64,000 nt of DNA, taken from positions 43,698 to 107,697 of the forward strand of contig CANTFL010000449.1 in the NCBI GenBank assembly GCA_947650285.1, given 5' to 3'. Position 1 is the first letter of the stretch. Each line of letters opens with the position of its first letter. Under the pieces are notes generated by a model. That model had not been told where the DNA came from, searched no databases, and saw only the letters and a list, made by a program, of their open reading frames with translations. The position numbers and the translations under genes are program-made. Origin of the DNA: Hyaloperonospora brassicae (Eukaryota; Oomycota; Peronosporomycetes; Peronosporales; Peronosporaceae). This document shows, piece by piece, positions 1 through 64,000 of the stretch.

Positions 1-486
1 ACAGTGTCATGGCAGGATGTGTTGATCTCTGATACGCGTATCTCGTGGATCAAGTCGTTGCATTTGGACGTTTTTCCGATCAAACGAACCACTCACCTCT
101 CCCAGTCCGGGAGATCTTGCATCTCGTTGCACGAAACGACTGGCCGTACCCCGTATCAAGCAACACATGCTGCTCTCCAGACACTGAACTTCAGCAACGG
201 CGCAAAAGCAGCAATGTGGCCCAAAAACGAATCTACATGCGGAGCCCAGACGCATCTAGATTCGTTTTTGGCGGGGCGGACCCCAGACGAATGCATACAC
301 TCTCCGTGCACGAGACCATAGCCGAATATATATACAGTGATGTACTCGGGCAAGTGTTGCGTCCCACAGGGATCCAGCGCACCTCAAGATTAAATGCAGA
401 TGGCGACGGCCCATCGTACAACATGGCGATTCGCGTTTGCACATCGCAAAACACGATCAGAAACGCACGTCGCTGCATGAGCTGAT

Positions 487-533
487 CACTGTCCCATTTT
501 CGATTCAGCACCCAAGCGCCCTGTGCTCCATCC
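487..533 (+). promoter_or_regulatory. Conserved promoter/leader block upstream of effector copy A
   Basis: A block reading CACTGTCCCATTTTCGATTC, then GCACCCAAGCGCCCTGTG, lies 30-80 bases before the effector ATG. The same block precedes the other effectors: at 5699, 8062 and 20966, on the minus strand at 46149-46111, and in degraded form before the pseudogene (22397-22440). Its persistence in the diverged minus-strand paralogue argues for function. The TCCCATTTTC core loosely resembles the oomycete initiator plus flanking element; calling it the transcription start is inference. Confidence 0.5.
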
Positions 534-564
534 ACCGCCCGCAGAACACGTGACCAAGTCGTGC

Positions 565-1071
565 ATGATGCGAATCGTTCGCTTTCTTCTTGCTCTGGGC
601 GCGTTTTCGGCGAGCACTTTCGACGTCATATCGGCCGATAGAAATCTGGAAGTCGTTCAGCGTCCCCAGAATGATGGCCAGACGATCCGTCGTCTCAAAA
701 ACGTCCATACGGACGACAAGGAGCTGGACCCGGAGGATGATGTGGTATTGGCGCGGATCAAGGGGGAAGAGAGAGGACTATCTTCCGTGCGTAACTGGTT
801 CAAGCCATTTACGCGCGGGACATCCAAAGACGAAACGAGTACCATGGACGCGGTGAAGGGTGTGTTGAAACGTGAGGATTCGATAAAGCTGACTATGAAA
901 CCATCAGGGACGGAAATGGCGTCGAAGGCACGAAATGGGGCATCCATGTCACATGGTAAATTGTCGACCATGGAGTTAGTCGGGATGGTTGTTGGATTTT
1001 TATTGCTCTTCTTGTCCGTCGCCACAGGGCCCATCCTTCTTTACGCACTGAGAAATGGGCCACGCTTTTGA
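565..1071 (+). CDS. RXLR-like secreted effector with C-terminal membrane segment, copy A
   Basis: The protein is 168 aa, intronless. I start at the first ATG of the tandem pair (MMRIVRF); the open frame extends 14 codons further up, but those lie in the leader and would spoil the signal peptide. Residues 1-24 are a signal peptide (FLLALGAFSAS). RRLK at 42-45 sits in the RXLR position and EER is at 68-70, linked by an acidic stretch. The body (78-135) has a WF pair and basic residues. Residues 138-162 form a strong hydrophobic segment ending in a short basic tail. Known family behaviour: such proteins are secreted by the pathogen and act in plant cells. The membrane segment suggests insertion into a host or pathogen membrane. 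The plant target cannot be told from sequence. Confidence 0.85.
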   Translation: MMRIVRFLLALGAFSASTFDVISADRNLEVVQRPQNDGQTIRRLKNVHTDDKELDPEDDVVLARIKGEERGLSSVRNWFKPFTRGTSKDETSTMDAVKGVLKREDSIKLTMKPSGTEMASKARNGASMSHGKLSTMELVGMVVGFLLLFLSVATGPILLYALRNGPRF

Positions 1072-2363
1072 CTAACATTGATCTACAAGATGCCGCGCTC
1101 GAAAACCTAATACGCTTGCAGCTGAACCTCTCGTGCCGAGGTCTTCAAAGTTACGGCCACCAAGTCGCGTTCGTGCACAACGTATCCGGCAAACTTCATC
1201 GTCGTTTTGCCACGCGATTCCTGTCTCCTGGTGGTTTGACGCGCATGGAAACAATAGACAAGCGGCATGTCGTAACACACAATAAATCGTCGCATGACCA
1301 CTGGTCCTTTTCGTACTCTGTTCGTGTTCGCGACCGCGCAGACACGTAATCTCGAAACGCTCATCTTTCTGATACGTTTGTTTGTACGTTGTAGGTGCAC
1401 AGGGTCACTCACCGGTTCCTTTCGAGCTTGCACAGTTCCATGAGGCAAAGGCAAACTTGCATGCACAGGTACGTACACGAAGCGCCAGTCGAGCTGCCAC
1501 ACCATCACGAACTGTATTGCTCTAGTAAATTGCTCATCGATATCACCCATTGTGTTTCGATATGCATCCATTCTATATATAGCTTTTGTATTCAGCAGTA
1601 CTGAAAACGGACAGAACAAGAAGGCTGAAAGGAATATGAGGCTTGTCAATTCAAATCTGCTTCATCGGAAGGCGGTCGAAAGTCTTACTTCCCAGACAAA
1701 GATGTCTGCAGGAACAAAAGTTTCGTCAGCAGCGGTGTACGGAACCAAATGACGCCTCCTGCTTTGTGACTCTGCAACACGAAAGACATACCAAACTGTA
1801 GTGAAACCTTGCTTTGAACGAGATACTCGAGTCCCTCGGAAGAAGTACACGAAAACGATAGAAGCGAACATTGGACACCTGCAGCTCAGAACATCCAACT
1901 CGGCTCCAAAAGTGATGCAAGAGCTTCATACACTCGTTAAGAGCTCACTTCGCGTGGACAAATCATTGCTCGAGCTGTTCCACCCTGTCGAGTAACTAAC
2001 GCGATCACGGCTACACAAAAGTGCCGGTCATTGACAGTGGTGATGGTCACGTCAGCTTGCCGCTTTGTATCGCAACAACATCATGCTGCTCATCTTGCTA
2101 CCGTTTGTGGGTACGCAAAAACATCGACTGCCACTAAAGCCAATCGCGTCATTGGGCGACAAAGTCGGACCACGCAGCTGGTGCACAGCGTGTTGTACCG
2201 ACACACGATGTACTCGTATCATACCAATGTGCTTTACGAATGATATTGTTGTACCACCTTCTCTTTGTGGCGCAATATATCTTGCGTCAGTGTGCGAGCC
2301 GACGTGCACAACGGGTAAAGCGTCTCTCGATCGACTTTGTCCACCACTGAATACATGCTCTTC
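1072..2363. other. Effector downstream flank, no confident gene
   Basis: About 1.3 kb between the effector stop and the end of the unit. It holds several open frames of 60-180 codons on both strands, including a 180-codon minus frame at 1107-1649. They stay open in the other units only because the copies are near-identical, and I see no domain, signal peptide or splice pattern in them. Pieces of this flank (around 1800-2363) are recognisable, diverged, at 24.4-24.7 kb, 44.4-45.1 kb and 57.5-58.2 kb, so the flank travels with the effector. Confidence 0.5.
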
Positions 2364-2752
2364 ACAGTGTCATGGCAGGATGTGTTGATCTCTGATACGC
2401 GTATCTCGTGGATCAAGTCGTTGCATTTGGACGTTTTTCCGATCAAACGAACCACTCACCTCTCCCAGTCCGGGAGATCTTGCATCTCGTTGCACGAAAC
2501 GACTGGCCGTACCCCGTATCAAGCAACACATGCTGCTCTCCAGACACTGAACTTCAGCAACGGCGCAAAAGCAGCAATGTGGCCCAAAAACGAATCTACA
2601 TGCGGAGCCCAGACGCATCTAGATTCGTTTTTGGCGGGGCGGACCCCAGACGAATGCAGACACTCTCCGTGCACGAGACCATTGCAGAATACGTATACAG
2701 TGATGCACTCGGACAAGTGTTGCGTCCCACAGGAATCCAGTGCACGTCAAGA

Positions 2753-5605
2753 TTCAGTGTGTGCCGCGCAATCGAGAAACATGGGGCGGCACCAAGCCGG
2801 AGCTAAGCGCTTTCGTTCGCACAACCTCATTGAAGGTGGCCCGATTTGTATGCGGTGCCGTGAAAGTGGCTGGCTCGGTGTGGAAAGATGAGAAAACGTT
2901 TGCAATGTGTATGCTACTCAGATACAAGAAACGCAATCGAGCTTGGCCATCCGATTCATTTGACGACCACACAAGACCCGTGTGCCAAGGAAATCTCGAT
3001 ATCCTTCTTTGGCAACAAGGCCACGTCAGGTGGATGGTTGCAGCAGAGACGATGTCGATTGGGTCACGGCACGTTGATGGTAAGTTTCGATGCGAGCCGT
3101 TCCGAGCCTACAGACTTCTTGACATCATGGAAGGGCATACTACGCGTTAAATATTCGTCCACATGCTCCTTCTACGATCTGCTTTGCGAGCCTGCAGCAT
3201 TGTGTCGTACATAACGAGTTACTTCGGCACCCCAAGTCCCAACACCCAGTCAAACGCACGTCGCCAACAAGAAAACGACAGCATAAATCCATGGAGAACG
3301 CGTGTGCGCAATCAAGACAAGGGACGAGCGTATCATCGAGAGCCTACAATGGGAGTTGCTTTTGCCTGGCGTCCATGCAGGGACGGGGTAAACATCCCCA
3401 ACTGAAAGACTACCTGTCCCCAAGTCTATCCTCAACCACACAAAGACATATAATCAGTTATTTTTGGGTCGTTATTTGTGCTCGTCTTGACATATGGCAA
3501 AACGACAGCGGTACATAGCCTTGCGTCTTGCGATCGAAACAAATATATGATATTAATATATATAGATCCACATATGAATATGTATATATAAAGGCTCCCC
3601 CACACAACAGTGCACAACGTTACGTCTTAGCGTTTGGAAACAAACACCAAGAAATACGAGCAAAATAAACTACGGCACTGACGTGAGACAAGTTCGATCC
3701 AAGTGCTGCACTGACGTAAGATAAGTACGGGCCAAGGGGCAACACTAACGTAATTCAGGTTCGTTCCAAGGTGCAGCACTGACGACATACAGGTTTGAGC
3801 TAGGTACTTGCTGCAAAGCTCACTGTTTACCTTCATTCGATCCTATCGCGACTTATATATCTACTGGATTCAGATTTCTGGATGGATATTCGTCAGCAAG
3901 ACAAAGACAGCTCGAATACGTATCGTCAGCAGTCCGAGGTTTAATGGCAACTTGCGGCCTGACGTGTCGGATGTATGTAGAAAGTCGATACTATGTGTGG
4001 CCACTACTGAGGCGAAGGACAGATGCGATTCTGAAGGGCACGACAGAAACTTAAGTCAGAGTCAAAAAAATTTTGCACGTTGATCATGGTAATGACAGCT
4101 ATTTTGAGTCTTACTATCCGGAGAGTGAAGTGCAAGACTTTATCGACACGCGTGATCCGGACCTCGCGTCATGTTGTTGCTGCAGCTCACTGAGTGCGTA
4201 CCGTAGTGCCTTCGTCTGCCAAAGCTCGAGCTTTCAGTATCCATATACGCTCGAGGCTGGACAAATCATTCAACGAATAAGTGACTCTGTAATATATATT
4301 TACATGCGCCGAGTATCCGTTAGATATTAGTAGACAGTTGCGGTAACAACAGTGACTTCGTTACCTTAGCATCTGCTGGTTGTAGACGAATTCGCCAGTC
4401 CACTGCACACCATTGACCCCGAAGCGCTTGAGTATATAAAAATATTTAAAGAACAGGGTCACTTACGTACCTTTGCAACCTAGCACTCTTCATGACGTAT
4501 GCTCATCAGCAGCTTGAGAGCGACGGCGTATCCACACTGATTATCCAGTCATCCTGTCATTCACGATACATATATGCCCAACATTAGATCGCAGCTGCAT
4601 ACTGTCATCGTTAGTGGCGACATGCGCGTCGGAAAAGAATCACAAGACTGTCATGCTGAGCGAAACAGTCTGTCACTTCTCTTTAATTCTTGTCTTGTGA
4701 GTTCCTTCTAGATCCTGGCGTTGTCCACTGACCCCTGTATATCAACAACATAGGTGACGCACTAGAGTGCAAAACCAATACCGTTTACATCTTGTTCTGC
4801 CAGAAACTGTGCTCAGTCGCAGGACAGCTCGTCAACTTTTACATATCGCCCTGAAGTTGCAGAAGAAATGATCAGCTACTTGTCAGAGCCTCAATTTGTA
4901 TGCCGTAGGCGGATCACGGTCCTACCTTATTCCGATGGTTTCGTTTACGTAGGTCCGTGTACATTCATAGGAATGCAATTGCGGCTAGAGGTGACACATT
5001 GCATGTAAGGCTCGGCTTTATGGGCTCGTTCGCCTCCTCTTGAAACGGCGAGGACCCGGGCAGGGTCGTGGTTTTCCTATAAGCTTGATTGTGTTCTTTG
5101 AGCTTCTCTTCGCGTAGAGCTCGGTGCTATGTACCGCTGTCGTTTTGCCATCTGTCAAGACGAGCACAAATCACGACCCAAACATAACTGATTATATGTC
5201 TTTGTGTAGTTGGGGATAGACTTGGGGACAGGTAGTCTTTCAGTTGGGGATGTTTAACCCGTCCCGTCCATGCAGCCCACTCGGGGTAGTCAGCAAGGGT
5301 AGAACAGACGCCCCACAGTTGAGATGCTCCACACGAGCATCGACGAAGCGTGTGAGAAACCCGTCTTCGTCGCAGATGCGATGACAAAGACACGTCTTCG
5401 CAAAGGATCGGGGTTCTTGCGAGTGCACGAACACGCCCGCATGCAAAAGGTCACATAAAGAGACGCATAACCACGTGTGTGCGTAGAGAGGTTGAGCAAT
5501 GAAAACAATAGGCGTCGTCAATCGTTCTACGGCGGAGATAATCACCCGCATGTGTCGTGTAACGTCTTTCCACGCTGCTCGTTGAATCGTTGCATTCATT
5601 CACAC
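2753..5605. other. Long-unit-specific segment, mostly non-coding
   Basis: Sequence present in L1 and L2 but absent from the short units. It contains 108- and 136-codon plus frames at 2740-3214 that stay open in L2 (10315-10789), a frame at 3898-4330 broken by two single-base insertions relative to L2, and the minus frame at 5240-5599 described separately. Otherwise it is AT-rich with short TA tracts (3545-3590). I recognise no family in it. Confidence 0.45.
5240..5599 (-). CDS. Small ORF divergent from effector copy B, unknown
   Basis: A 119-codon minus frame begins 178 bp upstream of the effector ATG and points away from it. No domain is recognised. Its segment DGFLTRFVDARVEHLNC, followed by ASVLPL, resembles DGFLARFFDVPVGRLNC and ASILHL in the frame divergent from the diverged effector at 46 kb (46394-46792). 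A copy lies at 20507-20818. The shared frame is the only evidence for coding; it could equally be conserved promoter DNA. Confidence 0.3.
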   Translation of the reverse strand: MNATIQRAAWKDVTRHMRVIISAVERLTTPIVFIAQPLYAHTWLCVSLCDLLHAGVFVHSQEPRSFAKTCLCHRICDEDGFLTRFVDARVEHLNCGASVLPLLTTPSGLHGRDGLNIPN

Positions 5606-5698
5606 GAGCAGATGGCGACGGCCCATCGTACAACGCGACGATTCGCGTTTGCACATCGCAAAACACGATCAGGAACGCACGTCGCTGCATGAGCTGAT

Positions 5699-5745
5699 CA
5701 CTGTCCCATTTTCGATTCAGCACCCAAGCGCCCTGTGCTCCATCC
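5699..5745 (+). promoter_or_regulatory. Conserved promoter/leader block, effector copy B
   Basis: Same block as at 487-533, identical over its core, ending about 32 bases before the ATG of copy B. Confidence 0.5.
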
Positions 5746-5776
5746 ACCGCCCGCAGAACACGTGACCAAGTCGTGC

Positions 5777-6283
5777 ATGATGCGAATCGTTCGCTTTCTT
5801 CTTGCTCTGGGCGCGTTTTCGGTGAGCACTTTCGACGTCATATCGGCCGATAGCGGTGTGGAAGTCGTTCAGCGTCCCCAGAATGATGGCCAGACGATCC
5901 GTCGTCTCAAAAACGTCCATACGGACGACAAGGAGCTGGACCCGGAGGATGATGTGGTATTGGCGCGGATCAAGGGGGAAGAGAGAGGACTATCTTCCGT
6001 GCGTAACTGGTTCAAGCCATTTACGCGCGGGACATCCAAAGACGAAACGAGTACCATGGACGCGGTGAAGGGTGTGTTGAAACGTGAGGATTCGATAAAG
6101 CTGACTATGAAACCATCAGGGACGGAAATGGCGTCGAAGGCACGAAATGGGGCATCCATGTCACATGGTAAATTGTCGACCATGGAGTTAGTCGGGATGG
6201 TTGTTGGATTTTTATTGCTCTTCTTGTCCGTCGCCACAGGGCCCATCCTTCTTTACGCACTGAGAAATGGGCCACGCTTTTGA
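5777..6283 (+). CDS. RXLR-like secreted effector with C-terminal membrane segment, copy B
   Basis: 168 aa. Same architecture as copy A: signal peptide, RRLK at 42-45, EER at 68-70, membrane segment 138-162. Differences cluster just after the predicted cleavage site (Ala16 to Val; RNL at 26-28 becomes SGV), while everything from residue 29 to the end matches copy A. Its upstream DNA is the full long-unit type with the divergent small ORF, so its regulation could differ from the short-unit copies. Confidence 0.85.
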   Translation: MMRIVRFLLALGAFSVSTFDVISADSGVEVVQRPQNDGQTIRRLKNVHTDDKELDPEDDVVLARIKGEERGLSSVRNWFKPFTRGTSKDETSTMDAVKGVLKREDSIKLTMKPSGTEMASKARNGASMSHGKLSTMELVGMVVGFLLLFLSVATGPILLYALRNGPRF

Positions 6284-8061
6284 CTAACATTGATCTACAA
6301 GATGCCGCGCTCGAAAACCTAATACGCTTGCAGCTGAACCTCTCGTGCCGAGGTCTTCAAAGTTACGGCCACCAAGTCGCGTTCGTGCACAACGTATCCG
6401 GTAAACTTCATCGTCGTTTTGCCACGCGATTCCTGTCTCCTGGTGGTTTGACGCGCATGGAAACAATAGACAAGCGGCATGTCGTAACACACAATAAATC
6501 GTCGCATGACCACTGGTCCTTTTCGTACTCTGTTCGTGTTCGCGACCGCGCAGACACGTAATCTCGAAACGCTCATCTTTCTGATACGTTTGTTTGTACG
6601 TTGTAGGTGCACAGGGTCACTCACCGGTTCCTTTCGAGCTTGCACAGTTCCATGAGGCAAAGGCAAACTTGCATGCACAGGTACGTACACGAAGCGCCAG
6701 TCGAGCTGCCACACCATCACGAACTGTATTGCTCTAGTAAATTGCTCATCGATATCACCCATTGTGTTTCGATATGCATCCATTCTATATATAGCTTTTG
6801 TATTCAGCAGTACTGAAAACGGACAGAACAAGAAGGCTGAAAGGAATATGAGGCTTGTCAATTCAAATCTGCTTCATCGGAAGGCGGTCGAAAGTCTTAC
6901 TTCCCAGACAAAGATGTCTGCAGGAACAAAAGTTTCGTCAGCAGCGGTGTACGGAACCAAATGACGCCTCCTGCTTTGTGACTCTGCAACACAAAAGACA
7001 TACCAAACTGTAGTGAAACCTTGCTTTGAACGAGATACTCGAGTCCCTCGGAAGAAGTACACGAAAACGATAGAAGCGAACATTGGACACCTGCAGCTCA
7101 GAACATCCAACTCGACTCCAAAAGTGATGCAAGAGCTTCATACACTCGTTAAGAGCTCACTTCGCGTGGACAAATCATTGCTCGAGCTGTTCCACCCTGT
7201 CGAGTAACTAACGCGATCACGGCTACACAAAAGTGCCGGTCATTGACAGTGGTGATGGTCACGTCAGCTTGCCGCTTTGTATCGCAACAACATCATGCTG
7301 CTCATCTTGCTACCGTTTGTGGGTACGCAAAAACATCGACTGCCACCAAAGCCAATCGCGTCATTGGGCGACAAAGTCGGACCACGCAGCTGGTGCACAG
7401 CGTGTTGTACCGACACACGATGTACTCGTATCATACCAATGTGCTTTACGAATGATATTGTTGTACCACCTTCTCTTTGTGGCGCAATATATCTTGCGTC
7501 AGTGTGCGAGCCGACGTGTACAACGGGTAAAGCGTCTCTCGATCGACTTTGTCCACCACTGAATACATGCTCTTCACAGTGTCATGGCAGGATGTGTTGA
7601 TCTCTGATACGCGTATCTCGTGGATCAAGTCGTTGCATTTGGACGTTTTTCCGATCAAACGAACCACTCACCTCTCCCAGTCCGGGAGATCTTGCATCTC
7701 GTTGCACGAAACGACTGGCCGTACCCCGTATCAAGCAACACATGCTGCTCTCCAGACACTGAACTTCAGCAACGGCGCAAAAGCAGCAATGTGGCCCAAA
7801 AACGAATCTACATGCGGAGCCCAGACGCATCTAGATTCGTTTTTGGCGGGGCGGACCCCAGACGAATGCATACACTCTCCGTGCACGAGACCATAGCCGA
7901 ATATATATACAGTGATGTACTCGGGCAAGTGTTGCGTCCCACAGGGATCCAGCGCACCTCAAGATTAAATGCAGATGGCGACGGCCCATCGTACAACATG
8001 GCGATTCGCGTTTGCACATCGCAAAACACGATCAGAAACGCACGTCGCTGCATGAGCTGAT

Positions 8062-8108
8062 CACTGTCCCATTTTCGATTCAGCACCCAAGCGCCCTGTG
8101 CTCCATCC
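8062..8108 (+). promoter_or_regulatory. Conserved promoter/leader block, effector copy C
   Basis: Identical to the block at 487-533, in the same position relative to the effector ATG. Confidence 0.5.
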
Positions 8109-8139
8109 ACCGCCCGCAGAACACGTGACCAAGTCGTGC

Positions 8140-8646
8140 ATGATGCGAATCGTTCGCTTTCTTCTTGCTCTGGGCGCGTTTTCGGCGAGCACTTTCGACG
8201 TCATATCGGCCGATAGAAATCTGGAAGTCGTTCAGCGTCACCAGAATGATGGCCAGACGATCCGTCGTCTCAAAAACGTCCATACGGACGACAAGGAGCT
8301 GGACCCGGAGGATGATGTGGTATTGGCGCGGATCAAGGGGGAAGAGAGAGGACTATCTTCCGTGCGTAACTGGTTCAAGCCATTTACGCGCGGGACATCC
8401 AAAGACGAAACGAGTACCATGGACGCGGTGAAGGGTGTGTTGAAACGTGAGGATTCGATAAAGCTGACTATGAAACCATCAGGGACGGAAATGGCGTCGA
8501 AGGCACGAAATGGGGCATCCATGTCACATGGTAAATTGTCGACCATGGAGTTAGTCGGGATGGTTGTTGGATTTTTATTGCTCTTCTTGTCCGTCGCCAC
8601 AGGGCCCATCCTTCTTTACGCACTGAGAAATGGGCCACGCTTTTGA
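8140..8646 (+). CDS. RXLR-like secreted effector with C-terminal membrane segment, copy C
   Basis: 168 aa, identical to copy A apart from Pro34 to His, which lies between the signal peptide and RRLK. The surrounding 2.36 kb is also near-identical to S1, so this is a very recent duplicate. It adds gene dosage rather than a distinct protein. Confidence 0.85.
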   Translation: MMRIVRFLLALGAFSASTFDVISADRNLEVVQRHQNDGQTIRRLKNVHTDDKELDPEDDVVLARIKGEERGLSSVRNWFKPFTRGTSKDETSTMDAVKGVLKREDSIKLTMKPSGTEMASKARNGASMSHGKLSTMELVGMVVGFLLLFLSVATGPILLYALRNGPRF

Positions 8647-11457
8647 CTAACATTGATCTACAAGATGCCGCGCTCGAAAACCTAATACGCTTGCAGCTGA
8701 ACCTCTCGTGCCGAGGTCTTCAAAGTTACGGCCACCAAGTCGCGTTCGTGCACAACGTATCCGGTAAACTTCATCGTCGTTTTGCCACGCGATTCCTGTC
8801 TCCTGGTGGTTTGACGCGCATGGAAACAATAGACAAGCGGCATGTCGTAACACACAATAAATCGTCGCATGACCACTGGTCCTTTTCGTACTCTGTTCGT
8901 GTTCGCGACCGCGCAGACACGTAATCTCGAAACGCTCATCTTTCTGATACGTTTGTTTGTACGTTGTAGGTGCACAGGGTCACTCACCGGTTCCTTTCGA
9001 GCTTGCACAGTTCCATGAGGCAAAGGCAAACTTGCATGCACAGGTACGTACACGAAGCGCCAGTCGAGCTGCCACACCATCACGAACTGTATTGCTCTAG
9101 TAAATTGCTCATCGATATCACCCATTGTGTTTCGATATGCATCCATTCTATATATAGCTTTTGTATTCAGCAGTACTGAAAACGGACAGAACAAGAAGGC
9201 TGAAAGGAATATGAGGCTTGTCAATTCAAATCTGCTTCATCGGAAGGCGGTCGAAAGTCTTACTTCCCAGACAAAGATGTCTGCAGGAACAAAAGTTTCG
9301 TCAGCAGCGGTGTACGGAACCAAATGACGCCTCCTGCTTTGTGACTCTGCAACACAAAAGACATACCAAACTGTAGTGAAACCTTGCTTTGAACGAGATA
9401 CTCGAGTCCCTCGGAAGAAGTACACGAAAACGATAGAAGCGAACATTGGACACCTGCAGCTCAGAACATCCAACTCGACTCCAAAAGTGATGCAAGAGCT
9501 TCATACACTCGTTAAGAGCTCACTTCGCGTGGACAAATCATTGCTCGAGCTGTTCCACCCTGTCGAGTAACTAACGCGATCACGGCTACACAAAAGTGCC
9601 GGTCATTGACAGTGGTGATGGTCACGTCAGCTTGCCGCTTTGTATCGCAACAACATCATGCTGCTCATCTTGCTACCGTTTGTGGGTACGCAAAAACATC
9701 GACTGCCACCAAAGCCAATCGCGTCATTGGGCGACAAAGTCGGACCACGCAGCTGGTGCACAGCGTGTTGTACCGACACACGATGTACTCGTATCATACC
9801 AATGTGCTTTACGAATGATATTGTTGTACCACCTTCTCTTTGTGGCGCAATATATCTTGCGTCAGTGTGCGAGCCGACGTGTACAACGGGTAAAGCGTCT
9901 CTCGATCGACTTTGTCCACCACTGAATACATGCTCTTCACAGTGTCATGGCAGGATGTGTTGATCTCTGATACGCGTATCTCGTGGATCAAGTCGTTGCA
10001 TTTGGACGTTTTTCCGATCAAACGAACCACTCACCTCTCCCAGTCCGGGAGATCTTGCATCTCGTTGCACGAAACGACTGGCCGTACCCCGTATCAAGCA
10101 ACACATGCTGCTCTCCAGACACTGAACTTCAGCAACGGCGCAAAAGCAGCAATGTGGCCCAAAAACGAATCTACATGCGGAGCCCAGACGCATCTAGATT
10201 CGTTTTTGGCGGGGCGGACCCCAGACGAATGCAGACACTCTCCGTGCACGAGACCATAGCCGAATATATATACAGTGATGCACTCGGGCAAGTGTTGCGT
10301 CCCACAGGGATCCAGTGCACGTCAAGATTCCATGTGTGCCGCGCAATCGAGAAACATGGGGCGGCACCAAGCCGGAGCTAAGCGCTTTCGTTAGCACAAC
10401 CTTATTGAAGGTGGCCCGATCCGCATGCGATGCCGTGAAAGTGGCTGGTTCGGTGTGCAAAGATGAGAAAACGTTTGCAATGTGTATTCTACTCAGATAC
10501 AAGAAACGCAATCGAGCTTGGCCATCCGATTCATTTGACGACCACACAAGACCCGTGTGCCACGGAAATCTCGATATCCTTCTTTGGCAACAAGGCCACG
10601 TCAGGTGGATGGTTGCAGCAGAGACGATGTCGATTGGGCCACGGCATGTTGATGGTAAGGTTCGATGCGAGCCGTTACGAGCCTACAGACTTCTTGACAT
10701 CATGGAAGGGCATACTACGCGTTAAATATTCGTCCACATGCTCCTTCTACGATCTGCTTTGCGAACCTGCAACATTGTCTCGTACATAACGACTTACTTC
10801 GGCACCCCAAGTCCCAACACCCAGTCAAACGCACGACGCCAACAAGAAAACGACAGCATAAATCCATGAAGAACGCGTGTGCGCAAGCAAGAAAAGGGAC
10901 GAGCATATCATCGAGAGCCTACAATGGGAGTTGCTTTTGCCTGGTGTCCATACAGGGACGGGTTAAACATCCCCAACTGAAAGACTACCTATCCCCAAGT
11001 CTATCCTCAACTACACAAAGACATATAGTCAGTTATTTTTGGGTCGTGATTTGTGCTCGTCTTGACAGATGGCAAAACGACAGCGGTACATAGCCTTGCG
11101 TCTTGCGATCGATACAAATATATGATATTAATATATATAGATCTATAAATGAATGTGTATATATAAAGGCTCCCCCACACAACAGTGCACAACGTTACGT
11201 CTTAGCGTTTGGAAACAAACACCAAGAAATACGAGCAAAATAAACTACGGCACTGACGTGAGACAAGTTCGATACAAGGTGCTGCACTGACGTAAGCCAA
11301 GTACGAGCCAAGGGGCTATACTAACGTAATACAGGTTCGATCCAAGGTGCAGCACTGACGACATACATGTTTGAGCTAGGTACGTGCTGCAAAGCTTACT
11401 GTTTACCTTCATTCAATCCTATCGCGACTTATATATCTACTGGATTCAGATTTCTGG

Positions 11458-11904
11458 ATGGATATTCGTCAGCAATACAAAGACAGCTCGAATACGTATC
11501 GTCAGCAGTCCGAGGTTGATGGCAACTTGCGGCCTGACGTGTCGGATGTATGTAGAAAGTCGATACTATGTGTGGCCACAACTGAGGCGAAGGACAGATG
11601 CTATTCTGAAGGGCACGACAGAAACTTAAGACAGAGTCAAAAACAATTGCACGTTGCTCATGGTAATGACAGCTATTTCGAGTCTAACTATTTGGAGAGT
11701 GAAGTGCAAGACTTTATCGACACGCGTGATCCGTACCTCGCGTCATGTTGTTGCTGCAGCTCACTGAGTGCGTACCGTAGTGCCTTCGTCTGCCAAAGCT
11801 CGAGCTATCAGTATCCATATACGCTCGAGGCTGGACAATTCATTCAGCGAATAAGTGACTCTGTAATATATATTTACATGCGCCGAGTATCCGTTAGATA
11901 TTAG
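11458..11904 (+). CDS. Uncertain 148-aa ORF, broken in L1
   Basis: Open frame inside L2 with a Cys-rich patch (SCCCCSSLSAY). In L1 the same stretch (3898-4330) carries two single-base insertions (aggtttaatgg for aggttgatgg, and aaaaaaatttt for aaaacaatt) that break it. There is no signal peptide and I recognise no family. It may be a decaying gene or a chance frame. Confidence 0.2.
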   Translation: MDIRQQYKDSSNTYRQQSEVDGNLRPDVSDVCRKSILCVATTEAKDRCYSEGHDRNLRQSQKQLHVAHGNDSYFESNYLESEVQDFIDTRDPYLASCCCCSSLSAYRSAFVCQSSSYQYPYTLEAGQFIQRISDSVIYIYMRRVSVRY

Positions 11905-12053
11905 TAGTCAGCTGCGGTAACAACAGTGGCTTCGTTACCTTAGCATCTGCTAAATTGTAGACGTATTCGCCAGTCCACTGCAAACCATTGACCCCGGAGC
12001 GCTTGAGTATATAAAATATTTAAAGAACAGGGTCACTTACGTACCTTTGCAAC

Positions 12054-12058
12054 CTGGC
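12054..12058 (+). repeat. Target-site duplication, left copy
   Basis: The bases ctggc directly precede the left LTR and recur at 19747-19751 directly after the right LTR. The uninterrupted locus in L1 (about 4483-4492) reads cctagcactcttc, confirming a 5-bp duplication, as expected for Ty3/gypsy integration. Confidence 0.9.
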
Positions 12059-12583
12059 TGTAGCGGAGCTACACAGCTCCTTAAGTCAGATAAAGACTTA
12101 ATGCTCTTACGAGCAACTTTGGTTCTACGAACCCGACTCAGAGAGTCAACAGCTCAGAGGGCTAAGGTTTTGGTTCAGAGAACCCGACTCAGAGAGTCAA
12201 CAAGCTCAGAGAGCTTACGGTCCCCGTTCCTAAGGGACCAAACGATTCAAAAGAATCACAGCACAGAGTGCTCAGGAGAAGCTACCTTCACAGGTATTGC
12301 TAGCTCCTACCGATCAAAGACGCCTCGTAAGGCACGTGTCTTTCAGTGATCAAAAGGGGAACTGAATTTTTATTTTTTTATTAAACCTAAAGAACACCTT
12401 AGAACAACGTATTTAACCTGCCCTAAATAACCTCTTAAAAGATCTCGTAATTAATTGATGATAGACATCAGTCTTCAACAATTGATACACTCACTGTGTT
12501 CTAAAATTACTTTATAGGGTACCCCCTCTCTTGTGTGCACCACACCTATCGTCGACTACCAGCCGACGTGTAACCCCGTTACA
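12059..12583 (-). repeat. Left LTR of element 1 (3' LTR in element orientation)
   Basis: 525 bp. Its first 215 bases are a run of twelve adjacent mini-hairpins, listed under findings, most with 5-bp stems and an AGA loop on the plus strand. It ends in the quasi-palindrome GTAACCCCGTTAC, the same terminal theme (CGGG-CCCGTTACA) as the LTRs of elements 2 and 3. Confidence 0.95.
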
Positions 12584-12592
12584 CCCTCCCGC
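12584..12592 (-). other. Polypurine tract of element 1
   Basis: Read on the minus strand, GCGGGAGGG abuts the 3' LTR start (TGTAACG). This is the expected place and composition for the plus-strand primer of an LTR retrotransposon. Confidence 0.6.
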
Positions 12593-12691
12593 ACCAGACT
12601 GGCGTTACCACAAAACGTCAATCGGCTTCTTTCCTCGAAGAGGTCGGTGTGTGTGTGTGCTTAACCTCACGGTTGCTAAACACGAAACACC

Positions 12692-13914
12692 ATGGCATTG
12701 TCACCCAACGAGTCTCGGACTCTTTCCTCTTACCTCGACTTCGATGAGGATGTAGACTATGGTAGTGATACCAGTGTCCGTTGAGATGACGGGAAATCGA
12801 CCCACTCCGCTGTACCTGAGGCTCTTCCTCTAACAGCTCCGAATCCGTTCGTTGAACGTGGTGATACCACCGCGCCAGTGGCGCAGCATCATACAACAGA
12901 TGCAGATGAGAACATCATCACGATCCCGCTCGACGAGCAACAAGAGATAATCCTTCAGCGTGAGGAGAAAGCTCGACGCCGAGCGCATACCCAGGCGGTT
13001 GTTCAGAACCGGAGTGGTTAGTGTTTGCAACACCTGACGTGGTGCAACGTCTCCGTCAAGCGGAAGGCCGTAACCTCGCAACATGGTCAATTGCACCAAA
13101 GACTACGTCTCCGGAAGACATTGCATTCCGTAAGGTTCTACATGAGAGGTATCTCGAACCATTTTTTACCACGCAAGGTCAGTACCTTGCACACCTTGAG
13201 AGTCTCTCTCATGGTGTTTCGGTTCGACCAAGAAAGGGCGTGCCCACCTTGTTGTTCGCTAACGAACTTCTCGAGGAGGAGGACAATCAGTTCATCCGTT
13301 GGGTGTACGGCAAGCGGCACCTTAATAGTTTGCCAGCGCTGCATGCCAGCGCCGATGTGGCTGACGTTCGTCTAGAACGAAAGCTCCGGTTCGAGTACGC
13401 CAAACTCAAGGCCAGAGGCCAGTTGCGTACACGTACGCGTTATGCTCCGACAACAATGTTAGCCACGGGTAACTACCCTAAGGTGCGGAGCAACACGCTA
13501 CCTCCCAACACTATTTATGAGAAGCGTTCTCGTTCGCAAGGCGACCCTGGCCACGATGTTCAAAAACATCCACGCCTAAGGGCAGTCCTGCCGAAGGGGC
13601 ATCTCATACTCCCACGAGTTTTCCGACTCCGGGTACCCTCGCCACTTCACCAGATACTGGTATTGGCCACGACGACGATGTCGCTGAAGGATTTTTCCAC
13701 ATGGAACTGGTTGTTCCCTTGCTCATCGAGCAGCGTCGGTGGTAGTCGGGGCACCGAAGGAGAAGCATGAGAAGGTGCTCCGTGAGCTGAGTGGTCTCCA
13801 AAGACATTGGGTAAGACCCAGAGTGCGCTCGACGCGATGCAAGCCCGTGTTCAAGCATTGGAGTTGGTCTTAGCCCGTGTGGATGGTCCGCTTGACCTCC
13901 TGGTTCGGATGTAA
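12692..13914 (+). pseudogene. Antisense ORF (aORF) of element 1, degraded
   Basis: This frame runs opposite to gag-pol, between the pol end and the 3' LTR. It starts at ATG 12692 (MALSPNESRTLSS), is stopped at 12782, stays open in the same frame to 13019, and shifts frame into a 249-codon open stretch (13021-13770). The latter is rich in charged helices (RLERKLRFEYAKLKARG). A last coiled-coil-like piece (DAMQARVQALELVLARV) ends near 13914. No known domain is recognised. Elements 2 and 3 have plus-strand frames in the same place, although sequence similarity to theirs is not obvious. Confidence 0.45.
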
Positions 13915-14488
13915 CAGCCGACGGCAAGGCCCTATTACCCGGTGCAAGCGCCTCCGAGTTCACATGGGACGGGCCCCGATAAGGTTTAAGTAAGCCAACG
14001 TAGAACACTGGGTGTGTGCGCAGTTTGCGCGGAAGGTTGAGCGTGTACGCCAATCCCTTCTTAGCAATGGCCGTGAATGGCACAATGAAGCGCGGAAGCA
14101 ACTTTGTCTTGAAGACGGCAGACACTACATTTGTAGGTAGGTTTTTAGCTTTGAGTAGGACTTGGTCTCCGACCTTATAACTTTCAATACAACCTTTGCC
14201 TTTAGCATCAGCTTGTTCCTTTTGCTTATCTTGGCTATCAGCCAGTGCATCACGTAAGTATCGTAACACATTCAAGCGCGTTGCGAGAAACTCGCTTACC
14301 TGTTTATGAACAGTAGCAGGGCTGATACCAGCAAGCCGATCGGCAACTCCTCCCCCACCAAGCCCTGAACCACGCAGTGGTAGCGTTAACGGAATGCGAG
14401 GGCGTGTGAGACCATTCACATAAAACGGTGTGTAGCCGGTGGAGGCATGCACGGCGTTATTCAACGCAAACTCAACGACAGGGTGCAT
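13604..14488 (-). pseudogene. Element 1 pol: integrase C-terminal part and linker
   Basis: A 294-codon minus frame starting in the integrase core tail (VVEFALNNAVHASTGYTPFY, a classic gypsy integrase motif). It continues through KVGDQVLLKAKNLP, the GPY/F-like module, and LRTHPVFYVGLLKPY. Pol probably ends soon after this motif, because the remainder turns low-complexity and overlaps the plus-strand aORF. Confidence 0.8.
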
Positions 14489-14494
14489 CGAACT

Positions 14495-15364
14495 TCAACG
14501 CTTTGGCGTTTCATCGCAAACACTGCGCAAGATGTCACCGATGATGCGATTCACTCGCTCGGTTTGACCATCGGTCTGCGGATGATCCGCCGTGGACATG
14601 TCCAAACGTGTGCCGAGCACCTTGAAGATGAATTTACAAAACTTTCCAGTGAAGCGAGGGTCTCTGTCAGAGACAATTGCCAAAGGCTAGCCGTGTTGTC
14701 GAAACACTCGATCGATAAACAGCGTAGCTGTACCTTCACCATCAATGGTATCTGGCACAGCCGCCAAGTGAGCCATCTTGCTCAAACGGCCAATAAAGAC
14801 CTCAATACCCGTATTGCCTTGCACATCTTTCGGCAGAATGAACATGAAATCCATGCTGATGGGCTCCCAGCACCCAGAGGGTATAGGAAGACTAGCAAGC
14901 GGAGCATCCGCATGAGCTGAGGGTTTCACCCGTTGACACGTTTCGCACGTACGCACGTATGTGCTTACCCATTTGTAAAGTTTGGGCCACCAATAATATT
15001 GGCTCACAGAGCTATATGTCTTCTTTCGACCGAGATGACCGCTCACCGCAGTATCATGCGCCTCATGCAGGATCCGATACTTCAATTCCTCATCATGAGG
15101 GACAACGATACGGGGAGTATTTTCCATATCTGTGCTATAGCACAACAGGCCTTTATCGATGGAATATCGATGTAGCCTCTCACGCAAACGTGCCGACAAT
15201 TTAATGTCTGAGTCGTTAAACTCCTCGCTCCCCAGAGCACGTAGCAGAGCTACACAGTGTTCATCCATTGAATATGCCGTACGGATTAGGTCAGTGACCG
15301 ACGACGACAGAGTCGTAACCTGATCAAGCTCATAGTCAGGCCTGCGTGACAATGCATCAGCCAA
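14495..15364 (-). pseudogene. Element 1 pol: integrase zinc-binding and catalytic core
   Basis: Begins with ADALSRRPDYE, the RNase H/integrase linker. It has the zinc-binding set (HEAHD, GHLGRKKTYSS, TCETC) and catalytic core landmarks: SMDFMF (first Asp), SDRDPRF (second Asp) and PQTDGQTERVNR (Glu). A frame break near 14687 separates the first part from the SDRDPRF part, so the integrase cannot be made as one chain. Confidence 0.85.
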
Positions 15365-15850
15365 AGCATTCTGCTTGCCCGGCTTATACTTTACCTCGAA
15401 GTTGTGTTCCGCAAAGAATGAGAGTCAACGAGCCATTCGCTGAGGGAGATGTGGCGACTGGGTCGCAGTGCGTAATGACGCATGATATGTTTAGATCACA
15501 AAAGGCTTAGAGCCAAGCAGATGAACTCTGAATTGGACTAAAGCATACTTCATTGCAAGTGGCTCTTTGTCATGAACTGGATAGTTCTTTTCAGCCGCTT
15601 TCAGCTGCCGGGGATCAAACGCAATGACGCGTTCCCGTCCATCAAAATCTGACTGTAACAGGGAGCTGCCTATGGCAGAGTCAGATGCGTCACAGGCGAC
15701 ACTGAAAGGCCGATCAGGATCAGGCAAAGCCAAGATTGGCGCATGAAGGAGGCTTTCCTTTACTGCTTGAAAGGCATCATGCTCGGTGCTAGTCCAGCAC
15801 TACTCCACATCCTTATAAAGAAGATTGAATAATGGCCAAGGCATAGCTGC
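15365..15850 (-). pseudogene. Element 1 pol: RNase H domain
   Basis: The minus frame at 15733-15491 holds PFSVACDASDSAIGSSLLQ, then RVIAFDPRQLKAAEKNYPVHDKE, which are the standard gypsy RNase H blocks. In-frame stops flank it on both sides, although the neighbouring RT connection (VKESLLHAPILALP) and the downstream ALADALSRRP are readable across breaks. Confidence 0.8.
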
Positions 15851-16062
15851 ATAATTCGCACTGTACTTGTGCAAGTAATCGACAAGGCCAAGCCGCTTAT
15901 GTAATCCTTTTGGTTCTTTGGAACCGGCCAATCAACTATGGCTTTTACCTTAGCGGGTTCCGCTTGAACGCCTCGCTTACCAATAAATCATTCTAAAAAG
16001 ATTATTTCTTCTGCACCAAAGATGCACTTATATGCGCTGGAGTACATCGCGTTCGTGCGCAT

Positions 16063-16824
16063 TCACTCGAGCACCGCTCGTAAATGGTCAATGTGATTGT
16101 CCACATCTGACCGACCGTTCATAGCACGTCTTGGGACAAAGATGTCATTAAAGTACGTCTGTGCATATCCTCGGTGAGGTCTGAACAATTGTGTCACAAG
16201 ACGATTAATTGTAGCCGGAGGATTTGATGACCCTTGCGGCATAACAATCCACTCCCAAGGCATAAAGCTTGGAGTGCTGACCGCTGTCAGCAAAATATCG
16301 CTTTCTCGCATGAGTAATTGGTAATACCCATCGACTAAATCGAGTGCACTGTACATTGTACATCCCAGCATATTGTTCTGAAGACCATCTTTCCGAGAGA
16401 TTGGTGTCTGAGCCGGGATCGTGGCAGCATTAAGCTTATTGTAAGCATGAACGATGCGCCACTTTCCATTGGGCTTTCGAACACAAAATGTGGGCGTGGA
16501 ATGAAGAGATTGGATCTAACGAACTATGCCCGCTGCGTGCTTTGCACGAAACAAGTCGTCTATGAAGTCACACTGCTCCTTTAATAAAGGCCACTGCCGT
16601 GTTACGCAGTATTTAGTTCCAGGAACTAGGTTAATTTCGTGACGCACACCTCTGTCAGGAGGTAAGACAGACGGCGAGTCGTGACACACCACGTCTTGAA
16701 ATTCCTTTACTAAAGGATAAAACGGATCCAGCGGATCTTTAAGGATCGCAGATCCACTACGCGCACTTAATGATGCCTTTGTGTCCTCGAGGACGGATTC
16801 GTCTAATAACGAGGAAGAACTCAA
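16063..16824 (-). pseudogene. Element 1 pol: reverse transcriptase with altered catalytic box
   Basis: Two minus frames (16824-16516 and 16371-16063) cover the RT. Readable blocks are DRGVRHEINLVPGTKYCVTR, FCVRKPNGKWRIVHAYNKLNA (across a stop), YSALDLVDGYYQ, PQGSSNPPATINR and TYFNDIFV. In the last, the YxDD catalytic box reads YFND, losing one metal-binding Asp. Besides the frame breaks, this would inactivate the enzyme. Confidence 0.85.
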
Positions 16825-17017
16825 CTCTGCATCGGGTCAAATGACCACTTAATCGGATAGTTCTCCGGCCTGTAAGGCTTGGCTAAAGTCGCCATCAGAC
16901 ATTTCGTCCAATTCGAAGAGAGCGTTTATAGACGGAAGAGTTGCGAGACGGATGTTACCATCAACATGACCAGTTACTCCATTAACAAGTGTGTATAGTG
17001 TATTGTTGCTTTTATCA

Positions 17018-17960
17018 CTATGGGACGTATCTGACGGGGGGGCGCTCATCAGCTGCCACTGGGCGTCGGGACTGACGGATCGTAGACCCATTACGGTTTC
17101 TAAAAGTTGGGACAGTAGGGTCCCTGTAGTTGCTAGTTGTCTTAGCACGCTCTATACGAGAGCTCATGTCTTGAGCGACATCTGGTGGAGAGTTATGTAA
17201 CTCGAACACTTCACCCAGTGGATTTACACGTACCAACTTACGTACAGCGTCCGGGCCTAGCCCTAAGCACTCTGGATTCTTGCCATTAATTTCATTACCG
17301 AAATTCAGTGAGGTGCCACCTCGGCCGCCCTCACTCGGTGTAACTTCACGTGCCACCGCACTTACATAATGGATTTTACTTCCTGTATGTCCCGCCCGTA
17401 GACCAACCATGCTTGACGCATGCTGTGACTCATTATCACAACGAGTATCACTCAACCGAGTACATCTCCTTTCAAACACATCAGAAGAGCTCCGCTCAAT
17501 ATTCATTTCATAAGCAATCGAGCGAGTTAGCTCCGACATACCAATGTCCAGCACATTGACATCTTCCGCCAATGACTCGCGCCAATAGTGCTTTTGCTGC
17601 CTAGCAAAGGTAGGTTCATGACTCTCCAAAGATTCGCTAGGAACATTGCGCGTGGCGCCTAAGGTCTTAGACCTCCAATCGATCCATGATTCATGGCGTT
17701 CAAGCCATGCCATGCCTAGGATGAGATCGTATCTCGAATCCAAGTCAAGGACGAGACATCGTTCTGTGCTATCAAAGTCCAAAAACTTCACGCCTAAGTT
17801 CAACGGAACTTTAGGCACAGTAATGCGACTACCCGTTGCTAACCGAACAGTGATGGAATCACCGTCGTGCGCTTTGAGCGCCTCAGCTTATTGCTGACTC
17901 CCCTCAAGGGAACGGCGTCTAGAATAGTTGTATGACGCCCCAGAATCAATTAATATCGAC
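17018..17960 (-). pseudogene. Element 1 pol: aspartic protease and downstream linker
   Basis: Minus-strand reading around 17950-17900 gives LIDSGASYNYSRR with the DSGA active site. A stop at about 17890 interrupts it, then PKVPLNLGVKFLDFDSTERC and LDSRYDLILGMAWL follow, the protease tail (ILGM.WL). The remaining 200 codons or so (17690-17018) are a polar linker before the RT. Confidence 0.75.
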
Positions 17961-18016
17961 CAGTGCTTCTCAAAGCCTTTAACTATCTCCTCGGCGACTA
18001 ACAAGCCAGGCTTGTA

Positions 18017-18337
18017 TCAACGCTCTGTGCTTGCTACCACGGAGCTCTGTGGGGCTAAGCCCTGTGTTGCTCTACCTCGTAGAGAAGTGACAGAACTCAG
18101 TTCTACACCGGTAGGGCGCCCCGCGCCTACTGGTTGTCGACGTTTCCCCGTGTCAAAAAATTTATTTTGGTTGAGGCTTGGGTTTCGACCCATATGAGTC
18201 GGTCGTTGCTTACGCAAAGGACAGGTGGGACGCAAGTGTTTAGTGCTTCCGCATATGTAACAACGTCTCACCTCCTGTCGTTGATCGGCAACATGAAGCA
18301 CAGCTTCATCTTCATCTTCAGCATTGCTGAGATCCAT
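18017..18337 (-). pseudogene. Element 1 gag: CCHC zinc knuckle region
   Basis: The minus frame contains CYICGSTKHLRPTC, which fits the C-X2-C-X4-H-X4-C nucleocapsid knuckle that binds genomic RNA. The rest of gag lies upstream to about 18650, where stops interrupt it. The location directly before the protease fixes the element's orientation. Confidence 0.8.
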
Positions 18338-19202
18338 CTGTTCGGGCTTACAGTAAGCTGAGCTATTTGCTCAGGTTTCCCTCGCATAGCTTGGGCTGTA
18401 CCCATTCCAACCAAGTCTTGCTGACTTCAAATTGTGCTCAGCATTTTGAGCGATGCTAATCGCTTCGGCAAAGTAGAGGAATTGACCCGAAACACTTCGG
18501 TCCTGGCAACGCCATTACGAATACCTTCTATGAAGACAGTCACATAGACTGTCTCAGGGAGAGGGTCAGACTGCATGGCAGCCATCAGAGTTCTCCACTA
18601 TAAAACAAAATCCGTACATTTAATTTTATCCTGACAGGTAAAAAATAAATTTAATTACACGCGGTATGCCTAGTTGGGCGGCGAGGACACTCTCAAAATA
18701 TCTAACTTGAGCGTACCCATGTTGGAAATGCCAAGTCGACATACTTGCCACACGTCAGAGCCCACTATCTAGCTCTTCCATCGAGCTTTAAGATAGCCAG
18801 CGAGACCTGCTGGTGCTTAAGTGAGAAAAGGCCAGAGCTCATATCCATCTCAATCTCACGGATCCAGAGGTTCAGGTTTTCCCCCTCCTTCTTCGAAGTA
18901 ATGTTTAACGTCCACCCGAAGGGGACGAGGATCAGCCTCTTCTGGTGGCATTGCCACGTAGCGTGTCGGCATAGCCGACGCTACTTGGTTTTGAACCTGC
19001 CCTAGAAGGGCCGTTTCATACTGCATGAAGGTCTAGACTCTTGCGTTGAGCACATCGAGACCTTGTGCAGATAGAAACTCCACACACTCTGGGCCTACGG
19101 CCGCGGTGAGCTTCTCAAGCGCGGCCTTTTGGGCCTCAGAGAGGAGTGTGGATTGCTCCATCCTCACAGAGGATCAGTCGTTACCGACTCAGGCGTAGAT
19201 TG

Positions 19203-19220
19203 ACTACAAGTGCTACCAAG
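19203..19220 (-). other. Primer-binding site candidate of element 1
   Basis: Immediately inside the 5' LTR (the right LTR), the minus strand reads TTGGTAGCACTTGTAG one base after the LTR end. Its complement ends in CTACCA, as expected for a tRNA 3' end. I cannot assign the tRNA. Confidence 0.45.
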
Positions 19221-19746
19221 TGTAGCGGAGCTACACAGCTCCTTAAGTCAGATAAAGACTTAATGCTCTTACGAGCAACTTTGGTTCTACGAACCCGACT
19301 CAGAGAGTCAACAGCTCAGAGGGCTAAGGTTTTGGTTCAGAGAACCCGACTCAGAGAGTCAACAAGCTCAGAGAGCTTACGGTCCCCGTTCCTAAGGGAC
19401 CAAACGATTCAAAAGAATCACAGCACAGAGTGCTCAGGAGAAGCTACCTTCACAGGTATTGCTAGCTCCTACCGATCAAAGACGCCTCGTAAGGCACGTG
19501 TCTTTCAGTGATCAAAAGGGGAACTGAATTTTTATTTTTTTATTAAACCTAAAAGAACACCTTAGAACAACGTATTTAACCTGCCCTAAATAACCTCTTA
19601 AAAGATCTCGTAATTAATTGATGATAGACATCAGTCTTCAACAATTGATACACTCACTGTGTTCTAAAATTACTTTATAGGGTACCCCCTCTCTTGTGTG
19701 CACCACACCTATCGTCGACTACCAGCCGACGTGTAACCCCGTTACA
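19221..19746 (-). repeat. Right LTR of element 1 (5' LTR in element orientation)
   Basis: 526 bp, matching the left LTR except for one extra A in a short A run near 19550. It contains the same chain of mini-hairpins. Confidence 0.95.
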
Positions 19747-20506
19747 CTGGCACTCTTCATGACGTATGCTTATCAGCAGCTTGAGAGCGACGGCGTATCC
19801 ACACTGATTATCCAGTCATCCTGTCATTCACGATACAGATATGCCCAACATTAGATCGCAGCTGCATACTGTCATCGTTAGTGGCGACATGCGCGTCGGA
19901 AAAGAATCACAAGACTGTCATGCTGAGCGAAACAGTCTGTCACTTCCCTTTAATTCTTGTCTTGTGAGTTCCTTCTAGATCCTGGCGTTGTCCACTGACC
20001 CCTGTATATCAACAACATAGGTGACGCACTAGAGTGCAAAACCAATACCGTTTACATCTTGTTCTGCCAGAAACTGTGCTCAGTCGCAGGACAGCTCGTC
20101 AACTTTTACATATCGCCCTGAAGTTGCAGAAGAAATGATCAGCTACTTGTCAGAGCCTCAATTTGTATGCCGTAGGCGGATCACGGTCCTACCTTATTCC
20201 GATGGTTTCGTTTACGTAGGTCCGCGTACATTCATAGGAATGCAATTGCGGCTAGAGGTGACACATTGCATGTAAGGCTCGGCTTTATGGGCTCGTTCGC
20301 CTCCTCTTGAAACGGCGAGGACCCGGGCAGGGTCGTGGTTTTCCTATAAGCTTGATTGTGTTCTTTGAGCTTCTCTTCGCGTAGAGCTCGGTGCTATGTA
20401 CCGCTGTCGTTTTGCCATCTGTCAAGACGAGCACAAATCACGACCCAAACATAACTGATTATATGTCTTTGTGTAGTTGGGGATAGACTTGGGGACAGGT
20501 AGTCTT

Positions 20507-20818
20507 TCAGTTGGGGATGTTTAACCCGTCCCGTCCATGCAGCCCACTCGGGGTAGTCAGCAAGGGTAGAACAGACGCCCCACAGTTGAGATGCTCCACA
20601 CGAGCATCGACGAAGCGTGTGAGAAACCCGTCTTCGTCGCAGATGCGATGACAAAGACACGTCTTCGCAAAGGATCGGGGTTCTTGCGAGTGCACGAACA
20701 CGCCCGCATGCAAAAGGTCACATAAAGAGACGCATAACCACGTGTGTGCGTAGAGAGGTTGAGCAATGAAAACAAAAGGCGTCTTCAATCGTTCTACGGC
20801 GGAGATAATCACCCGCAT
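20507..20818 (-). CDS. Small ORF divergent from effector copy D, unknown
   Basis: Second copy of the frame at 5240-5599, almost identical and divergent from the effector. The start is less certain here because upstream bases differ (20819-20866). No recognised family. Confidence 0.28.
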   Translation of the reverse strand: MRVIISAVERLKTPFVFIAQPLYAHTWLCVSLCDLLHAGVFVHSQEPRSFAKTCLCHRICDEDGFLTRFVDARVEHLNCGASVLPLLTTPSGLHGRDGLNIPN

Positions 20819-20965
20819 GTGTCAAGTAACGTCTTTCCACGCTGCTCGTTGAATCGTTGCATTCATTCACACGAGCAGATGGCGACGGCCCATCGTACAA
20901 CGCGACAATTCGCGTTTGCACATCGCAAAACACGATCAGAAACGCACGTCGATGCATGAGCTGAT

Positions 20966-21012
20966 CACTGTCCCATTTTCGATTCAGCACCCAAGCGCCC
21001 TGTGCTCCATCC
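20966..21012 (+). promoter_or_regulatory. Conserved promoter/leader block, effector copy D
   Basis: Same core as the block at 487-533, about 32 bases before the ATG of copy D. Confidence 0.5.
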
Positions 21013-21043
21013 ACCGCCCGCAGAACACGTGACCAAGTCGTGC

Positions 21044-21535
21044 ATGATGCGAATCGTTCGCTTTCTTCTTGCTCTGGGCGCGTTTTCGGTGAGCACTTTC
21101 GACGTCATATCGGCCGATAGCGGTGTGCAAGTCGTTCAGCGTCCCCAGAATGATGGCCGGACGATCCGTCGTCTCAAAAACGTCCATACGGACGACAAGG
21201 AGCTGGACCCGGAGGATGATGTGGTATTGGCGCGGGTCAAGGGGGAAGAGAGAGGACTATCTTCCGTGCGTAACTGGTTCAAGCCATTTACGCGCGGGAC
21301 ATCCAAAGACGAAACGAGTACCATGGACGCGGTGAAGGGTGTGTTGAAACGTGAGGATTCGATCAAGCTGACTATGAAACCATCAGGGACGGAAATGGCG
21401 TCGAAGGCACGAAATGGGGCATCCATGTCACATGGTAAATTGTCGACCATGGAGTTAGTCGGGATTGTTGTTGGACTTTTACTGGCCTTCTTGACCGTCA
21501 CCGTAGGGCCCGTCATTTTTCTCACACAGACATGA
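21044..21535 (+). CDS. RXLR-like secreted effector, copy D, with altered membrane tail
   Basis: 163 aa. Residues 1-137 follow copy B with scattered changes (Glu29 to Gln, Gln39 to Arg, Ile65 to Val). From residue 141 the tail differs: the hydrophobic segment reads IVVGLLLAFLTVTVGPVIFL and the protein ends in TQT five residues early, without the basic RNGPRF tail. RRLK and EER are unchanged. Change concentrated in the membrane segment and its flank suggests diversification or relaxed constraint there. Confidence 0.83.
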   Translation: MMRIVRFLLALGAFSVSTFDVISADSGVQVVQRPQNDGRTIRRLKNVHTDDKELDPEDDVVLARVKGEERGLSSVRNWFKPFTRGTSKDETSTMDAVKGVLKREDSIKLTMKPSGTEMASKARNGASMSHGKLSTMELVGIVVGLLLAFLTVTVGPVIFLTQT

Positions 21536-22396
21536 GCCACGCTTCTGGCCAACGACGATCTACAAGATGCCGCACTCGAACACCCAATACGCTTGCAGCT
21601 TGCAGCTTGGAGCTTCCGTGCCGAGGTCTTCGAAGTTACGGCCACCAAGTCGCGTTCGTGCACAACGTATCCGGTAAACTCCATCGTCCTTTTGCCACGC
21701 GATTCCTGTCTCCTGGTGGTTTGACGCGCATGGAAACAATAGACAAGCGGCATGTTGTAACACACAATAAAACGTCGCATGACCACTGGTCCTTTTCGTA
21801 CTCTGTTCGTGTTCGCGACCGCGCAGACACGTAATCTCGAAACGCTCATCTTTCGGATACGTTTGTTTGTACGTTGTAGGTGCACAGGGTCACTCACCGA
21901 TTCCTTTCGAGCTTGCACAGTTCCATGAGGCAAAGGCAAACTTGCATGCACAGGTACGTACACGACGCGCCAGTCGAGCTGCCACTCCATCACGAACTGC
22001 ATGCTCTAGTAATTACTCATCGGTACCACCTATTATGCTTTAAGAGCATGTGGCGTTTTTGCTGAAGACTCTCTTTATTATGTAAAACAACAACGCACTC
22101 GCTAATGTTCGGATGTCTTGCGTGTGCAGGAACATCCCCCCGTACGTTAGGTAAGACACGACGAGACGCGCAATGATTGTGCGCGTGTCCTGGTAGATTG
22201 AAGACCGCCTATACGTCTGCGCAGACGCATGCAGGTTGGCGTTTAACACTTGTTGTTGCACTCGTATGACGTGGAACGAAACTGAAGATTCTCAACGGGC
22301 ACGTGACGACCGCATATCGTGCAATTTGATGACCCGAGTATGCACCCCGTAATACAGGATAAACAATTCATTCAACACCGTACGCTGACTACTATC

Positions 22397-23058
22397 TCCC
22401 AGTCCATTTAGTACTCAAGCGCCCTGTGCTTCTGTCTACCGCAGAATCGGCGCAAATCGATTGCTTCCTTGTTGTAGTGAGTGCCTTCGCGGCAAGCACG
22501 TTCGGCCTTGTATAGGCGACAAGATATTTGAGAGTCGCTCGGCACTTATTGAACGATGACTAGACGACTCGCCATGTCGAATCTGTTTACCCGGACGACA
22601 TATAACTTACAACGGAGGATGAAAGCGTATCTGCATCGACCAATAATGAAGAGAGACGACGTGTGCCTATGAACAATTTTTGGAAGACAAAAGTACGCTG
22701 GAAATCCAAGGACGAAACGACTACCATAAACGGTGCCGAGCCTGTATTAGACCGTGCGGAATTAATCAAGGACGGCGAAGGAGTGGCTCAAAAAGCCGAC
22801 GTGGCAAAAACACCGGTTAGGATCGAATCGTTTCATTTCAGAAAGGTGCCTGTCAAGTATCGGGTGGCAACGACGCTGATGCTTTCGACCCTTTTTGGAG
22901 CCTTAGGGCTTTTGGCGCTGCCAGCAGATCCCTCGTTCCTCGGCGTCATCTGTACCAAGACGAGCGCGCTTACAGAAGAAGCTGTTCTCGAGTCCTGTGG
23001 ACATGCTGACGCAGTAAGCGCCCCTTCTCGCCTTGTAGTTTTTTGCCTTTTGCCGTAG
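22397..23058 (+). pseudogene. RXLR-like effector pseudogene
   Basis: A degraded promoter block (CTCAAGCGCCCTGTGC, 22412-22427) is followed by a readable but broken effector. A signal-peptide-like piece (FLVVVSAFAASTFGLV) meets an in-frame stop at 22513, with further stops at 22561 and 22603. A TTRHVESVYPDD segment occupies the RXLR position, and NNEERRR supplies an EER at 22648-22656. The frame is then open for 131 codons (22663-23058): a NNFWKTKVRWKSKDETTT body and a hydrophobic segment (VATTLMLSTLFGALGLLAL). TTRH and RWKSK resemble the minus-strand paralogue at 46 kb more than the array copies. Confidence 0.65.
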
Positions 23059-25639
23059 AAGGGAGGTCAACATTAAGACGCGTACATTTCTTTAAATTTT
23101 CGAGCTACATGACTGTGCGATGCAAGAATTCCGTACAGCAAGCTGCATAGCTTCTCGTTGGATTGACCGTCGACATGAGCTTATAAAGTACAATTAGTCA
23201 TTTAAAAGTTTTAACGACCCGCCGACGTCCTGCCTTTAGAAGCCTGTATAACTCCCAACTGTATGCTAACTACCGACGTGTTAGCTCGAGCAAGCACAAA
23301 GCCCTGCCTAGATCTGAATTCTGGTCTTATCCTTGTCCGGGCGAGCCAAAGGCGAATGAATGGGTAACCAGTAGCTGATGTTCCTTATGGAGAATCCAAA
23401 GCCACATGACATGTGTGTGACAGCTGACTGAAGGCTGCCGTCAGTATATGATACTCTTCATGGTATTAATGGCTGTATTAATTAGTACCCCGGCCAAATG
23501 GCGAAGGCATCTTGTGTAAATGGCTACATGTAGCTTGTCAGCTTTAGTGATGTCTTGACTGGTTTTTGTCTGATCGTATAATGAAGAATTGGTTTGGCTG
23601 ACCGACAACATGTAGCCGCGTAGGTCGTAGTATAGCGACTCCAATCAGCAAGCCCCGATATGCCGCAAAATTGTTTGTGGTGGTCTTCGATGCGTAAGAC
23701 ACACCGACCATTCAGTATATTTGGGTCAAAGATTACTCGCTTACTTGTATGATCGCCGAAGCAGATCCTTCATTTCCCGGTTGCCTCTAGCACCTCCAAC
23801 GAAAACAGCAATGTATAAGAATCGGCGTAATAACAGCACCTGGACTGGATGCTAGTCATAAGACTCTGTCCATACCGTGAAAACTAAGAAGGCAGCGCGG
23901 TGCAGTGCATTTTATTGCTATTAGCAAACAACTGCTGCTTGATGGTAGAGGCTTCTTACAACTATAGCCCCTCTTGGAACTCGAAGACATGAGCTTATGA
24001 CAACATCTCTATCTTATGACGATCATCGAAGCAACAAAAGCACATATGCACAGGCGAACAATGCGCCAGTATGACAACATCTCTATCGTATGACGATCAT
24101 CAAAGCAACGAAAGCATATATGCACAGGCGAACGATGCGCCAGTATAATTATCACATCTTCGCTTGCTTGCATCACTGCATTTTACTACTCATCATCACC
24201 GTCATCTATGCTTCCATAGCTTTTGTTTACAGTGGTAGGTGTGGCGATATACAGAACGAGGAGGCCATCACCTTGCAGCAAATGGATTGAATACACGCAC
24301 TTTAGAGGCGCAGAGACAGAGATAATCCACCAGCAATTGAATCCCGCAGCAATTAAGGTCTCTTTATCGGCGAACTCCTACACCACACATAACATTTTCT
24401 TTGTACCCGTGCGACATACGATAGATTTACCGTAGATAAACCTTGCTTGTTCTGGCGTACATGCGTCAGTGGAAACATACACACGAAGAAGGCGGAAACC
24501 GACAACAAAAACTTGCAGTATGATCAACAGCATCTTGCACGATACCAAGTGCGATCCAAGTTGCTTCACACGCTCGTCAAGACATCCCCTCGCGCGGACG
24601 ACTCGATTATTCTAGCTGTTTTACCCAATCAACATATGGGATAATGATCACTCATGCAGTGCCGGTCACTGACAACGTAGTAGTCATGGCAGCTTGCCGC
24701 TTTACATTGCTATGGAAGCACGCAGCTCCTAGTTGTTACATTTAATGGCGTCGTGATACCAGTTACTTTACACAAGTCGCCGCATATAGTAGAATGAGGA
24801 CTATGTAGCTTTTGATGCATCGCGGGAGGTGCCGTCACAAATTAAACTCGTACCGTGCCAATGTCCCGAAAGATCGTGCCAAACTATCCCCTCTTGATGA
24901 TGATACGTTCTAGCTTCGCTATGTTAACAAGCTTACATACCTTAGTGTGAATATGTGATGGAAGAAATTAGTGTGTTCGGGCATTTCGTTGGTTAAACAA
25001 GACACTGATAGGAAAGTTGGTATCGTGGTATTACACGATGAGCCGAGCAATATTTATGTGGATAGTGCAGTAGCAGGTGGGTAAGTAGTTACTAGCACAA
25101 ATTTAAACTACTACTTTAATATATCTAAATAATAAAATAGTATTTACACATGAATTGATATCCGTGATGGTATCGACACACTTGCGGCAATCTCTGTAGC
25201 AATAATTGTAATAAGCGACTATAGATTATACTGATAACAGAAGAATCTACATACATTGATGACAGGTTGGATATGTGCACCATATTCGACAAACATAGAA
25301 GATGTTGAGGAAGCGCAATAGATTATATAAAAACGCTTAGTTCGAAAAAGCTATATACAATATCATAATCTTATCCTACAAACGAATTTTGATTTTTTCA
25401 TATATGTACAAAAAAATCGATAACATTTACGTATAAAGATAGATTACCATTCGTTGCGCGCGTCAAGCGCTGAATGAAATTTCTCCGACATGTAGCCTCG
25501 TCTATGGCAGCCAAAAATCAGTGTACCACAAAGGGCGAATATTACAACCGCCTTCGGTATAATTTTCTACTATACTAGGATAGAATAAGGTTTAGATCGA
25601 CATATTAATATCGTCGATATCGCGTCACAAGGTAGCCCC
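23059..25639. other. Relic of effector flank and AT-rich spacer
   Basis: No confident gene. At 24420-24670 the sequence matches, diverged, the downstream flank of the effector units near 1800-2030: the frame HTLVKTSPRADDSIIL parallels HTLVKSSLRVDKSLLE, and both precede gtgccggtcaytgaca. The region therefore continues an old, decayed effector unit. From 24900 on it is AT-rich with nothing I can name. Confidence 0.5.
23999..24146 (+). repeat. 74-bp tandem duplication
   Basis: Two adjacent 74-bp copies starting gacaacatctctatc (23999 and 24073) differ at a few positions (cttatg/cgtatg, cacata/catata). Confidence 0.85.
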
Positions 25640-27307
25640 ATTACATCGGCCCAACCTTGCGATTTTTATGTATGAATTATGCCTCATTATTTCTTGTGTA
25701 AATTTATACAAATTGTACACCTTTTTTTAAGGGGCCGCTATTCACCATTCGCTTTTTGCTAACCACCACTCACCCTATATTAAAACAAGTAGATATGTAG
25801 GTACGCACCCACCCTTCGATACCTACACCCCCCTGAAATAGGGGCCCCTCCTTAAGTGTCGTAACCTCCCAAACTAGGTACGGCACATTTATACGTACAA
25901 AATGCCATATAAATAGTCTTTGCTACGTACACACACCCTCCGTAATACATGCCTCTTTTATGTCAGCACACAGCCTAGCGCACAGCCTTGCGCATGACTT
26001 CAGCTTTCATTATCCGGTACCCCCCTATAAGTACCCCTACTACTATTTCCCCTATCTCAACGATATTTTCAATGATAATCATTCACACCGTGCTCCGTCA
26101 AATATTCAGTAGAATTTGGGTAGATCGAAATGATGGCGTTAGAATTCTCACTTGATCCCCACAGCGTAATTTAATCTTCTCACGCTAATTGCGCACAAAA
26201 AACATGTGCGAGTGAATTTTCAGGCAGAAATGCTCTCCCATAATGGCTTTTTTGTTTTGTACCGCGTATCAGTGAACATTTACACCGCACCCGATCGAAC
26301 ACAAGACCATCAGCAGCAGCAAGTGATTCAACAGCCGCCCCCACTAAAAAACTATCAGGCGCATCGTCAATGACCTACCGTCGCATTAGCAAAGTCAATC
26401 TGAGACGACACAAGTCGTGAGCATTGACATTCGTCTACCACACGAGCGCTCGTTCATTGCAAATAAATCTGATCATAGAATGTTAATATTGTGATGTTTC
26501 GGCGCTGCTGCACTGTCAAAGATTAAACGCAGCGATCCCCGAGCACCTAAGCAGGTCAAAGACAAATTTCTCGTCCACATAAGTCAGCAAATAATCATCT
26601 CGAGGTCGGATGTAAACAGACACAAGTACCCCAATTTGTATATGTGGCACCTGCTTAACTGGTCGAGTCGCGGTAACTGTACACCAGAACGATCGTAAGA
26701 CGTTCATTGACAATTGACCCAGTAGCTTCAAGTGACTGTGACGGAGAAGTGACAGTCGCTGCGTTCGTCCCGGCGCAAACGCCGCCCTACTCAGCATTAG
26801 GACGGACTCCTGCGGTCGTGTATACTCTTGTGAATAGAGGAACTCGTACAGAACAACAAAAAACAGATGGCGGGTACAAAAAATGATCAGGGCAACGCGC
26901 AGGTCACATTCTGCGCCTCTTACCTTCTCACCGCGGTAGCTCAAACGGACATGCGGCTGATTTGTTGCTCGCATTTCAGGCGTTATTGACATTGTTCTGG
27001 ACGCTTTTTAATATGGGGAAATCGTAGTAGGGGTACTTATAAAGGGTGTGCCGGAAAATGAAAGCTGAAGTCATGCGCAGGGTTGTGTATTAGGCTGTGT
27101 GCTACCATAAAAGAGGCCTGTATTACGGAGGGGTGTGTACGTAGCAAATACGATTTATATGGCATTTGTTTGTATAAATGTGCCGTTCCTAGTTAGGGAT
27201 GTTATTAAATTTAAGAAAAGATGTCTAATTCAAGGGGGGGTGTACGCATAAAGGGTGATTGTGTACATATAAAGCCTCTGAAATAAATTATGATAGGCCA
27301 ATGTAAT
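25640..27307. mobile_element. Non-autonomous TIR DNA transposon
   Basis: The left arm (25640 to about 26060) and right arm (about 27010-27307) are imperfect inverted copies. Outer ends are ATTACATCGGCC and GGCCAATGTAAT; inner parts share GCGCATGACTTCAGCTTTCA with its complement, and GGTACTTAT. Arms of 300-400 bp flank about 950 bp of internal DNA. I could not define the target duplication or superfamily. Confidence 0.7.
26516..26992 (-). CDS. Uncertain ORF inside the TIR element
   Basis: A 158-codon minus frame fills much of the internal segment of the TIR element. I see no transposase signature (no DDE spacing, no zinc finger). It may be captured or decayed sequence. Confidence 0.25.
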   Translation of the reverse strand: MSITPEMRATNQPHVRLSYRGEKVRGAECDLRVALIIFCTRHLFFVVLYEFLYSQEYTRPQESVLMLSRAAFAPGRTQRLSLLRHSHLKLLGQLSMNVLRSFWCTVTATRPVKQVPHIQIGVLVSVYIRPRDDYLLTYVDEKFVFDLLRCSGIAAFNL

Positions 27308-28304
27308 AAAATTTGAATACATAACTATAGCTCTCCCTCAGTACCAACGATTACTTTTTTATTCCACAGCCATCGACATTCGTAACACCGCTCACGTCGC
27401 TGGCATATATATTTACCACGAACATATTAACCCAGCTATGCTAGTCTAGAAATTGCGCGAGCTGCTTTTAACTCACGTTTTGCTGATGAAGGCTAAATTT
27501 TGACTGTTCTGCACACTAGAGAGTCGGGAATAAGATAGAAGGTGACACCGAAGCTGAAACTTTGCGGTGTTCACGCGCATCAAATGTGCCACCAAGCAGG
27601 AAAAAGTTAGGAAGCGGACGAATATATTGATTTGCACGTCAGTTGATACTATCACGTGCATATATTGCAAAGCGTCTACGTCCGTGACTGCGGTGTTTAA
27701 GTCATAACGTCACTTATATTGCCGTATTTGATGAGTCGGACGCAAGATAATCTTCGCTAAAATACCCATCCAAAGGTGAAGTTGCAATGCATATATCGAT
27801 GCTTGCGGGTCTTGCCGCGCGGTCGTGCGAGAAGCAACAGTAACTGCTACATTTTTTCGTGCGTATGACAAACCTAATACTAAACGTGATCGTAGAGACG
27901 TTCAGTCGAGACAAAGCAAAATGCTGTACAAATGACGGACGTCGATCGTGACAAGATGGTGACAAGGGCGTCTTTTGAATTGATAACAGATACCCACGCA
28001 TGAGCTCATTGACTGGAATTACATATTGATGAAACGAGACATTGAATTTCAGAGCAATTAGTTGTCGACATGGCGACACACGTGCCGCCTGTACAACGTT
28101 TGATGGAGCTGTCGAGGAATCTTTGGTACCCAACACAAGAAAAGCTCCGTTAAAAATTTCTTTGTTAATCACAGCCAACGTTGTTTCCATACATCCTACC
28201 GAGAAAAACAACAACATTACAGCAACAAGATATTTTAAAAGTAATACGCAGACGAAAGACTAGTTCGTTGATGCTCTCCATAATCAATCTTGAAAAGTAT
28301 GACT
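27308..28304. other. AT-rich spacer with one unplaced ORF
   Basis: No confident gene. The minus frame at 28217-27714 (167 codons) begins with a hydrophobic MLLFFSVGCMETTLAVI but lacks RXLR/EER motifs, and its 3' half reads as low-information sequence. I leave it unassigned. Confidence 0.3.
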
Positions 28305-28691
28305 TCATGATTTAGAAAAGGGCTTCTCGATAGAAAGCCAAGAATTAAACATTGACTTGACGAAGTCCTTCGTCACAGCAATTGGCTCTACCACCCGCGG
28401 ACATTCAGTATCTGCACCGTTGAAAGTCGCCACAAAGTCGCTGTCAAAGTACGTCACGTTAAGGTATATGTTGTCTCCACTGCTCGTCAGGATGCTGCCA
28501 GTTATCGTAATATACACACCAAAGACTTCGTCGCCGAACCCATATTGTACCCTTTCGAGCACTGAATATCGTTTCTTGAATTCATCAACCTCGATAATCA
28601 TGAGGCCATAATCGATTGCATTAATTGACTGAATCCGTTGTGCTCCTAAAATAGCGATCAGACTCAGACTCTCACACTCGTGACGGAACAT
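28305..28691 (-). CDS. Unidentified ORF, possibly an exon or gene remnant
   Basis: About 128 codons from the first ATG, with protein-like composition (INAIDYGLMIIEVDEFKKRY and later VYITITGSIL). A stop lies six codons above the start. No signal peptide, motif or neighbour helps, and I do not recognise the family. AT-rich surroundings make chance frames less likely at this length, which is the only support. Confidence 0.3.
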   Translation of the reverse strand: MFRHECESLSLIAILGAQRIQSINAIDYGLMIIEVDEFKKRYSVLERVQYGFGDEVFGVYITITGSILTSSGDNIYLNVTYFDSDFVATFNGADTECPRVVEPIAVTKDFVKSMFNSWLSIEKPFSKS

Positions 28692-28699
28692 CACGGTGG

Positions 28700-31600
28700 C
28701 GTACCCTTATGTCTGCCTGTACGAGATGATTGACTTATCTATACCGAACTCTGCGCTCTCGACGAACTAGCGTAGAGATAATGGAGCACATTTTTCATGT
28801 CTTCCAAGAACACCAGTTTAAATGTCATGGTGTAGGAGGCGGAGACAGAGGTGCTCTCTGACCAAGCGTAGATGGAGATCTCTTACCATGACTTGACCGG
28901 GTGAGCTTGAAGAGCACGCGCACCTTTTAAACGAGGTTTTAAGTTTACGTAAAATTTCCGTTGAATTAATATTCTTTTTACCAATTTACATTTAGCCAAT
29001 TACAGCGCGAGATGAGTATGCAGATTCTTGATATAATGGGAGTGATGGCTAGCAAAAAGTAAGTGGTTAAATGCGGCTAATTTATTCGTTTAAACAATAT
29101 ATATATATTCATAAATTACCGAGTCGCTAGCAACACGTACATCTGGTACAAAGATTGTGTATTAAGGGCTTCTGTACGCTTTCTTCCAGCATCCCGTCAT
29201 GCACTATCATGAGGCAAATATCATTGAAAAGTGGATCACGTCGTAAGAGATTATTACTTGGTCAAAGTGGGTACCGTATTCAACTCATCACCACTTACAA
29301 CATTTTCTTATCGAAGAGAAGATGATGGTGGCGTCTGCTCATGCTCTCGAAAGAAAGGATAGTTCATATGGACGTTAAAAAATATTTAACTATCATGAAA
29401 GTATAATTCTTACCATCAGAAAAAGATAGACCGCATCGAATATTTTTGATCGTAAATGACACTGTTATCGTGAGTCACTCGGTGACGATATGTCGATACT
29501 ATATATATATTGATAGCGATAGCGCCAAAATGATTATATAATTCCAATGAAACTGCACAACACTAAGAATAACACTTACGGCATTTTTTGCTTTCTAACT
29601 GTTGTCTAAAATACCGATTACTTTCGAGGCGGACACAAATGAGGAATCGTACCGCATTAAGTACTGTCATCAGTTTAAGCAACAATTGCATTTGTGACGA
29701 TGTATATTCTTAACGGCTACTATAAGGACTTTTGCAAGTAACATGAAGAGTCGAATGACTTCTTCTGTTAAAAACAAACTTTTTCTGAGGATATTGCAAC
29801 TTTTAAAGATTTACTTTTTTAACTTAACATGCGTTTGCTCATAACGAGCGTCGATTTTATCGCAATGACTGACACTGTCAATTTAATTTTATTGTAATTA
29901 TATTTGGTCGTATCTGCAAACCTTGCATGTTTAAAATTGCCAAAACGTAAAAAAGACATACTAATATTGTCCTGAGTAGGCGGTTCGTGCATGGGCATTA
30001 TAGAAACCTTCACTTGACCGCTAAAGGTAGTAATATTCATGAATATATAAAGGTTAATAATAAGACCTAAATATAGAAATGTTTGTACCTTTTAATCTAA
30101 AAAGTCTCTACCAATCGCTATGGCCTTAGAAATGTATGGGCACTTTAAGGCGCTAAATGAGTCTCATTATAGTGGTCCATGAGACCAATGCTCCGATCAT
30201 TGATAATGATCGAGAAATCGGATTGCAAAAGAGGGAGAGTAGCCGCATAAATTATAGAGGTGATATAAACGAGATCATCGGAAACCATGGATGTTTTGTC
30301 ACTTCCTACACTATAAGCGTCACACCACCATGTAAGTCTACCAGCGGCAGCGGAGGCAATGGCAAAAATTTTGCTCTATTTTCATGTCAAATCTTTTAGC
30401 AGGCTACGGCCATCCTCAATTGCTTAGATTGAGACCCGTAAAAGGCCCTCCAGCGTGATAAGTGCAGCTACATGATAATTAGAAAAAAGAAGATTCTACT
30501 TGCGATTACAAAAGATCAAATTATTGAACGAGAGTTTTCAACGGTGTATTCGTTATCAAGCGACGCAAATAATAATAGGAGGCGAAGATATCATGCGGAC
30601 CCTTTTATTAACTCATACATTATCCGATTGCTTTAGTTATTTCAGCAAAGTACTGTACACTTACAAAATGTAACTGATTATAAATCTGCCTTTATGCAAT
30701 GTTAATTTATTCTGAGTGTCCGTCGCTTTGTCTACAAAGTCTAACAAGAACATAATCATAGTTTAAATCGTGATCGTTTTTTACATTATTGTAGCGCTTT
30801 AATTTCATATATAGCGTGATATTTATAAGCCGCAAATTCGTCTCTATCTTTTGTTACAAGGTCGACGCCCCATAAAGTTGGCAATATCATTGAAGACATT
30901 AAATACTTTATCTTCGTCAGTCAGATATTAATCGTTCCAGGCTATTTCTTTATTTCCCACTTACTATCAATGGTAGTGAGATTTACCTATGTGCTCTTCC
31001 CGGTATAATGAAGGTTTTCGCGTTATGAGAAAAGGTCATATAGGCATATTCTCGAGAAGGCTTTTTTGAAAATAATTACGCTCGAAAACGTTATTAATTG
31101 TGTTGGCTAAGACAATTTTCGAGAATATATATTTTAAGCAAACATATACAGGTTGATGACAAAATTCGCCACCAAATAAAAACGGAAAGTCCGCTCATTG
31201 CCACGTATAATTCAATAAAAGGGTGATTTAATAGTAGATGTGCGCATTTCGCCAAAACCACAAGTTCGGATAATATAACGACTTCTTGAGTCGCAAACTA
31301 AGTGACATTTTCACGAATTGTTTTATAAAGTTTGTCAAAAGCCGGATGATCAGCATATATGTCTAAAAATTGACGATCATCACATATGGAAGAACACAGA
31401 TTACATTATAAAGAATAGGAAAAGATTCGATTCTATATATCGCTAAAATAGCAAGAACTGTGGGTATTAGGTAGCGGTTCGTGATCTATTGACTGCGATC
31501 AACACACGCAATGTTAAAGAAAATGATGGATTTGTAAAAAAAATTGCCATGAAGTCACAATGTGGGATCGACTAGGGGTAACTAATCTCCGATCATAAGC

Positions 31601-34600
31601 ATGAACACACTTTAAGCGGTAATTAATAGAAAATACACTCGGAATGGCGATTGCGCGATCTGCGTACGAGCATATTTTCAGACAATAATGTGGGTATCGC
31701 GACCCAATTTTTAGAACGACCTTATCGGTGGGATTTTCACCGATTGGACCGCACACGTCGATGTAGGCCACAAGTTCTATGTAGATCACGTAGTATGTGT
31801 CAATCACACCCCGTGATTTGCGATCTGTTATCTGCGACACAGCATCGCGAAACTAATACATTTATAATTGATATGATCCACAGACTTCAAGAATCCTATC
31901 ATAGCAACAAGGACGATACGTGGCTGCTTCAATAGTCAAAATAGGTACAGACAGACCTAATTATATTTTGAGGTTAGCGAAAATGGTAGTAACATTATGA
32001 AGGTTAATTTAAACTATAAGTAACTCTCAATATCTCCCAGATAAATATAACTTGCCTGCCAACGTCTTCACTGACATCAGATAACGTTCCCCAAAAATAA
32101 CCCTGAATTTTTTGCAAAGGCGCCGAGAAAGCTCACGACACAATTTAACCGGGATCGGGTGCTCGCAACCCTCATTGTTAAAGCCATACGATTGCGATAT
32201 GGCTGGATTATTCGAAGTTAGGTAAATAAGGTGTTACCGTTTTCAAACGAGATTATCCGATACAGATCATGGCGACTCGAGGGAGGCATCCATTAAGAAC
32301 ACGCAATCGTGTGAGAATATTCGCACGACGACCTCCAATCCCTAGCAATTTTCAATTAAATGAACTCAAACTTAAAAAAGAGAACAGCATTGCCCTCACA
32401 GCGGGTACAAAACACGAGGAAGGTTTAATTTCACCTGTTGTTTGTGTACAACTTCCGGTAATTGGCACGTCTAGGCAACACGGAAGGTTGAAGTTTGTGT
32501 AGCACTTTTTTACGACTCCTACTTAATAACTGTTGTGCATATAAAATTCTGCATAAACCACTTATTATGCGCAATGGCTATCATTATTTGGTGGGTATGT
32601 TAAAATTATCGTGGTATCAATTATTTAATATATATTGAGCTGCATCAACTGCCAAAAATGAGGAATGCAGGTAACCGATTGATTTAATGAAGAAGCTATC
32701 AAAGAGCTTGCGAGAACATACAGTCGATACATTTATCATCTCTTTCTGCGTGCCAGGCCTTAAGTAGATTGCAAAGTGTTGTTAACCTCCTGCTACATAC
32801 CTCCTAGCAGGTCATATATTCGTGAGCAACAGTAATTTCTAGCGGTTTAATATTTTGTAAATGTATGGTCTGTATCGGGCATAGTCTATTAGTTAAAATA
32901 TCATACTGAATGGGAAAAAGTATAGGCAAAATAATGAGAGGACGGACGATTCCATGGTTAATGCTTGATGTAAGCGAAGGCGTCGTACGATCTGCATTGC
33001 AACACAGGCATCGTCTCTTTGCACTTTGATATTCTGCACGATACGGAAATGATTGAGTAGGCAGAATTTGCCGTTACAAAATATATGTTAAAGTTTAGAC
33101 AGAATGATGTGTAGTTGTAAACCATCGCCGAAGAATTCTGAAAAAAACCGGATAAGTGATAATGTTTGAACATCACATACGATTGGTTGGATGACTTATC
33201 GACAATAGAAAGAAATTTATGGAAAAATAAGCATGCGAAAACGTTTTCATGACACTACATTGGAACGATTTGATTGATCATATCAGACCTTATCCGCCAG
33301 GAAGCACATGGAGCTCATTTACGTTCATTGTCTCATAGGCCAACTCTGATATGGCGTTTTCACTTCGTCTTGATCTTTACTGTTGTCGCCTCTACAAGAC
33401 CATACACCACTTGTCACTATTTTTCTTATTTTTCTTTTATTTAATATGGACAATAAATTTGCTGCCATTCCGACAAATACGGCAACATCGAGTAATTTAA
33501 TAGCTACGACAAACAAACTGTCTAATGAGAATGATTTGTAAACATTAGAGTAAAATATCCTATGTCTAAATTGATTGAAGATCTGAACTGGATTACCCTT
33601 CTTAAAGGGAAAGCTTTAGATTATGCATTAAGATATTTATATCTGTAAAAAACCTACTACAATGATGTCACATTACGAATTAGTGGGTCGTTAATCTGCT
33701 TACGTCACCTTACCCGCGTCTGTCATTGATATATGGATTTAATGGCATCATTAATGACACAAATTGTCGAATGCAAGGCCTTGTGTCACAGGCTGCATAT
33801 CTTACTTTCGAGGGTAATTTAAATTTGCATCGTCCTCTTATAGTATTTTGTTTTGCAAAAATCTGAACCAATTTAAAGGTCACATACATTTCTTAATCCT
33901 TCAAAATCACCTATCCAGCCCATACCTTGAAATAAGCCGACGTAGTTTCGAGCATTTCATTAGTTCTTAACTAAGTATATACTCGCATGCGTATGCCGGG
34001 GAGATCGCGGTCATACAAAGCAAAACCATATGTGAGCTTGCAGTAAAGCTGAGGATGAACACGGTAGTGAAGATTGTCCATAATTCTGTCAGCCGAGGCT
34101 AAGTGGATATACATGCATTCGAATTGTTTGGTCAGCATATGCAAATGAGAGAGCCACATCACGATAATTCTGCAGCAACTGAGGGAGCAAGATAAGATTT
34201 GCATAACTCCTCGACGGAACATGATATACTTGGCATCTTTTATATTATGTGTATAAATAGCTTAAATGAAGGATGTAACGGGTAGAACATTTATCGACCC
34301 TAAAAAACGAATAATACACAATACATACGAGAGTTTTATCGGCCTCGCTTGAACCGGAAATCGGTCTTGAACAAATGTAGTGACAAAGTTTAGCCAGGTA
34401 ATGGATCTTTCACTATGATGAAGACGGCTTACGGCCGGGGATGAGAACGAAAAAGTGAATTGTATTCAAATTGTTCCTATCTTTAAAACGAATTGCTCGT
34501 AGAAACCGGTGGCTCTCAGCCACCTATTTAGTGCTCTGTCTCTACCGCTTACAGGTTTACCTACCACTGGGTACTTACGTCTCGTAATATACTTTTATAA

Positions 34601-34695
34601 AACTCTGCTTTGTCATTTGCAGAATGAAAACGATTGCGTGGTCGTGGTGGGCGTAACTGAGGATGAGCCCCAGTTCTGGTGAGCCTTAAACACCA
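28700..34695. other. AT-rich gene desert
   Basis: Six kilobases without a frame I can defend. There are TA microsatellite tracts (29097-29108, 29500-29510) and many stops in all frames. A minus frame at 31840-31514 contains ELVAYIDVCGPIGE, faintly reminiscent of the copia integrase start (HxDVCGP), but nothing around it supports that. Confidence 0.5.
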
Positions 34696-34724
34696 AGTCG
34701 TAAGTGTTAGTCAAACTTAACTTG

Positions 34725-34800
34725 CGCATCGTGGGACTCGAACCCGCACCCACCCGCATGGAATCTTCCTTCCGAAACGACTAAGCCAATCGGTTGCTCC
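34725..34800 (-). mobile_element. tRNA-like SINE candidate with Pol III boxes
   Basis: On the minus strand an A-box-like TGGCTTAGTCG (34788-34778) is followed about 33 bases later by a good B box GGGTTCGAGTCCC (34745-34733). The ends do not pair into an acceptor stem and the T-stem has a mismatch, so it is not a functional tRNA. A tRNA-derived SINE is the best reading; such SINEs are known from Phytophthora. Its limits are unclear. Confidence 0.45.
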
Positions 34801-35170
34801 GTCGATTTTGCTGACATCCCAAAATATAACTCGCCAAAGAACAATACATTTAGTGCTAATATGCAATATACATTCTCCACATGTCGCCGCAACATCACTC
34901 ACTAACGTGTAGTAGTATCGGGTGGCTTACGACGAAAGGCTAAACGACTGAGGCAGGATTCAATGTCGCGTGACGTTTCTGTTTAATTTTTTAACAGCAG
35001 TCTGATTACATACTTTGTCGTAATACGCCACCGTCATTGTATAGCTTACCTAGTTTACTGTTTGGCATTTTTGCGCCATGAGCACAGAATGCACTACATT
35101 ACTATGTAGTGATCATTAGCTTGTCATCTACCGGCTACTCCCTGATGAATGCGTCATGATTTTTGCGGCA

Positions 35171-35273
35171 GACCAAGTCGCTTTTATTGAATTCCATCCA
35201 ATATCGTCGACTTGGATTACTACGCAATCTAAGTCGACGATATTGGATAGGACTTTAGCAAAGCGACTTGGTC
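35171..35273. repeat. Foldback element with 14-bp and 18-bp perfect arms
   Basis: Outer arms GACCAAGTCGCTTT (35171-35184) and its exact complement (35260-35273) enclose inner arms ATCCAATATCGTCGACTT (35196-35213) and their complement (35231-35248), with a 17-base loop. About 103 bp form a near-complete cruciform with one asymmetric bulge, like a small foldback MITE. Confidence 0.85.
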
Positions 35274-37142
35274 ACATTATAAACGTATGATTTTGATATT
35301 GTATTGAGTCGTTAGCTATTATTATAAGAATTTGTACGATTTCGACGTGATGAAATTAAGGGAAGATAAGGAGCGGCACATTTAGCAGCGAGTACATGCC
35401 GCAGCATGCATTAGGGTGATGCATGCGAATGATTGTACGCCCAGAAAGAGTGGTCAATATACCACAGAATCACACTTTGCCACGCTGGATACACACGCTG
35501 CAGCTTGACTTGATCTTGAGCGAAAACTCGGGATAGTTATGAGAAAGAATCAATTGAGACAGAATCGAATTTTTATTAGGTACAATTCCCTTGAGCAAGA
35601 GTGTCCCGATGCCTTTCTATGCCAATACTAGAGCTCTTAACAAGCCACTACACCACATGGTACGCATTCGTATGCAGCGTTTGTACATTCGAGGCAGTTT
35701 TGCCGCAAGCTGTCGCGCATTCGTGCGTGTTGCATCACAATCGCACTTTTTGTTTCTTAGTTTTGGAACTCATCGGTGCAAACATTATCCATTAGACACC
35801 CAAGGTAGTATAACGTTGGTAAATGCGGCGGGCTGCAGGCAATCGGCGTCAAGCTTGGTCGACATCGAGACATGTTTGACAAGATTTCGAACTTTGATGA
35901 GTACGTACCAGCTAATTCATTACGAATGCAGTGTATATGTTGGTGTTGCCAATCAATGGCTGCATCCTCACTTGCAGAAAACTCTTGTCCTTAAAGTAGG
36001 AATACTGGACTCGCAGACCGCTGGGGTCCGGCTATGTTGTGCCGAAATTGTTCGCAAAATTGTCATCATCCAGCCGGGCGATACCATTGATCATTCATTG
36101 TGCTAGTTTACAACAAATCACAAGTGCCAAGGGGTCCACGGAGTAGCGAATTCTCGTTACGTATTGATGTTTTTTGGGTCCCCCTAGCACCTATAACAAT
36201 GATCATGCGGCTAGTGCGTGCATCGTCAATGCGTAACATTTGCTCATCATCTAAGCGCAGTCCACCAGGTTTACGAACTTTCACCGGCTTTTCGACACAT
36301 TATCGCTTCTGTTCACCAAGAAGGAGAACAAGGAGTCTACACACCTTTTGCACCGATGATGTCTCGACATGACTCCGTATCATAAAAAGCTGTTTATCCT
36401 TCGAGTACGGCCGGGCACACAACCTGTGTCTTCCGTCTCAGCCGACCCGACGTCACATATGACATTCAAGCAGAACGAAGTTCTCACTCGCAACCCACTT
36501 ACGACGGTTCTGTAAGTCGAGCCATGGGCCATGTCGGGTCGAGCCAGGTCGATAGATGGCATGCGTGATTGTAGTCAGCCGTCACCCATCCCGCCCGTTT
36601 GTTTCACCATTTTGCGACCACAACGCGACGACCCGTTGTGTGGGGAGTCTCGTCCAAGCCAATCGCAGCGCAGTTTCGGGTCGCTGCGCCAATGAAAAGG
36701 TCGTGAAACGACCCGAGGGAGAGCGACCGAGTGAGTAGCTCCTCGTTCTGCTCGTCCGCCACCCGACGAAAGGAAACGAAAACCCCTTTGACCGCACGAA
36801 AAGGAAAGAAAACGACGAAAGACCGACAGAAAGGGAAAGAAAACAACGCCCAGAGGCAAAGACGAAGCGGAAGTGGGGCGATTGAAAGAAGATCTTGCGC
36901 TCGCCCGACCGCCTACGAGAGCGAACAGTGGCCACCGCTTCCGGTTGGCCGTCTTCTCTTTACCTGCGCCAGCGGTGCCCTGTCGACGACGCAGGCAGCA
37001 GGTCGAGTTCTCTCTCTCTCACACTCTCATGTGTCATACACCAAACGGTACGGACCTGACCATCACGTGTTCTCCCTCTCTCTCGATAGTTATACTTCGA
37101 CTCTGGACGGATCCGCCACACGGCCTCGAGACGCAAAAGCTC
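35274..37142. other. Spacer and upstream region of the F-box/kinase/cyclin gene
   Basis: No confident gene. A 171-codon plus frame at 35591-36106 has no recognisable feature. From about 36400 base composition becomes GC-richer as the gene island starts. Frames on both strands at 36580-37140 are low-complexity (purine/pyrimidine-biased) and probably 5' untranslated DNA. Confidence 0.4.
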
Positions 37143-40100
37143 ATGGACGCTGCCCCGTCTGCCGCCCCCGACGTGTCAGACGCGACGCCAGTAAAGAAAC
37201 GTCGGGCCTCAACGACGACTGCTACGACTGCTACGACTGCTACTTCGACCAGCAGCAGCAGCAGCAGCACTGGCGCCAGTCAACGCCCGGTTTTGCATAG
37301 CGTTACTTCAGCAATGGCCCCAACGGACCGCGAGCCAGTTGAGGGCACCGAGTGGCCGCTCGTGAGGCCCACTGAGCCGAAGAATCCATTGCTGGCGGCG
37401 TTGGGCGGGACGCCGCGCGCCCCTTTTGAGGCGACTGCGGCCGTCGGAGTGCCGCCGCGAAGGGAGCGACGTGCGGCGCCTGTGGGGCTGTGGGCCGACG
37501 AGGAACAGAAAACAGACCGCGCGGTCGCTGCTGCGCAAGAGGCAGTGCGGCGCTGCAGTGGGGCAGCAGATGTGTGCGACGTCGCAGGTCCCGTGTCGGA
37601 CCCGACACCGACCAGAGCGAGCGCGGCGCTGGGAGGTGGGGCAGTCTCGTTAAGTACGAAGTGGCCCATGGATCTTTTTTATTGTGGGTGAAAACGGGGG
37701 ATAGGGTCGTGCACGGAGCACTGACTGTGTGGGTTGTAATTGTTATTGTTGTTGTTGTGTGGTACTGTTGTGTGTGGTACTGTTGTGTTTGTGTCGGCAG
37801 TTGGGAAGCGCAAACGGGAGGACAAGAGGGCAGCGACTGTGCTGTCGGAGTTTGTGGCGTACGCGCGAGAACACATTCACAGCCAAGAAGTGGGGGACGA
37901 GGGGTTCTCGATCGACCCGTCAGAACGGGCGGTCGAGCACCGCGCGAGTAAAGTCGTGCGGCGGGAGATCCTGATTGCCTCACCGGCTGCGCACGACGAG
38001 GAGGACTACGACGGCAGTGGACGACTGCCGCTGGTGAAAATGAACGAGGTCGAAGCGGCGCTGACGCCGTCGGAGCACTTTGACTTGCAGCCGACCGACA
38101 TTATCTTGCACGTGTTTGCCTTCTTGGTGACGGCAAAAGACCTGCAGAACATGTCGCAAGTGTCGAAGAAGTGGAAAGAGCTGACGAGTCGGCGGTCGTT
38201 GTATCGTTCGCTGCCGAGTGTGACACAGGAAGGGTCAGTCAACTGGATCAATTTCAAGAACTTGGGCATCAAGAACAAGGGGACCGAAGGCACTTGCATC
38301 AAATGCTGCCAGCGCTCGACTGGAAAAATCCTGGCTATGAAAAAGGCTCGAGTTTTTCCCAAGGTAGACCCTGGCGCGGAATATCTCACGTTTTGTATGA
38401 TAGAGTGCACTGACATTGGCTTGTGCTTGCTCGCATGAAATAGGGAGAAGGAGTCCCGTATTATATGCTCAGAGAGCTAGCTGTCCTGAAAGGGATCAAG
38501 CACGATCACATTGCGTCCCTCGAGCTGATAAGTCTCGCTAAAGACGAACTCCATGTGTTTTTTCCTTACGTGGACAAGACGCTGCACGAAGTCATCAATC
38601 CAACAGGGGACCCGTCCGGTGGCCGCGTATTGTCGGAGACTGTGGTACGAAACCAAGGTTGTTGTCTGCACGAGCCAAGCAAACATTCTCCTTACATTTG
38701 TCGTATAATTGGAACAGATTCGCAAGCTGCTTCACCAACTCCTGGATGCAATCGCGTACTGCCATCGCCGCGGAGTGTTACACCGTAATTTGAAACCTAA
38801 ACATTTGTTGATCAATGCGCCTGACACGGAGACACTCAGTACGTTGCCATGACTGAGCCTCATGCGTGTACTCGAACTAATGCATTTGTATCGTGATGTT
38901 TGCTTGTAGGTGACGCTACGCTCCAAATCTCTGACTTTGCACTGGTGAGAGCAACGGGGATTCCTCGGCGAACGTACACGATGGAGGTAGTAACGTTGTG
39001 GTACCGTCCTCCAGAGATACTAATGGGGGTGCGCGGCTATTCCTCTGCGGTCGACATATGGTCTGTGGGCTGCATTTTTGCTGAGATGGCCCAGGGCAAG
39101 CCGCTGTTCACGGGCATCTCCGAAATTGACCAGCTGTTTCAAATTTTCAGCAAGCTGTCAACGCCAACGTCTGAGACGTGGCCAGGCTTTTCATCGTTGC
39201 CCAACTATCACTTTGAGTTTCCTCACTGGAAGCGTCGACCCCTGAATCGTTTATTTCCAAGGATCTCGGATCTTGGCATCGATCTGCTGACTAAGCTTCT
39301 CGTGTACAACCCCGACCAAAGAATTACAGCCGAAGACGCGCTTCGCCACCCATACTTCTCAAACGAGGCTTTTGCGTTTCTGCCGCTCACGCCAAAGATT
39401 CCAATGGACCAAATGTGCTACACAATGAGTCGAGCCCGGATTGGCTCTACTCCAGAGCACGTGGATTTGTTCCATGCTTACTTGCGTCAGACAGAGCTAG
39501 AGTCGTGGAAAGAAATTAAGTATTTGAGGTACGAAAGGCATGAGTGGTTGTCTAAACAAGCGAGTGCTACTCCATGTTCTAACATTGACGTAACGATGTG
39601 TAGCCGACAGAAAACACTTCGGCCGGCACACCGGTCGATGCTTGTCGATTGGCTGATCGAAGGTGCGTTATGGTTGCGTCGTCATGCGCGCGCGCAAAGC
39701 GAGCTAACATCCGTTTATGATTTTGTGTGTGCCGCACTAGTGGTGGACGTGTTTGAAATGTGCCTACGAACCGCGTTCTTGGCAGTCAATTACACCGACC
39801 GGTACTTGGATATCGTAATGGTGAAAAAGACGCAGTTTCAATTACTCGGGGCGACTTGTTTGCACGTCGCTTCTAAATGCGAGGACGTTTCCTATATTGG
39901 GGTGGAAGATCTCGCGATGTGCGCCGATAACGTGTATACATCCGTGGAAGTGTTGGAAATGGAAGAGAAGTTGTTGAATACGCTCAACTTTACGCTCTCG
40001 GTGCCCACCGGTACGTGTCGAACACGATTGCCGAATGTATATCGGCGTCATTGGTCTTACTGCTTGTTTGTGTGCTTAGCTTTGGACTTTTTGAATATAT

Positions 40101-40515
40101 ACGAGCGCATGATCCCGCCCATCCAGAAAAAGACGTCCATGCTGGCGCACTACTTGCTTGAGCTGGCATTACAAGAGTACCAGTTTTTGAAGTATTTGCC
40201 GTCTGTGGTAGCTACATGCTGCCTTTCGATGGCAATGTACACCGTGGATGGGTTCCCGATGGTGCGTTGTCTGCTAGGCATATCTTACTTGATTAGTGCC
40301 AACCGTTTTGTGGGTTTTGCGTTTAGACGAAGGAGCTAGTGGACGCTTGCCAGTACAATTGGTCGGGTCTCAAGGGGTGCATGGGCGAGCTCCAGACGTT
40401 GTACTCCAACTCACCGTCAAACAACCTGGCGGTGATAAAAAAACGCTACTCGAAGGCTGAGCGGTGTCAAGTGGCGAATGTTCTCCCGCCGACGTCGTTC
40501 AACATGGCATTCTAG
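37143..40515 (+). CDS. F-box / CDK-like pseudokinase / cyclin fusion protein
   Basis: My model has eight exons: 37143-37683, 37801-38363, 38444-38644, 38718-38838, 38910-39662, 39741-40010, 40080-40261 and 40327-40515, 2820 nt, 939 aa; every junction is GT-AG and keeps frame. Residues 1-270 are low-complexity with an S/T run coded by (CAG)n and a KRKRED patch near 183. An F-box lies at 276-317 (LQPTDIILHVFAFL). A CDK-type kinase spans about 329-640: VAIK-type K361, GEGVPYYMLRE in place of EGVPSTAIRE, HRNLKPKHLLIN (457-468), DFA (484-486), activation-loop T499 in YTMEVVTLWYR, VDIWSVGCIFAEM. Cyclin box from about 700 (HRSMLVDWLIE, AVNYTDRYLD, LGATCLHVASKCED), then a C-terminal cyclin fold. The kinase lacks the HRD Asp, the metal-binding Asn and the DFG Gly. 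Exon 1 could instead end at 37635. Confidence 0.85.
37684..37800 (+). other. Intron 1 of the fusion gene (donor ambiguous)
   Basis: Donor GTGGGT, acceptor GGCAG. In-frame stops between 37689 and 37740 force an intron here. An alternative donor at 37636 (GTGGGG) also preserves frame and would drop 16 residues. The intron is T/G-rich (tgttgttgttgtg). Confidence 0.65.
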
Positions 40516-40751
40516 GCGGTCTAGTCTGTATCTGTGGGCTACCTATTTAGAGCTTTGGTCACTGGATTGCAGGTGAGTGAACATTCTACGTCGCTGACAT
40601 GTCGACATCGTGCATGCCGGGAAGCATTGCGTGCCCGCCGGCCTTCAGACAATGGGTAACGTAGTCGAGGTAGAGATACGCAAGCAAGCAGTTTATGGAC
40701 GCCGAGGTTTCCAGCATCGCAAAATAAAGTGCCGTGACAGCTGATACGTTC
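40516..40751. other. Convergent intergenic region
   Basis: 236 bp separate the stops of the fusion gene (plus) and recA (minus). They must hold both 3' ends; I see no further gene. Confidence 0.6.
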
Positions 40752-42600
40752 TCACATGTTTCTTGCATCGTCACTGCTGCTGTCACTGTCGCCGATGTCA
40801 GCTTCCTCAATGCGGGAGACAGAAGACTCGTTCTTGTCATCCACATCGAGGTCCAGTCCGACGCCAGCGTCTCCGACCTCTTCCTCAATGCGGGAGACAG
40901 AAGACTCGTTCTTGTCATCCACATCGAGGTCCAGTCCGACGCCAGCGTCTCCGACCTCTTCCTCAGCTCCACTCGGCTCAAAAATCATGTGACGCAACTT
41001 TGCTTCCAGGTCTTTCGCGATCTCTGGGTGTTCCTGCAAGTACATTTTGGCTTTGGCTTTGCCCTGGGCAATCGGTTCTGCAAACGAGTGAGATTCAGAC
41101 GGTATCAGCAGTAGCACCAAAAAGGGTCAAACATTGCCATCAAACCTCACCGGCACTCCCCGCGACGCTGTACCACGCACCCGAGCGCTTCAACAGGCCA
41201 TGCTGAACGCCCAAGTCAAGCTAAGCATACAATTGCTCATCAGTCCCTTTCACATCAATCGGCAACGACAACTTTGATCTTACCAGCTCCGACTGGCGAT
41301 CAATGCCGTGTCCAAACATCATGTCAAAGTTAGCGACCTTGAAAGGCGACGCAAGTTTGTTTTTCGCCACCTTGACCACCGTCTCATTGCCGACGACCTG
41401 ATCGCCCTCTTTGATCGCCGTCTTGCGGCGGATATCCAGCCGTACTGAAGCGTAGTAGCGCAACGCCGTTCCACCCGACGTTACCTCGGGTGACCCAAAG
41501 ATGACACCCACCTTTTGCCGAATCTGGTTCAAAAATATGATGGTGCAATTGGACTTGGACAGCGAACCCGTCAGCTTACGCAAAGCTTGACTCATCAGGC
41601 GTGCCTGCAGAGCAATTTGCTGGTCCCCCATCTCGCCTTCCAGCTCCGCTCGGGGCACGAGCGCCGCGACACTGTCCAGCACAACAAGGTCCACTGCCCC
41701 AGATCTGATGAGCGTGTCAGCAATCTCCAGCGCTTCTTCTCCAGAATCAGGCTGCGAGACGTATAGAGCGTCGATATCAACACCCAACGCCTTGGCGTAG
41801 TGCGCGTCAATCGCGTGCTCTGCGTCAATAAAGGCACACACACCGCCCTCTGTCTTTTGGGCTTGAGCAATACAGCTCAGTGCCAATGTGGTTTTGCCCG
41901 AGCTTTCAGGGCCGTAAATCTCCACCACTCGTCTAGCAGGAGGCACAAACAATGAGGTCAAATATACAGTCCATAATCCACAATGCATACCGCGATACAC
42001 GACACGCACCCTCTCGGTATTCCACCAATACCCAGAGCCACGTCGAGCGATAAGGAGCCCGACGAAATCACGTCGACGCGCTCTGCGATTTTCCTACATC
42101 AGCATAGCAGTAGTGACAGAGACCAAAAAACCATCAGCTGTTGTTTCTTTCCAACTGATCCAAAATACGTCTTCATATGATTCAATCACTTACGTCGATC
42201 CCAATTGCATCACGGCGCCCTTACCAAAGCTGCTCTCAATCTGCCGAATCGCCATTGTCAACGCCATGTGACGGTCTGCTTTGTAACAAATGATCGGATC
42301 ATCATAATATAAAAATTACAATCACAATCACAAGAAAACCCCACAACAATCCAAAACATTCGACACCATTCTGGTCAATAATCAACACTTGATAACATCA
42401 TTTTCGACAAAACATTAACGATCCGTTCGAGTGGTCAAAAACGTACCGGAGCCAATAGCCGCAGCATTAGCACTTGCACGCGCACATTTGGCACTCGTGC
42501 GCTTGTACCGTACACACGATCGAGACAAAGCATCCGCTTGTACCGCTGGCAGTAGTCGCTGCCACCTCATTGCAAATTGCTGCCACCTTTGCGACCACAT
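40752..42600 (-). CDS. recA: RecA-type recombinase, probably mitochondrial
   Basis: Six exons on the minus strand: 42600-42447, 42275-42194, 42093-42010, 41932-41284, 41220-41151 and 41077-40752, 1365 nt, 454 aa, all GT-AG. The ATG chosen gives an Arg/Gln/Ser-rich N-terminus ([17 protein letters not shown]) typical of mitochondrial import; 15 more codons are open upstream. RecA features follow: [18 protein letters not shown], Walker [25 protein letters not shown] (Walker B), [14 protein letters not shown] (loop 1), [18 protein letters not shown] (loop 2), [16 protein letters not shown]. The protein catalyses homologous pairing and strand exchange in bacterial-type recombination, expected here in organelle DNA repair. 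The acidic tail carries a 26-residue motif ([17 protein letters not shown]...) twice. Confidence 0.9.
40809..40964 (-). repeat. 78-bp tandem duplication in the recA tail
   Basis: The block beginning caatgcgggagacagaagac occurs at 40807 and again at 40885 with no visible difference. It adds a second acidic 26-residue module in frame to the recA C-terminus. Confidence 0.9.
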
Positions 42601-42773
42601 CCGACGTCCACGGACGTAAAAACGGTCAAAATTGTCGCCGATCAAAAACGAATACTACGGTATAAATCCCTATCCCGAAATTTTTCTCGTACTATGAATT
42701 TTGCCCCTCAAACTTTCATCACTTTTATGGATACACACTCTGCTGGACGGACAAAACCTCTACTAGAGACTAC
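42601..42773. promoter_or_regulatory. Bidirectional promoter between recA and the 498-aa gene
   Basis: Only 173 bp separate the two divergent ATGs, so both promoters must lie here or overlap the genes. AT-rich stretch at 42644-42715 (CCCGAAATTTTTCTCG, CTTTCATCACTTTTATGG). No canonical element is certain. Confidence 0.45.
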
Positions 42774-44270
42774 ATGGCGTCTCTCGCGGCCGCGGCGGCA
42801 GCAGCCAAGTCGCTCGCCACGAGACGCAGCAGCGTCCAGGGGCATGTCGCCATGTCCCGCGAGACGCGATCGCCGCGCGAGTTGCTCGCTCGCATCGGCA
42901 TCAGCGGCAAAGAAGTTGTCAAAATCATCAAAGCCCGCGGCTGGGCCATTGTCGAGCCGCATGGCTTGCAACAGCAAAATTTGTATTACTTACCGGGGGT
43001 TTTGCAAAAAGCCGAAACCAGCGGCTACGCCAGTCGCCAGCAGCGCGACTTTTTCGTTGGCGAAGGCGAATTGTATGCGTTTATTCTTCGAGAGGGGGGA
43101 CTCGCGTTTCTGCTGCCGGACGAAGTGCCGATGCGCACAGCGCCGTCAGAGAGCAAACGGCTCGCGGACGTCAGTAAACCGACGACAGACGCGCGAAAGC
43201 CGTTGGGCGACCGGTCGCAGCGCAAGTGGAAGCGCCGGAAAAAGCTCTCGACGGCCGTCGGGACGTTGGCGGACTTGAACCCAATTGAGCCAAATTCACG
43301 AAAGCGGTCAGTGCCTTTTGTGCCGGTGGAGTTGCGGAAGGAGCGGACAGGTGAAGCCGCAGCAGCTGAAGTCGCAGTTGCTGAAGTCGCAGCAGCTGTG
43401 AAAGAGCCCGTGGACGAGCAGCAGCCGCCGCCGAAGCTTCGAGCAGGTCCGGTGGTGCAGAGGAGAGCAGAGACTGCCGACACTTGTGCTGCAGTATGTG
43501 GGCAAGAGACCGAGTGGACAGAGTATGAACAGTCGCTCAAAGCTCGCGGATGGCGAGCGCAGCTGCTGCAGGACATTGACGTGCACCTGCTGCGGTCGAC
43601 GGCCGCAGTGGATCGCCGACAACGCGCACACGAACGAGCAGGTGGAAGGAGAACGGGCCGCGCGCAACCGACGCACAGTGTCGGTCCGCACGGTGTCGAT
43701 TTTGCAGAGATGGTACAAGAACTGGACGCGCTGAAGCTCAGCATCCGCGCGTCGCAAGAGGATCTATCGAGTATGATCGAGGCACTTATTTCAGAAGGCG
43801 AGCAACGGGCGATTCCAGATCGAATCGATCCGGCTGGACGAGTTGGCATTCCTGCTTTCGTATCGACTGGACTTGGCAGTCTGGTGCTGATGCGAGATAT
43901 TGAGCGCTACTTGCTCCTCGTTGTGGCCGCTGTGCGACGACACCAGCGCGCGAAGGATGCCATGTGTGCTAGTGGACCTACAAATGGGTTATCGCAACCA
44001 TCTGATCGGACTATGAAACGAAAAGATTTGCGTGCTCTGCAATTGACTATTGAAGAGTCAAAGCGAGAGCTGCAGGAGTTAGCAGCAATAGTCGCTGCAG
44101 ATCTCGTCGAGTCGTGCGAAGACCATGCTTACGATTCCGCATCGGAGGGTTCGGCTTCAGGCGCTTTGCAGAGCCCTCATCAGAGTGCCGTCTACAGCCC
44201 ATCTCGGGGCACTTCTAGGAGTGTACGTGCCAGTGGATGTCTTTCTACGCATGCGTGGGTGCCACCATGA
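42774..44270 (+). CDS. Unknown protein with GW-YYLPGV-DFF module
   Basis: Single exon, 498 aa. After an Ala-rich start, residues 47-110 contain KIIKARGWAIVEPHGL, NLYYLPGV and RDFFVGEGELYAFI. This spacing of a GW pair, an aromatic YYLPGV and a DFF-acidic stretch resembles a small module I associate with many oomycete proteins of unknown role; that link is from memory and moderate. A basic cluster KWKRRKKL near 151-158 could be a nuclear localisation signal. The centre is Ala/Glu/Gln-rich, and the second half has helices with coiled-coil character (ELDALKLSIRASQEDLSSMI; LQLTIEESKRELQEL). There is no signal peptide or catalytic motif. High GC third positions over the whole length support coding. 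The last 15-20 residues could be intronic read-through. Confidence 0.7.
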   Translation: MASLAAAAAAAKSLATRRSSVQGHVAMSRETRSPRELLARIGISGKEVVKIIKARGWAIVEPHGLQQQNLYYLPGVLQKAETSGYASRQQRDFFVGEGELYAFILREGGLAFLLPDEVPMRTAPSESKRLADVSKPTTDARKPLGDRSQRKWKRRKKLSTAVGTLADLNPIEPNSRKRSVPFVPVELRKERTGEAAAAEVAVAEVAAAVKEPVDEQQPPPKLRAGPVVQRRAETADTCAAVCGQETEWTEYEQSLKARGWRAQLLQDIDVHLLRSTAAVDRRQRAHERAGGRRTGRAQPTHSVGPHGVDFAEMVQELDALKLSIRASQEDLSSMIEALISEGEQRAIPDRIDPAGRVGIPAFVSTGLGSLVLMRDIERYLLLVVAAVRRHQRAKDAMCASGPTNGLSQPSDRTMKRKDLRALQLTIEESKRELQELAAIVAADLVESCEDHAYDSASEGSASGALQSPHQSAVYSPSRGTSRSVRASGCLSTHAWVPP

Positions 44271-45601
44271 TATGTGCTTGCTCAGCTAGTCGGGATGTAA
44301 CTCGGTATGTGGAATCACTCATGTACAGATGGACTGCGGCGAAGATTTGGAAGCTGGCCGCAACGGGTTGTTTGATCCACCCAACCTGGCATCCCCTCGA
44401 CTTGAGGGGGGTAAGTGGTTCGTTTGACACGAATCTTGTGCATTACGTCTTCGTATCTGAAAATAGAGGTCATCGTTCCATCCTGCCATGACATTGTGAA
44501 ATGCGTGTGTTGCATGGTGGGCCAAAGAAGACGATCAAGGGGCAACTGATCTGTTGTACTCGTTGGTTTACATGGCAGCGCGAGATGTCGCGTCTCGAAG
44601 AAGATGCTACAACACCTTCATTCGTACCGTTGGCCTGTTATGAGGCTATTTTGTGCCGGCATGACGCGGATTGTGCAACAGCTACATAGTCTACTTCATC
44701 GCCAAAATTTGTGACGGACATTGGTAACCAACGCTGCTGCCACGACTCCGATGAACTGGTACAAAGATGAACTGCGTGCTGTCGTGGAGATGCAAAGCGA
44801 CAAGCTGTCATGATCACATGGGTTGTCAGTGACCGGCACTTGATGTGTGATCGTGATCACTTTGCCGATAGAGTGGAATGGCTTGGACAACTGGTTTGTC
44901 CGCGCGAGGGTGGCTCTTGACGAGCGTATGGAGCAACTTGGATCATATCTACTAACGTGTTGGATGTCGATTATCATTCTGCAAATGCAACAGACCATTG
45001 TTCGCTTCGGACGTTTTCGTGCATCGCTTTGTAAGTACTACCGTACTCTCTTGATCAACCACAGGTTGTCTATTTTAAACTTGACATGCGCTGTGGACCT
45101 GCGGGTATGTTAGTTTCACTTCGCTACAATGAACTTGAACCACTTGAGAGTTATTGTCACAAGCGAATGTTTGCGGGTCAGCCATTTGAGGTGATGTGCG
45201 ACCTGCAGTGTGCATGTCGTGATGCAAGGTCATGTAGTTCTCAACTTGGTAGGAATTCGCGAAGCAGAGCAATCTGTATGAGCTTTCAATACATAGAAAC
45301 GCGGCAGGACGTACAGTGCTTACAGAATAGCTGCCTGCGTCATCACGACCACGAGTGGAGGTACGAAAAGTTGATGTCATCGGCAAACGTGTTTTCATGT
45401 AGTGTTACAGTTTGTCTCTTCACTGCCCCTCCCGAAAGTGCAAGTCGAAACACCGGAGCACATGCTTTGCAGGCCGCCAAACCAAAATCCTAATGCTTAA
45501 CGCAACCAGCTGCACCGTAACGTCACCAACCTCGCTACAAAAGCTCTAAGCTGCATATGTGTCAACCTGTTGAGCACGAGGATTCCTTTGAGCACGCGTG
45601 C
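44271..45601. other. Downstream flank of the minus-strand effector
   Basis: No confident gene. From about 44440 to 45085 this is an inverted copy of 57540-58190, with the same 62- and 100-codon frames. It is also related to the end of the array units (catggcaggat near 2370, in complement). A 135-codon plus frame at 45086-45493 has no recognisable feature. Confidence 0.5.
44440..45085 (-). repeat. Effector-flank duplicate, inverted relative to 57540-58190
   Basis: The complement of this stretch appears at 57540-58190 at very high identity (for example gacaaaccagttgtccaagc). Shared sequence starts and stops within tens of bases at both ends. At 46 kb it lies downstream of an effector; at 57.5 kb no effector is found beside it. 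Confidence 0.88.
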
Positions 45602-46075
45602 TCAGCTTGAACCTGCGCTTACTGGTGCTTCTTCAGTCTTAAGTGAGACATAGGTCACCACCATACCGATCACGATGAGCGCAGCCACTGATACGGCATA
45701 CACGTCGTTGGAAGTATCCGTCACTTTAGCGTAAACCTCCGCGTTCCGATTCATGCTTTTCGCCCGGTTCAGTGCACCTCCCGCCGCTTCTTCAGACGCC
45801 TTTGCGCTCTTGGATTTCCAGCGCAAATGCGTGCGCACCCAGTTGCCCATGGACTCAAATCGTCCTCTCTCCTCGTCGCTGCTCGATTCCAGCACCCCCT
45901 CCTCCTCCGTGCCTAGCTCTTTGTCGTCCAAATGAACGGTTTCGAGATGACGGGTCGTCTGGCCATCAGTCCTTAAGTGCTGAACGACTTCCAAGTCGCT
46001 TACCGCCGATACGGAGTCGAAAGCGCTCGCCGAGAAGACACTCAGGACAAGAAGGAAGCGAGCGGCTCGCATCAT
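45602..46075 (-). CDS. RXLR-like secreted effector with RHLE motif and membrane tail
   Basis: 157 aa, intronless, starting at MMRAARF; the array effectors start the same way. Signal peptide 1-24. RHLE at 42-45 replaces RRLK (both depart from canonical RXLR at the last position), and EER is at 68-70, exactly the positions seen in the array. Common framework: DLEVVQ, DGQT, DDKELDPE/GTEE, GNW/RNW. The body (74-122) is basic and Ala/Ser-rich, and residues 125-145 (VYAVSVAALIVIGMVVTYVSL) form the membrane segment. Upstream it has the conserved promoter block. It is a clear but old paralogue of copies A-D. Confidence 0.83.
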   Translation of the reverse strand: MMRAARFLLVLSVFSASAFDSVSAVSDLEVVQHLRTDGQTTRHLETVHLDDKELGTEEEGVLESSSDEERGRFESMGNWVRTHLRWKSKSAKASEEAAGGALNRAKSMNRNAEVYAKVTDTSNDVYAVSVAALIVIGMVVTYVSLKTEEAPVSAGSS

Positions 46076-46110
46076 AAAAAGCTTGAGGACCTCTTCTGCT
46101 ATAGGTGAGT

Positions 46111-46149
46111 CACAGAGCGCTTGCGTGCAGAATCGAAGGTGGGACAGTG
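46111..46149 (-). promoter_or_regulatory. Conserved promoter/leader block of the minus-strand effector
   Basis: On the minus strand CACTGTCCCACCTTCGATTC, then GCACGCAAGCGCTCTGTG, matches the array block at 36 of about 40 positions. It lies 36 bases before the ATG, whereas the intervening bases are not conserved. Confidence 0.55.
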
Positions 46150-46393
46150 TTCAGTTCGCGCACTGGCTTCTACTCCTGATTGGGAGCTGCGATGTGCGAA
46201 CTCGGGCCGTCAAGTTGTGCGATGTGCCACCGCCATCTGCTCGTGGGACGGCTTCTGCCGTTTTCGTTTGATCGTCGTATGCCTTTTCCCCGTCTTGCGA
46301 CCGACACGAGCGAGTGATTACATGTACCCTTTTCGGTGGCTCATAGCTGTCGTTTGCTTCGCATCGCCTGACCTTTACACGCGCACGTGTTGA

Positions 46394-46792
46394 TTGACGC
46401 GTCCCCTCTGTAGAATACCTTGTGGGGTTGTGCGTATTCGTGCACTAGCCAGAACCACTCTATACTTGAGAGGGCGCAGATTTGCTGTTGCACACGACCA
46501 AGACGGCTTCCTCGCACGATTTTTCGATGTTCCTGTGGGGCGTCTCAATTGCGCAGCGTCTATTCTACACTTGCGGACGGTCTCGAGGGCACTACACACT
46601 GCACGTGCGCTAGGCGTACTTCCACTCCGTGTTCTCTCGATGATGCGCTTGTCCTTTTCTTGTTTACGCACACACCATCTGCTTTTCATGAAGGTACGCC
46701 GTCGTTCCCTCGTGGACGTGTCGCATTTGTCGCTGTGCTGGACTATCATCGACCAGCAACTGCGTTCGTTAATGAAAGGACAGATCGTCTAA
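46394..46792 (+). CDS. Small ORF divergent from the minus-strand effector, unknown
   Basis: A 132-codon frame pointing away from the effector, starting 318 bp from its ATG. Residues 37-60 (DGFLARFFDVPVGRLNC, ASILHL) parallel the divergent frame at 5240-5599. Outside this block similarity is lost. It may be a real small gene or simply conserved upstream DNA. Confidence 0.28.
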   Translation: MTRPLCRIPCGVVRIRALARTTLYLRGRRFAVAHDQDGFLARFFDVPVGRLNCAASILHLRTVSRALHTARALGVLPLRVLSMMRLSFSCLRTHHLLFMKVRRRSLVDVSHLSLCWTIIDQQLRSLMKGQIV

Positions 46793-47509
46793 TAGAGCTA
46801 CTCATCACTCGTATAATGTCTGATGTGTAGAAACCACTTAAGTCCTCTACCATGATGCAAACTTTCTTCTACCATATTCTTCACCCCATTCTGCTGCCTC
46901 GATGCTGCAGAAGTCACGGGTGACAATTTCAAAAAGTCACGTGATATTGTTTGTCGACCACGTCCGAATTCAAAACACTGTGCGCACTCTTGGCCGGATA
47001 GCTGGTCTGACCTGCGCGTCGCTTCGCGCTTCCATCTGCTTTCAGGGATAGAAGCCGGATGGCTACGAGGCCTGTTTCACTTAGGAAGTCCTAGCGTGCC
47101 ATCTTGACGTAATCCATGACCGCAACCGTTTTGACAGAATTGCTCTGCTCTTCCGGCCGATCCCATTTCACAAGCTATTGCAGACGTATACAGGCGTACC
47201 ACGAGACAGAGGTATCGGGACTTAGTGCTTATTATACATAAAATACCGCTACTGGATCTCGACGACATTACGTTCTTAGAAAACTTCACTTTGTGGGAGT
47301 GGTTGTCCCGCGCAGCAAACGAGCCGGCGCGTGTAGAGGCACTTCGTTTAAAAAAATACCGTGGACACGAGGATGTCGACGTCTGTCGGCATTCCCTATA
47401 CCGCGGGATACCGAGAGATTGCGTCCCTTTCGAGTCGCACACTGCGTTTGCCTCCCGCGGCACGCGCCGTGTAATGAGACAAACTCTTCTCAGATAATTG
47501 GTAAGGCCT
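46793..47509. other. Spacer before retroelement 2
   Basis: No confident gene. Overlapping frames on both strands at 47077-47497 (128 and 90 codons) have no recognisable motif. Confidence 0.4.
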
Positions 47510-47931
47510 TGTGTTGATAGAACACAAGGATACGTACTCCCGGCGTCACATTCGTGTAGCGCTAGGAAGCGCTAGTAAGTAAACATAATTCGGAAGCTCT
47601 ATTCAAGGAAAAAGTAGAACTGCATTTGCTATAGTCAAATTTCCTAAAAACCATCTTTGTCTTCATCTAGCTATATTAAAGTACGATTTCCTATGTAAGT
47701 CTCTTTCTCACGACCCATTGTGCGCGCCTAGCAGCGATTGGTGTTGAATTTAATTGATGTAGCTTCTACATCAACCAAGAAGTGGATCACACCAGAATAT
47801 TACCCTTGGTGGTAATATTCCGCCAACATTACCTCTTCTTGAGCAATGTTTATTCAATATTATCTAAATAAATAATATGCAAAAATTGTTACATCCGTAT
47901 CCATTTTATGCAACGGGCTTACCTCGTTACA
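47510..47931 (-). repeat. Left LTR of element 2
   Basis: 422 bp. The 3' part is made of palindromes: TTGATGTAG/CTACATCAA (47754-47774), GAATATTACC/GGTAATATTC (47795-47820) and a terminal TGTAACG-type pair. The right LTR (56053-57518) shares start, order and end. Confidence 0.8.
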
Positions 47932-47950
47932 TCACCTCCCCTTACCATCA
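47932..47950 (-). other. Polypurine tract of element 2
   Basis: The minus strand reads GGTAAGGGGAGGTGA immediately before TGTAACGAGG of the 3' LTR. Element 3 has AAGGGGGGTCA in the same place. Confidence 0.55.
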
Positions 47951-48249
47951 GTCACTTTAGATAGTGATTTGATTGATTGGTAATATAGTGACCACCGTCT
48001 TGTCGCTCTGGGGAAAGGAAGCACTTGTTGATTTTGACGTTCTCACTCCAACTTTCAGCGCTTACGAGTTCGTCTATGCACTGCGCGAGCAAAGCCGCAA
48101 CTGCACGGACGCGTGCAGCCGGAGAGAGATCAAAGAATCGGCAGTAGGCTTTACTTCGCCTTCTGCTGTTGATAAGTAGCCTGCAACACCCGCTGTTGCA
48201 GTTACTCGTGGTCATTCACGTGTAGCTTCTTCATCCGCAGCTTCTGCTG

Positions 48250-49860
48250 CGGGTGGTAGTCCCCCATTGACGTCGAATCCAAAATAGAGGTTGTCTATTT
48301 GGGCGACTCGGACCCCCCGTCCGACTCGGAATCGCCCGAGAAGCCCGGTCGTAAAGCTGTGGGTGCGGGCACAACGACTGTTAAGCCCCGTGGCAGTCTC
48401 GAAAAGGCTCTGCCCCACGATTTGTTTGGATCATCAGACGAGTCCGAGTACTCGTCGCGGGGACCGGACCGATCGCACTCGCATTCATATGATGCGAGTG
48501 AGAAACATGATAACGTCAGTCATCGTGACGATGTGGATGACTCTTCACGGAGTTATCGTAGCCGCAGCAATCCCAGTGATTGCGGCGATCGTAGTGCAAT
48601 TACTTAGGTTGGCAATACGCCAGAAAAGTATGATCGTAACGAGTTAGGATCTGCTTCTGAAAAGATGTCATGGATGTCTTCCAAACGCAATCTGAAGCCG
48701 TTTTATGGTTATAACTCTAAGAGTTATTGGATCCCCCTCTTCGATTCGTCAAGAATTTATAGTCTTGATGTCAGTGCGAGTGAATATCGCGCTGATCATG
48801 AGTATTTCATCGATTGCTTTCCGACATCGATGGTACCACTGCAACCGCAACTGAAACGAAGTTTCTTTGGCGCAGGCGTGGAATTATCCTATCGGCAACA
48901 CTGAAAATGTTGGCCGTGACGCTTGTCTAGACAAACGTATCGCAGCTCTTAATAGAACCAAACAGAAGTATCCAATCAGTGCTCGGTATAACTTGCACCG
49001 ATTGTCTCGAGAGGCAGGTGTACCTTGCCTCTCTGTGCAGAGAATTGTTTTTACAACTCTATTCGCGTCCCTAGGAAGACCTTCCTCCTTGATCGGCACT
49101 TCTGGAGGGCGCTCATATCGTACGAGATGTACCAAGGGATTGAGACTTTTCAATACCTTTACGATCGCGCCGGACGTTCGCTCGACGATGGTATTCCGTT
49201 ATTAAAGGTTGCGTCCAGTCGTAAGATCGATGAGACCGGGAACATACACCTTCAGCTGTGAGCGGGGCTCGTAGCTGTTCCACGAGGGTGGATACCCCCG
49301 CCACTGGACGCGGTAAGTCGGCTTTTAATCCTAAATCGTCACGGTGGTTCAAAATGCGCTCCACAAGGAAGCGTTGACTACCGTGCGAGTCAAACAAAGG
49401 ATGTGGTGAAGGAGGAAAACTCTCCTCCGATTCGTTCGACTCACCATATTGACCAACACGGGATGGATCGAGCAATTTCTGAATCGCGCGAGAATATAAA
49501 GCACGAGAAATACAGGCGCACTGCTCTATACTATGTAATGCGGAAGCACCGCAAGGATCGTGAGGGTGATCGTGCGAAGGATAGTGCTGATTAAGCCTTC
49601 GTACAGCTCCAGGTCGGGCGGTATTTTCGCTCCCTCGTTGACGAGCTGGCGACATCTCGCAAGGAGATCTCTAAGATGATTGGAGAGTTCTCTTTACTGC
49701 GCGAACAGACTGATCGCCGGGAGCGCGAGCGCAAGAACCTCATGGCGATTCTTGAACGTGTAGGGTATTTTCATAGCCCCAGGAATAAGACTCGTACTGA
49801 CAGTAAGGACGGAGACGTCCCACACAAACGTACGATGCGTTCGAATTCTACGCGGCATCT
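48250..49860 (+). pseudogene. Antisense ORF (aORF) of element 2, degraded
   Basis: Plus-strand frames opposite pol. In order: ESKIEVVYLGDSD with an acidic/Ser tract (48265-48607), IPLFDSSRIYSLDVSASEYR (48735-48810), DQHGMDRAISESRENIKHEK with following RKDREGDRA (49450-49590), and QLQVGRYFRSLVDELATSRK with REQTDRRERERKNLMAIL (49600-49770), a coiled coil. Several shifts and stops break it. Element 3 carries the same blocks in the same order, mostly with conservative changes (I/L, D/E, K/R). The part beyond 49100 overlaps the chromodomain and linker of pol on the other strand. Function unknown. Confidence 0.5.
49290..49375 (-). pseudogene. Element 2 pol: chromodomain
   Basis: The minus strand reads RFLVERILNHRDD and, after one frame shift, TYRVQWRGYPPSWNSYEPR. 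This is a chromodomain of the kind attached to chromovirus integrases, where it guides insertion to particular chromatin. Confidence 0.8.
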
Positions 49861-50204
49861 CAATCGTGTATGCGTTACCTTTTCGGCGCAGAACACGAAA
49901 GGGAACGATGTAATAGGGCAGTAGTTTACTTCTGTCCACGTTATTCACTCTATGGATAGCTAGATATGCCGTAGATAATAGGACTTGATCGCATCCAATA
50001 AATTAAAGAACATTTGCTCTTCCATTATTGTCAGCGTTCCTTTTCTGCCGGTTTACCGCGTGAGCAACGAAGACCGGCACGAAACGGACCACGGCTTCTC
50101 GAGCCAGCAGAAATCCGTTTGCTGAAGAGACATTGTTTCGTTCAGTTCGACTTGTGCGAACTGCAGATACAGTCATCTCCTCTTTCTATACATCAGTAAG
50201 TGTT

Positions 50205-51136
50205 TCATCTTCCTAGCTGATATAGTCGTTGGCAATGCTGAAAATACCAGCATCGTAAATTATCATCTAAATTGATGATAGCGTCATCATTGTTATTCGG
50301 ATGATATACTTCTTCGATAACGACCTGATCGACATCGCCATCATACGTGACGACGTTAGCGTCGCACGTGATGAGCAAGAGCCAGAACGGTTTCCGCTCG
50401 AGCGCATCCCTCCCCCTTGTCCAAGAGTCATAATCTAAGAGGGTGGGCAGGCGTGTACGGCGTAAGACATTCACGAAGAACGGTGTATGATAGGTTGTAG
50501 CAGGCACCGAATTATTGATGGCAAATTCCACCATGGGTAGGAAATCGCCCCTACTCGAGAACGAATGGACATATTCTCGAATTAGCTATTTGAGGATATG
50601 GCTTATTCGTTCCATCTGATCATCTATCTCGGAAAGTTTAGATGTTAAAATGTTCGAACTCGTTCCGAGCGATCGGATCAAGGGTAGCCAAACCTCTGAC
50701 GTAAACCCAGGGTCAAGGGAGGGACGAGTTCACGGGGTGGTCCGTGTAGTCGAGATATCGTGTCGATAAAACGCGAGCACAGCCCTGTGTCGTAATAGAA
50801 TCGGGCACTGCAGCAAGATTCACCATCTTGCTGAACCGGTCAACGAACACATGAATACCATTATTCATGTGGCCGTCTCCGAAAAAAGGGAAGACGAAGT
50901 CCATGGACCGGACTGCCACCACCCTGCCGGTACGGCAGAGGCTCTTAACGTGCACGAAATGAAGGACTAGGCTTAACCCGTTGACGAAATTTGAAAGGGC
51001 AAACGTACGTACATGCGCACAAACTGATACTGGCGGGGCCAGTAAAGGTACGACTCATCATACGGTAAGTCTTTTCCCTACCACGATGGCCACCTTTTGG
51101 GGCATCGTGACACTCATGCATGATGCGCAAGCGCAA
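50205..51136 (-). pseudogene. Element 2 pol: integrase
   Basis: Minus frames 51136-50713 and 50534-50205. The zinc-binding part begins RIMHECHDAPKGGHRG, the core shows MDFVFPFFGDGHMN with FVDRFSKMVNLAAVPDS, and the tail VEFAINNSVPATTYHTPFFV corresponds to the same motif in element 1. The DGQTER block near 50600 is lost to shifts. Confidence 0.8.
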
Positions 51137-51524
51137 ATTATTTTAAGCGGGAACGACGACACGAGGAGTGTCGCCATCAACGGCTTTATAATATAGCAAC
51201 ACGTTGCGTGTCGTATACGGACCCAAAGATGAACGGTATATTGCCGACAAATCTTTCGACAATTTACCAGTTGTATTCATTTAATGATCCATTAAGCACA
51301 GAAGATAATTATCTTCTGCGTAGGCCTTTCGTACGTCGTCAAGTAACGTTGAAGACGGAACACTGACCGTAAGTGGCGCAACAGTGAGCTTATCCTCACA
51401 TTTGTATTGCGCTCCCGGCTCGGAATCGGGTCGGCGCGAGAGCGCATTAGCGACGACATTTAGTCGTCCTGGCTTGTATTTGACGGAGAAGTTATACTCC
51501 GCAAAGAAAGCGGCTACAACGCCA

Positions 51525-51821
51525 TTATTTGAGAGAGGTGTGAACGGTTACGGCCGTGCGTAAAGACTCATGTTCCGTGTACACAACGAACGGTCTATCT
51601 CCTATAAGGAAGACGCAAATCTGATCCAGTGCATTATTCATGGCACGGATTTTCTTGTCATACACTGGGTAATTACTCTCATCTGCTTGCGGCTGACGCG
51701 ATTGATAGCAGATGACGCGCTCTGCGCCATCTGTATTAAGTTGCATCAACGCACAGCCGATCGCATAATCGCTGGCATTACAGACCACATGGAATGGTCT
51801 GTCCTGATCTGTACTCGCCAC
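51525..51821 (-). pseudogene. Element 2 pol: RNase H
   Basis: RPFHVVCNASDYAIGCALMQ, then RVICYQSRQPQADESNYPVYDKK. The first catalytic Asp of the CDAS motif has become Asn (CNAS), so the domain is likely inactive even where open. Confidence 0.8.
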
Positions 51822-51881
51822 TATAGACTATTGCATCAAGCTCGACTTGATACCTTCAAAAAAACGATGACAGTCAGCGTT

Positions 51882-52535
51882 TCAGGACCACTTCACAATT
51901 GTATTTAGTAAACAAGAAAGATGACCGGTCATCTCGGCGTGGTTGCGTGAGTACCTGTGCAAGTATGCCACTAGCCCAAGGAACTTGCGAAGTCCCTTGA
52001 CATCGACCGGCGCGGTCATTTCGGAAATCGCCTTGCTGTTTTTGGGATCAGGGCGTACGCCATGTTTACCCACGACACGCCCAAGAAGTGGTATTTCGCT
52101 AGCCGCGAATATACACTTCTTGAGGTTGGCGTACAACTTACGCTTGCGCATAAGTTGAAGAACCTGACGAACGTGTGTTCTGTGAACTTCCACGTCCGTC
52201 TTTCCGCCCATAAACCGGCTATGAACGAACACATCGTCAAAGTAACTCGGTGCAAAATCTCGCACCGGTCTCAATAGATTTTTTACCCATCTGTTGAACG
52301 TGGCAGGGACGTTACTCACCCCCTGTGGAATCACTAGCCACTCCCACAGCATTACGCTGGGGGTGCTTACTGCTGTGTACGTGATGTACCGTTCACGCAT
52401 TAGGATCTGATAGAATCCATCCATCCGATCCATGGACGAGAAAATGGCACTCTGTGACATACCGTCTATGATCAAGTCCATCCTTGGTATGGGTGTCTGA
52501 GCACACAAGATACTATTCGGTTCAAGCGTTGGCAA
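51882..52535 (-). pseudogene. Element 2 pol: reverse transcriptase
   Basis: A 217-codon minus frame: AIFSSMDRMDGFYQILMRER, VIPQGVSNVPATFNRWV, SYFDDVFVHSR (intact YxDD box), LYANLKKCIFAASEIPLLG and VKGLRKFLGLVAYLHRY. The N-terminal palm (before 52535) is lost, so this is a fragment despite the intact catalytic box. Confidence 0.85.
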
Positions 52536-53135
52536 TTAAATTATCTGCAAAGTCAACTTCAGAGGCAAAATTAGATAAAGCTTATAATCGCCTACGATTG
52601 ATCCGTTATTGATCAGGAAGGTTTATGGCTCAGTCACTTCCTAGAAGGTCAAACCCCCAGAATGCTGATGTCTCTCTCCCCCAGCATATACTCGCTTGAA
52701 GAATGTTTTCCTCAAGTACTTTGGATATCTTTTACTCCTATTGTTCTGACGGTGTCAGAGCAGCCGCTGTCAGGTAACGATCATCTACGGTCTACTTCTC
52801 AGTCTACCTAGGACCACCGTGTGGCCGATCAGCGGCAACCGGTCTCTTCTTTCCAAAATGATCCCTTTCCAGCATGCATCCTTGTCCCTGTCCACTCGGC
52901 TTATTCGAGTGGTGGACCCTCGGTGCTGCCTGTAATTCTGTACCGCCGCCGGGAGCTTGCTCCACTGTGTAGTGATCAACTACAAGGAGTTCTTGTGCAG
53001 TCGTGCTAACGAACGTACCGCAAGTGAGCCATCGCACTCACTTGCAGTACATCCACACGTTTGTGGATGCTCCAAGACGTTCATCAGATGGTCATCTGAT
53101 GATCAAACGCCAGGCATCTTCACGGATAGTTGCTT

Positions 53136-53408
53136 TCAGCTCACTCTTGGCTCGTACTTTCTGAGCCAAGGTAATCCCAGGATGGCATCAAATTTGTCAT
53201 CCAGATCTAGTACGATGAAGTCATCATCGTACTGTTCGCCCTCCAACGTGAAGTGGATTTCGACTACACGTTTCTTAACGGTAATCGATGCGCCTTTTTC
53301 AAGGCGCACCGTCATCCTCATTGAAGGAATGCCGCGATCAACGTTCTTGAGCCTACGACCCTTTAGTGACCTTCGACGAAAAATAACTGTTCGATGCCCC
53401 ACAGTCAA
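53136..53408 (-). pseudogene. Element 2 pol: protease C-terminal part
   Basis: The minus frame has VVEIHFTLEGEQYDDDFIVL, then FDAILGLPWLRKYEP, the conserved end of gypsy proteases (ILGLPWL). The DSG active-site part should lie just above 53408 and is interrupted. Confidence 0.75.
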
Positions 53409-56052
53409 CTAGAGTCGAAGTGACAAATCTGTTTTCACTTGCAACTTCATGGTGATGAGCAAAACGCATCACCAAGTGCAGAGACACACAATGATTGTGT
53501 GTCTGGAGCAACTTTCGTCAAAAGTATGCATGTTCTCTTGAGGTTTCTGGATCACTAGAGCACTCCGGCCCTCCTGACCCCGTTCATTTTTGATGGTCCG
53601 CTTAGCTGTTGCGGAGTCGCAACAGCGTTGTACCTACGCCCACTGCCCTGCCCTTTTTGGTAAATGGACGATCATATCGCTCATTCCTGTTTTTACTGGA
53701 AGTGAGACACTATATATATAAATGTAGTGGAGTTGTGAACATTCGTTTCGCGAGACGACCCCCACTTTCCACTGTCGCCTGGACATCTGACTATCGGAGG
53801 GGGTACTCCTATTCCGTGCTCTGTGTTTTTTTCTTGTGTACCCGTCGGTGGGGCGGGTTGTGATCTTCTTGGTGAACTTGAGCTGAGGCTGAACTTGACA
53901 ATTTTAGATATAGGGGTCAATCAGGTGGAAATTCTTCACCAGGTCTAACGTAGAGGCGGATTAAGAATAAATTTCTCACTCGGTCGTGTATATTATCAGG
54001 CGCTCTCCCAAATTTGTCTTTGTACAAGGGTGAGTCTTAATGAGCGAGCCTTCTGACCACTTGAGCTGTCTCGCGTTTTTAAATCGGAACCGAGAGGTTC
54101 ACTGCGTCCGTTCGCAGTTAAAACGGGTGAGAATTGATGTTCCTCTTGGACACAAAAATTCAAGGGTGGAGTTTACGCAGACGCGGGTGACTCTCTGCTG
54201 GAAGGGAAGCCGAAGATCCTGCCCAGGAGAAGTGGACGCGTCTCTTTCGTTGCAAATTCAATTCTGTTTGATGTCAATCAACCAAATCAGAAACCTATGA
54301 CTATACCTATCTGATCGCTAGGTCAAATGTTGTGTGTCGCCTGTCTATGTAATTCACATATCACATCATGTGGTCCACAGAAGATAGTAGGGTAGCGTAC
54401 CGCTTGGCAGTGGATCGCTCGGTAGTGGATCGCACGGTTAGCGGATAGTCCGGGTAGTGGATCGCGGTATGTAATCCGCACTAATTATGTGTTCACTCAA
54501 ATAGGCAGTACACACCTAGATTAGATCGTGATCAATCTTTTGCATCTTTGGTCAGGCGTCTACGGTCGGATCGCTGTCGCTTCCGTAACTTGGCATGCTT
54601 CATAATCTTGGTGATCCATTCCTTTAGCCTGCTTTCACTTTAACCCATCATCCATTGTTTGTCATCGATTTCTTAATCCAGATGTTGATCATCTCTTTAG
54701 TAATCCTGTCCTTGCAGCTTGGCGATCCAATTCCTTAAACGCGGATGTGAGCGGTCAATTGCGATCAGGGACTGCACTCTTTTTTGCCCTTTAGTGAGAT
54801 CAACTTGCATAACTTCAACAATATTTTTCTGCACTCAATATTTTGATCCCATCACTCGCGCCAACGGGTCCATCTCCAAACGCGGTCCACCAATCAGATT
54901 AGTTTCGCACTTAAGGCAGTTCGCGCGAGCCAAATTTTCCATCGTTCTTTCTCCGCAATATGCTACATAAGTGTGGCGTCCTAACTACGTACAGCGATTG
55001 CACTTCTGCAATCGCTTGTTATTTGAAGAGCGATGTCTCTCGCTCTCAACCGTACATATTTCCATTGCTTCTGGACGTCCGCTTTCCTGTCGTCTCGGTG
55101 GACGATAGGCTGTCATAGTAGTTTGAGCCTGTCTCATACTAAATGCTTCCTGTTCCGCCACTGAACTCTCGATTTAGTGGTTCCAATTTAAAACGGAATA
55201 GGTTGGTCTTAACGGGTTGGCCATGTAAACCCTGGATAAAAAATGATTTTCGTGTGTTCATCTATCGAATTTGCAGTTATGTAACTCGAGAGATGTATCC
55301 GATGTGATGCGGGTAAAAGTTCACATCCTGTTTACCTTTTCTGAGTATCAAAAACTCAGCACGAGCCCAGAATTCGGCTTGTGGCGGCTCAAACGTTTGT
55401 CTGGTCCGGGACTTGAATTTTCGACGATCCAATGAATATGGGTCGTGTAGCTCAAGTACTAAAACCCAACCCTTCGCACGTACATCCAAGTTGGACTGGG
55501 CGAATGAAACTGGCATTACGTCGTCCACGATGCGACGGGCTCTTATGGCATCGTCCGACACGACCAATTATCTCAACAAGGAGTCTTTTTCGACTCCTCT
55601 GTACTTTTAGCTGTCCATCTTAAGGGTTTTAAGACGACGCGTGTGTGTCGTCTCACCCACAGCGGCATAGAATAGCTGCTATCTCAACAGGTCTGTCTGT
55701 TGAGTACCGAGTTCTCTCAACTGATCGACCTGTTGATAGCCTTGCTGGTGAAGCAAGGCTACTTTCTGGCGACAAGTTCATTCTGAATGAACCTAACTAT
55801 AGCGCCATGTTGTTGGTCGCTGCCAAGGTACACCAAAATGGCGCTTATGGCGGTATTTTATGGTAAAACTCACTCATTTGACCGCAACCGATTCGATGTC
55901 ACTCAAATAAGTAAAGCCTTGACGCGTTGCGTGACAGCGAACTCTTCATCCAACCCGTTCATGTCACATGAGGGTATAGTGGTCGTTTGACGGACCAATA
56001 AGTGCTACCAGGTGTAACTGGGAACTCTCAAATTAGATACCTAATAAGAACT
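53409..56052 (-). pseudogene. Element 2 gag region, degraded
   Basis: Minus-strand readings such as RPFTKKGQGSGRRYN (around 53680-53630) and FWARAEFLILRKGKQDVNFY (55380-55320) look gag-like, but no continuous frame or clean CCHC knuckle remains. This stretch also has strong hairpins (54993-55016, 55738-55760) and the minisatellite below. Confidence 0.5.
54391..54467 (+). repeat. Short minisatellite, four imperfect copies
   Basis: The motif ggtagtggatcgc recurs about every 16 bases with variants (ggcagtggatcgct, ggtagtggatcgca, ggttagcggatagt, gggtagtggatcgc). Confidence 0.7.
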
Positions 56053-57518
56053 TGTGTTGCCAGTCATCCAAGAGAAGGCTGCGTACTCCCCACGTCACGT
56101 ACACGTAGAGCGAAGAAGCGCGAGGAAATAAACAGAGCTAGGGAAGTTCTGGTTTAGGAAAAGTAGAATTGCATTTAATATAGTTCAGCTTCCTAAAAGC
56201 CATCATTGCCTTAATCTAGGGGGAATAAAAAGCCCCATTTAATCACCACAATTAAAAGAATATCCCACATATTTGGAAAAAATGCGTACAATAATAGGAA
56301 AACAAAAAATGCAGTACGTCCTAGAAAACCCACGTTAATGTGGCACACATATAATCGCACGTACTCAATCATTTTCGTTTATCATATTTCAGCCGCGACC
56401 AACCCCTCCTGTTTGAATAGACGTGGAGAGGGTTCTCCCGCAGGCGTGCTGCGCTTGCAGCCACCAGTTGCAGGCGCAGACGCGAGATATGAGGACGTAA
56501 ACGCGTCTTCGTATCATAGGTCGCGGCCGTAAACACAGTCAGTCGGTGCTAATGTTGTTGATATAAATGTTATTGCTTTTGTTATTTATCTTTCAGTTGC
56601 TATTGTCGATGATGCTACTGCTGTTTCTTCTGCTGGTATTGTTCATGTTGTTGCGGTTGCTGTTGTTTGTGCTCTGTTAATTATGCTACTCATGTTTCTG
56701 CTGCTACTGCTTTTGCTCTCGATGCCGCGGTTGATTTTGTTGCTCTGTTGATGCTGCTACTGCTGCTTTTTTTCTGCGAGATGTAGTGTATGGGGTCGCT
56801 TGCACGAACTCCAGCAACACGCGCGTGTTGGTGCTCAATGACGGATAGTGTACGTATGCGTTTGTGTATGGCTACAAAAAGACGAGTGTGGTGCGGCTCT
56901 ACCGAGATGCGTTCAAGACTAAGGACACGGTATAATATAACGATGGGATACAAGCAACTTGCATTCTCAATTGCCAGCACCTATTGTAAGGGGTTATAGT
57001 TGAAAGCCTCGTGCTCATTCAAATTGCGGTAAGAACCATCATAACCAGAACCACAACTTGTATCGATGTGCTGCGCTTAAGTTAAGTGAAGAGTGGCTGC
57101 ATCATGATTCTGCTTTCGTGTACCACGTTACTTAATTTTTTTAGAACGTGGGTTTTTACATTTTCGTGATTATGTGGGGCAGTTTCTGTTTTTTCAATTA
57201 TCTGGGGGCATTTTTATAATTTTCGTGCTTAAATTTGGCATTTTATTTTTTCCCCTTCATGAACTATACTTAACTACAACCGTCTATAAAAGTCTCTTGC
57301 TCAGTTATTGAGAGCATCTAGCAGCTATTCGTGTTAAAGTTTATTGAAGTAGCTTTTACATCAACCAATAAGTGTAGCACACAAGAATATTACCCTAGGG
57401 GGTAATATTTCACCAACATTACCTCTTCTCGAGTGATTTTGTTCTAATATTATCTATATAGTAGTGCAAAATTTGATACATCCGTATCCATTCAATGAAA
57501 CGGGCTTACCCCGTTACA
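56053..57518 (-). repeat. Right LTR of element 2 with an internal insertion
   Basis: It begins TGTGTTGCC like the left LTR and shares cttcctaaaarccatc. Homology breaks near 56220, resumes near 57265 (gtctcttgctcag) and ends with the hairpin GAATATTACC/GGTAATATTT and CCCCGTTACA. The extra 1 kb or so holds a trinucleotide-rich tract (56545-56775) and nothing else I recognise. Confidence 0.7.
56545..56775 (+). repeat. Degenerate trinucleotide (TGY/GTT) tract
   Basis: Over 200 bases of imperfect tgctactgctg/gttgctgttg type triplets, plausibly an eroded microsatellite. Confidence 0.7.
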
Positions 57519-58701
57519 CTATCTGCTTTGTCTCCCTGCAAACTGCACGATTGATCAGATGGTAGACAACCTGTGTCAATTAAGAGTGTACGATAGTACT
57601 TACAACGTGATTCACGAAAACGTCCGAAGCGAACAATGGTCTGTTGCATTTGCAGAATGATAATCGACATCCAACACGTTAGTAGATATGATCCAAGTTG
57701 CTCCATACGCTCGTCAAGAGCCACCCTCGCGCGGACAAACCAGTTGTCCAAGCCATTCCACTCTATCGGCAAAGTGATCACGATCACACATCAAGTGCCG
57801 GTCACTGACAACCCATGTGATCATGACAGCTTGTCGCTTTGCATCTCCACGACAGCACGCAGTTCATCTTTGTACCAGTTCATCGGAGTCGTGGCAGCAG
57901 CGTTGGTTACCAATGTCCGTCACAAATTTTGGCGATGAAGTAGACTATGTAGCTGTTGCACAATCCGCGTCATGCCGGCACAAAATAGCCTCATACCAGG
58001 CCAACGGTACGAATGAAGGTGTTGTAGCATCTTCTTCGAGACGCGACATCTCGCGCTGCCATGTAAACCAACGAGTACAACAGATCAGTTGCCCCTTGAT
58101 CGTCTTCTTTGGCCCACCATGCAACACACGCATTTCACAATGTCATGGCAGGATGGAACGATGACCTCTATATTCAGATATAAATACGTGATGGATTAAG
58201 TCGCTCCATTTGCTCAGTCTTTAGTTCAGACGAACTACAGGCCTTTCTCTAGTACGGTAGACGTCACATGTTGTACACGAGAAGACTGGTCGCAGTCGGT
58301 TGTATCAATTAAATATAGCATGCTTCAAATTAGTTTTATATGAAGTGCTGATTCTAGGCTAGAACGTTTACCAGGTGCGATTTGAAATAATGTGAAAGAG
58401 GTCTGTATCTTTTTTTATTTCCAATGAAATCGCCTCACTCTAAAAGTAATGGGAGAAATTGTTAAAGAATCACGATGACATAAATATAATGATTAGGTTC
58501 ATTACACCAAATTAAACAAGCTCAATTATTTGATGGGTGATCATCATTGGCATACTCTTGTTGTCACAGCTCATCATTCCTTTATAGTTTTTGAGCAATG
58601 CCTGCTAAAATGGGAGGGTTTGAAAAAAATTACGCCTTTCATGATTCGAGCACTTAAGGTACATTTTACCACGTATGAATATTATAAGGTCTGGCTTTTA
58701 C
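57519..58701 (+). other. Effector-flank relic and spacer between elements 2 and 3
   Basis: 57540-58190 is the inverted partner of 44440-45085. It ends in cacaatgtcatggcaggatgg, the same landmark as the start of the array units (2364). No effector ORF remains beside it; element 2 occupies the side where one would be. 58190-58701 is AT-rich with nothing I can name. Confidence 0.6.
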
Positions 58702-59096
58702 TGTAACGGGGCACACCCTTGCGTGAACTTAACGCAAGGGTATCGTGCCCCGACAAGCGTACACGGAGGGGCAAACGAGGAAGCGTAGATAAGGTAAAAG
58801 CAGAACTGTTATATTAATAAATTAAGTCTTTTAACTACTGTCTCCTTGTTTAACCTGACTTAATTATGTTAATCTAACTGAGTGTATGGTGACGTCTCGC
58901 CACCAATCATTGTGCGCGTCCTGCGGCGATTGGTGGGTTGATATCGTCAAGATATCAACCAATGAGCAGACACTTTGGTCGCTTCACCAATATCACCACT
59001 ATCGGTGATATTGTTCAAAGAATATTCAACATAATATTCTTTTATTGTCATTCTTTATTTAAAGTGACAATTCCATGTAACGGGCTGCCCCGTTGC
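58702..59096 (-). repeat. Left LTR of element 3
   Basis: 395 bp, TGTAACGGGG to CCCCGTTGCA. It is nearly all palindromes: a nested pair GGGGCAC/GTGCCCC around ACCCTTGCGT/ACGCAAGGGT at 58709-58752, GGTTGATATC/GATATCAACC (58936-58960), AATATCACC/GGTGATATT (58989-59012), AGAATATT/AATATTCT (59019-59040) and TTGTCA/TGACAA (59045-59070). Confidence 0.88.
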
Positions 59097-59264
59097 ATGA
59101 CCCCCCTTGACTGATAGTCACTGGGTGACTATCGAAAATATGGCGGCCACTCATTGGTCACCATTGGGACAGGGAGCACTTGTTGGGTCAGTTCCGTTCA
59201 TAACTCAACCTGACCTCGCATAGTTAGCATGTCTATGCGGGGGTGACGTCAAGGCACATAGAGC

Positions 59265-60810
59265 GTGCCTGTGCCAGCTCTGCGGGAAAAAAAAAAAAAA
59301 GAGGCAGACGATTCGTCGTCTGCTGCTTGTTCTTCGCCTGCAGCAAGAGGTGCTGCAGGTGCACGCGGTACAGCACCGCGTGCGCATGATGACCCCGACA
59401 TTGAGGTCATCTACTCTGGCGAGTCAGACGTGTCTGACTCGGGCAATGCTGAAAAGGCGTCTCGCTCACCGGCGACGCCTCAGTGTTCGCCAAGGCCACT
59501 GCCGAACGAACGGACTCGTGAGTTGCAACACAGTCTGTTCGGCAGTGGTTATGTACTCTATGGTGAGGAATACTATGCCTCCCAGTATCAACTAGTGCTT
59601 CCCCGCAAGAGCGTGATGACGATGGCAAGAGCCGTCGTCATTCTGAAAGCCGTGGTACCGAAACAGGTACCACTTTGAAGCGTGGTGAGCTCAAGCCGTG
59701 GTGTTTGCCCGAACGGCTCATCAATGGCTTGTCTCACGAGACAAGCCGACATCATCGAATTCCATTATTCGATGCATCGTAGCTCCACGGCTTGACTCCC
59801 AGCGCGAGCAACTTTCGCGCTGACAGAGGACTTTTATCTAGATGTCTTCCTTGGACATCGATGGTACAACAGCAACCAAAAGCGTGACAAGAACTCGCTT
59901 TTGGCTGCTTGAACGCGTTCGTCCAAAACGTAAAGAATTTTGGACGAGAAGGGTGGCTCAAGAAACTTGAGGCGACACGCCTCAGGTTCGAAAGCGAACG
60001 CCAACCGGCGCCAGATACCGGTTGCACTTTTTGTAGAATGATGCAGACATTCCTTGCCTCACATGGGGAGACCCTTGTGCTTAGTTGTGTTGACAACTCG
60101 CAGCGTGTACATAGAGACGTGTATTCTCTAAGTTCGCCCTGGGGAAGGGCACACATCTCGGAGGAGATGCGTGACGCGATTGCAAACTTGCAATCCGTCT
60201 ACAAGCTCCAGGTGTTTCGCGTGTTTACCGATGGGCCCGAGGACTCATCGGATGAGTCTCGTCATCTGGCGGACGAGACCTTCAACGTCCATCAACAGCT
60301 GAGAGCGGGGCTCCCAGCTGTTCCAAGAAGAAGTGGATACCCCCGCCACTGGACGAGGTAGCTCGTCCTCGATCCTGAATCGTCACGGTGGTTCAAGATA
60401 CGCTCCACTAGGAAGCGTTGATCACCGTGAGCATCCACCAAAGGATGTGGTGGAGGAGGAAAGACCTCCCTCCAGATGATTCGGCTCACCATCTCGACCC
60501 TTACGGGATGGATCGCGCAATCAATGAATTGCGCGATAACTTGAAGCACGAGCGCGACCGGCGCTACGCTTTGACTGATACCGTGCGGAAGAACCGCAAG
60601 GATCGCGAGGCCGATCGGGCGACAGACTGCGCCGTTGCGCCACAGCGCAGCTTCAGGTCGAGCGGTATGTCCGCTCCCTATTCGATGAGCTGGCGACAGC
60701 TCGCGGGGGATATCTCGCGTTGAGTTCCGAGGTATCATATTCTGCGCGACCAGACGGATCGTCTGGAGCGCGAACGCAAGAACGTGATGGATGTTCTTGA
60801 ACGTGGGGCT
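59265..60810 (+). pseudogene. Antisense ORF (aORF) of element 3, degraded
   Basis: Plus-strand frames in the same order as element 2: a Lys/Ala/Ser-rich start after an A14 run, DDPDIEVIYSGESDVSDSG (near 59390-59450), IPLFDAS with SASNFRADRG (59760-59830), ERQPAPDTGCTFCRMM and a mixed helical part (59997-60360), DPYGMDRAINELRDNLKHER with RKNRKDREADRA (60500-60625), and RDQTDRLERERKNVMDVL (60740-60795). It overlaps the pol linker and chromodomain on the minus strand from about 60290. No known family; the C-terminal half is a predicted coiled coil. Confidence 0.5.
60345..60440 (-). pseudogene. Element 3 pol: chromodomain
   Basis: The minus frame reads DQRFLVERILNHRDDSG, then TSYLVQWRGYP, and after a shift SSWNSWEPRSQL: a near-complete chromodomain with the aromatic cage region intact except for the shift. 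Confidence 0.82.
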
Positions 60811-61382
60811 ATCTTCATCGGAAGAAGAAGGCTTGTACTGACAGTACGGTCTGTGTCGCCCCACGTAAAACGTATGATGCGTGCGCATCTTACGTGGCAA
60901 TTAGATCGTGTATGCATTTCCCTTGCGATGCAACACTCCAGAGGAAATGGCCTAATGTACTTCGGCAATAGTTTACTACTGCCGCCATCTAGTGACTGCA
61001 TGTCCAGGTAAGTTTACCGTAGACAGTAGTACTAGGTCGTTAACTTTAAATGAAAGAACATTTTCTCTTCCATTCTTGTCTGCGTTCCGTTTCTGGCGTT
61101 TCACCGTGTTTTCGATGGAGTCCTGAACAAAACGGACTTTTACCGCCTCTCGAGTCAGCAGGAAGTTCTCTGCTGACTCGTTCTTTGGTCTTTCAGTGCG
61201 CTTTGTGTACACTGCTAAGAGATTGTTCTCTTCTTCAGCGAGGTTGTCTTCTTCCTCGCTGGAATAATCGTTGGCGATGCTGAATATCCCAGCATCGTCA
61301 TCGTATCTGAGTCAGTAGCAGCGTCATCGCTACTACTAAAGCTCGATTTCTTCATCGATGTTGACGTTGGTCGACATCGGCA

Positions 61383-62163
61383 TCAAGCAATATATCGGCG
61401 TGAGCGGTGGATACATCGATGAGCAAACCAAAACGCTTTTTGCTCGAGCGAGTCCCTCCCCCTTAACCCAGAGTCCCTCTGTTTGAGGGCGGTAATACGT
61501 AGGTGGCGTAAATCATTCACGTAGAACAGTGTATGCCGTTGTAGACGCATGAACGGAGTTGTTGATGGCAAACTCAACCATCGGCGAACTCACTACAATG
61601 TGAAAAAAGTGGAATAATGTCACGAAAAATTCCTTCGAGGACACCGTTCGCCCGTTCAGTCTGACCATCCGTTTCGAGGTATGGTCAGAAGTAAGGCCCA
61701 TCTTCAATCGAAATCCAAGAGAACGGAAAACGGTTTGCCAAAAACGCCGCCGTGAACCGAGGGTCACGGTCAATTCTGGTTGAAGGGTGCACCGTAGAAT
61801 CGAAACACAGTGTCGATGAACACGCGCACGACCGTGCACGTTGATCGATTCAGGGACTCCAGAAAGATGTACCATCTTGCTGAAACGATCAACGAACACA
61901 AGAAAACTCTGTGTTCTTGTCAGTGCCGCCGGGATAACCGAAGACGAAGTCCATTGAAACGGACTGTCACACTCTGCCGGGACCGGTAGAGGCTGTAATG
62001 GTGCACGGGATGATGGACTGGGCTTCACCCGTTGAACAAACCTCGCAAGCAAGTATGTACTTGCGTACAAACTGATACTGGCGGGGTTAGTAAAAGTCAC
62101 GGCCTTACCGTGAGTGAATGCTTTCTCTCCCACGATGGCCACCTGTCTAGGGCATCGTGACAC
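61383..62163 (-). pseudogene. Element 3 pol: integrase, broken
   Basis: The minus frames include FLVFVDRFSKMVHLSGVPES and VEFAINNSVHAST, corresponding to the same blocks in element 2. The zinc-binding part and DGQTER block are in other frames (RLNGRTVSSKEF is a shifted trace). Confidence 0.75.
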
Positions 62164-62388
62164 TCATAAATGATGTGTGATCGCAAATCATTATGAGTGG
62201 GGACGACGACACGGGCGTGTCGCCGTCAACGGCTGTATAATATAACAGTACGTTACGCGTAGTGTACCGATCCGATGAGGATCGGTACAAAGCCGGGAAA
62301 TTCTTCAATGATTTTCTGGATGGATGCAACAGATGATCCATTAATCGCAAAGGATACTTATCTTCTGCGTAGGCCTTGCGCCCCCTCT

Positions 62389-62974
62389 TCAGGTAACGCT
62401 TCCGACGACGGAACACTGGCTGTCAGTTATCGCAACAGTGGGCTTTATCCTCAATGTTGAATTGTGCTGACCGGCTCGAAATCGGGCCGGTGCGAAAGCG
62501 GGTTCAGCGACGACGTTTAGTCGTCCTGGTTTATACTCCACGGAGAAGTTGTACTCCGCGAAGAAAGACAGCCACCTCGCCATTCTCTGCGAGAGGTGTG
62601 GGATGTTTACTGCCGGGCGTAGTGACGCATGGTCTGTATAGACGATGAACGGTCCTATCTTCCAAGAGATAGACCCGAAACTTAGCCAGTGCGTATTTCT
62701 TTGGCAAGGAGTTCCTTGTCATCCACTGGGAAGTTGCCGTTCAGCTGGTTTGGAGCTGACGCGACTGATAACAGATGACACACTAAGCGCCGTATGTGTC
62801 GTATTTCATCAACGCACAGCCGATAGCAAAGTCGCTGGCGTCACAGACCACGTGAAACGGTCTGTCCTGGTAGGCAATCGCCAAGATGGGCGATTGCATC
62901 AAGCCTTTCTTGATGCTTTCAAAGGAGCGCTGGCAGTCAGCGCTACATGACCACTTCATATCTTTCTTGAGCAA
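62389..62974 (-). pseudogene. Element 3 pol: RNase H, broken
   Basis: RSFESIKKGLMQSPILAIAYQ, then RPFHVVCDASDFAIGCALM (with intact CDAS), then in other frames KYALAKFRVYLLEDRTVH and FFAEYNFSVEYKPGRLNVVAE. These are the expected blocks in the expected order. Confidence 0.78.
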
Positions 62975-63074
62975 AGGAAAGATGAACAGTCATTTCGACG
63001 TAATTGCGCGAGTACTTGTGCAAGTACGCCGCTGTGTTCGATGAACTTACGAAGTCCCTTGACATCGACCGGCA

Positions 63075-63732
63075 CTATTGAGTCGGTGATCGCCTTGATT
63101 TTCTCGGTATCGGGAGCGTACGCGTGTTTACCCACGATGCACCCAAAAAGTGGTATTTCGCTTGCCGCGAATATACACGCTTCTTGAGGTTAACATACAA
63201 CTTGTGCTTTCGCATGAGTTGAAGGAACCTGACGAACGTGAGTTCTGTGAACTTCAATGTCCGTCTTTCCGTCCATAACCGGGCTATGGACAGACACATC
63301 GATCGAAGTAACTCCGTGCCGAAGTCTCGCAACTTGGTCTCAACAGATTTGCCAACACATCTGTTGAAAGTTCTAGGGGCATTACTCAGCCCCTGTGGCA
63401 TCCTGCGCCACTTCCATAACATACCGCTGGGGGTGCTCACTGCCGTGTACGGAACATCCCGTTCACGCATGAGGATCTGATAGAATCCATCCATCAGATC
63501 CATGGACGAAAAATTGTTACTCTTTGACACTGCATCTATGATTACGTCGCTTTCTTGGTATCTGCGTCTGAGCCGGTGCCGTTGCAGCACTCAACTTGTT
63601 GAACGCGTGCACTATCCGCCATCCTCCTGTGACCTTTCGCGCACAGAAGGGACGGAGGCTGTGAGGGGATGTTGATTCCCTCACATTTGCCCCTGCTAAG
63701 CGATCGGCAAAGAACTTGTCGATTGCTATCAC
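63075..63732 (-). pseudogene. Element 3 pol: reverse transcriptase, broken
   Basis: Minus frames include CARKVTGGWRIVHAFNKLSA (63732-63517), FSSMDLMDGFYQILMRERD, MPQGLSNAPRTFNRCV and LYVNLKK. The catalytic box is disrupted by a shift (ELLRSMCLSIA where YFDDVFVHS is expected). N-terminal RT continues toward the window end. Confidence 0.8.
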
Positions 63733-64000
63733 TTGTTCACGAGGCAGTGGCCACTGCTTCGCGACACAGTACTTCGAGCCCGGTTTAAGTTAAGATCTCG
63801 TGTCAATTGCCTTAGTCCTTGACAGCTCGCACGGCGGATTCGGTGAACACATCCTTGAATTCGATCAAATCCTCATACAAAGGATTTGCCTGAAGTGACT
63901 CCCAGGATTGAGACGTGTATCAGCCAATCCGAGTCTTCACATCGATGACAGTTTCGTCCATCGATGAACTGCTGAGAACCCTCTCGGTCTCAGTAAACAC

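What the first reader, a model, noticed from the sequence alone, without database searches (positions are those of the whole stretch)
58702..64000. Retroelement built as a continuous string of perfect mini-hairpins
Nearly every few tens of bases in element 3, coding and non-coding alike, there is a perfect short inverted repeat with a small loop. Examples (arm / arm): GCAGACGA/TCGTCTGC 59304-59323; CTGCAGCA/TGCTGCAG 59338-59358; CACGCGGT/ACCGCGTG 59362-59382; GCTTGTCTC/GAGACAAGC 59727-59746; CATCGAAT/ATTCGATG 59753-59774; CGTCCAAAA/TTTTGGACG 59920-59946; GATTGCAA/TTGCAATC 60178-60195; GACTCATC/GATGAGTC 60242-60258; ATCGCGCAAT/ATTGCGCGAT 60512-60537; CGAGTCAGCAG/CTGCTGACTCG 61151-61180; GTACCGATCC/GGATCGGTAC 62264-62288; GCAATCGCC/GGCGATTGC 62874-62897. 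By a simple count, perfect stems of 8 or more with loops of 1-9 nt should occur about 0.2 times in 1.6 kb of random sequence; I read at least nine between 59.2 and 60.8 kb. The effector array and recA do not look like this. Possible causes: selection for a folded genomic RNA, or reverse-transcriptase template switching that converts imperfect palindromes to perfect ones. I know of no described precedent.
Basis: partly seen in the sequence, partly recalled or inferred. Interest (0 to 1): 0.9.

Follow-up and report, generated by a model that had tools for sequence, protein, structure and literature searches.

The report
Retrotransposon folded into perfect mini-hairpins
A jumping gene in this genome, including its protein-coding parts, is written as an almost unbroken string of short perfect hairpins that seem to be kept as it multiplies, which suggests that the shape of its single strands matters to how it copies itself.

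Summary
All 12 hairpins are exact. Element 3 is a decayed copy: 14 full-length main-clade relatives have 110-143 perfect stems of 7 bp or more per 8 kb, where shuffling one of them gives 5.4. Pol has 65 stems of 8 bp or more against 1.05 after codon shuffling. Folding exceeds shuffles by 48%; the highest genome mean in the passages I saw of a coronavirus paper is 23.4% (PMC7642675).

Of the stretches sampled, four of four Ty3/gypsy families show it and none of three other retroelements. Pairing is Watson-Crick on both strands: persistent G-T and A-C mismatches are 15:14. Stems stop gaining length near 10, 8 or 5 bp by family. Shared, transmitted substitutions avoid stems.

Most likely selection keeps both single-stranded intermediates (genomic RNA and cDNA) folded, while template switching at hairpins, seen as loop inversions, supplies or repairs stems. 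Function is inferred. A purely mutational origin stays a serious rival: synonymous sites alone give no selection signal, and a defective copy with fewer hairpins has near-identical LTRs.

The parts
58702..64000 (-). Element 3: 3' two thirds of an about 8-kb Ty3/gypsy LTR retrotransposon (sense = minus strand), cut off by the contig end, decayed copy; 52 perfect stems >=7 (loops 3-15)
   Evidence: BLAST of genomic copies; hairpin counts; contig ends at the window end
58702..59097 (-). 3' LTR of element 3
   Evidence: The same stretch matches both ends of relatives at about 8-kb spacing
60292..60900 (-). Open frame with the start of a chromodomain (end of pol)
   Evidence: Pfam Chromo E 1.1e-06
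63075..63590 (-). Remnant reverse-transcriptase frame
   Evidence: Pfam RVT_1 E 2e-12
59304..59323 (.). Perfect hairpin, 8-bp stem; hairpin holding this arm in 13 of 15 full-length copies
59338..59358 (.). Perfect hairpin, 8-bp stem; 14 of 15 copies
59362..59382 (.). Perfect hairpin, 8-bp stem; 14 of 15 copies
59727..59746 (.). Perfect hairpin, 9-bp stem; 10 of 15 copies; exact loop inversion in one relative (L022)
59753..59774 (.). Perfect hairpin, 8-bp stem; 14 of 15 copies
59920..59946 (.). Perfect hairpin, 9-bp stem; 13 of 15 copies
60178..60195 (.). Perfect hairpin, 8-bp stem; 14 of 15 copies
60242..60258 (.). Perfect hairpin, 8-bp stem; 3 of 15 copies
60512..60537 (.). Perfect hairpin, 10-bp stem; 15 of 15 copies
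61151..61180 (.). Perfect hairpin, 11-bp stem; 4 of 15 copies (whole 11-nt arm required, stem >=10)
62264..62288 (.). Perfect hairpin, 10-bp stem; 3 of 15 copies (whole 10-nt arm required, stem >=9)
62874..62897 (.). Perfect hairpin, 9-bp stem; 12 of 15 copies
47469..57518 (-). Element 2: related old copy (73% to element 3 over 3.3 kb); 3' LTR about 47469-47931, 5' LTR about 56012-57518 split by an about 1-kb insert; 47 stems >=7 (loops 0-15) against about 7 in 47600-57520
12059..19747 (-). Element 1: Ty3/gypsy-type element with LTRs 99.8% identical (12059-12584, 19221-19747); same architecture with 5-bp stems (142 stems of 5 against 54.5 shuffled)

Best explanation
Element 3 is a decayed copy of an about 8-kb Ty3/gypsy retrotransposon family whose whole sequence (LTRs, gag, pol, 3' region) is encoded as consecutive, local, perfect Watson-Crick hairpins of about 8-10 bp with mostly 3-10-nt loops (shown). 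The hairpins are older than the copies, and older or defective copies tend to have fewer (shown, with exceptions). They persist in the lineage that transposes (supported). Because G-T and A-C mismatches are equally frequent and both strands fold equally, what is kept is complementarity readable on both strands (shown). My inference: a retroelement makes two long single strands of opposite sense, genomic RNA and first-strand cDNA, inside a particle (antisense RNA may also matter). Selection keeps both folded as strings of short independent stems. This would compact them for packaging, stop long-range tangling and sense-antisense annealing, and hide the RNA from small-RNA silencing, with stems too short to be processed as long double-stranded RNA. 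Template switching within hairpins, seen as loop inversions, supplies or repairs stems.
For: Density is alike in coding and non-coding parts: 17-22 stems >=7 per kb. Codon shuffling of pol leaves 1.05 of 65 stems >=8. Fold excess is 48% sense and 51% antisense. Of 151 folded domains in one copy, 117 are single hairpins, and 127 of 150 gaps between domains are 0-3 nt. Shared variants among 14 copies are depleted in stems in all four regions, while single-copy variants are not depleted in the three non-coding regions. LTR changes carried in both LTRs of a copy: 18 of 1,884 stem sites against 142 of 3,558 others. Among stem columns, 39 of 91 shared variants pair Watson-Crick against 10 of 260 single-copy ones. 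Persistent G-T 15 and A-C 14. Four of four Ty3/gypsy families sampled have it; 0 of 3 other retroelement stretches do. In ten comparisons between families at 63-65% nucleotide identity, 0.31-0.47 of stem pairs are paired at the same codons (shifted controls 0.20-0.28), no more than the about 0.56 that identity alone would give (my arithmetic), so families carry different stems at similar density.
Against: No function was tested. At synonymous third positions in pol, shared and single-copy variants are both about 1.8-fold lower in stems, so their ratio gives no selection signal there. Within-copy LTR differences are also lower in stems (46 of 1,884 against 169 of 3,558), so lower mutability or LTR exchange is not excluded. 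L010, with LTRs 98.2% identical, has only 88 stems >=7 and broken frames: a hairpin-poorer lineage seems to have spread, perhaps with help in trans or by segmental duplication. Within-copy LTR changes in stems lean to G-T over A-C (18:6).
Confidence: 0.42

Rival explanations
1. Mutational drive: reverse-transcriptase (or host polymerase) template switching at hairpins repeatedly copies one arm onto the other, making and perfecting stems without selection for folding.
For: Perfect pairing without G-U tolerance and strand symmetry are what arm copying gives. Four exact two-base loop inversions against 0.22 expected (about 0.6 after allowing for higher loop diversity, my arithmetic) plus one-base ones at two further loops against 0.33. 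Four pairs with a double change in a single copy, three of them in L026. Known mechanism in DNA replication (PMC8794818; outline, abstract and passages seen). Both variant classes lower in stems at synonymous sites.
Against: Of 621 clusters of neighbouring differences, 65 involve a perfect stem >=8: 4 in both versions, 61 in one; of the 60 listed, the examined copy lacks the stem in 52 and its nearest relative in 8 (not polarised). Direction-blind copying should leave about as many covarying pairs as restorations, but only 15 pairs vary between Watson-Crick states while about 119 shared-variant columns are missing from stems (my arithmetic). Coding density is close to non-coding density although most copying events would change protein. 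Stems stop gaining length at a family-specific limit.
Confidence: 0.3
2. Genome-scale ordered RNA structure of the classical kind: selection on the sense RNA only.
For: Extreme folding of the sense strand, stem turnover between families as in coronaviruses (PMC7642675).
Against: Antisense folds as well. A-C mismatches persist as often as G-T (14 to 15); shared stem variants 17 G-T to 12 A-C in 14 copies (p 0.46) and 40 to 40 in 18 copies, a set that includes shared decay.
Confidence: 0.15
3. A host process acting on resident double-stranded DNA (cruciforms, chromatin or repair) makes hairpins in inserted elements.
For: Strand symmetry; lower within-copy LTR difference in stems.
Against: The five main-clade copies with LTRs 98.5-100% identical have 141-143 stems >=7, the nine others 110-143, the opposite of build-up after insertion; the copia, non-LTR-like and non-element stretches sampled in the same genome lack them.
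Confidence: 0.08
4. Chance, composition or codon-usage artefact.
For: None found.
Against: Dinucleotide and codon shuffles; 46-94 stems >=7 in each of 18 aligned copies.
Confidence: 0.01

Closest known systems
Genome-scale ordered RNA structure (GORS) of positive-strand RNA viruses, e.g. coronaviruses (PMC7642675, passages seen)
   Same: Hundreds of consecutive local stem-loops over the genome; positions poorly conserved between relatives
   Different: Here an LTR retrotransposon; mean fold excess 48% against 23.4% as the highest genome mean in the passages; equal on both strands; perfect Watson-Crick stems with family-specific length limits
Template-switch mutations that create and maintain hairpins (PMC8794818, outline, abstract and passages seen)
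   Same: Perfect stems, compensatory changes, loop inversions
   Different: There single events traced in RNA genes; here a whole 8-kb element at about one perfect stem per 56 nt, with few candidate one-step stem gains in the recent copies
Encapsidated RNA of satellite tobacco mosaic virus: 30 helices of 9 bp (PMC3551766, passages seen)
   Same: String of about 9-bp local stem-loops proposed for a packaged genome
   Different: No capsid contact known here; element is 8 kb and reverse-transcribing
Ty3/gypsy LTR retrotransposons with chromodomain
   Same: LTRs, gag, protease, RT, RNase H, integrase order and chromodomain start
   Different: Hairpin architecture; I recall no described member with it (recall, not a search result)

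Membership tests
Ty3/gypsy LTR retrotransposon | Paired LTRs flanking gag and pol | tested here: met
   LTRs of about 390-400 bp at about 8-kb spacing; Retrotrans_gag E 4.1e-16 and Ty3_capsid E 6.5e-09 in L013
Ty3/gypsy LTR retrotransposon | Protease - RT - RNase H - integrase order | tested here: met
   RVP_2 86-188, RVT_1 540-705, RT_RNaseH 794-899, H2C2 1017-1074, rve 1093-1186 in L013
GORS | Genome-wide folding energy excess over shuffles | tested here: met
   Mean 48.2% over 22 fragments of L013, lowest 28.5%
GORS | Stem positions poorly conserved between relatives | tested here: met
   0.31-0.47 paired at homologous codons in other families at 63-65% identity, no more than identity gives (arithmetic mine)
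GORS | Positive-strand RNA virus genome | tested here: not met
   Element is an LTR retrotransposon
GORS | Selection on the sense RNA (G-U tolerated) | tested here: not met
   G-T 15, A-C 14 persistent; antisense equally foldable. That this is a defining feature is my reasoning, not from the paper
Template-switch-made hairpins | Loop inversions at perfect stems | tested here: met
   4 exact two-base inversions against 0.22 expected; small numbers
Template-switch-made hairpins | Stem made or mended in one multi-base event | tested here: inconclusive
   Stem present in the examined copy only in 8 of 60 listed one-sided clusters (not polarised); four single-copy double changes
Packaging-signal string (STMV-like) | Stems contact capsid protein | not testable with these tools
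   needs structure of particles

The most novel reading that the evidence does not exclude
A replicon whose protein genes are written in a second, structural code: selection on both RNA and cDNA strands keeps the whole genome as independent mini-stems, with a stem length fixed by each family's own particle or reverse transcriptase (about 5, 8 or 10 bp), re-encoded independently in different families.
Probability: 0.3. Interest if true: 0.95.

Novelty: new variant of a known kind. Interest (0 to 1): 0.86.

Why it matters
If selected, it is the most extreme genome-wide folding I know of, in a group where the paper listings I got showed no whole-genome folding, and it says that the cDNA strand's shape matters as well as the RNA's. 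If mutational, reverse transcription can write palindromes over a whole genome without breaking its proteins. The many copies in one genome, plus families with different stem limits, make both readings directly testable.

Tried and rejected
Chance, composition and codon usage: rejected by shuffles. Post-insertion host process as the main cause: disfavoured. Sense-RNA-only folding: disfavoured by mismatch equality. One-step arm copying in recent history: searched, few candidates. First LTR-pair tests: one search used a mask that depended on each copy (stem 56 of 1,876, other 179 of 3,513) and one search used a wrong offset (only 307 of 392 positions matched); one search replaces both. Clade comparison of L009-L011 with the rest (old unpaired/young Watson-Crick 91 columns, reverse 13, both Watson-Crick 16) was not used as a selection test because those three copies may share segmentally duplicated decay. 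Relatives in viral contigs: none confirmed. Hairpins in flanks of 15 copies: 66 against 20 in 28,959 bases; 38 of the 66 lie in flanks of L014, L015, L023 and L027 that hold pieces of family LTRs, so flanks are not a clean control. The host genome was not scanned as a whole; the comparison of families rests on one 1.5-1.8-kb stretch each for L037-L041, and L038 and L041 are 70% identical to each other.
Full report
Observation. Over the 64-kb window, perfect stems of 8 or more with loops of 1-9 number 54 against 7.35 (s.d. 2.3) in 20 dinucleotide-shuffled versions; 24 of them lie in 58-64 kb, where about 0.3 are expected, and none in 0-12 kb. Between 59.2 and 60.8 kb there are 13. The excess in element 3 lies at loops of 0-15 nt (56 against about 5 for stems of 7 or more); loops of 16-100 nt give 29 against about 25, and direct repeats 9 against 4.3 at short spacers and 25 against 26 at long ones. 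Elements 1 and 2 also have more direct repeats than shuffles (18 against 5.1; 15 against 7.2 at spacers 0-15; also at longer ones). In the 18 aligned copies loops of 16-28 nt hold 8-17 stems of 7 or more (no shuffle run).

What the element is. The window lies in a 100.6-Mb assembly and ends where its contig ends. A search with 58702-62000 gave 45 matches, with only 40 of 3,625 candidates scored. I fetched 20 copies, the window's own included (L009-L028). Two were dropped from alignments (L021 truncated, L017 interrupted), 18 were aligned over 5.3 kb, and 15 have both LTRs in the stretch held. The element is about 8.0 kb with LTRs of about 390-400 bp. The copy L013 has open frames matching Retrotrans_gag, Ty3_capsid, retroviral protease, RT, RNase H, zinc-binding integrase and rve in Ty3/gypsy order. 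A frame in the window starts a chromodomain. Sense is the minus strand of the window.

The relatives are denser than the window copy. In 5.3 kb element 3 has 52 stems of 7 or more (loops 3-15); the two other members of its clade have 58 and 46; the other 15 have 65-94. Over full length, the 14 main-clade copies have 110-143 and L010 has 88. In L013 the count is 143 against 5.4 shuffled, about one per 56 nt, covering 31% of bases with arms. Density is alike in the 5' LTR, gag, pol, 3' region and 3' LTR (17.9, 17.6, 16.6, 22.3, 17.8 per kb). In pol, stems of 8 or more number 65 against 1.05 in 20 codon shuffles. Homologous sites in L010 and element 2 show many partly broken versions of the same stems. 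The hairpins are therefore older than the copies, and element 3 shows what is left after decay. Three of the four lowest full-length counts (L010, L026, L018) are in copies with LTRs 97.2-98.2% identical, so decay since insertion is not the whole story.

Folding. In 200-nt windows L013 folds at -85.3 kcal/mol (mean z -6.8); its antisense gives -83.8 (z -6.6); the window at 28-36 kb gives -40.8 (z -0.4). With base-pair span limited to 150 nt, 117 of 151 top-level domains are single hairpins, and 127 of the 150 gaps between domains are 0-3 nt. By the GORS measure (350-nt fragments) the excess is 48.2% sense and 50.9% antisense, lowest sense fragment 28.5% (22 fragments, 10 shuffles each); L010 has 33.6%. 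The passages I saw give about 15% for SARS-CoV-2, 7.5-10.7% for hepatitis C virus and 23.4% as the highest genome mean (PMC7642675).

Pairing rule. If only the sense RNA mattered, a stem could keep G-U but not A-C. In L013, mismatches inside otherwise perfect stems number 15 G-T and 15 A-C; of these, 15 and 14 are held by at least 10 of 14 copies. Among shared stem variants the figures are 17 and 12, among single-copy ones 59 and 65. One exception: within-copy LTR changes give 18 and 6. On the whole the rule is Watson-Crick and blind to strand.

Stem length. In L013 the chance that a stem extends by one more pair is 0.81, 0.66 and 0.56 at 7, 8 and 9 bp, then 0.21 at 10, about chance level; other copies give 0.32 (L025), 0.19 (L010) and 0 of 6 (element 2) at 10. 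The element-1 family falls to 0.19-0.24 at 5 bp and L038 to 0.20 at 8 bp. L041 has three stems each of 8 and 9 and none longer. The limits are clear for the first two families and tentative for L038 and L041, which are small samples.

Which elements. All four Ty3/gypsy families sampled show an excess: elements 2/3, element 1, L038 and L041 (L041 placed by its RNase H domains). The copia stretch L037 and the two RT stretches without integrase or RNase H matches (L039, L040; non-LTR-like, my label) do not: 4, 3 and 3 stems of 6 or more against 4.4, 4.4 and 5.1; L040 has a mild fold z of -1.57. L037-L041 are one stretch of 1.5-1.8 kb each, and L038 and L041 are 70% identical. Between families at 63-65% identity, 0.31-0.47 of stem pairs are paired at the same codons, against 0.20-0.28 for shifted controls (ten comparisons); L038 and L041 give 0.58 and 0.67. 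Identity of 64% alone would give about 0.56 (my arithmetic), so the stems themselves are not conserved beyond sequence although the density is high in each.

Maintenance. Among 14 main-clade copies, variants shared by two or more copies are rarer in stems than elsewhere: non-coding 45 of 778 sites against 200 of 1,311; coding 46 of 1,828 against 204 of 4,061. Sliding the stem mask along each region gave as few or fewer shared variants in a fraction 0, 0, 0.004 and 0 of shifts (5' LTR, gag+pol, 3' region, 3' LTR), while single-copy variants were not low in the three non-coding regions (fractions 0.89, 0.40, 0.997) but were low in gag+pol (0.002). In LTRs, changes present in both LTRs of a copy, hence mostly older than its insertion, hit 18 of 1,884 stem sites against 142 of 3,558 others; differences between a copy's own LTRs hit 46 against 169 (odds ratio 0.47, p 0.012). 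So older, transmitted changes avoid stems more than recent ones, but recent ones avoid them too. At synonymous third positions shared and single-copy variants are both lower in stems and their ratio is not. I read this as good evidence that stems persist in the transposing lineage, and as incomplete evidence that selection does it.

Template switching. Exact reverse-complement loop alleles with two differences occur at 4 loops against 0.22 expected (about 0.6 after scaling to loop diversity, my arithmetic), and one-base ones at two more distinct loops against 0.33. Such inversions are described as a template-switch footprint (PMC8794818; passages). But among 621 clusters of neighbouring differences, 65 involve a perfect stem of 8 or more (4 in both versions, 61 in one); of the 60 listed, the examined copy lacks the stem in 52 and its nearest relative in 8 (not polarised). 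Only 15 pairs among about 1,300 vary between Watson-Crick states. Arm copying probably happens, but looks too rare in the recent tree to explain by itself how stems are kept.

Mechanism. I commit, at 0.42, to selection on both single strands made during the cycle (genomic RNA and cDNA) for a compact, untangled, shielded state made of short independent stems, with template switching as a source and repair of stems. Shown: the architecture, its age, its restriction to Ty3/gypsy families among the stretches sampled, its strand symmetry. Inferred: the particle, cDNA and silencing roles. A related image is the encapsidated RNA of satellite tobacco mosaic virus, 30 helices of 9 bp (PMC3551766; passages). 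Host silencing pressure is plausible if this is an oomycete: in Phytophthora infestans 84% of assignable small-RNA loci overlap retrotransposons (PMC3804510; passages).

Novelty. Precedents exist for the parts (GORS; hairpin-making template switching), but the listings I saw showed none for an LTR retrotransposon. Searches answered: (63 and 66 with no paper). Searches timed out, so absence from print is weakly tested. I rate it a new variant of a known kind.

Noticed in passing
L014 8192-9900: Five LTR copies in tandem at about 414-bp spacing at the 5' end of the element, the last cut by the locus end.
   Followed up: no
window 56220-57254: About 1-kb insert splitting the 5' LTR of element 2, with about 10 bp of overlap in the matches at its edges; few hairpins in it.
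   Followed up: partly
window 38900-40339 (+): One open frame with a protein kinase part followed by cyclin N and C domains (kinase-cyclin fusion).
   Followed up: no
window 1-12058 and 19747-22040: Large direct duplications (94-99% identical) carrying repeated 180-182-aa frames in 1-12 kb.
   Followed up: no
G000:C493 and C113: The element-2 stretch recurs at 100% (C493) and 96% (C493, C113), suggesting segmental duplications or separately assembled haplotypes.
   Followed up: no
L013 7826-8188 (+): A 121-aa open frame after pol, among the four longest frames listed in 4 of 15 copies, no Pfam match.
   Followed up: no
L010: Copy with LTRs 98.2% identical but broken frames and 88 instead of up to 143 stems: a defective lineage that seems to have spread.
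   Followed up: partly
L013 stems: 5' arms are richer in purines than 3' arms (677 to 571 pairs, overlapping stems counted more than once).
   Followed up: no
L013 pol: The stem register that pairs third with third codon positions is the rarest (16 of 80 stems >=7), but not in codon shuffles (301 of 1,000 stems >=6).
   Followed up: no
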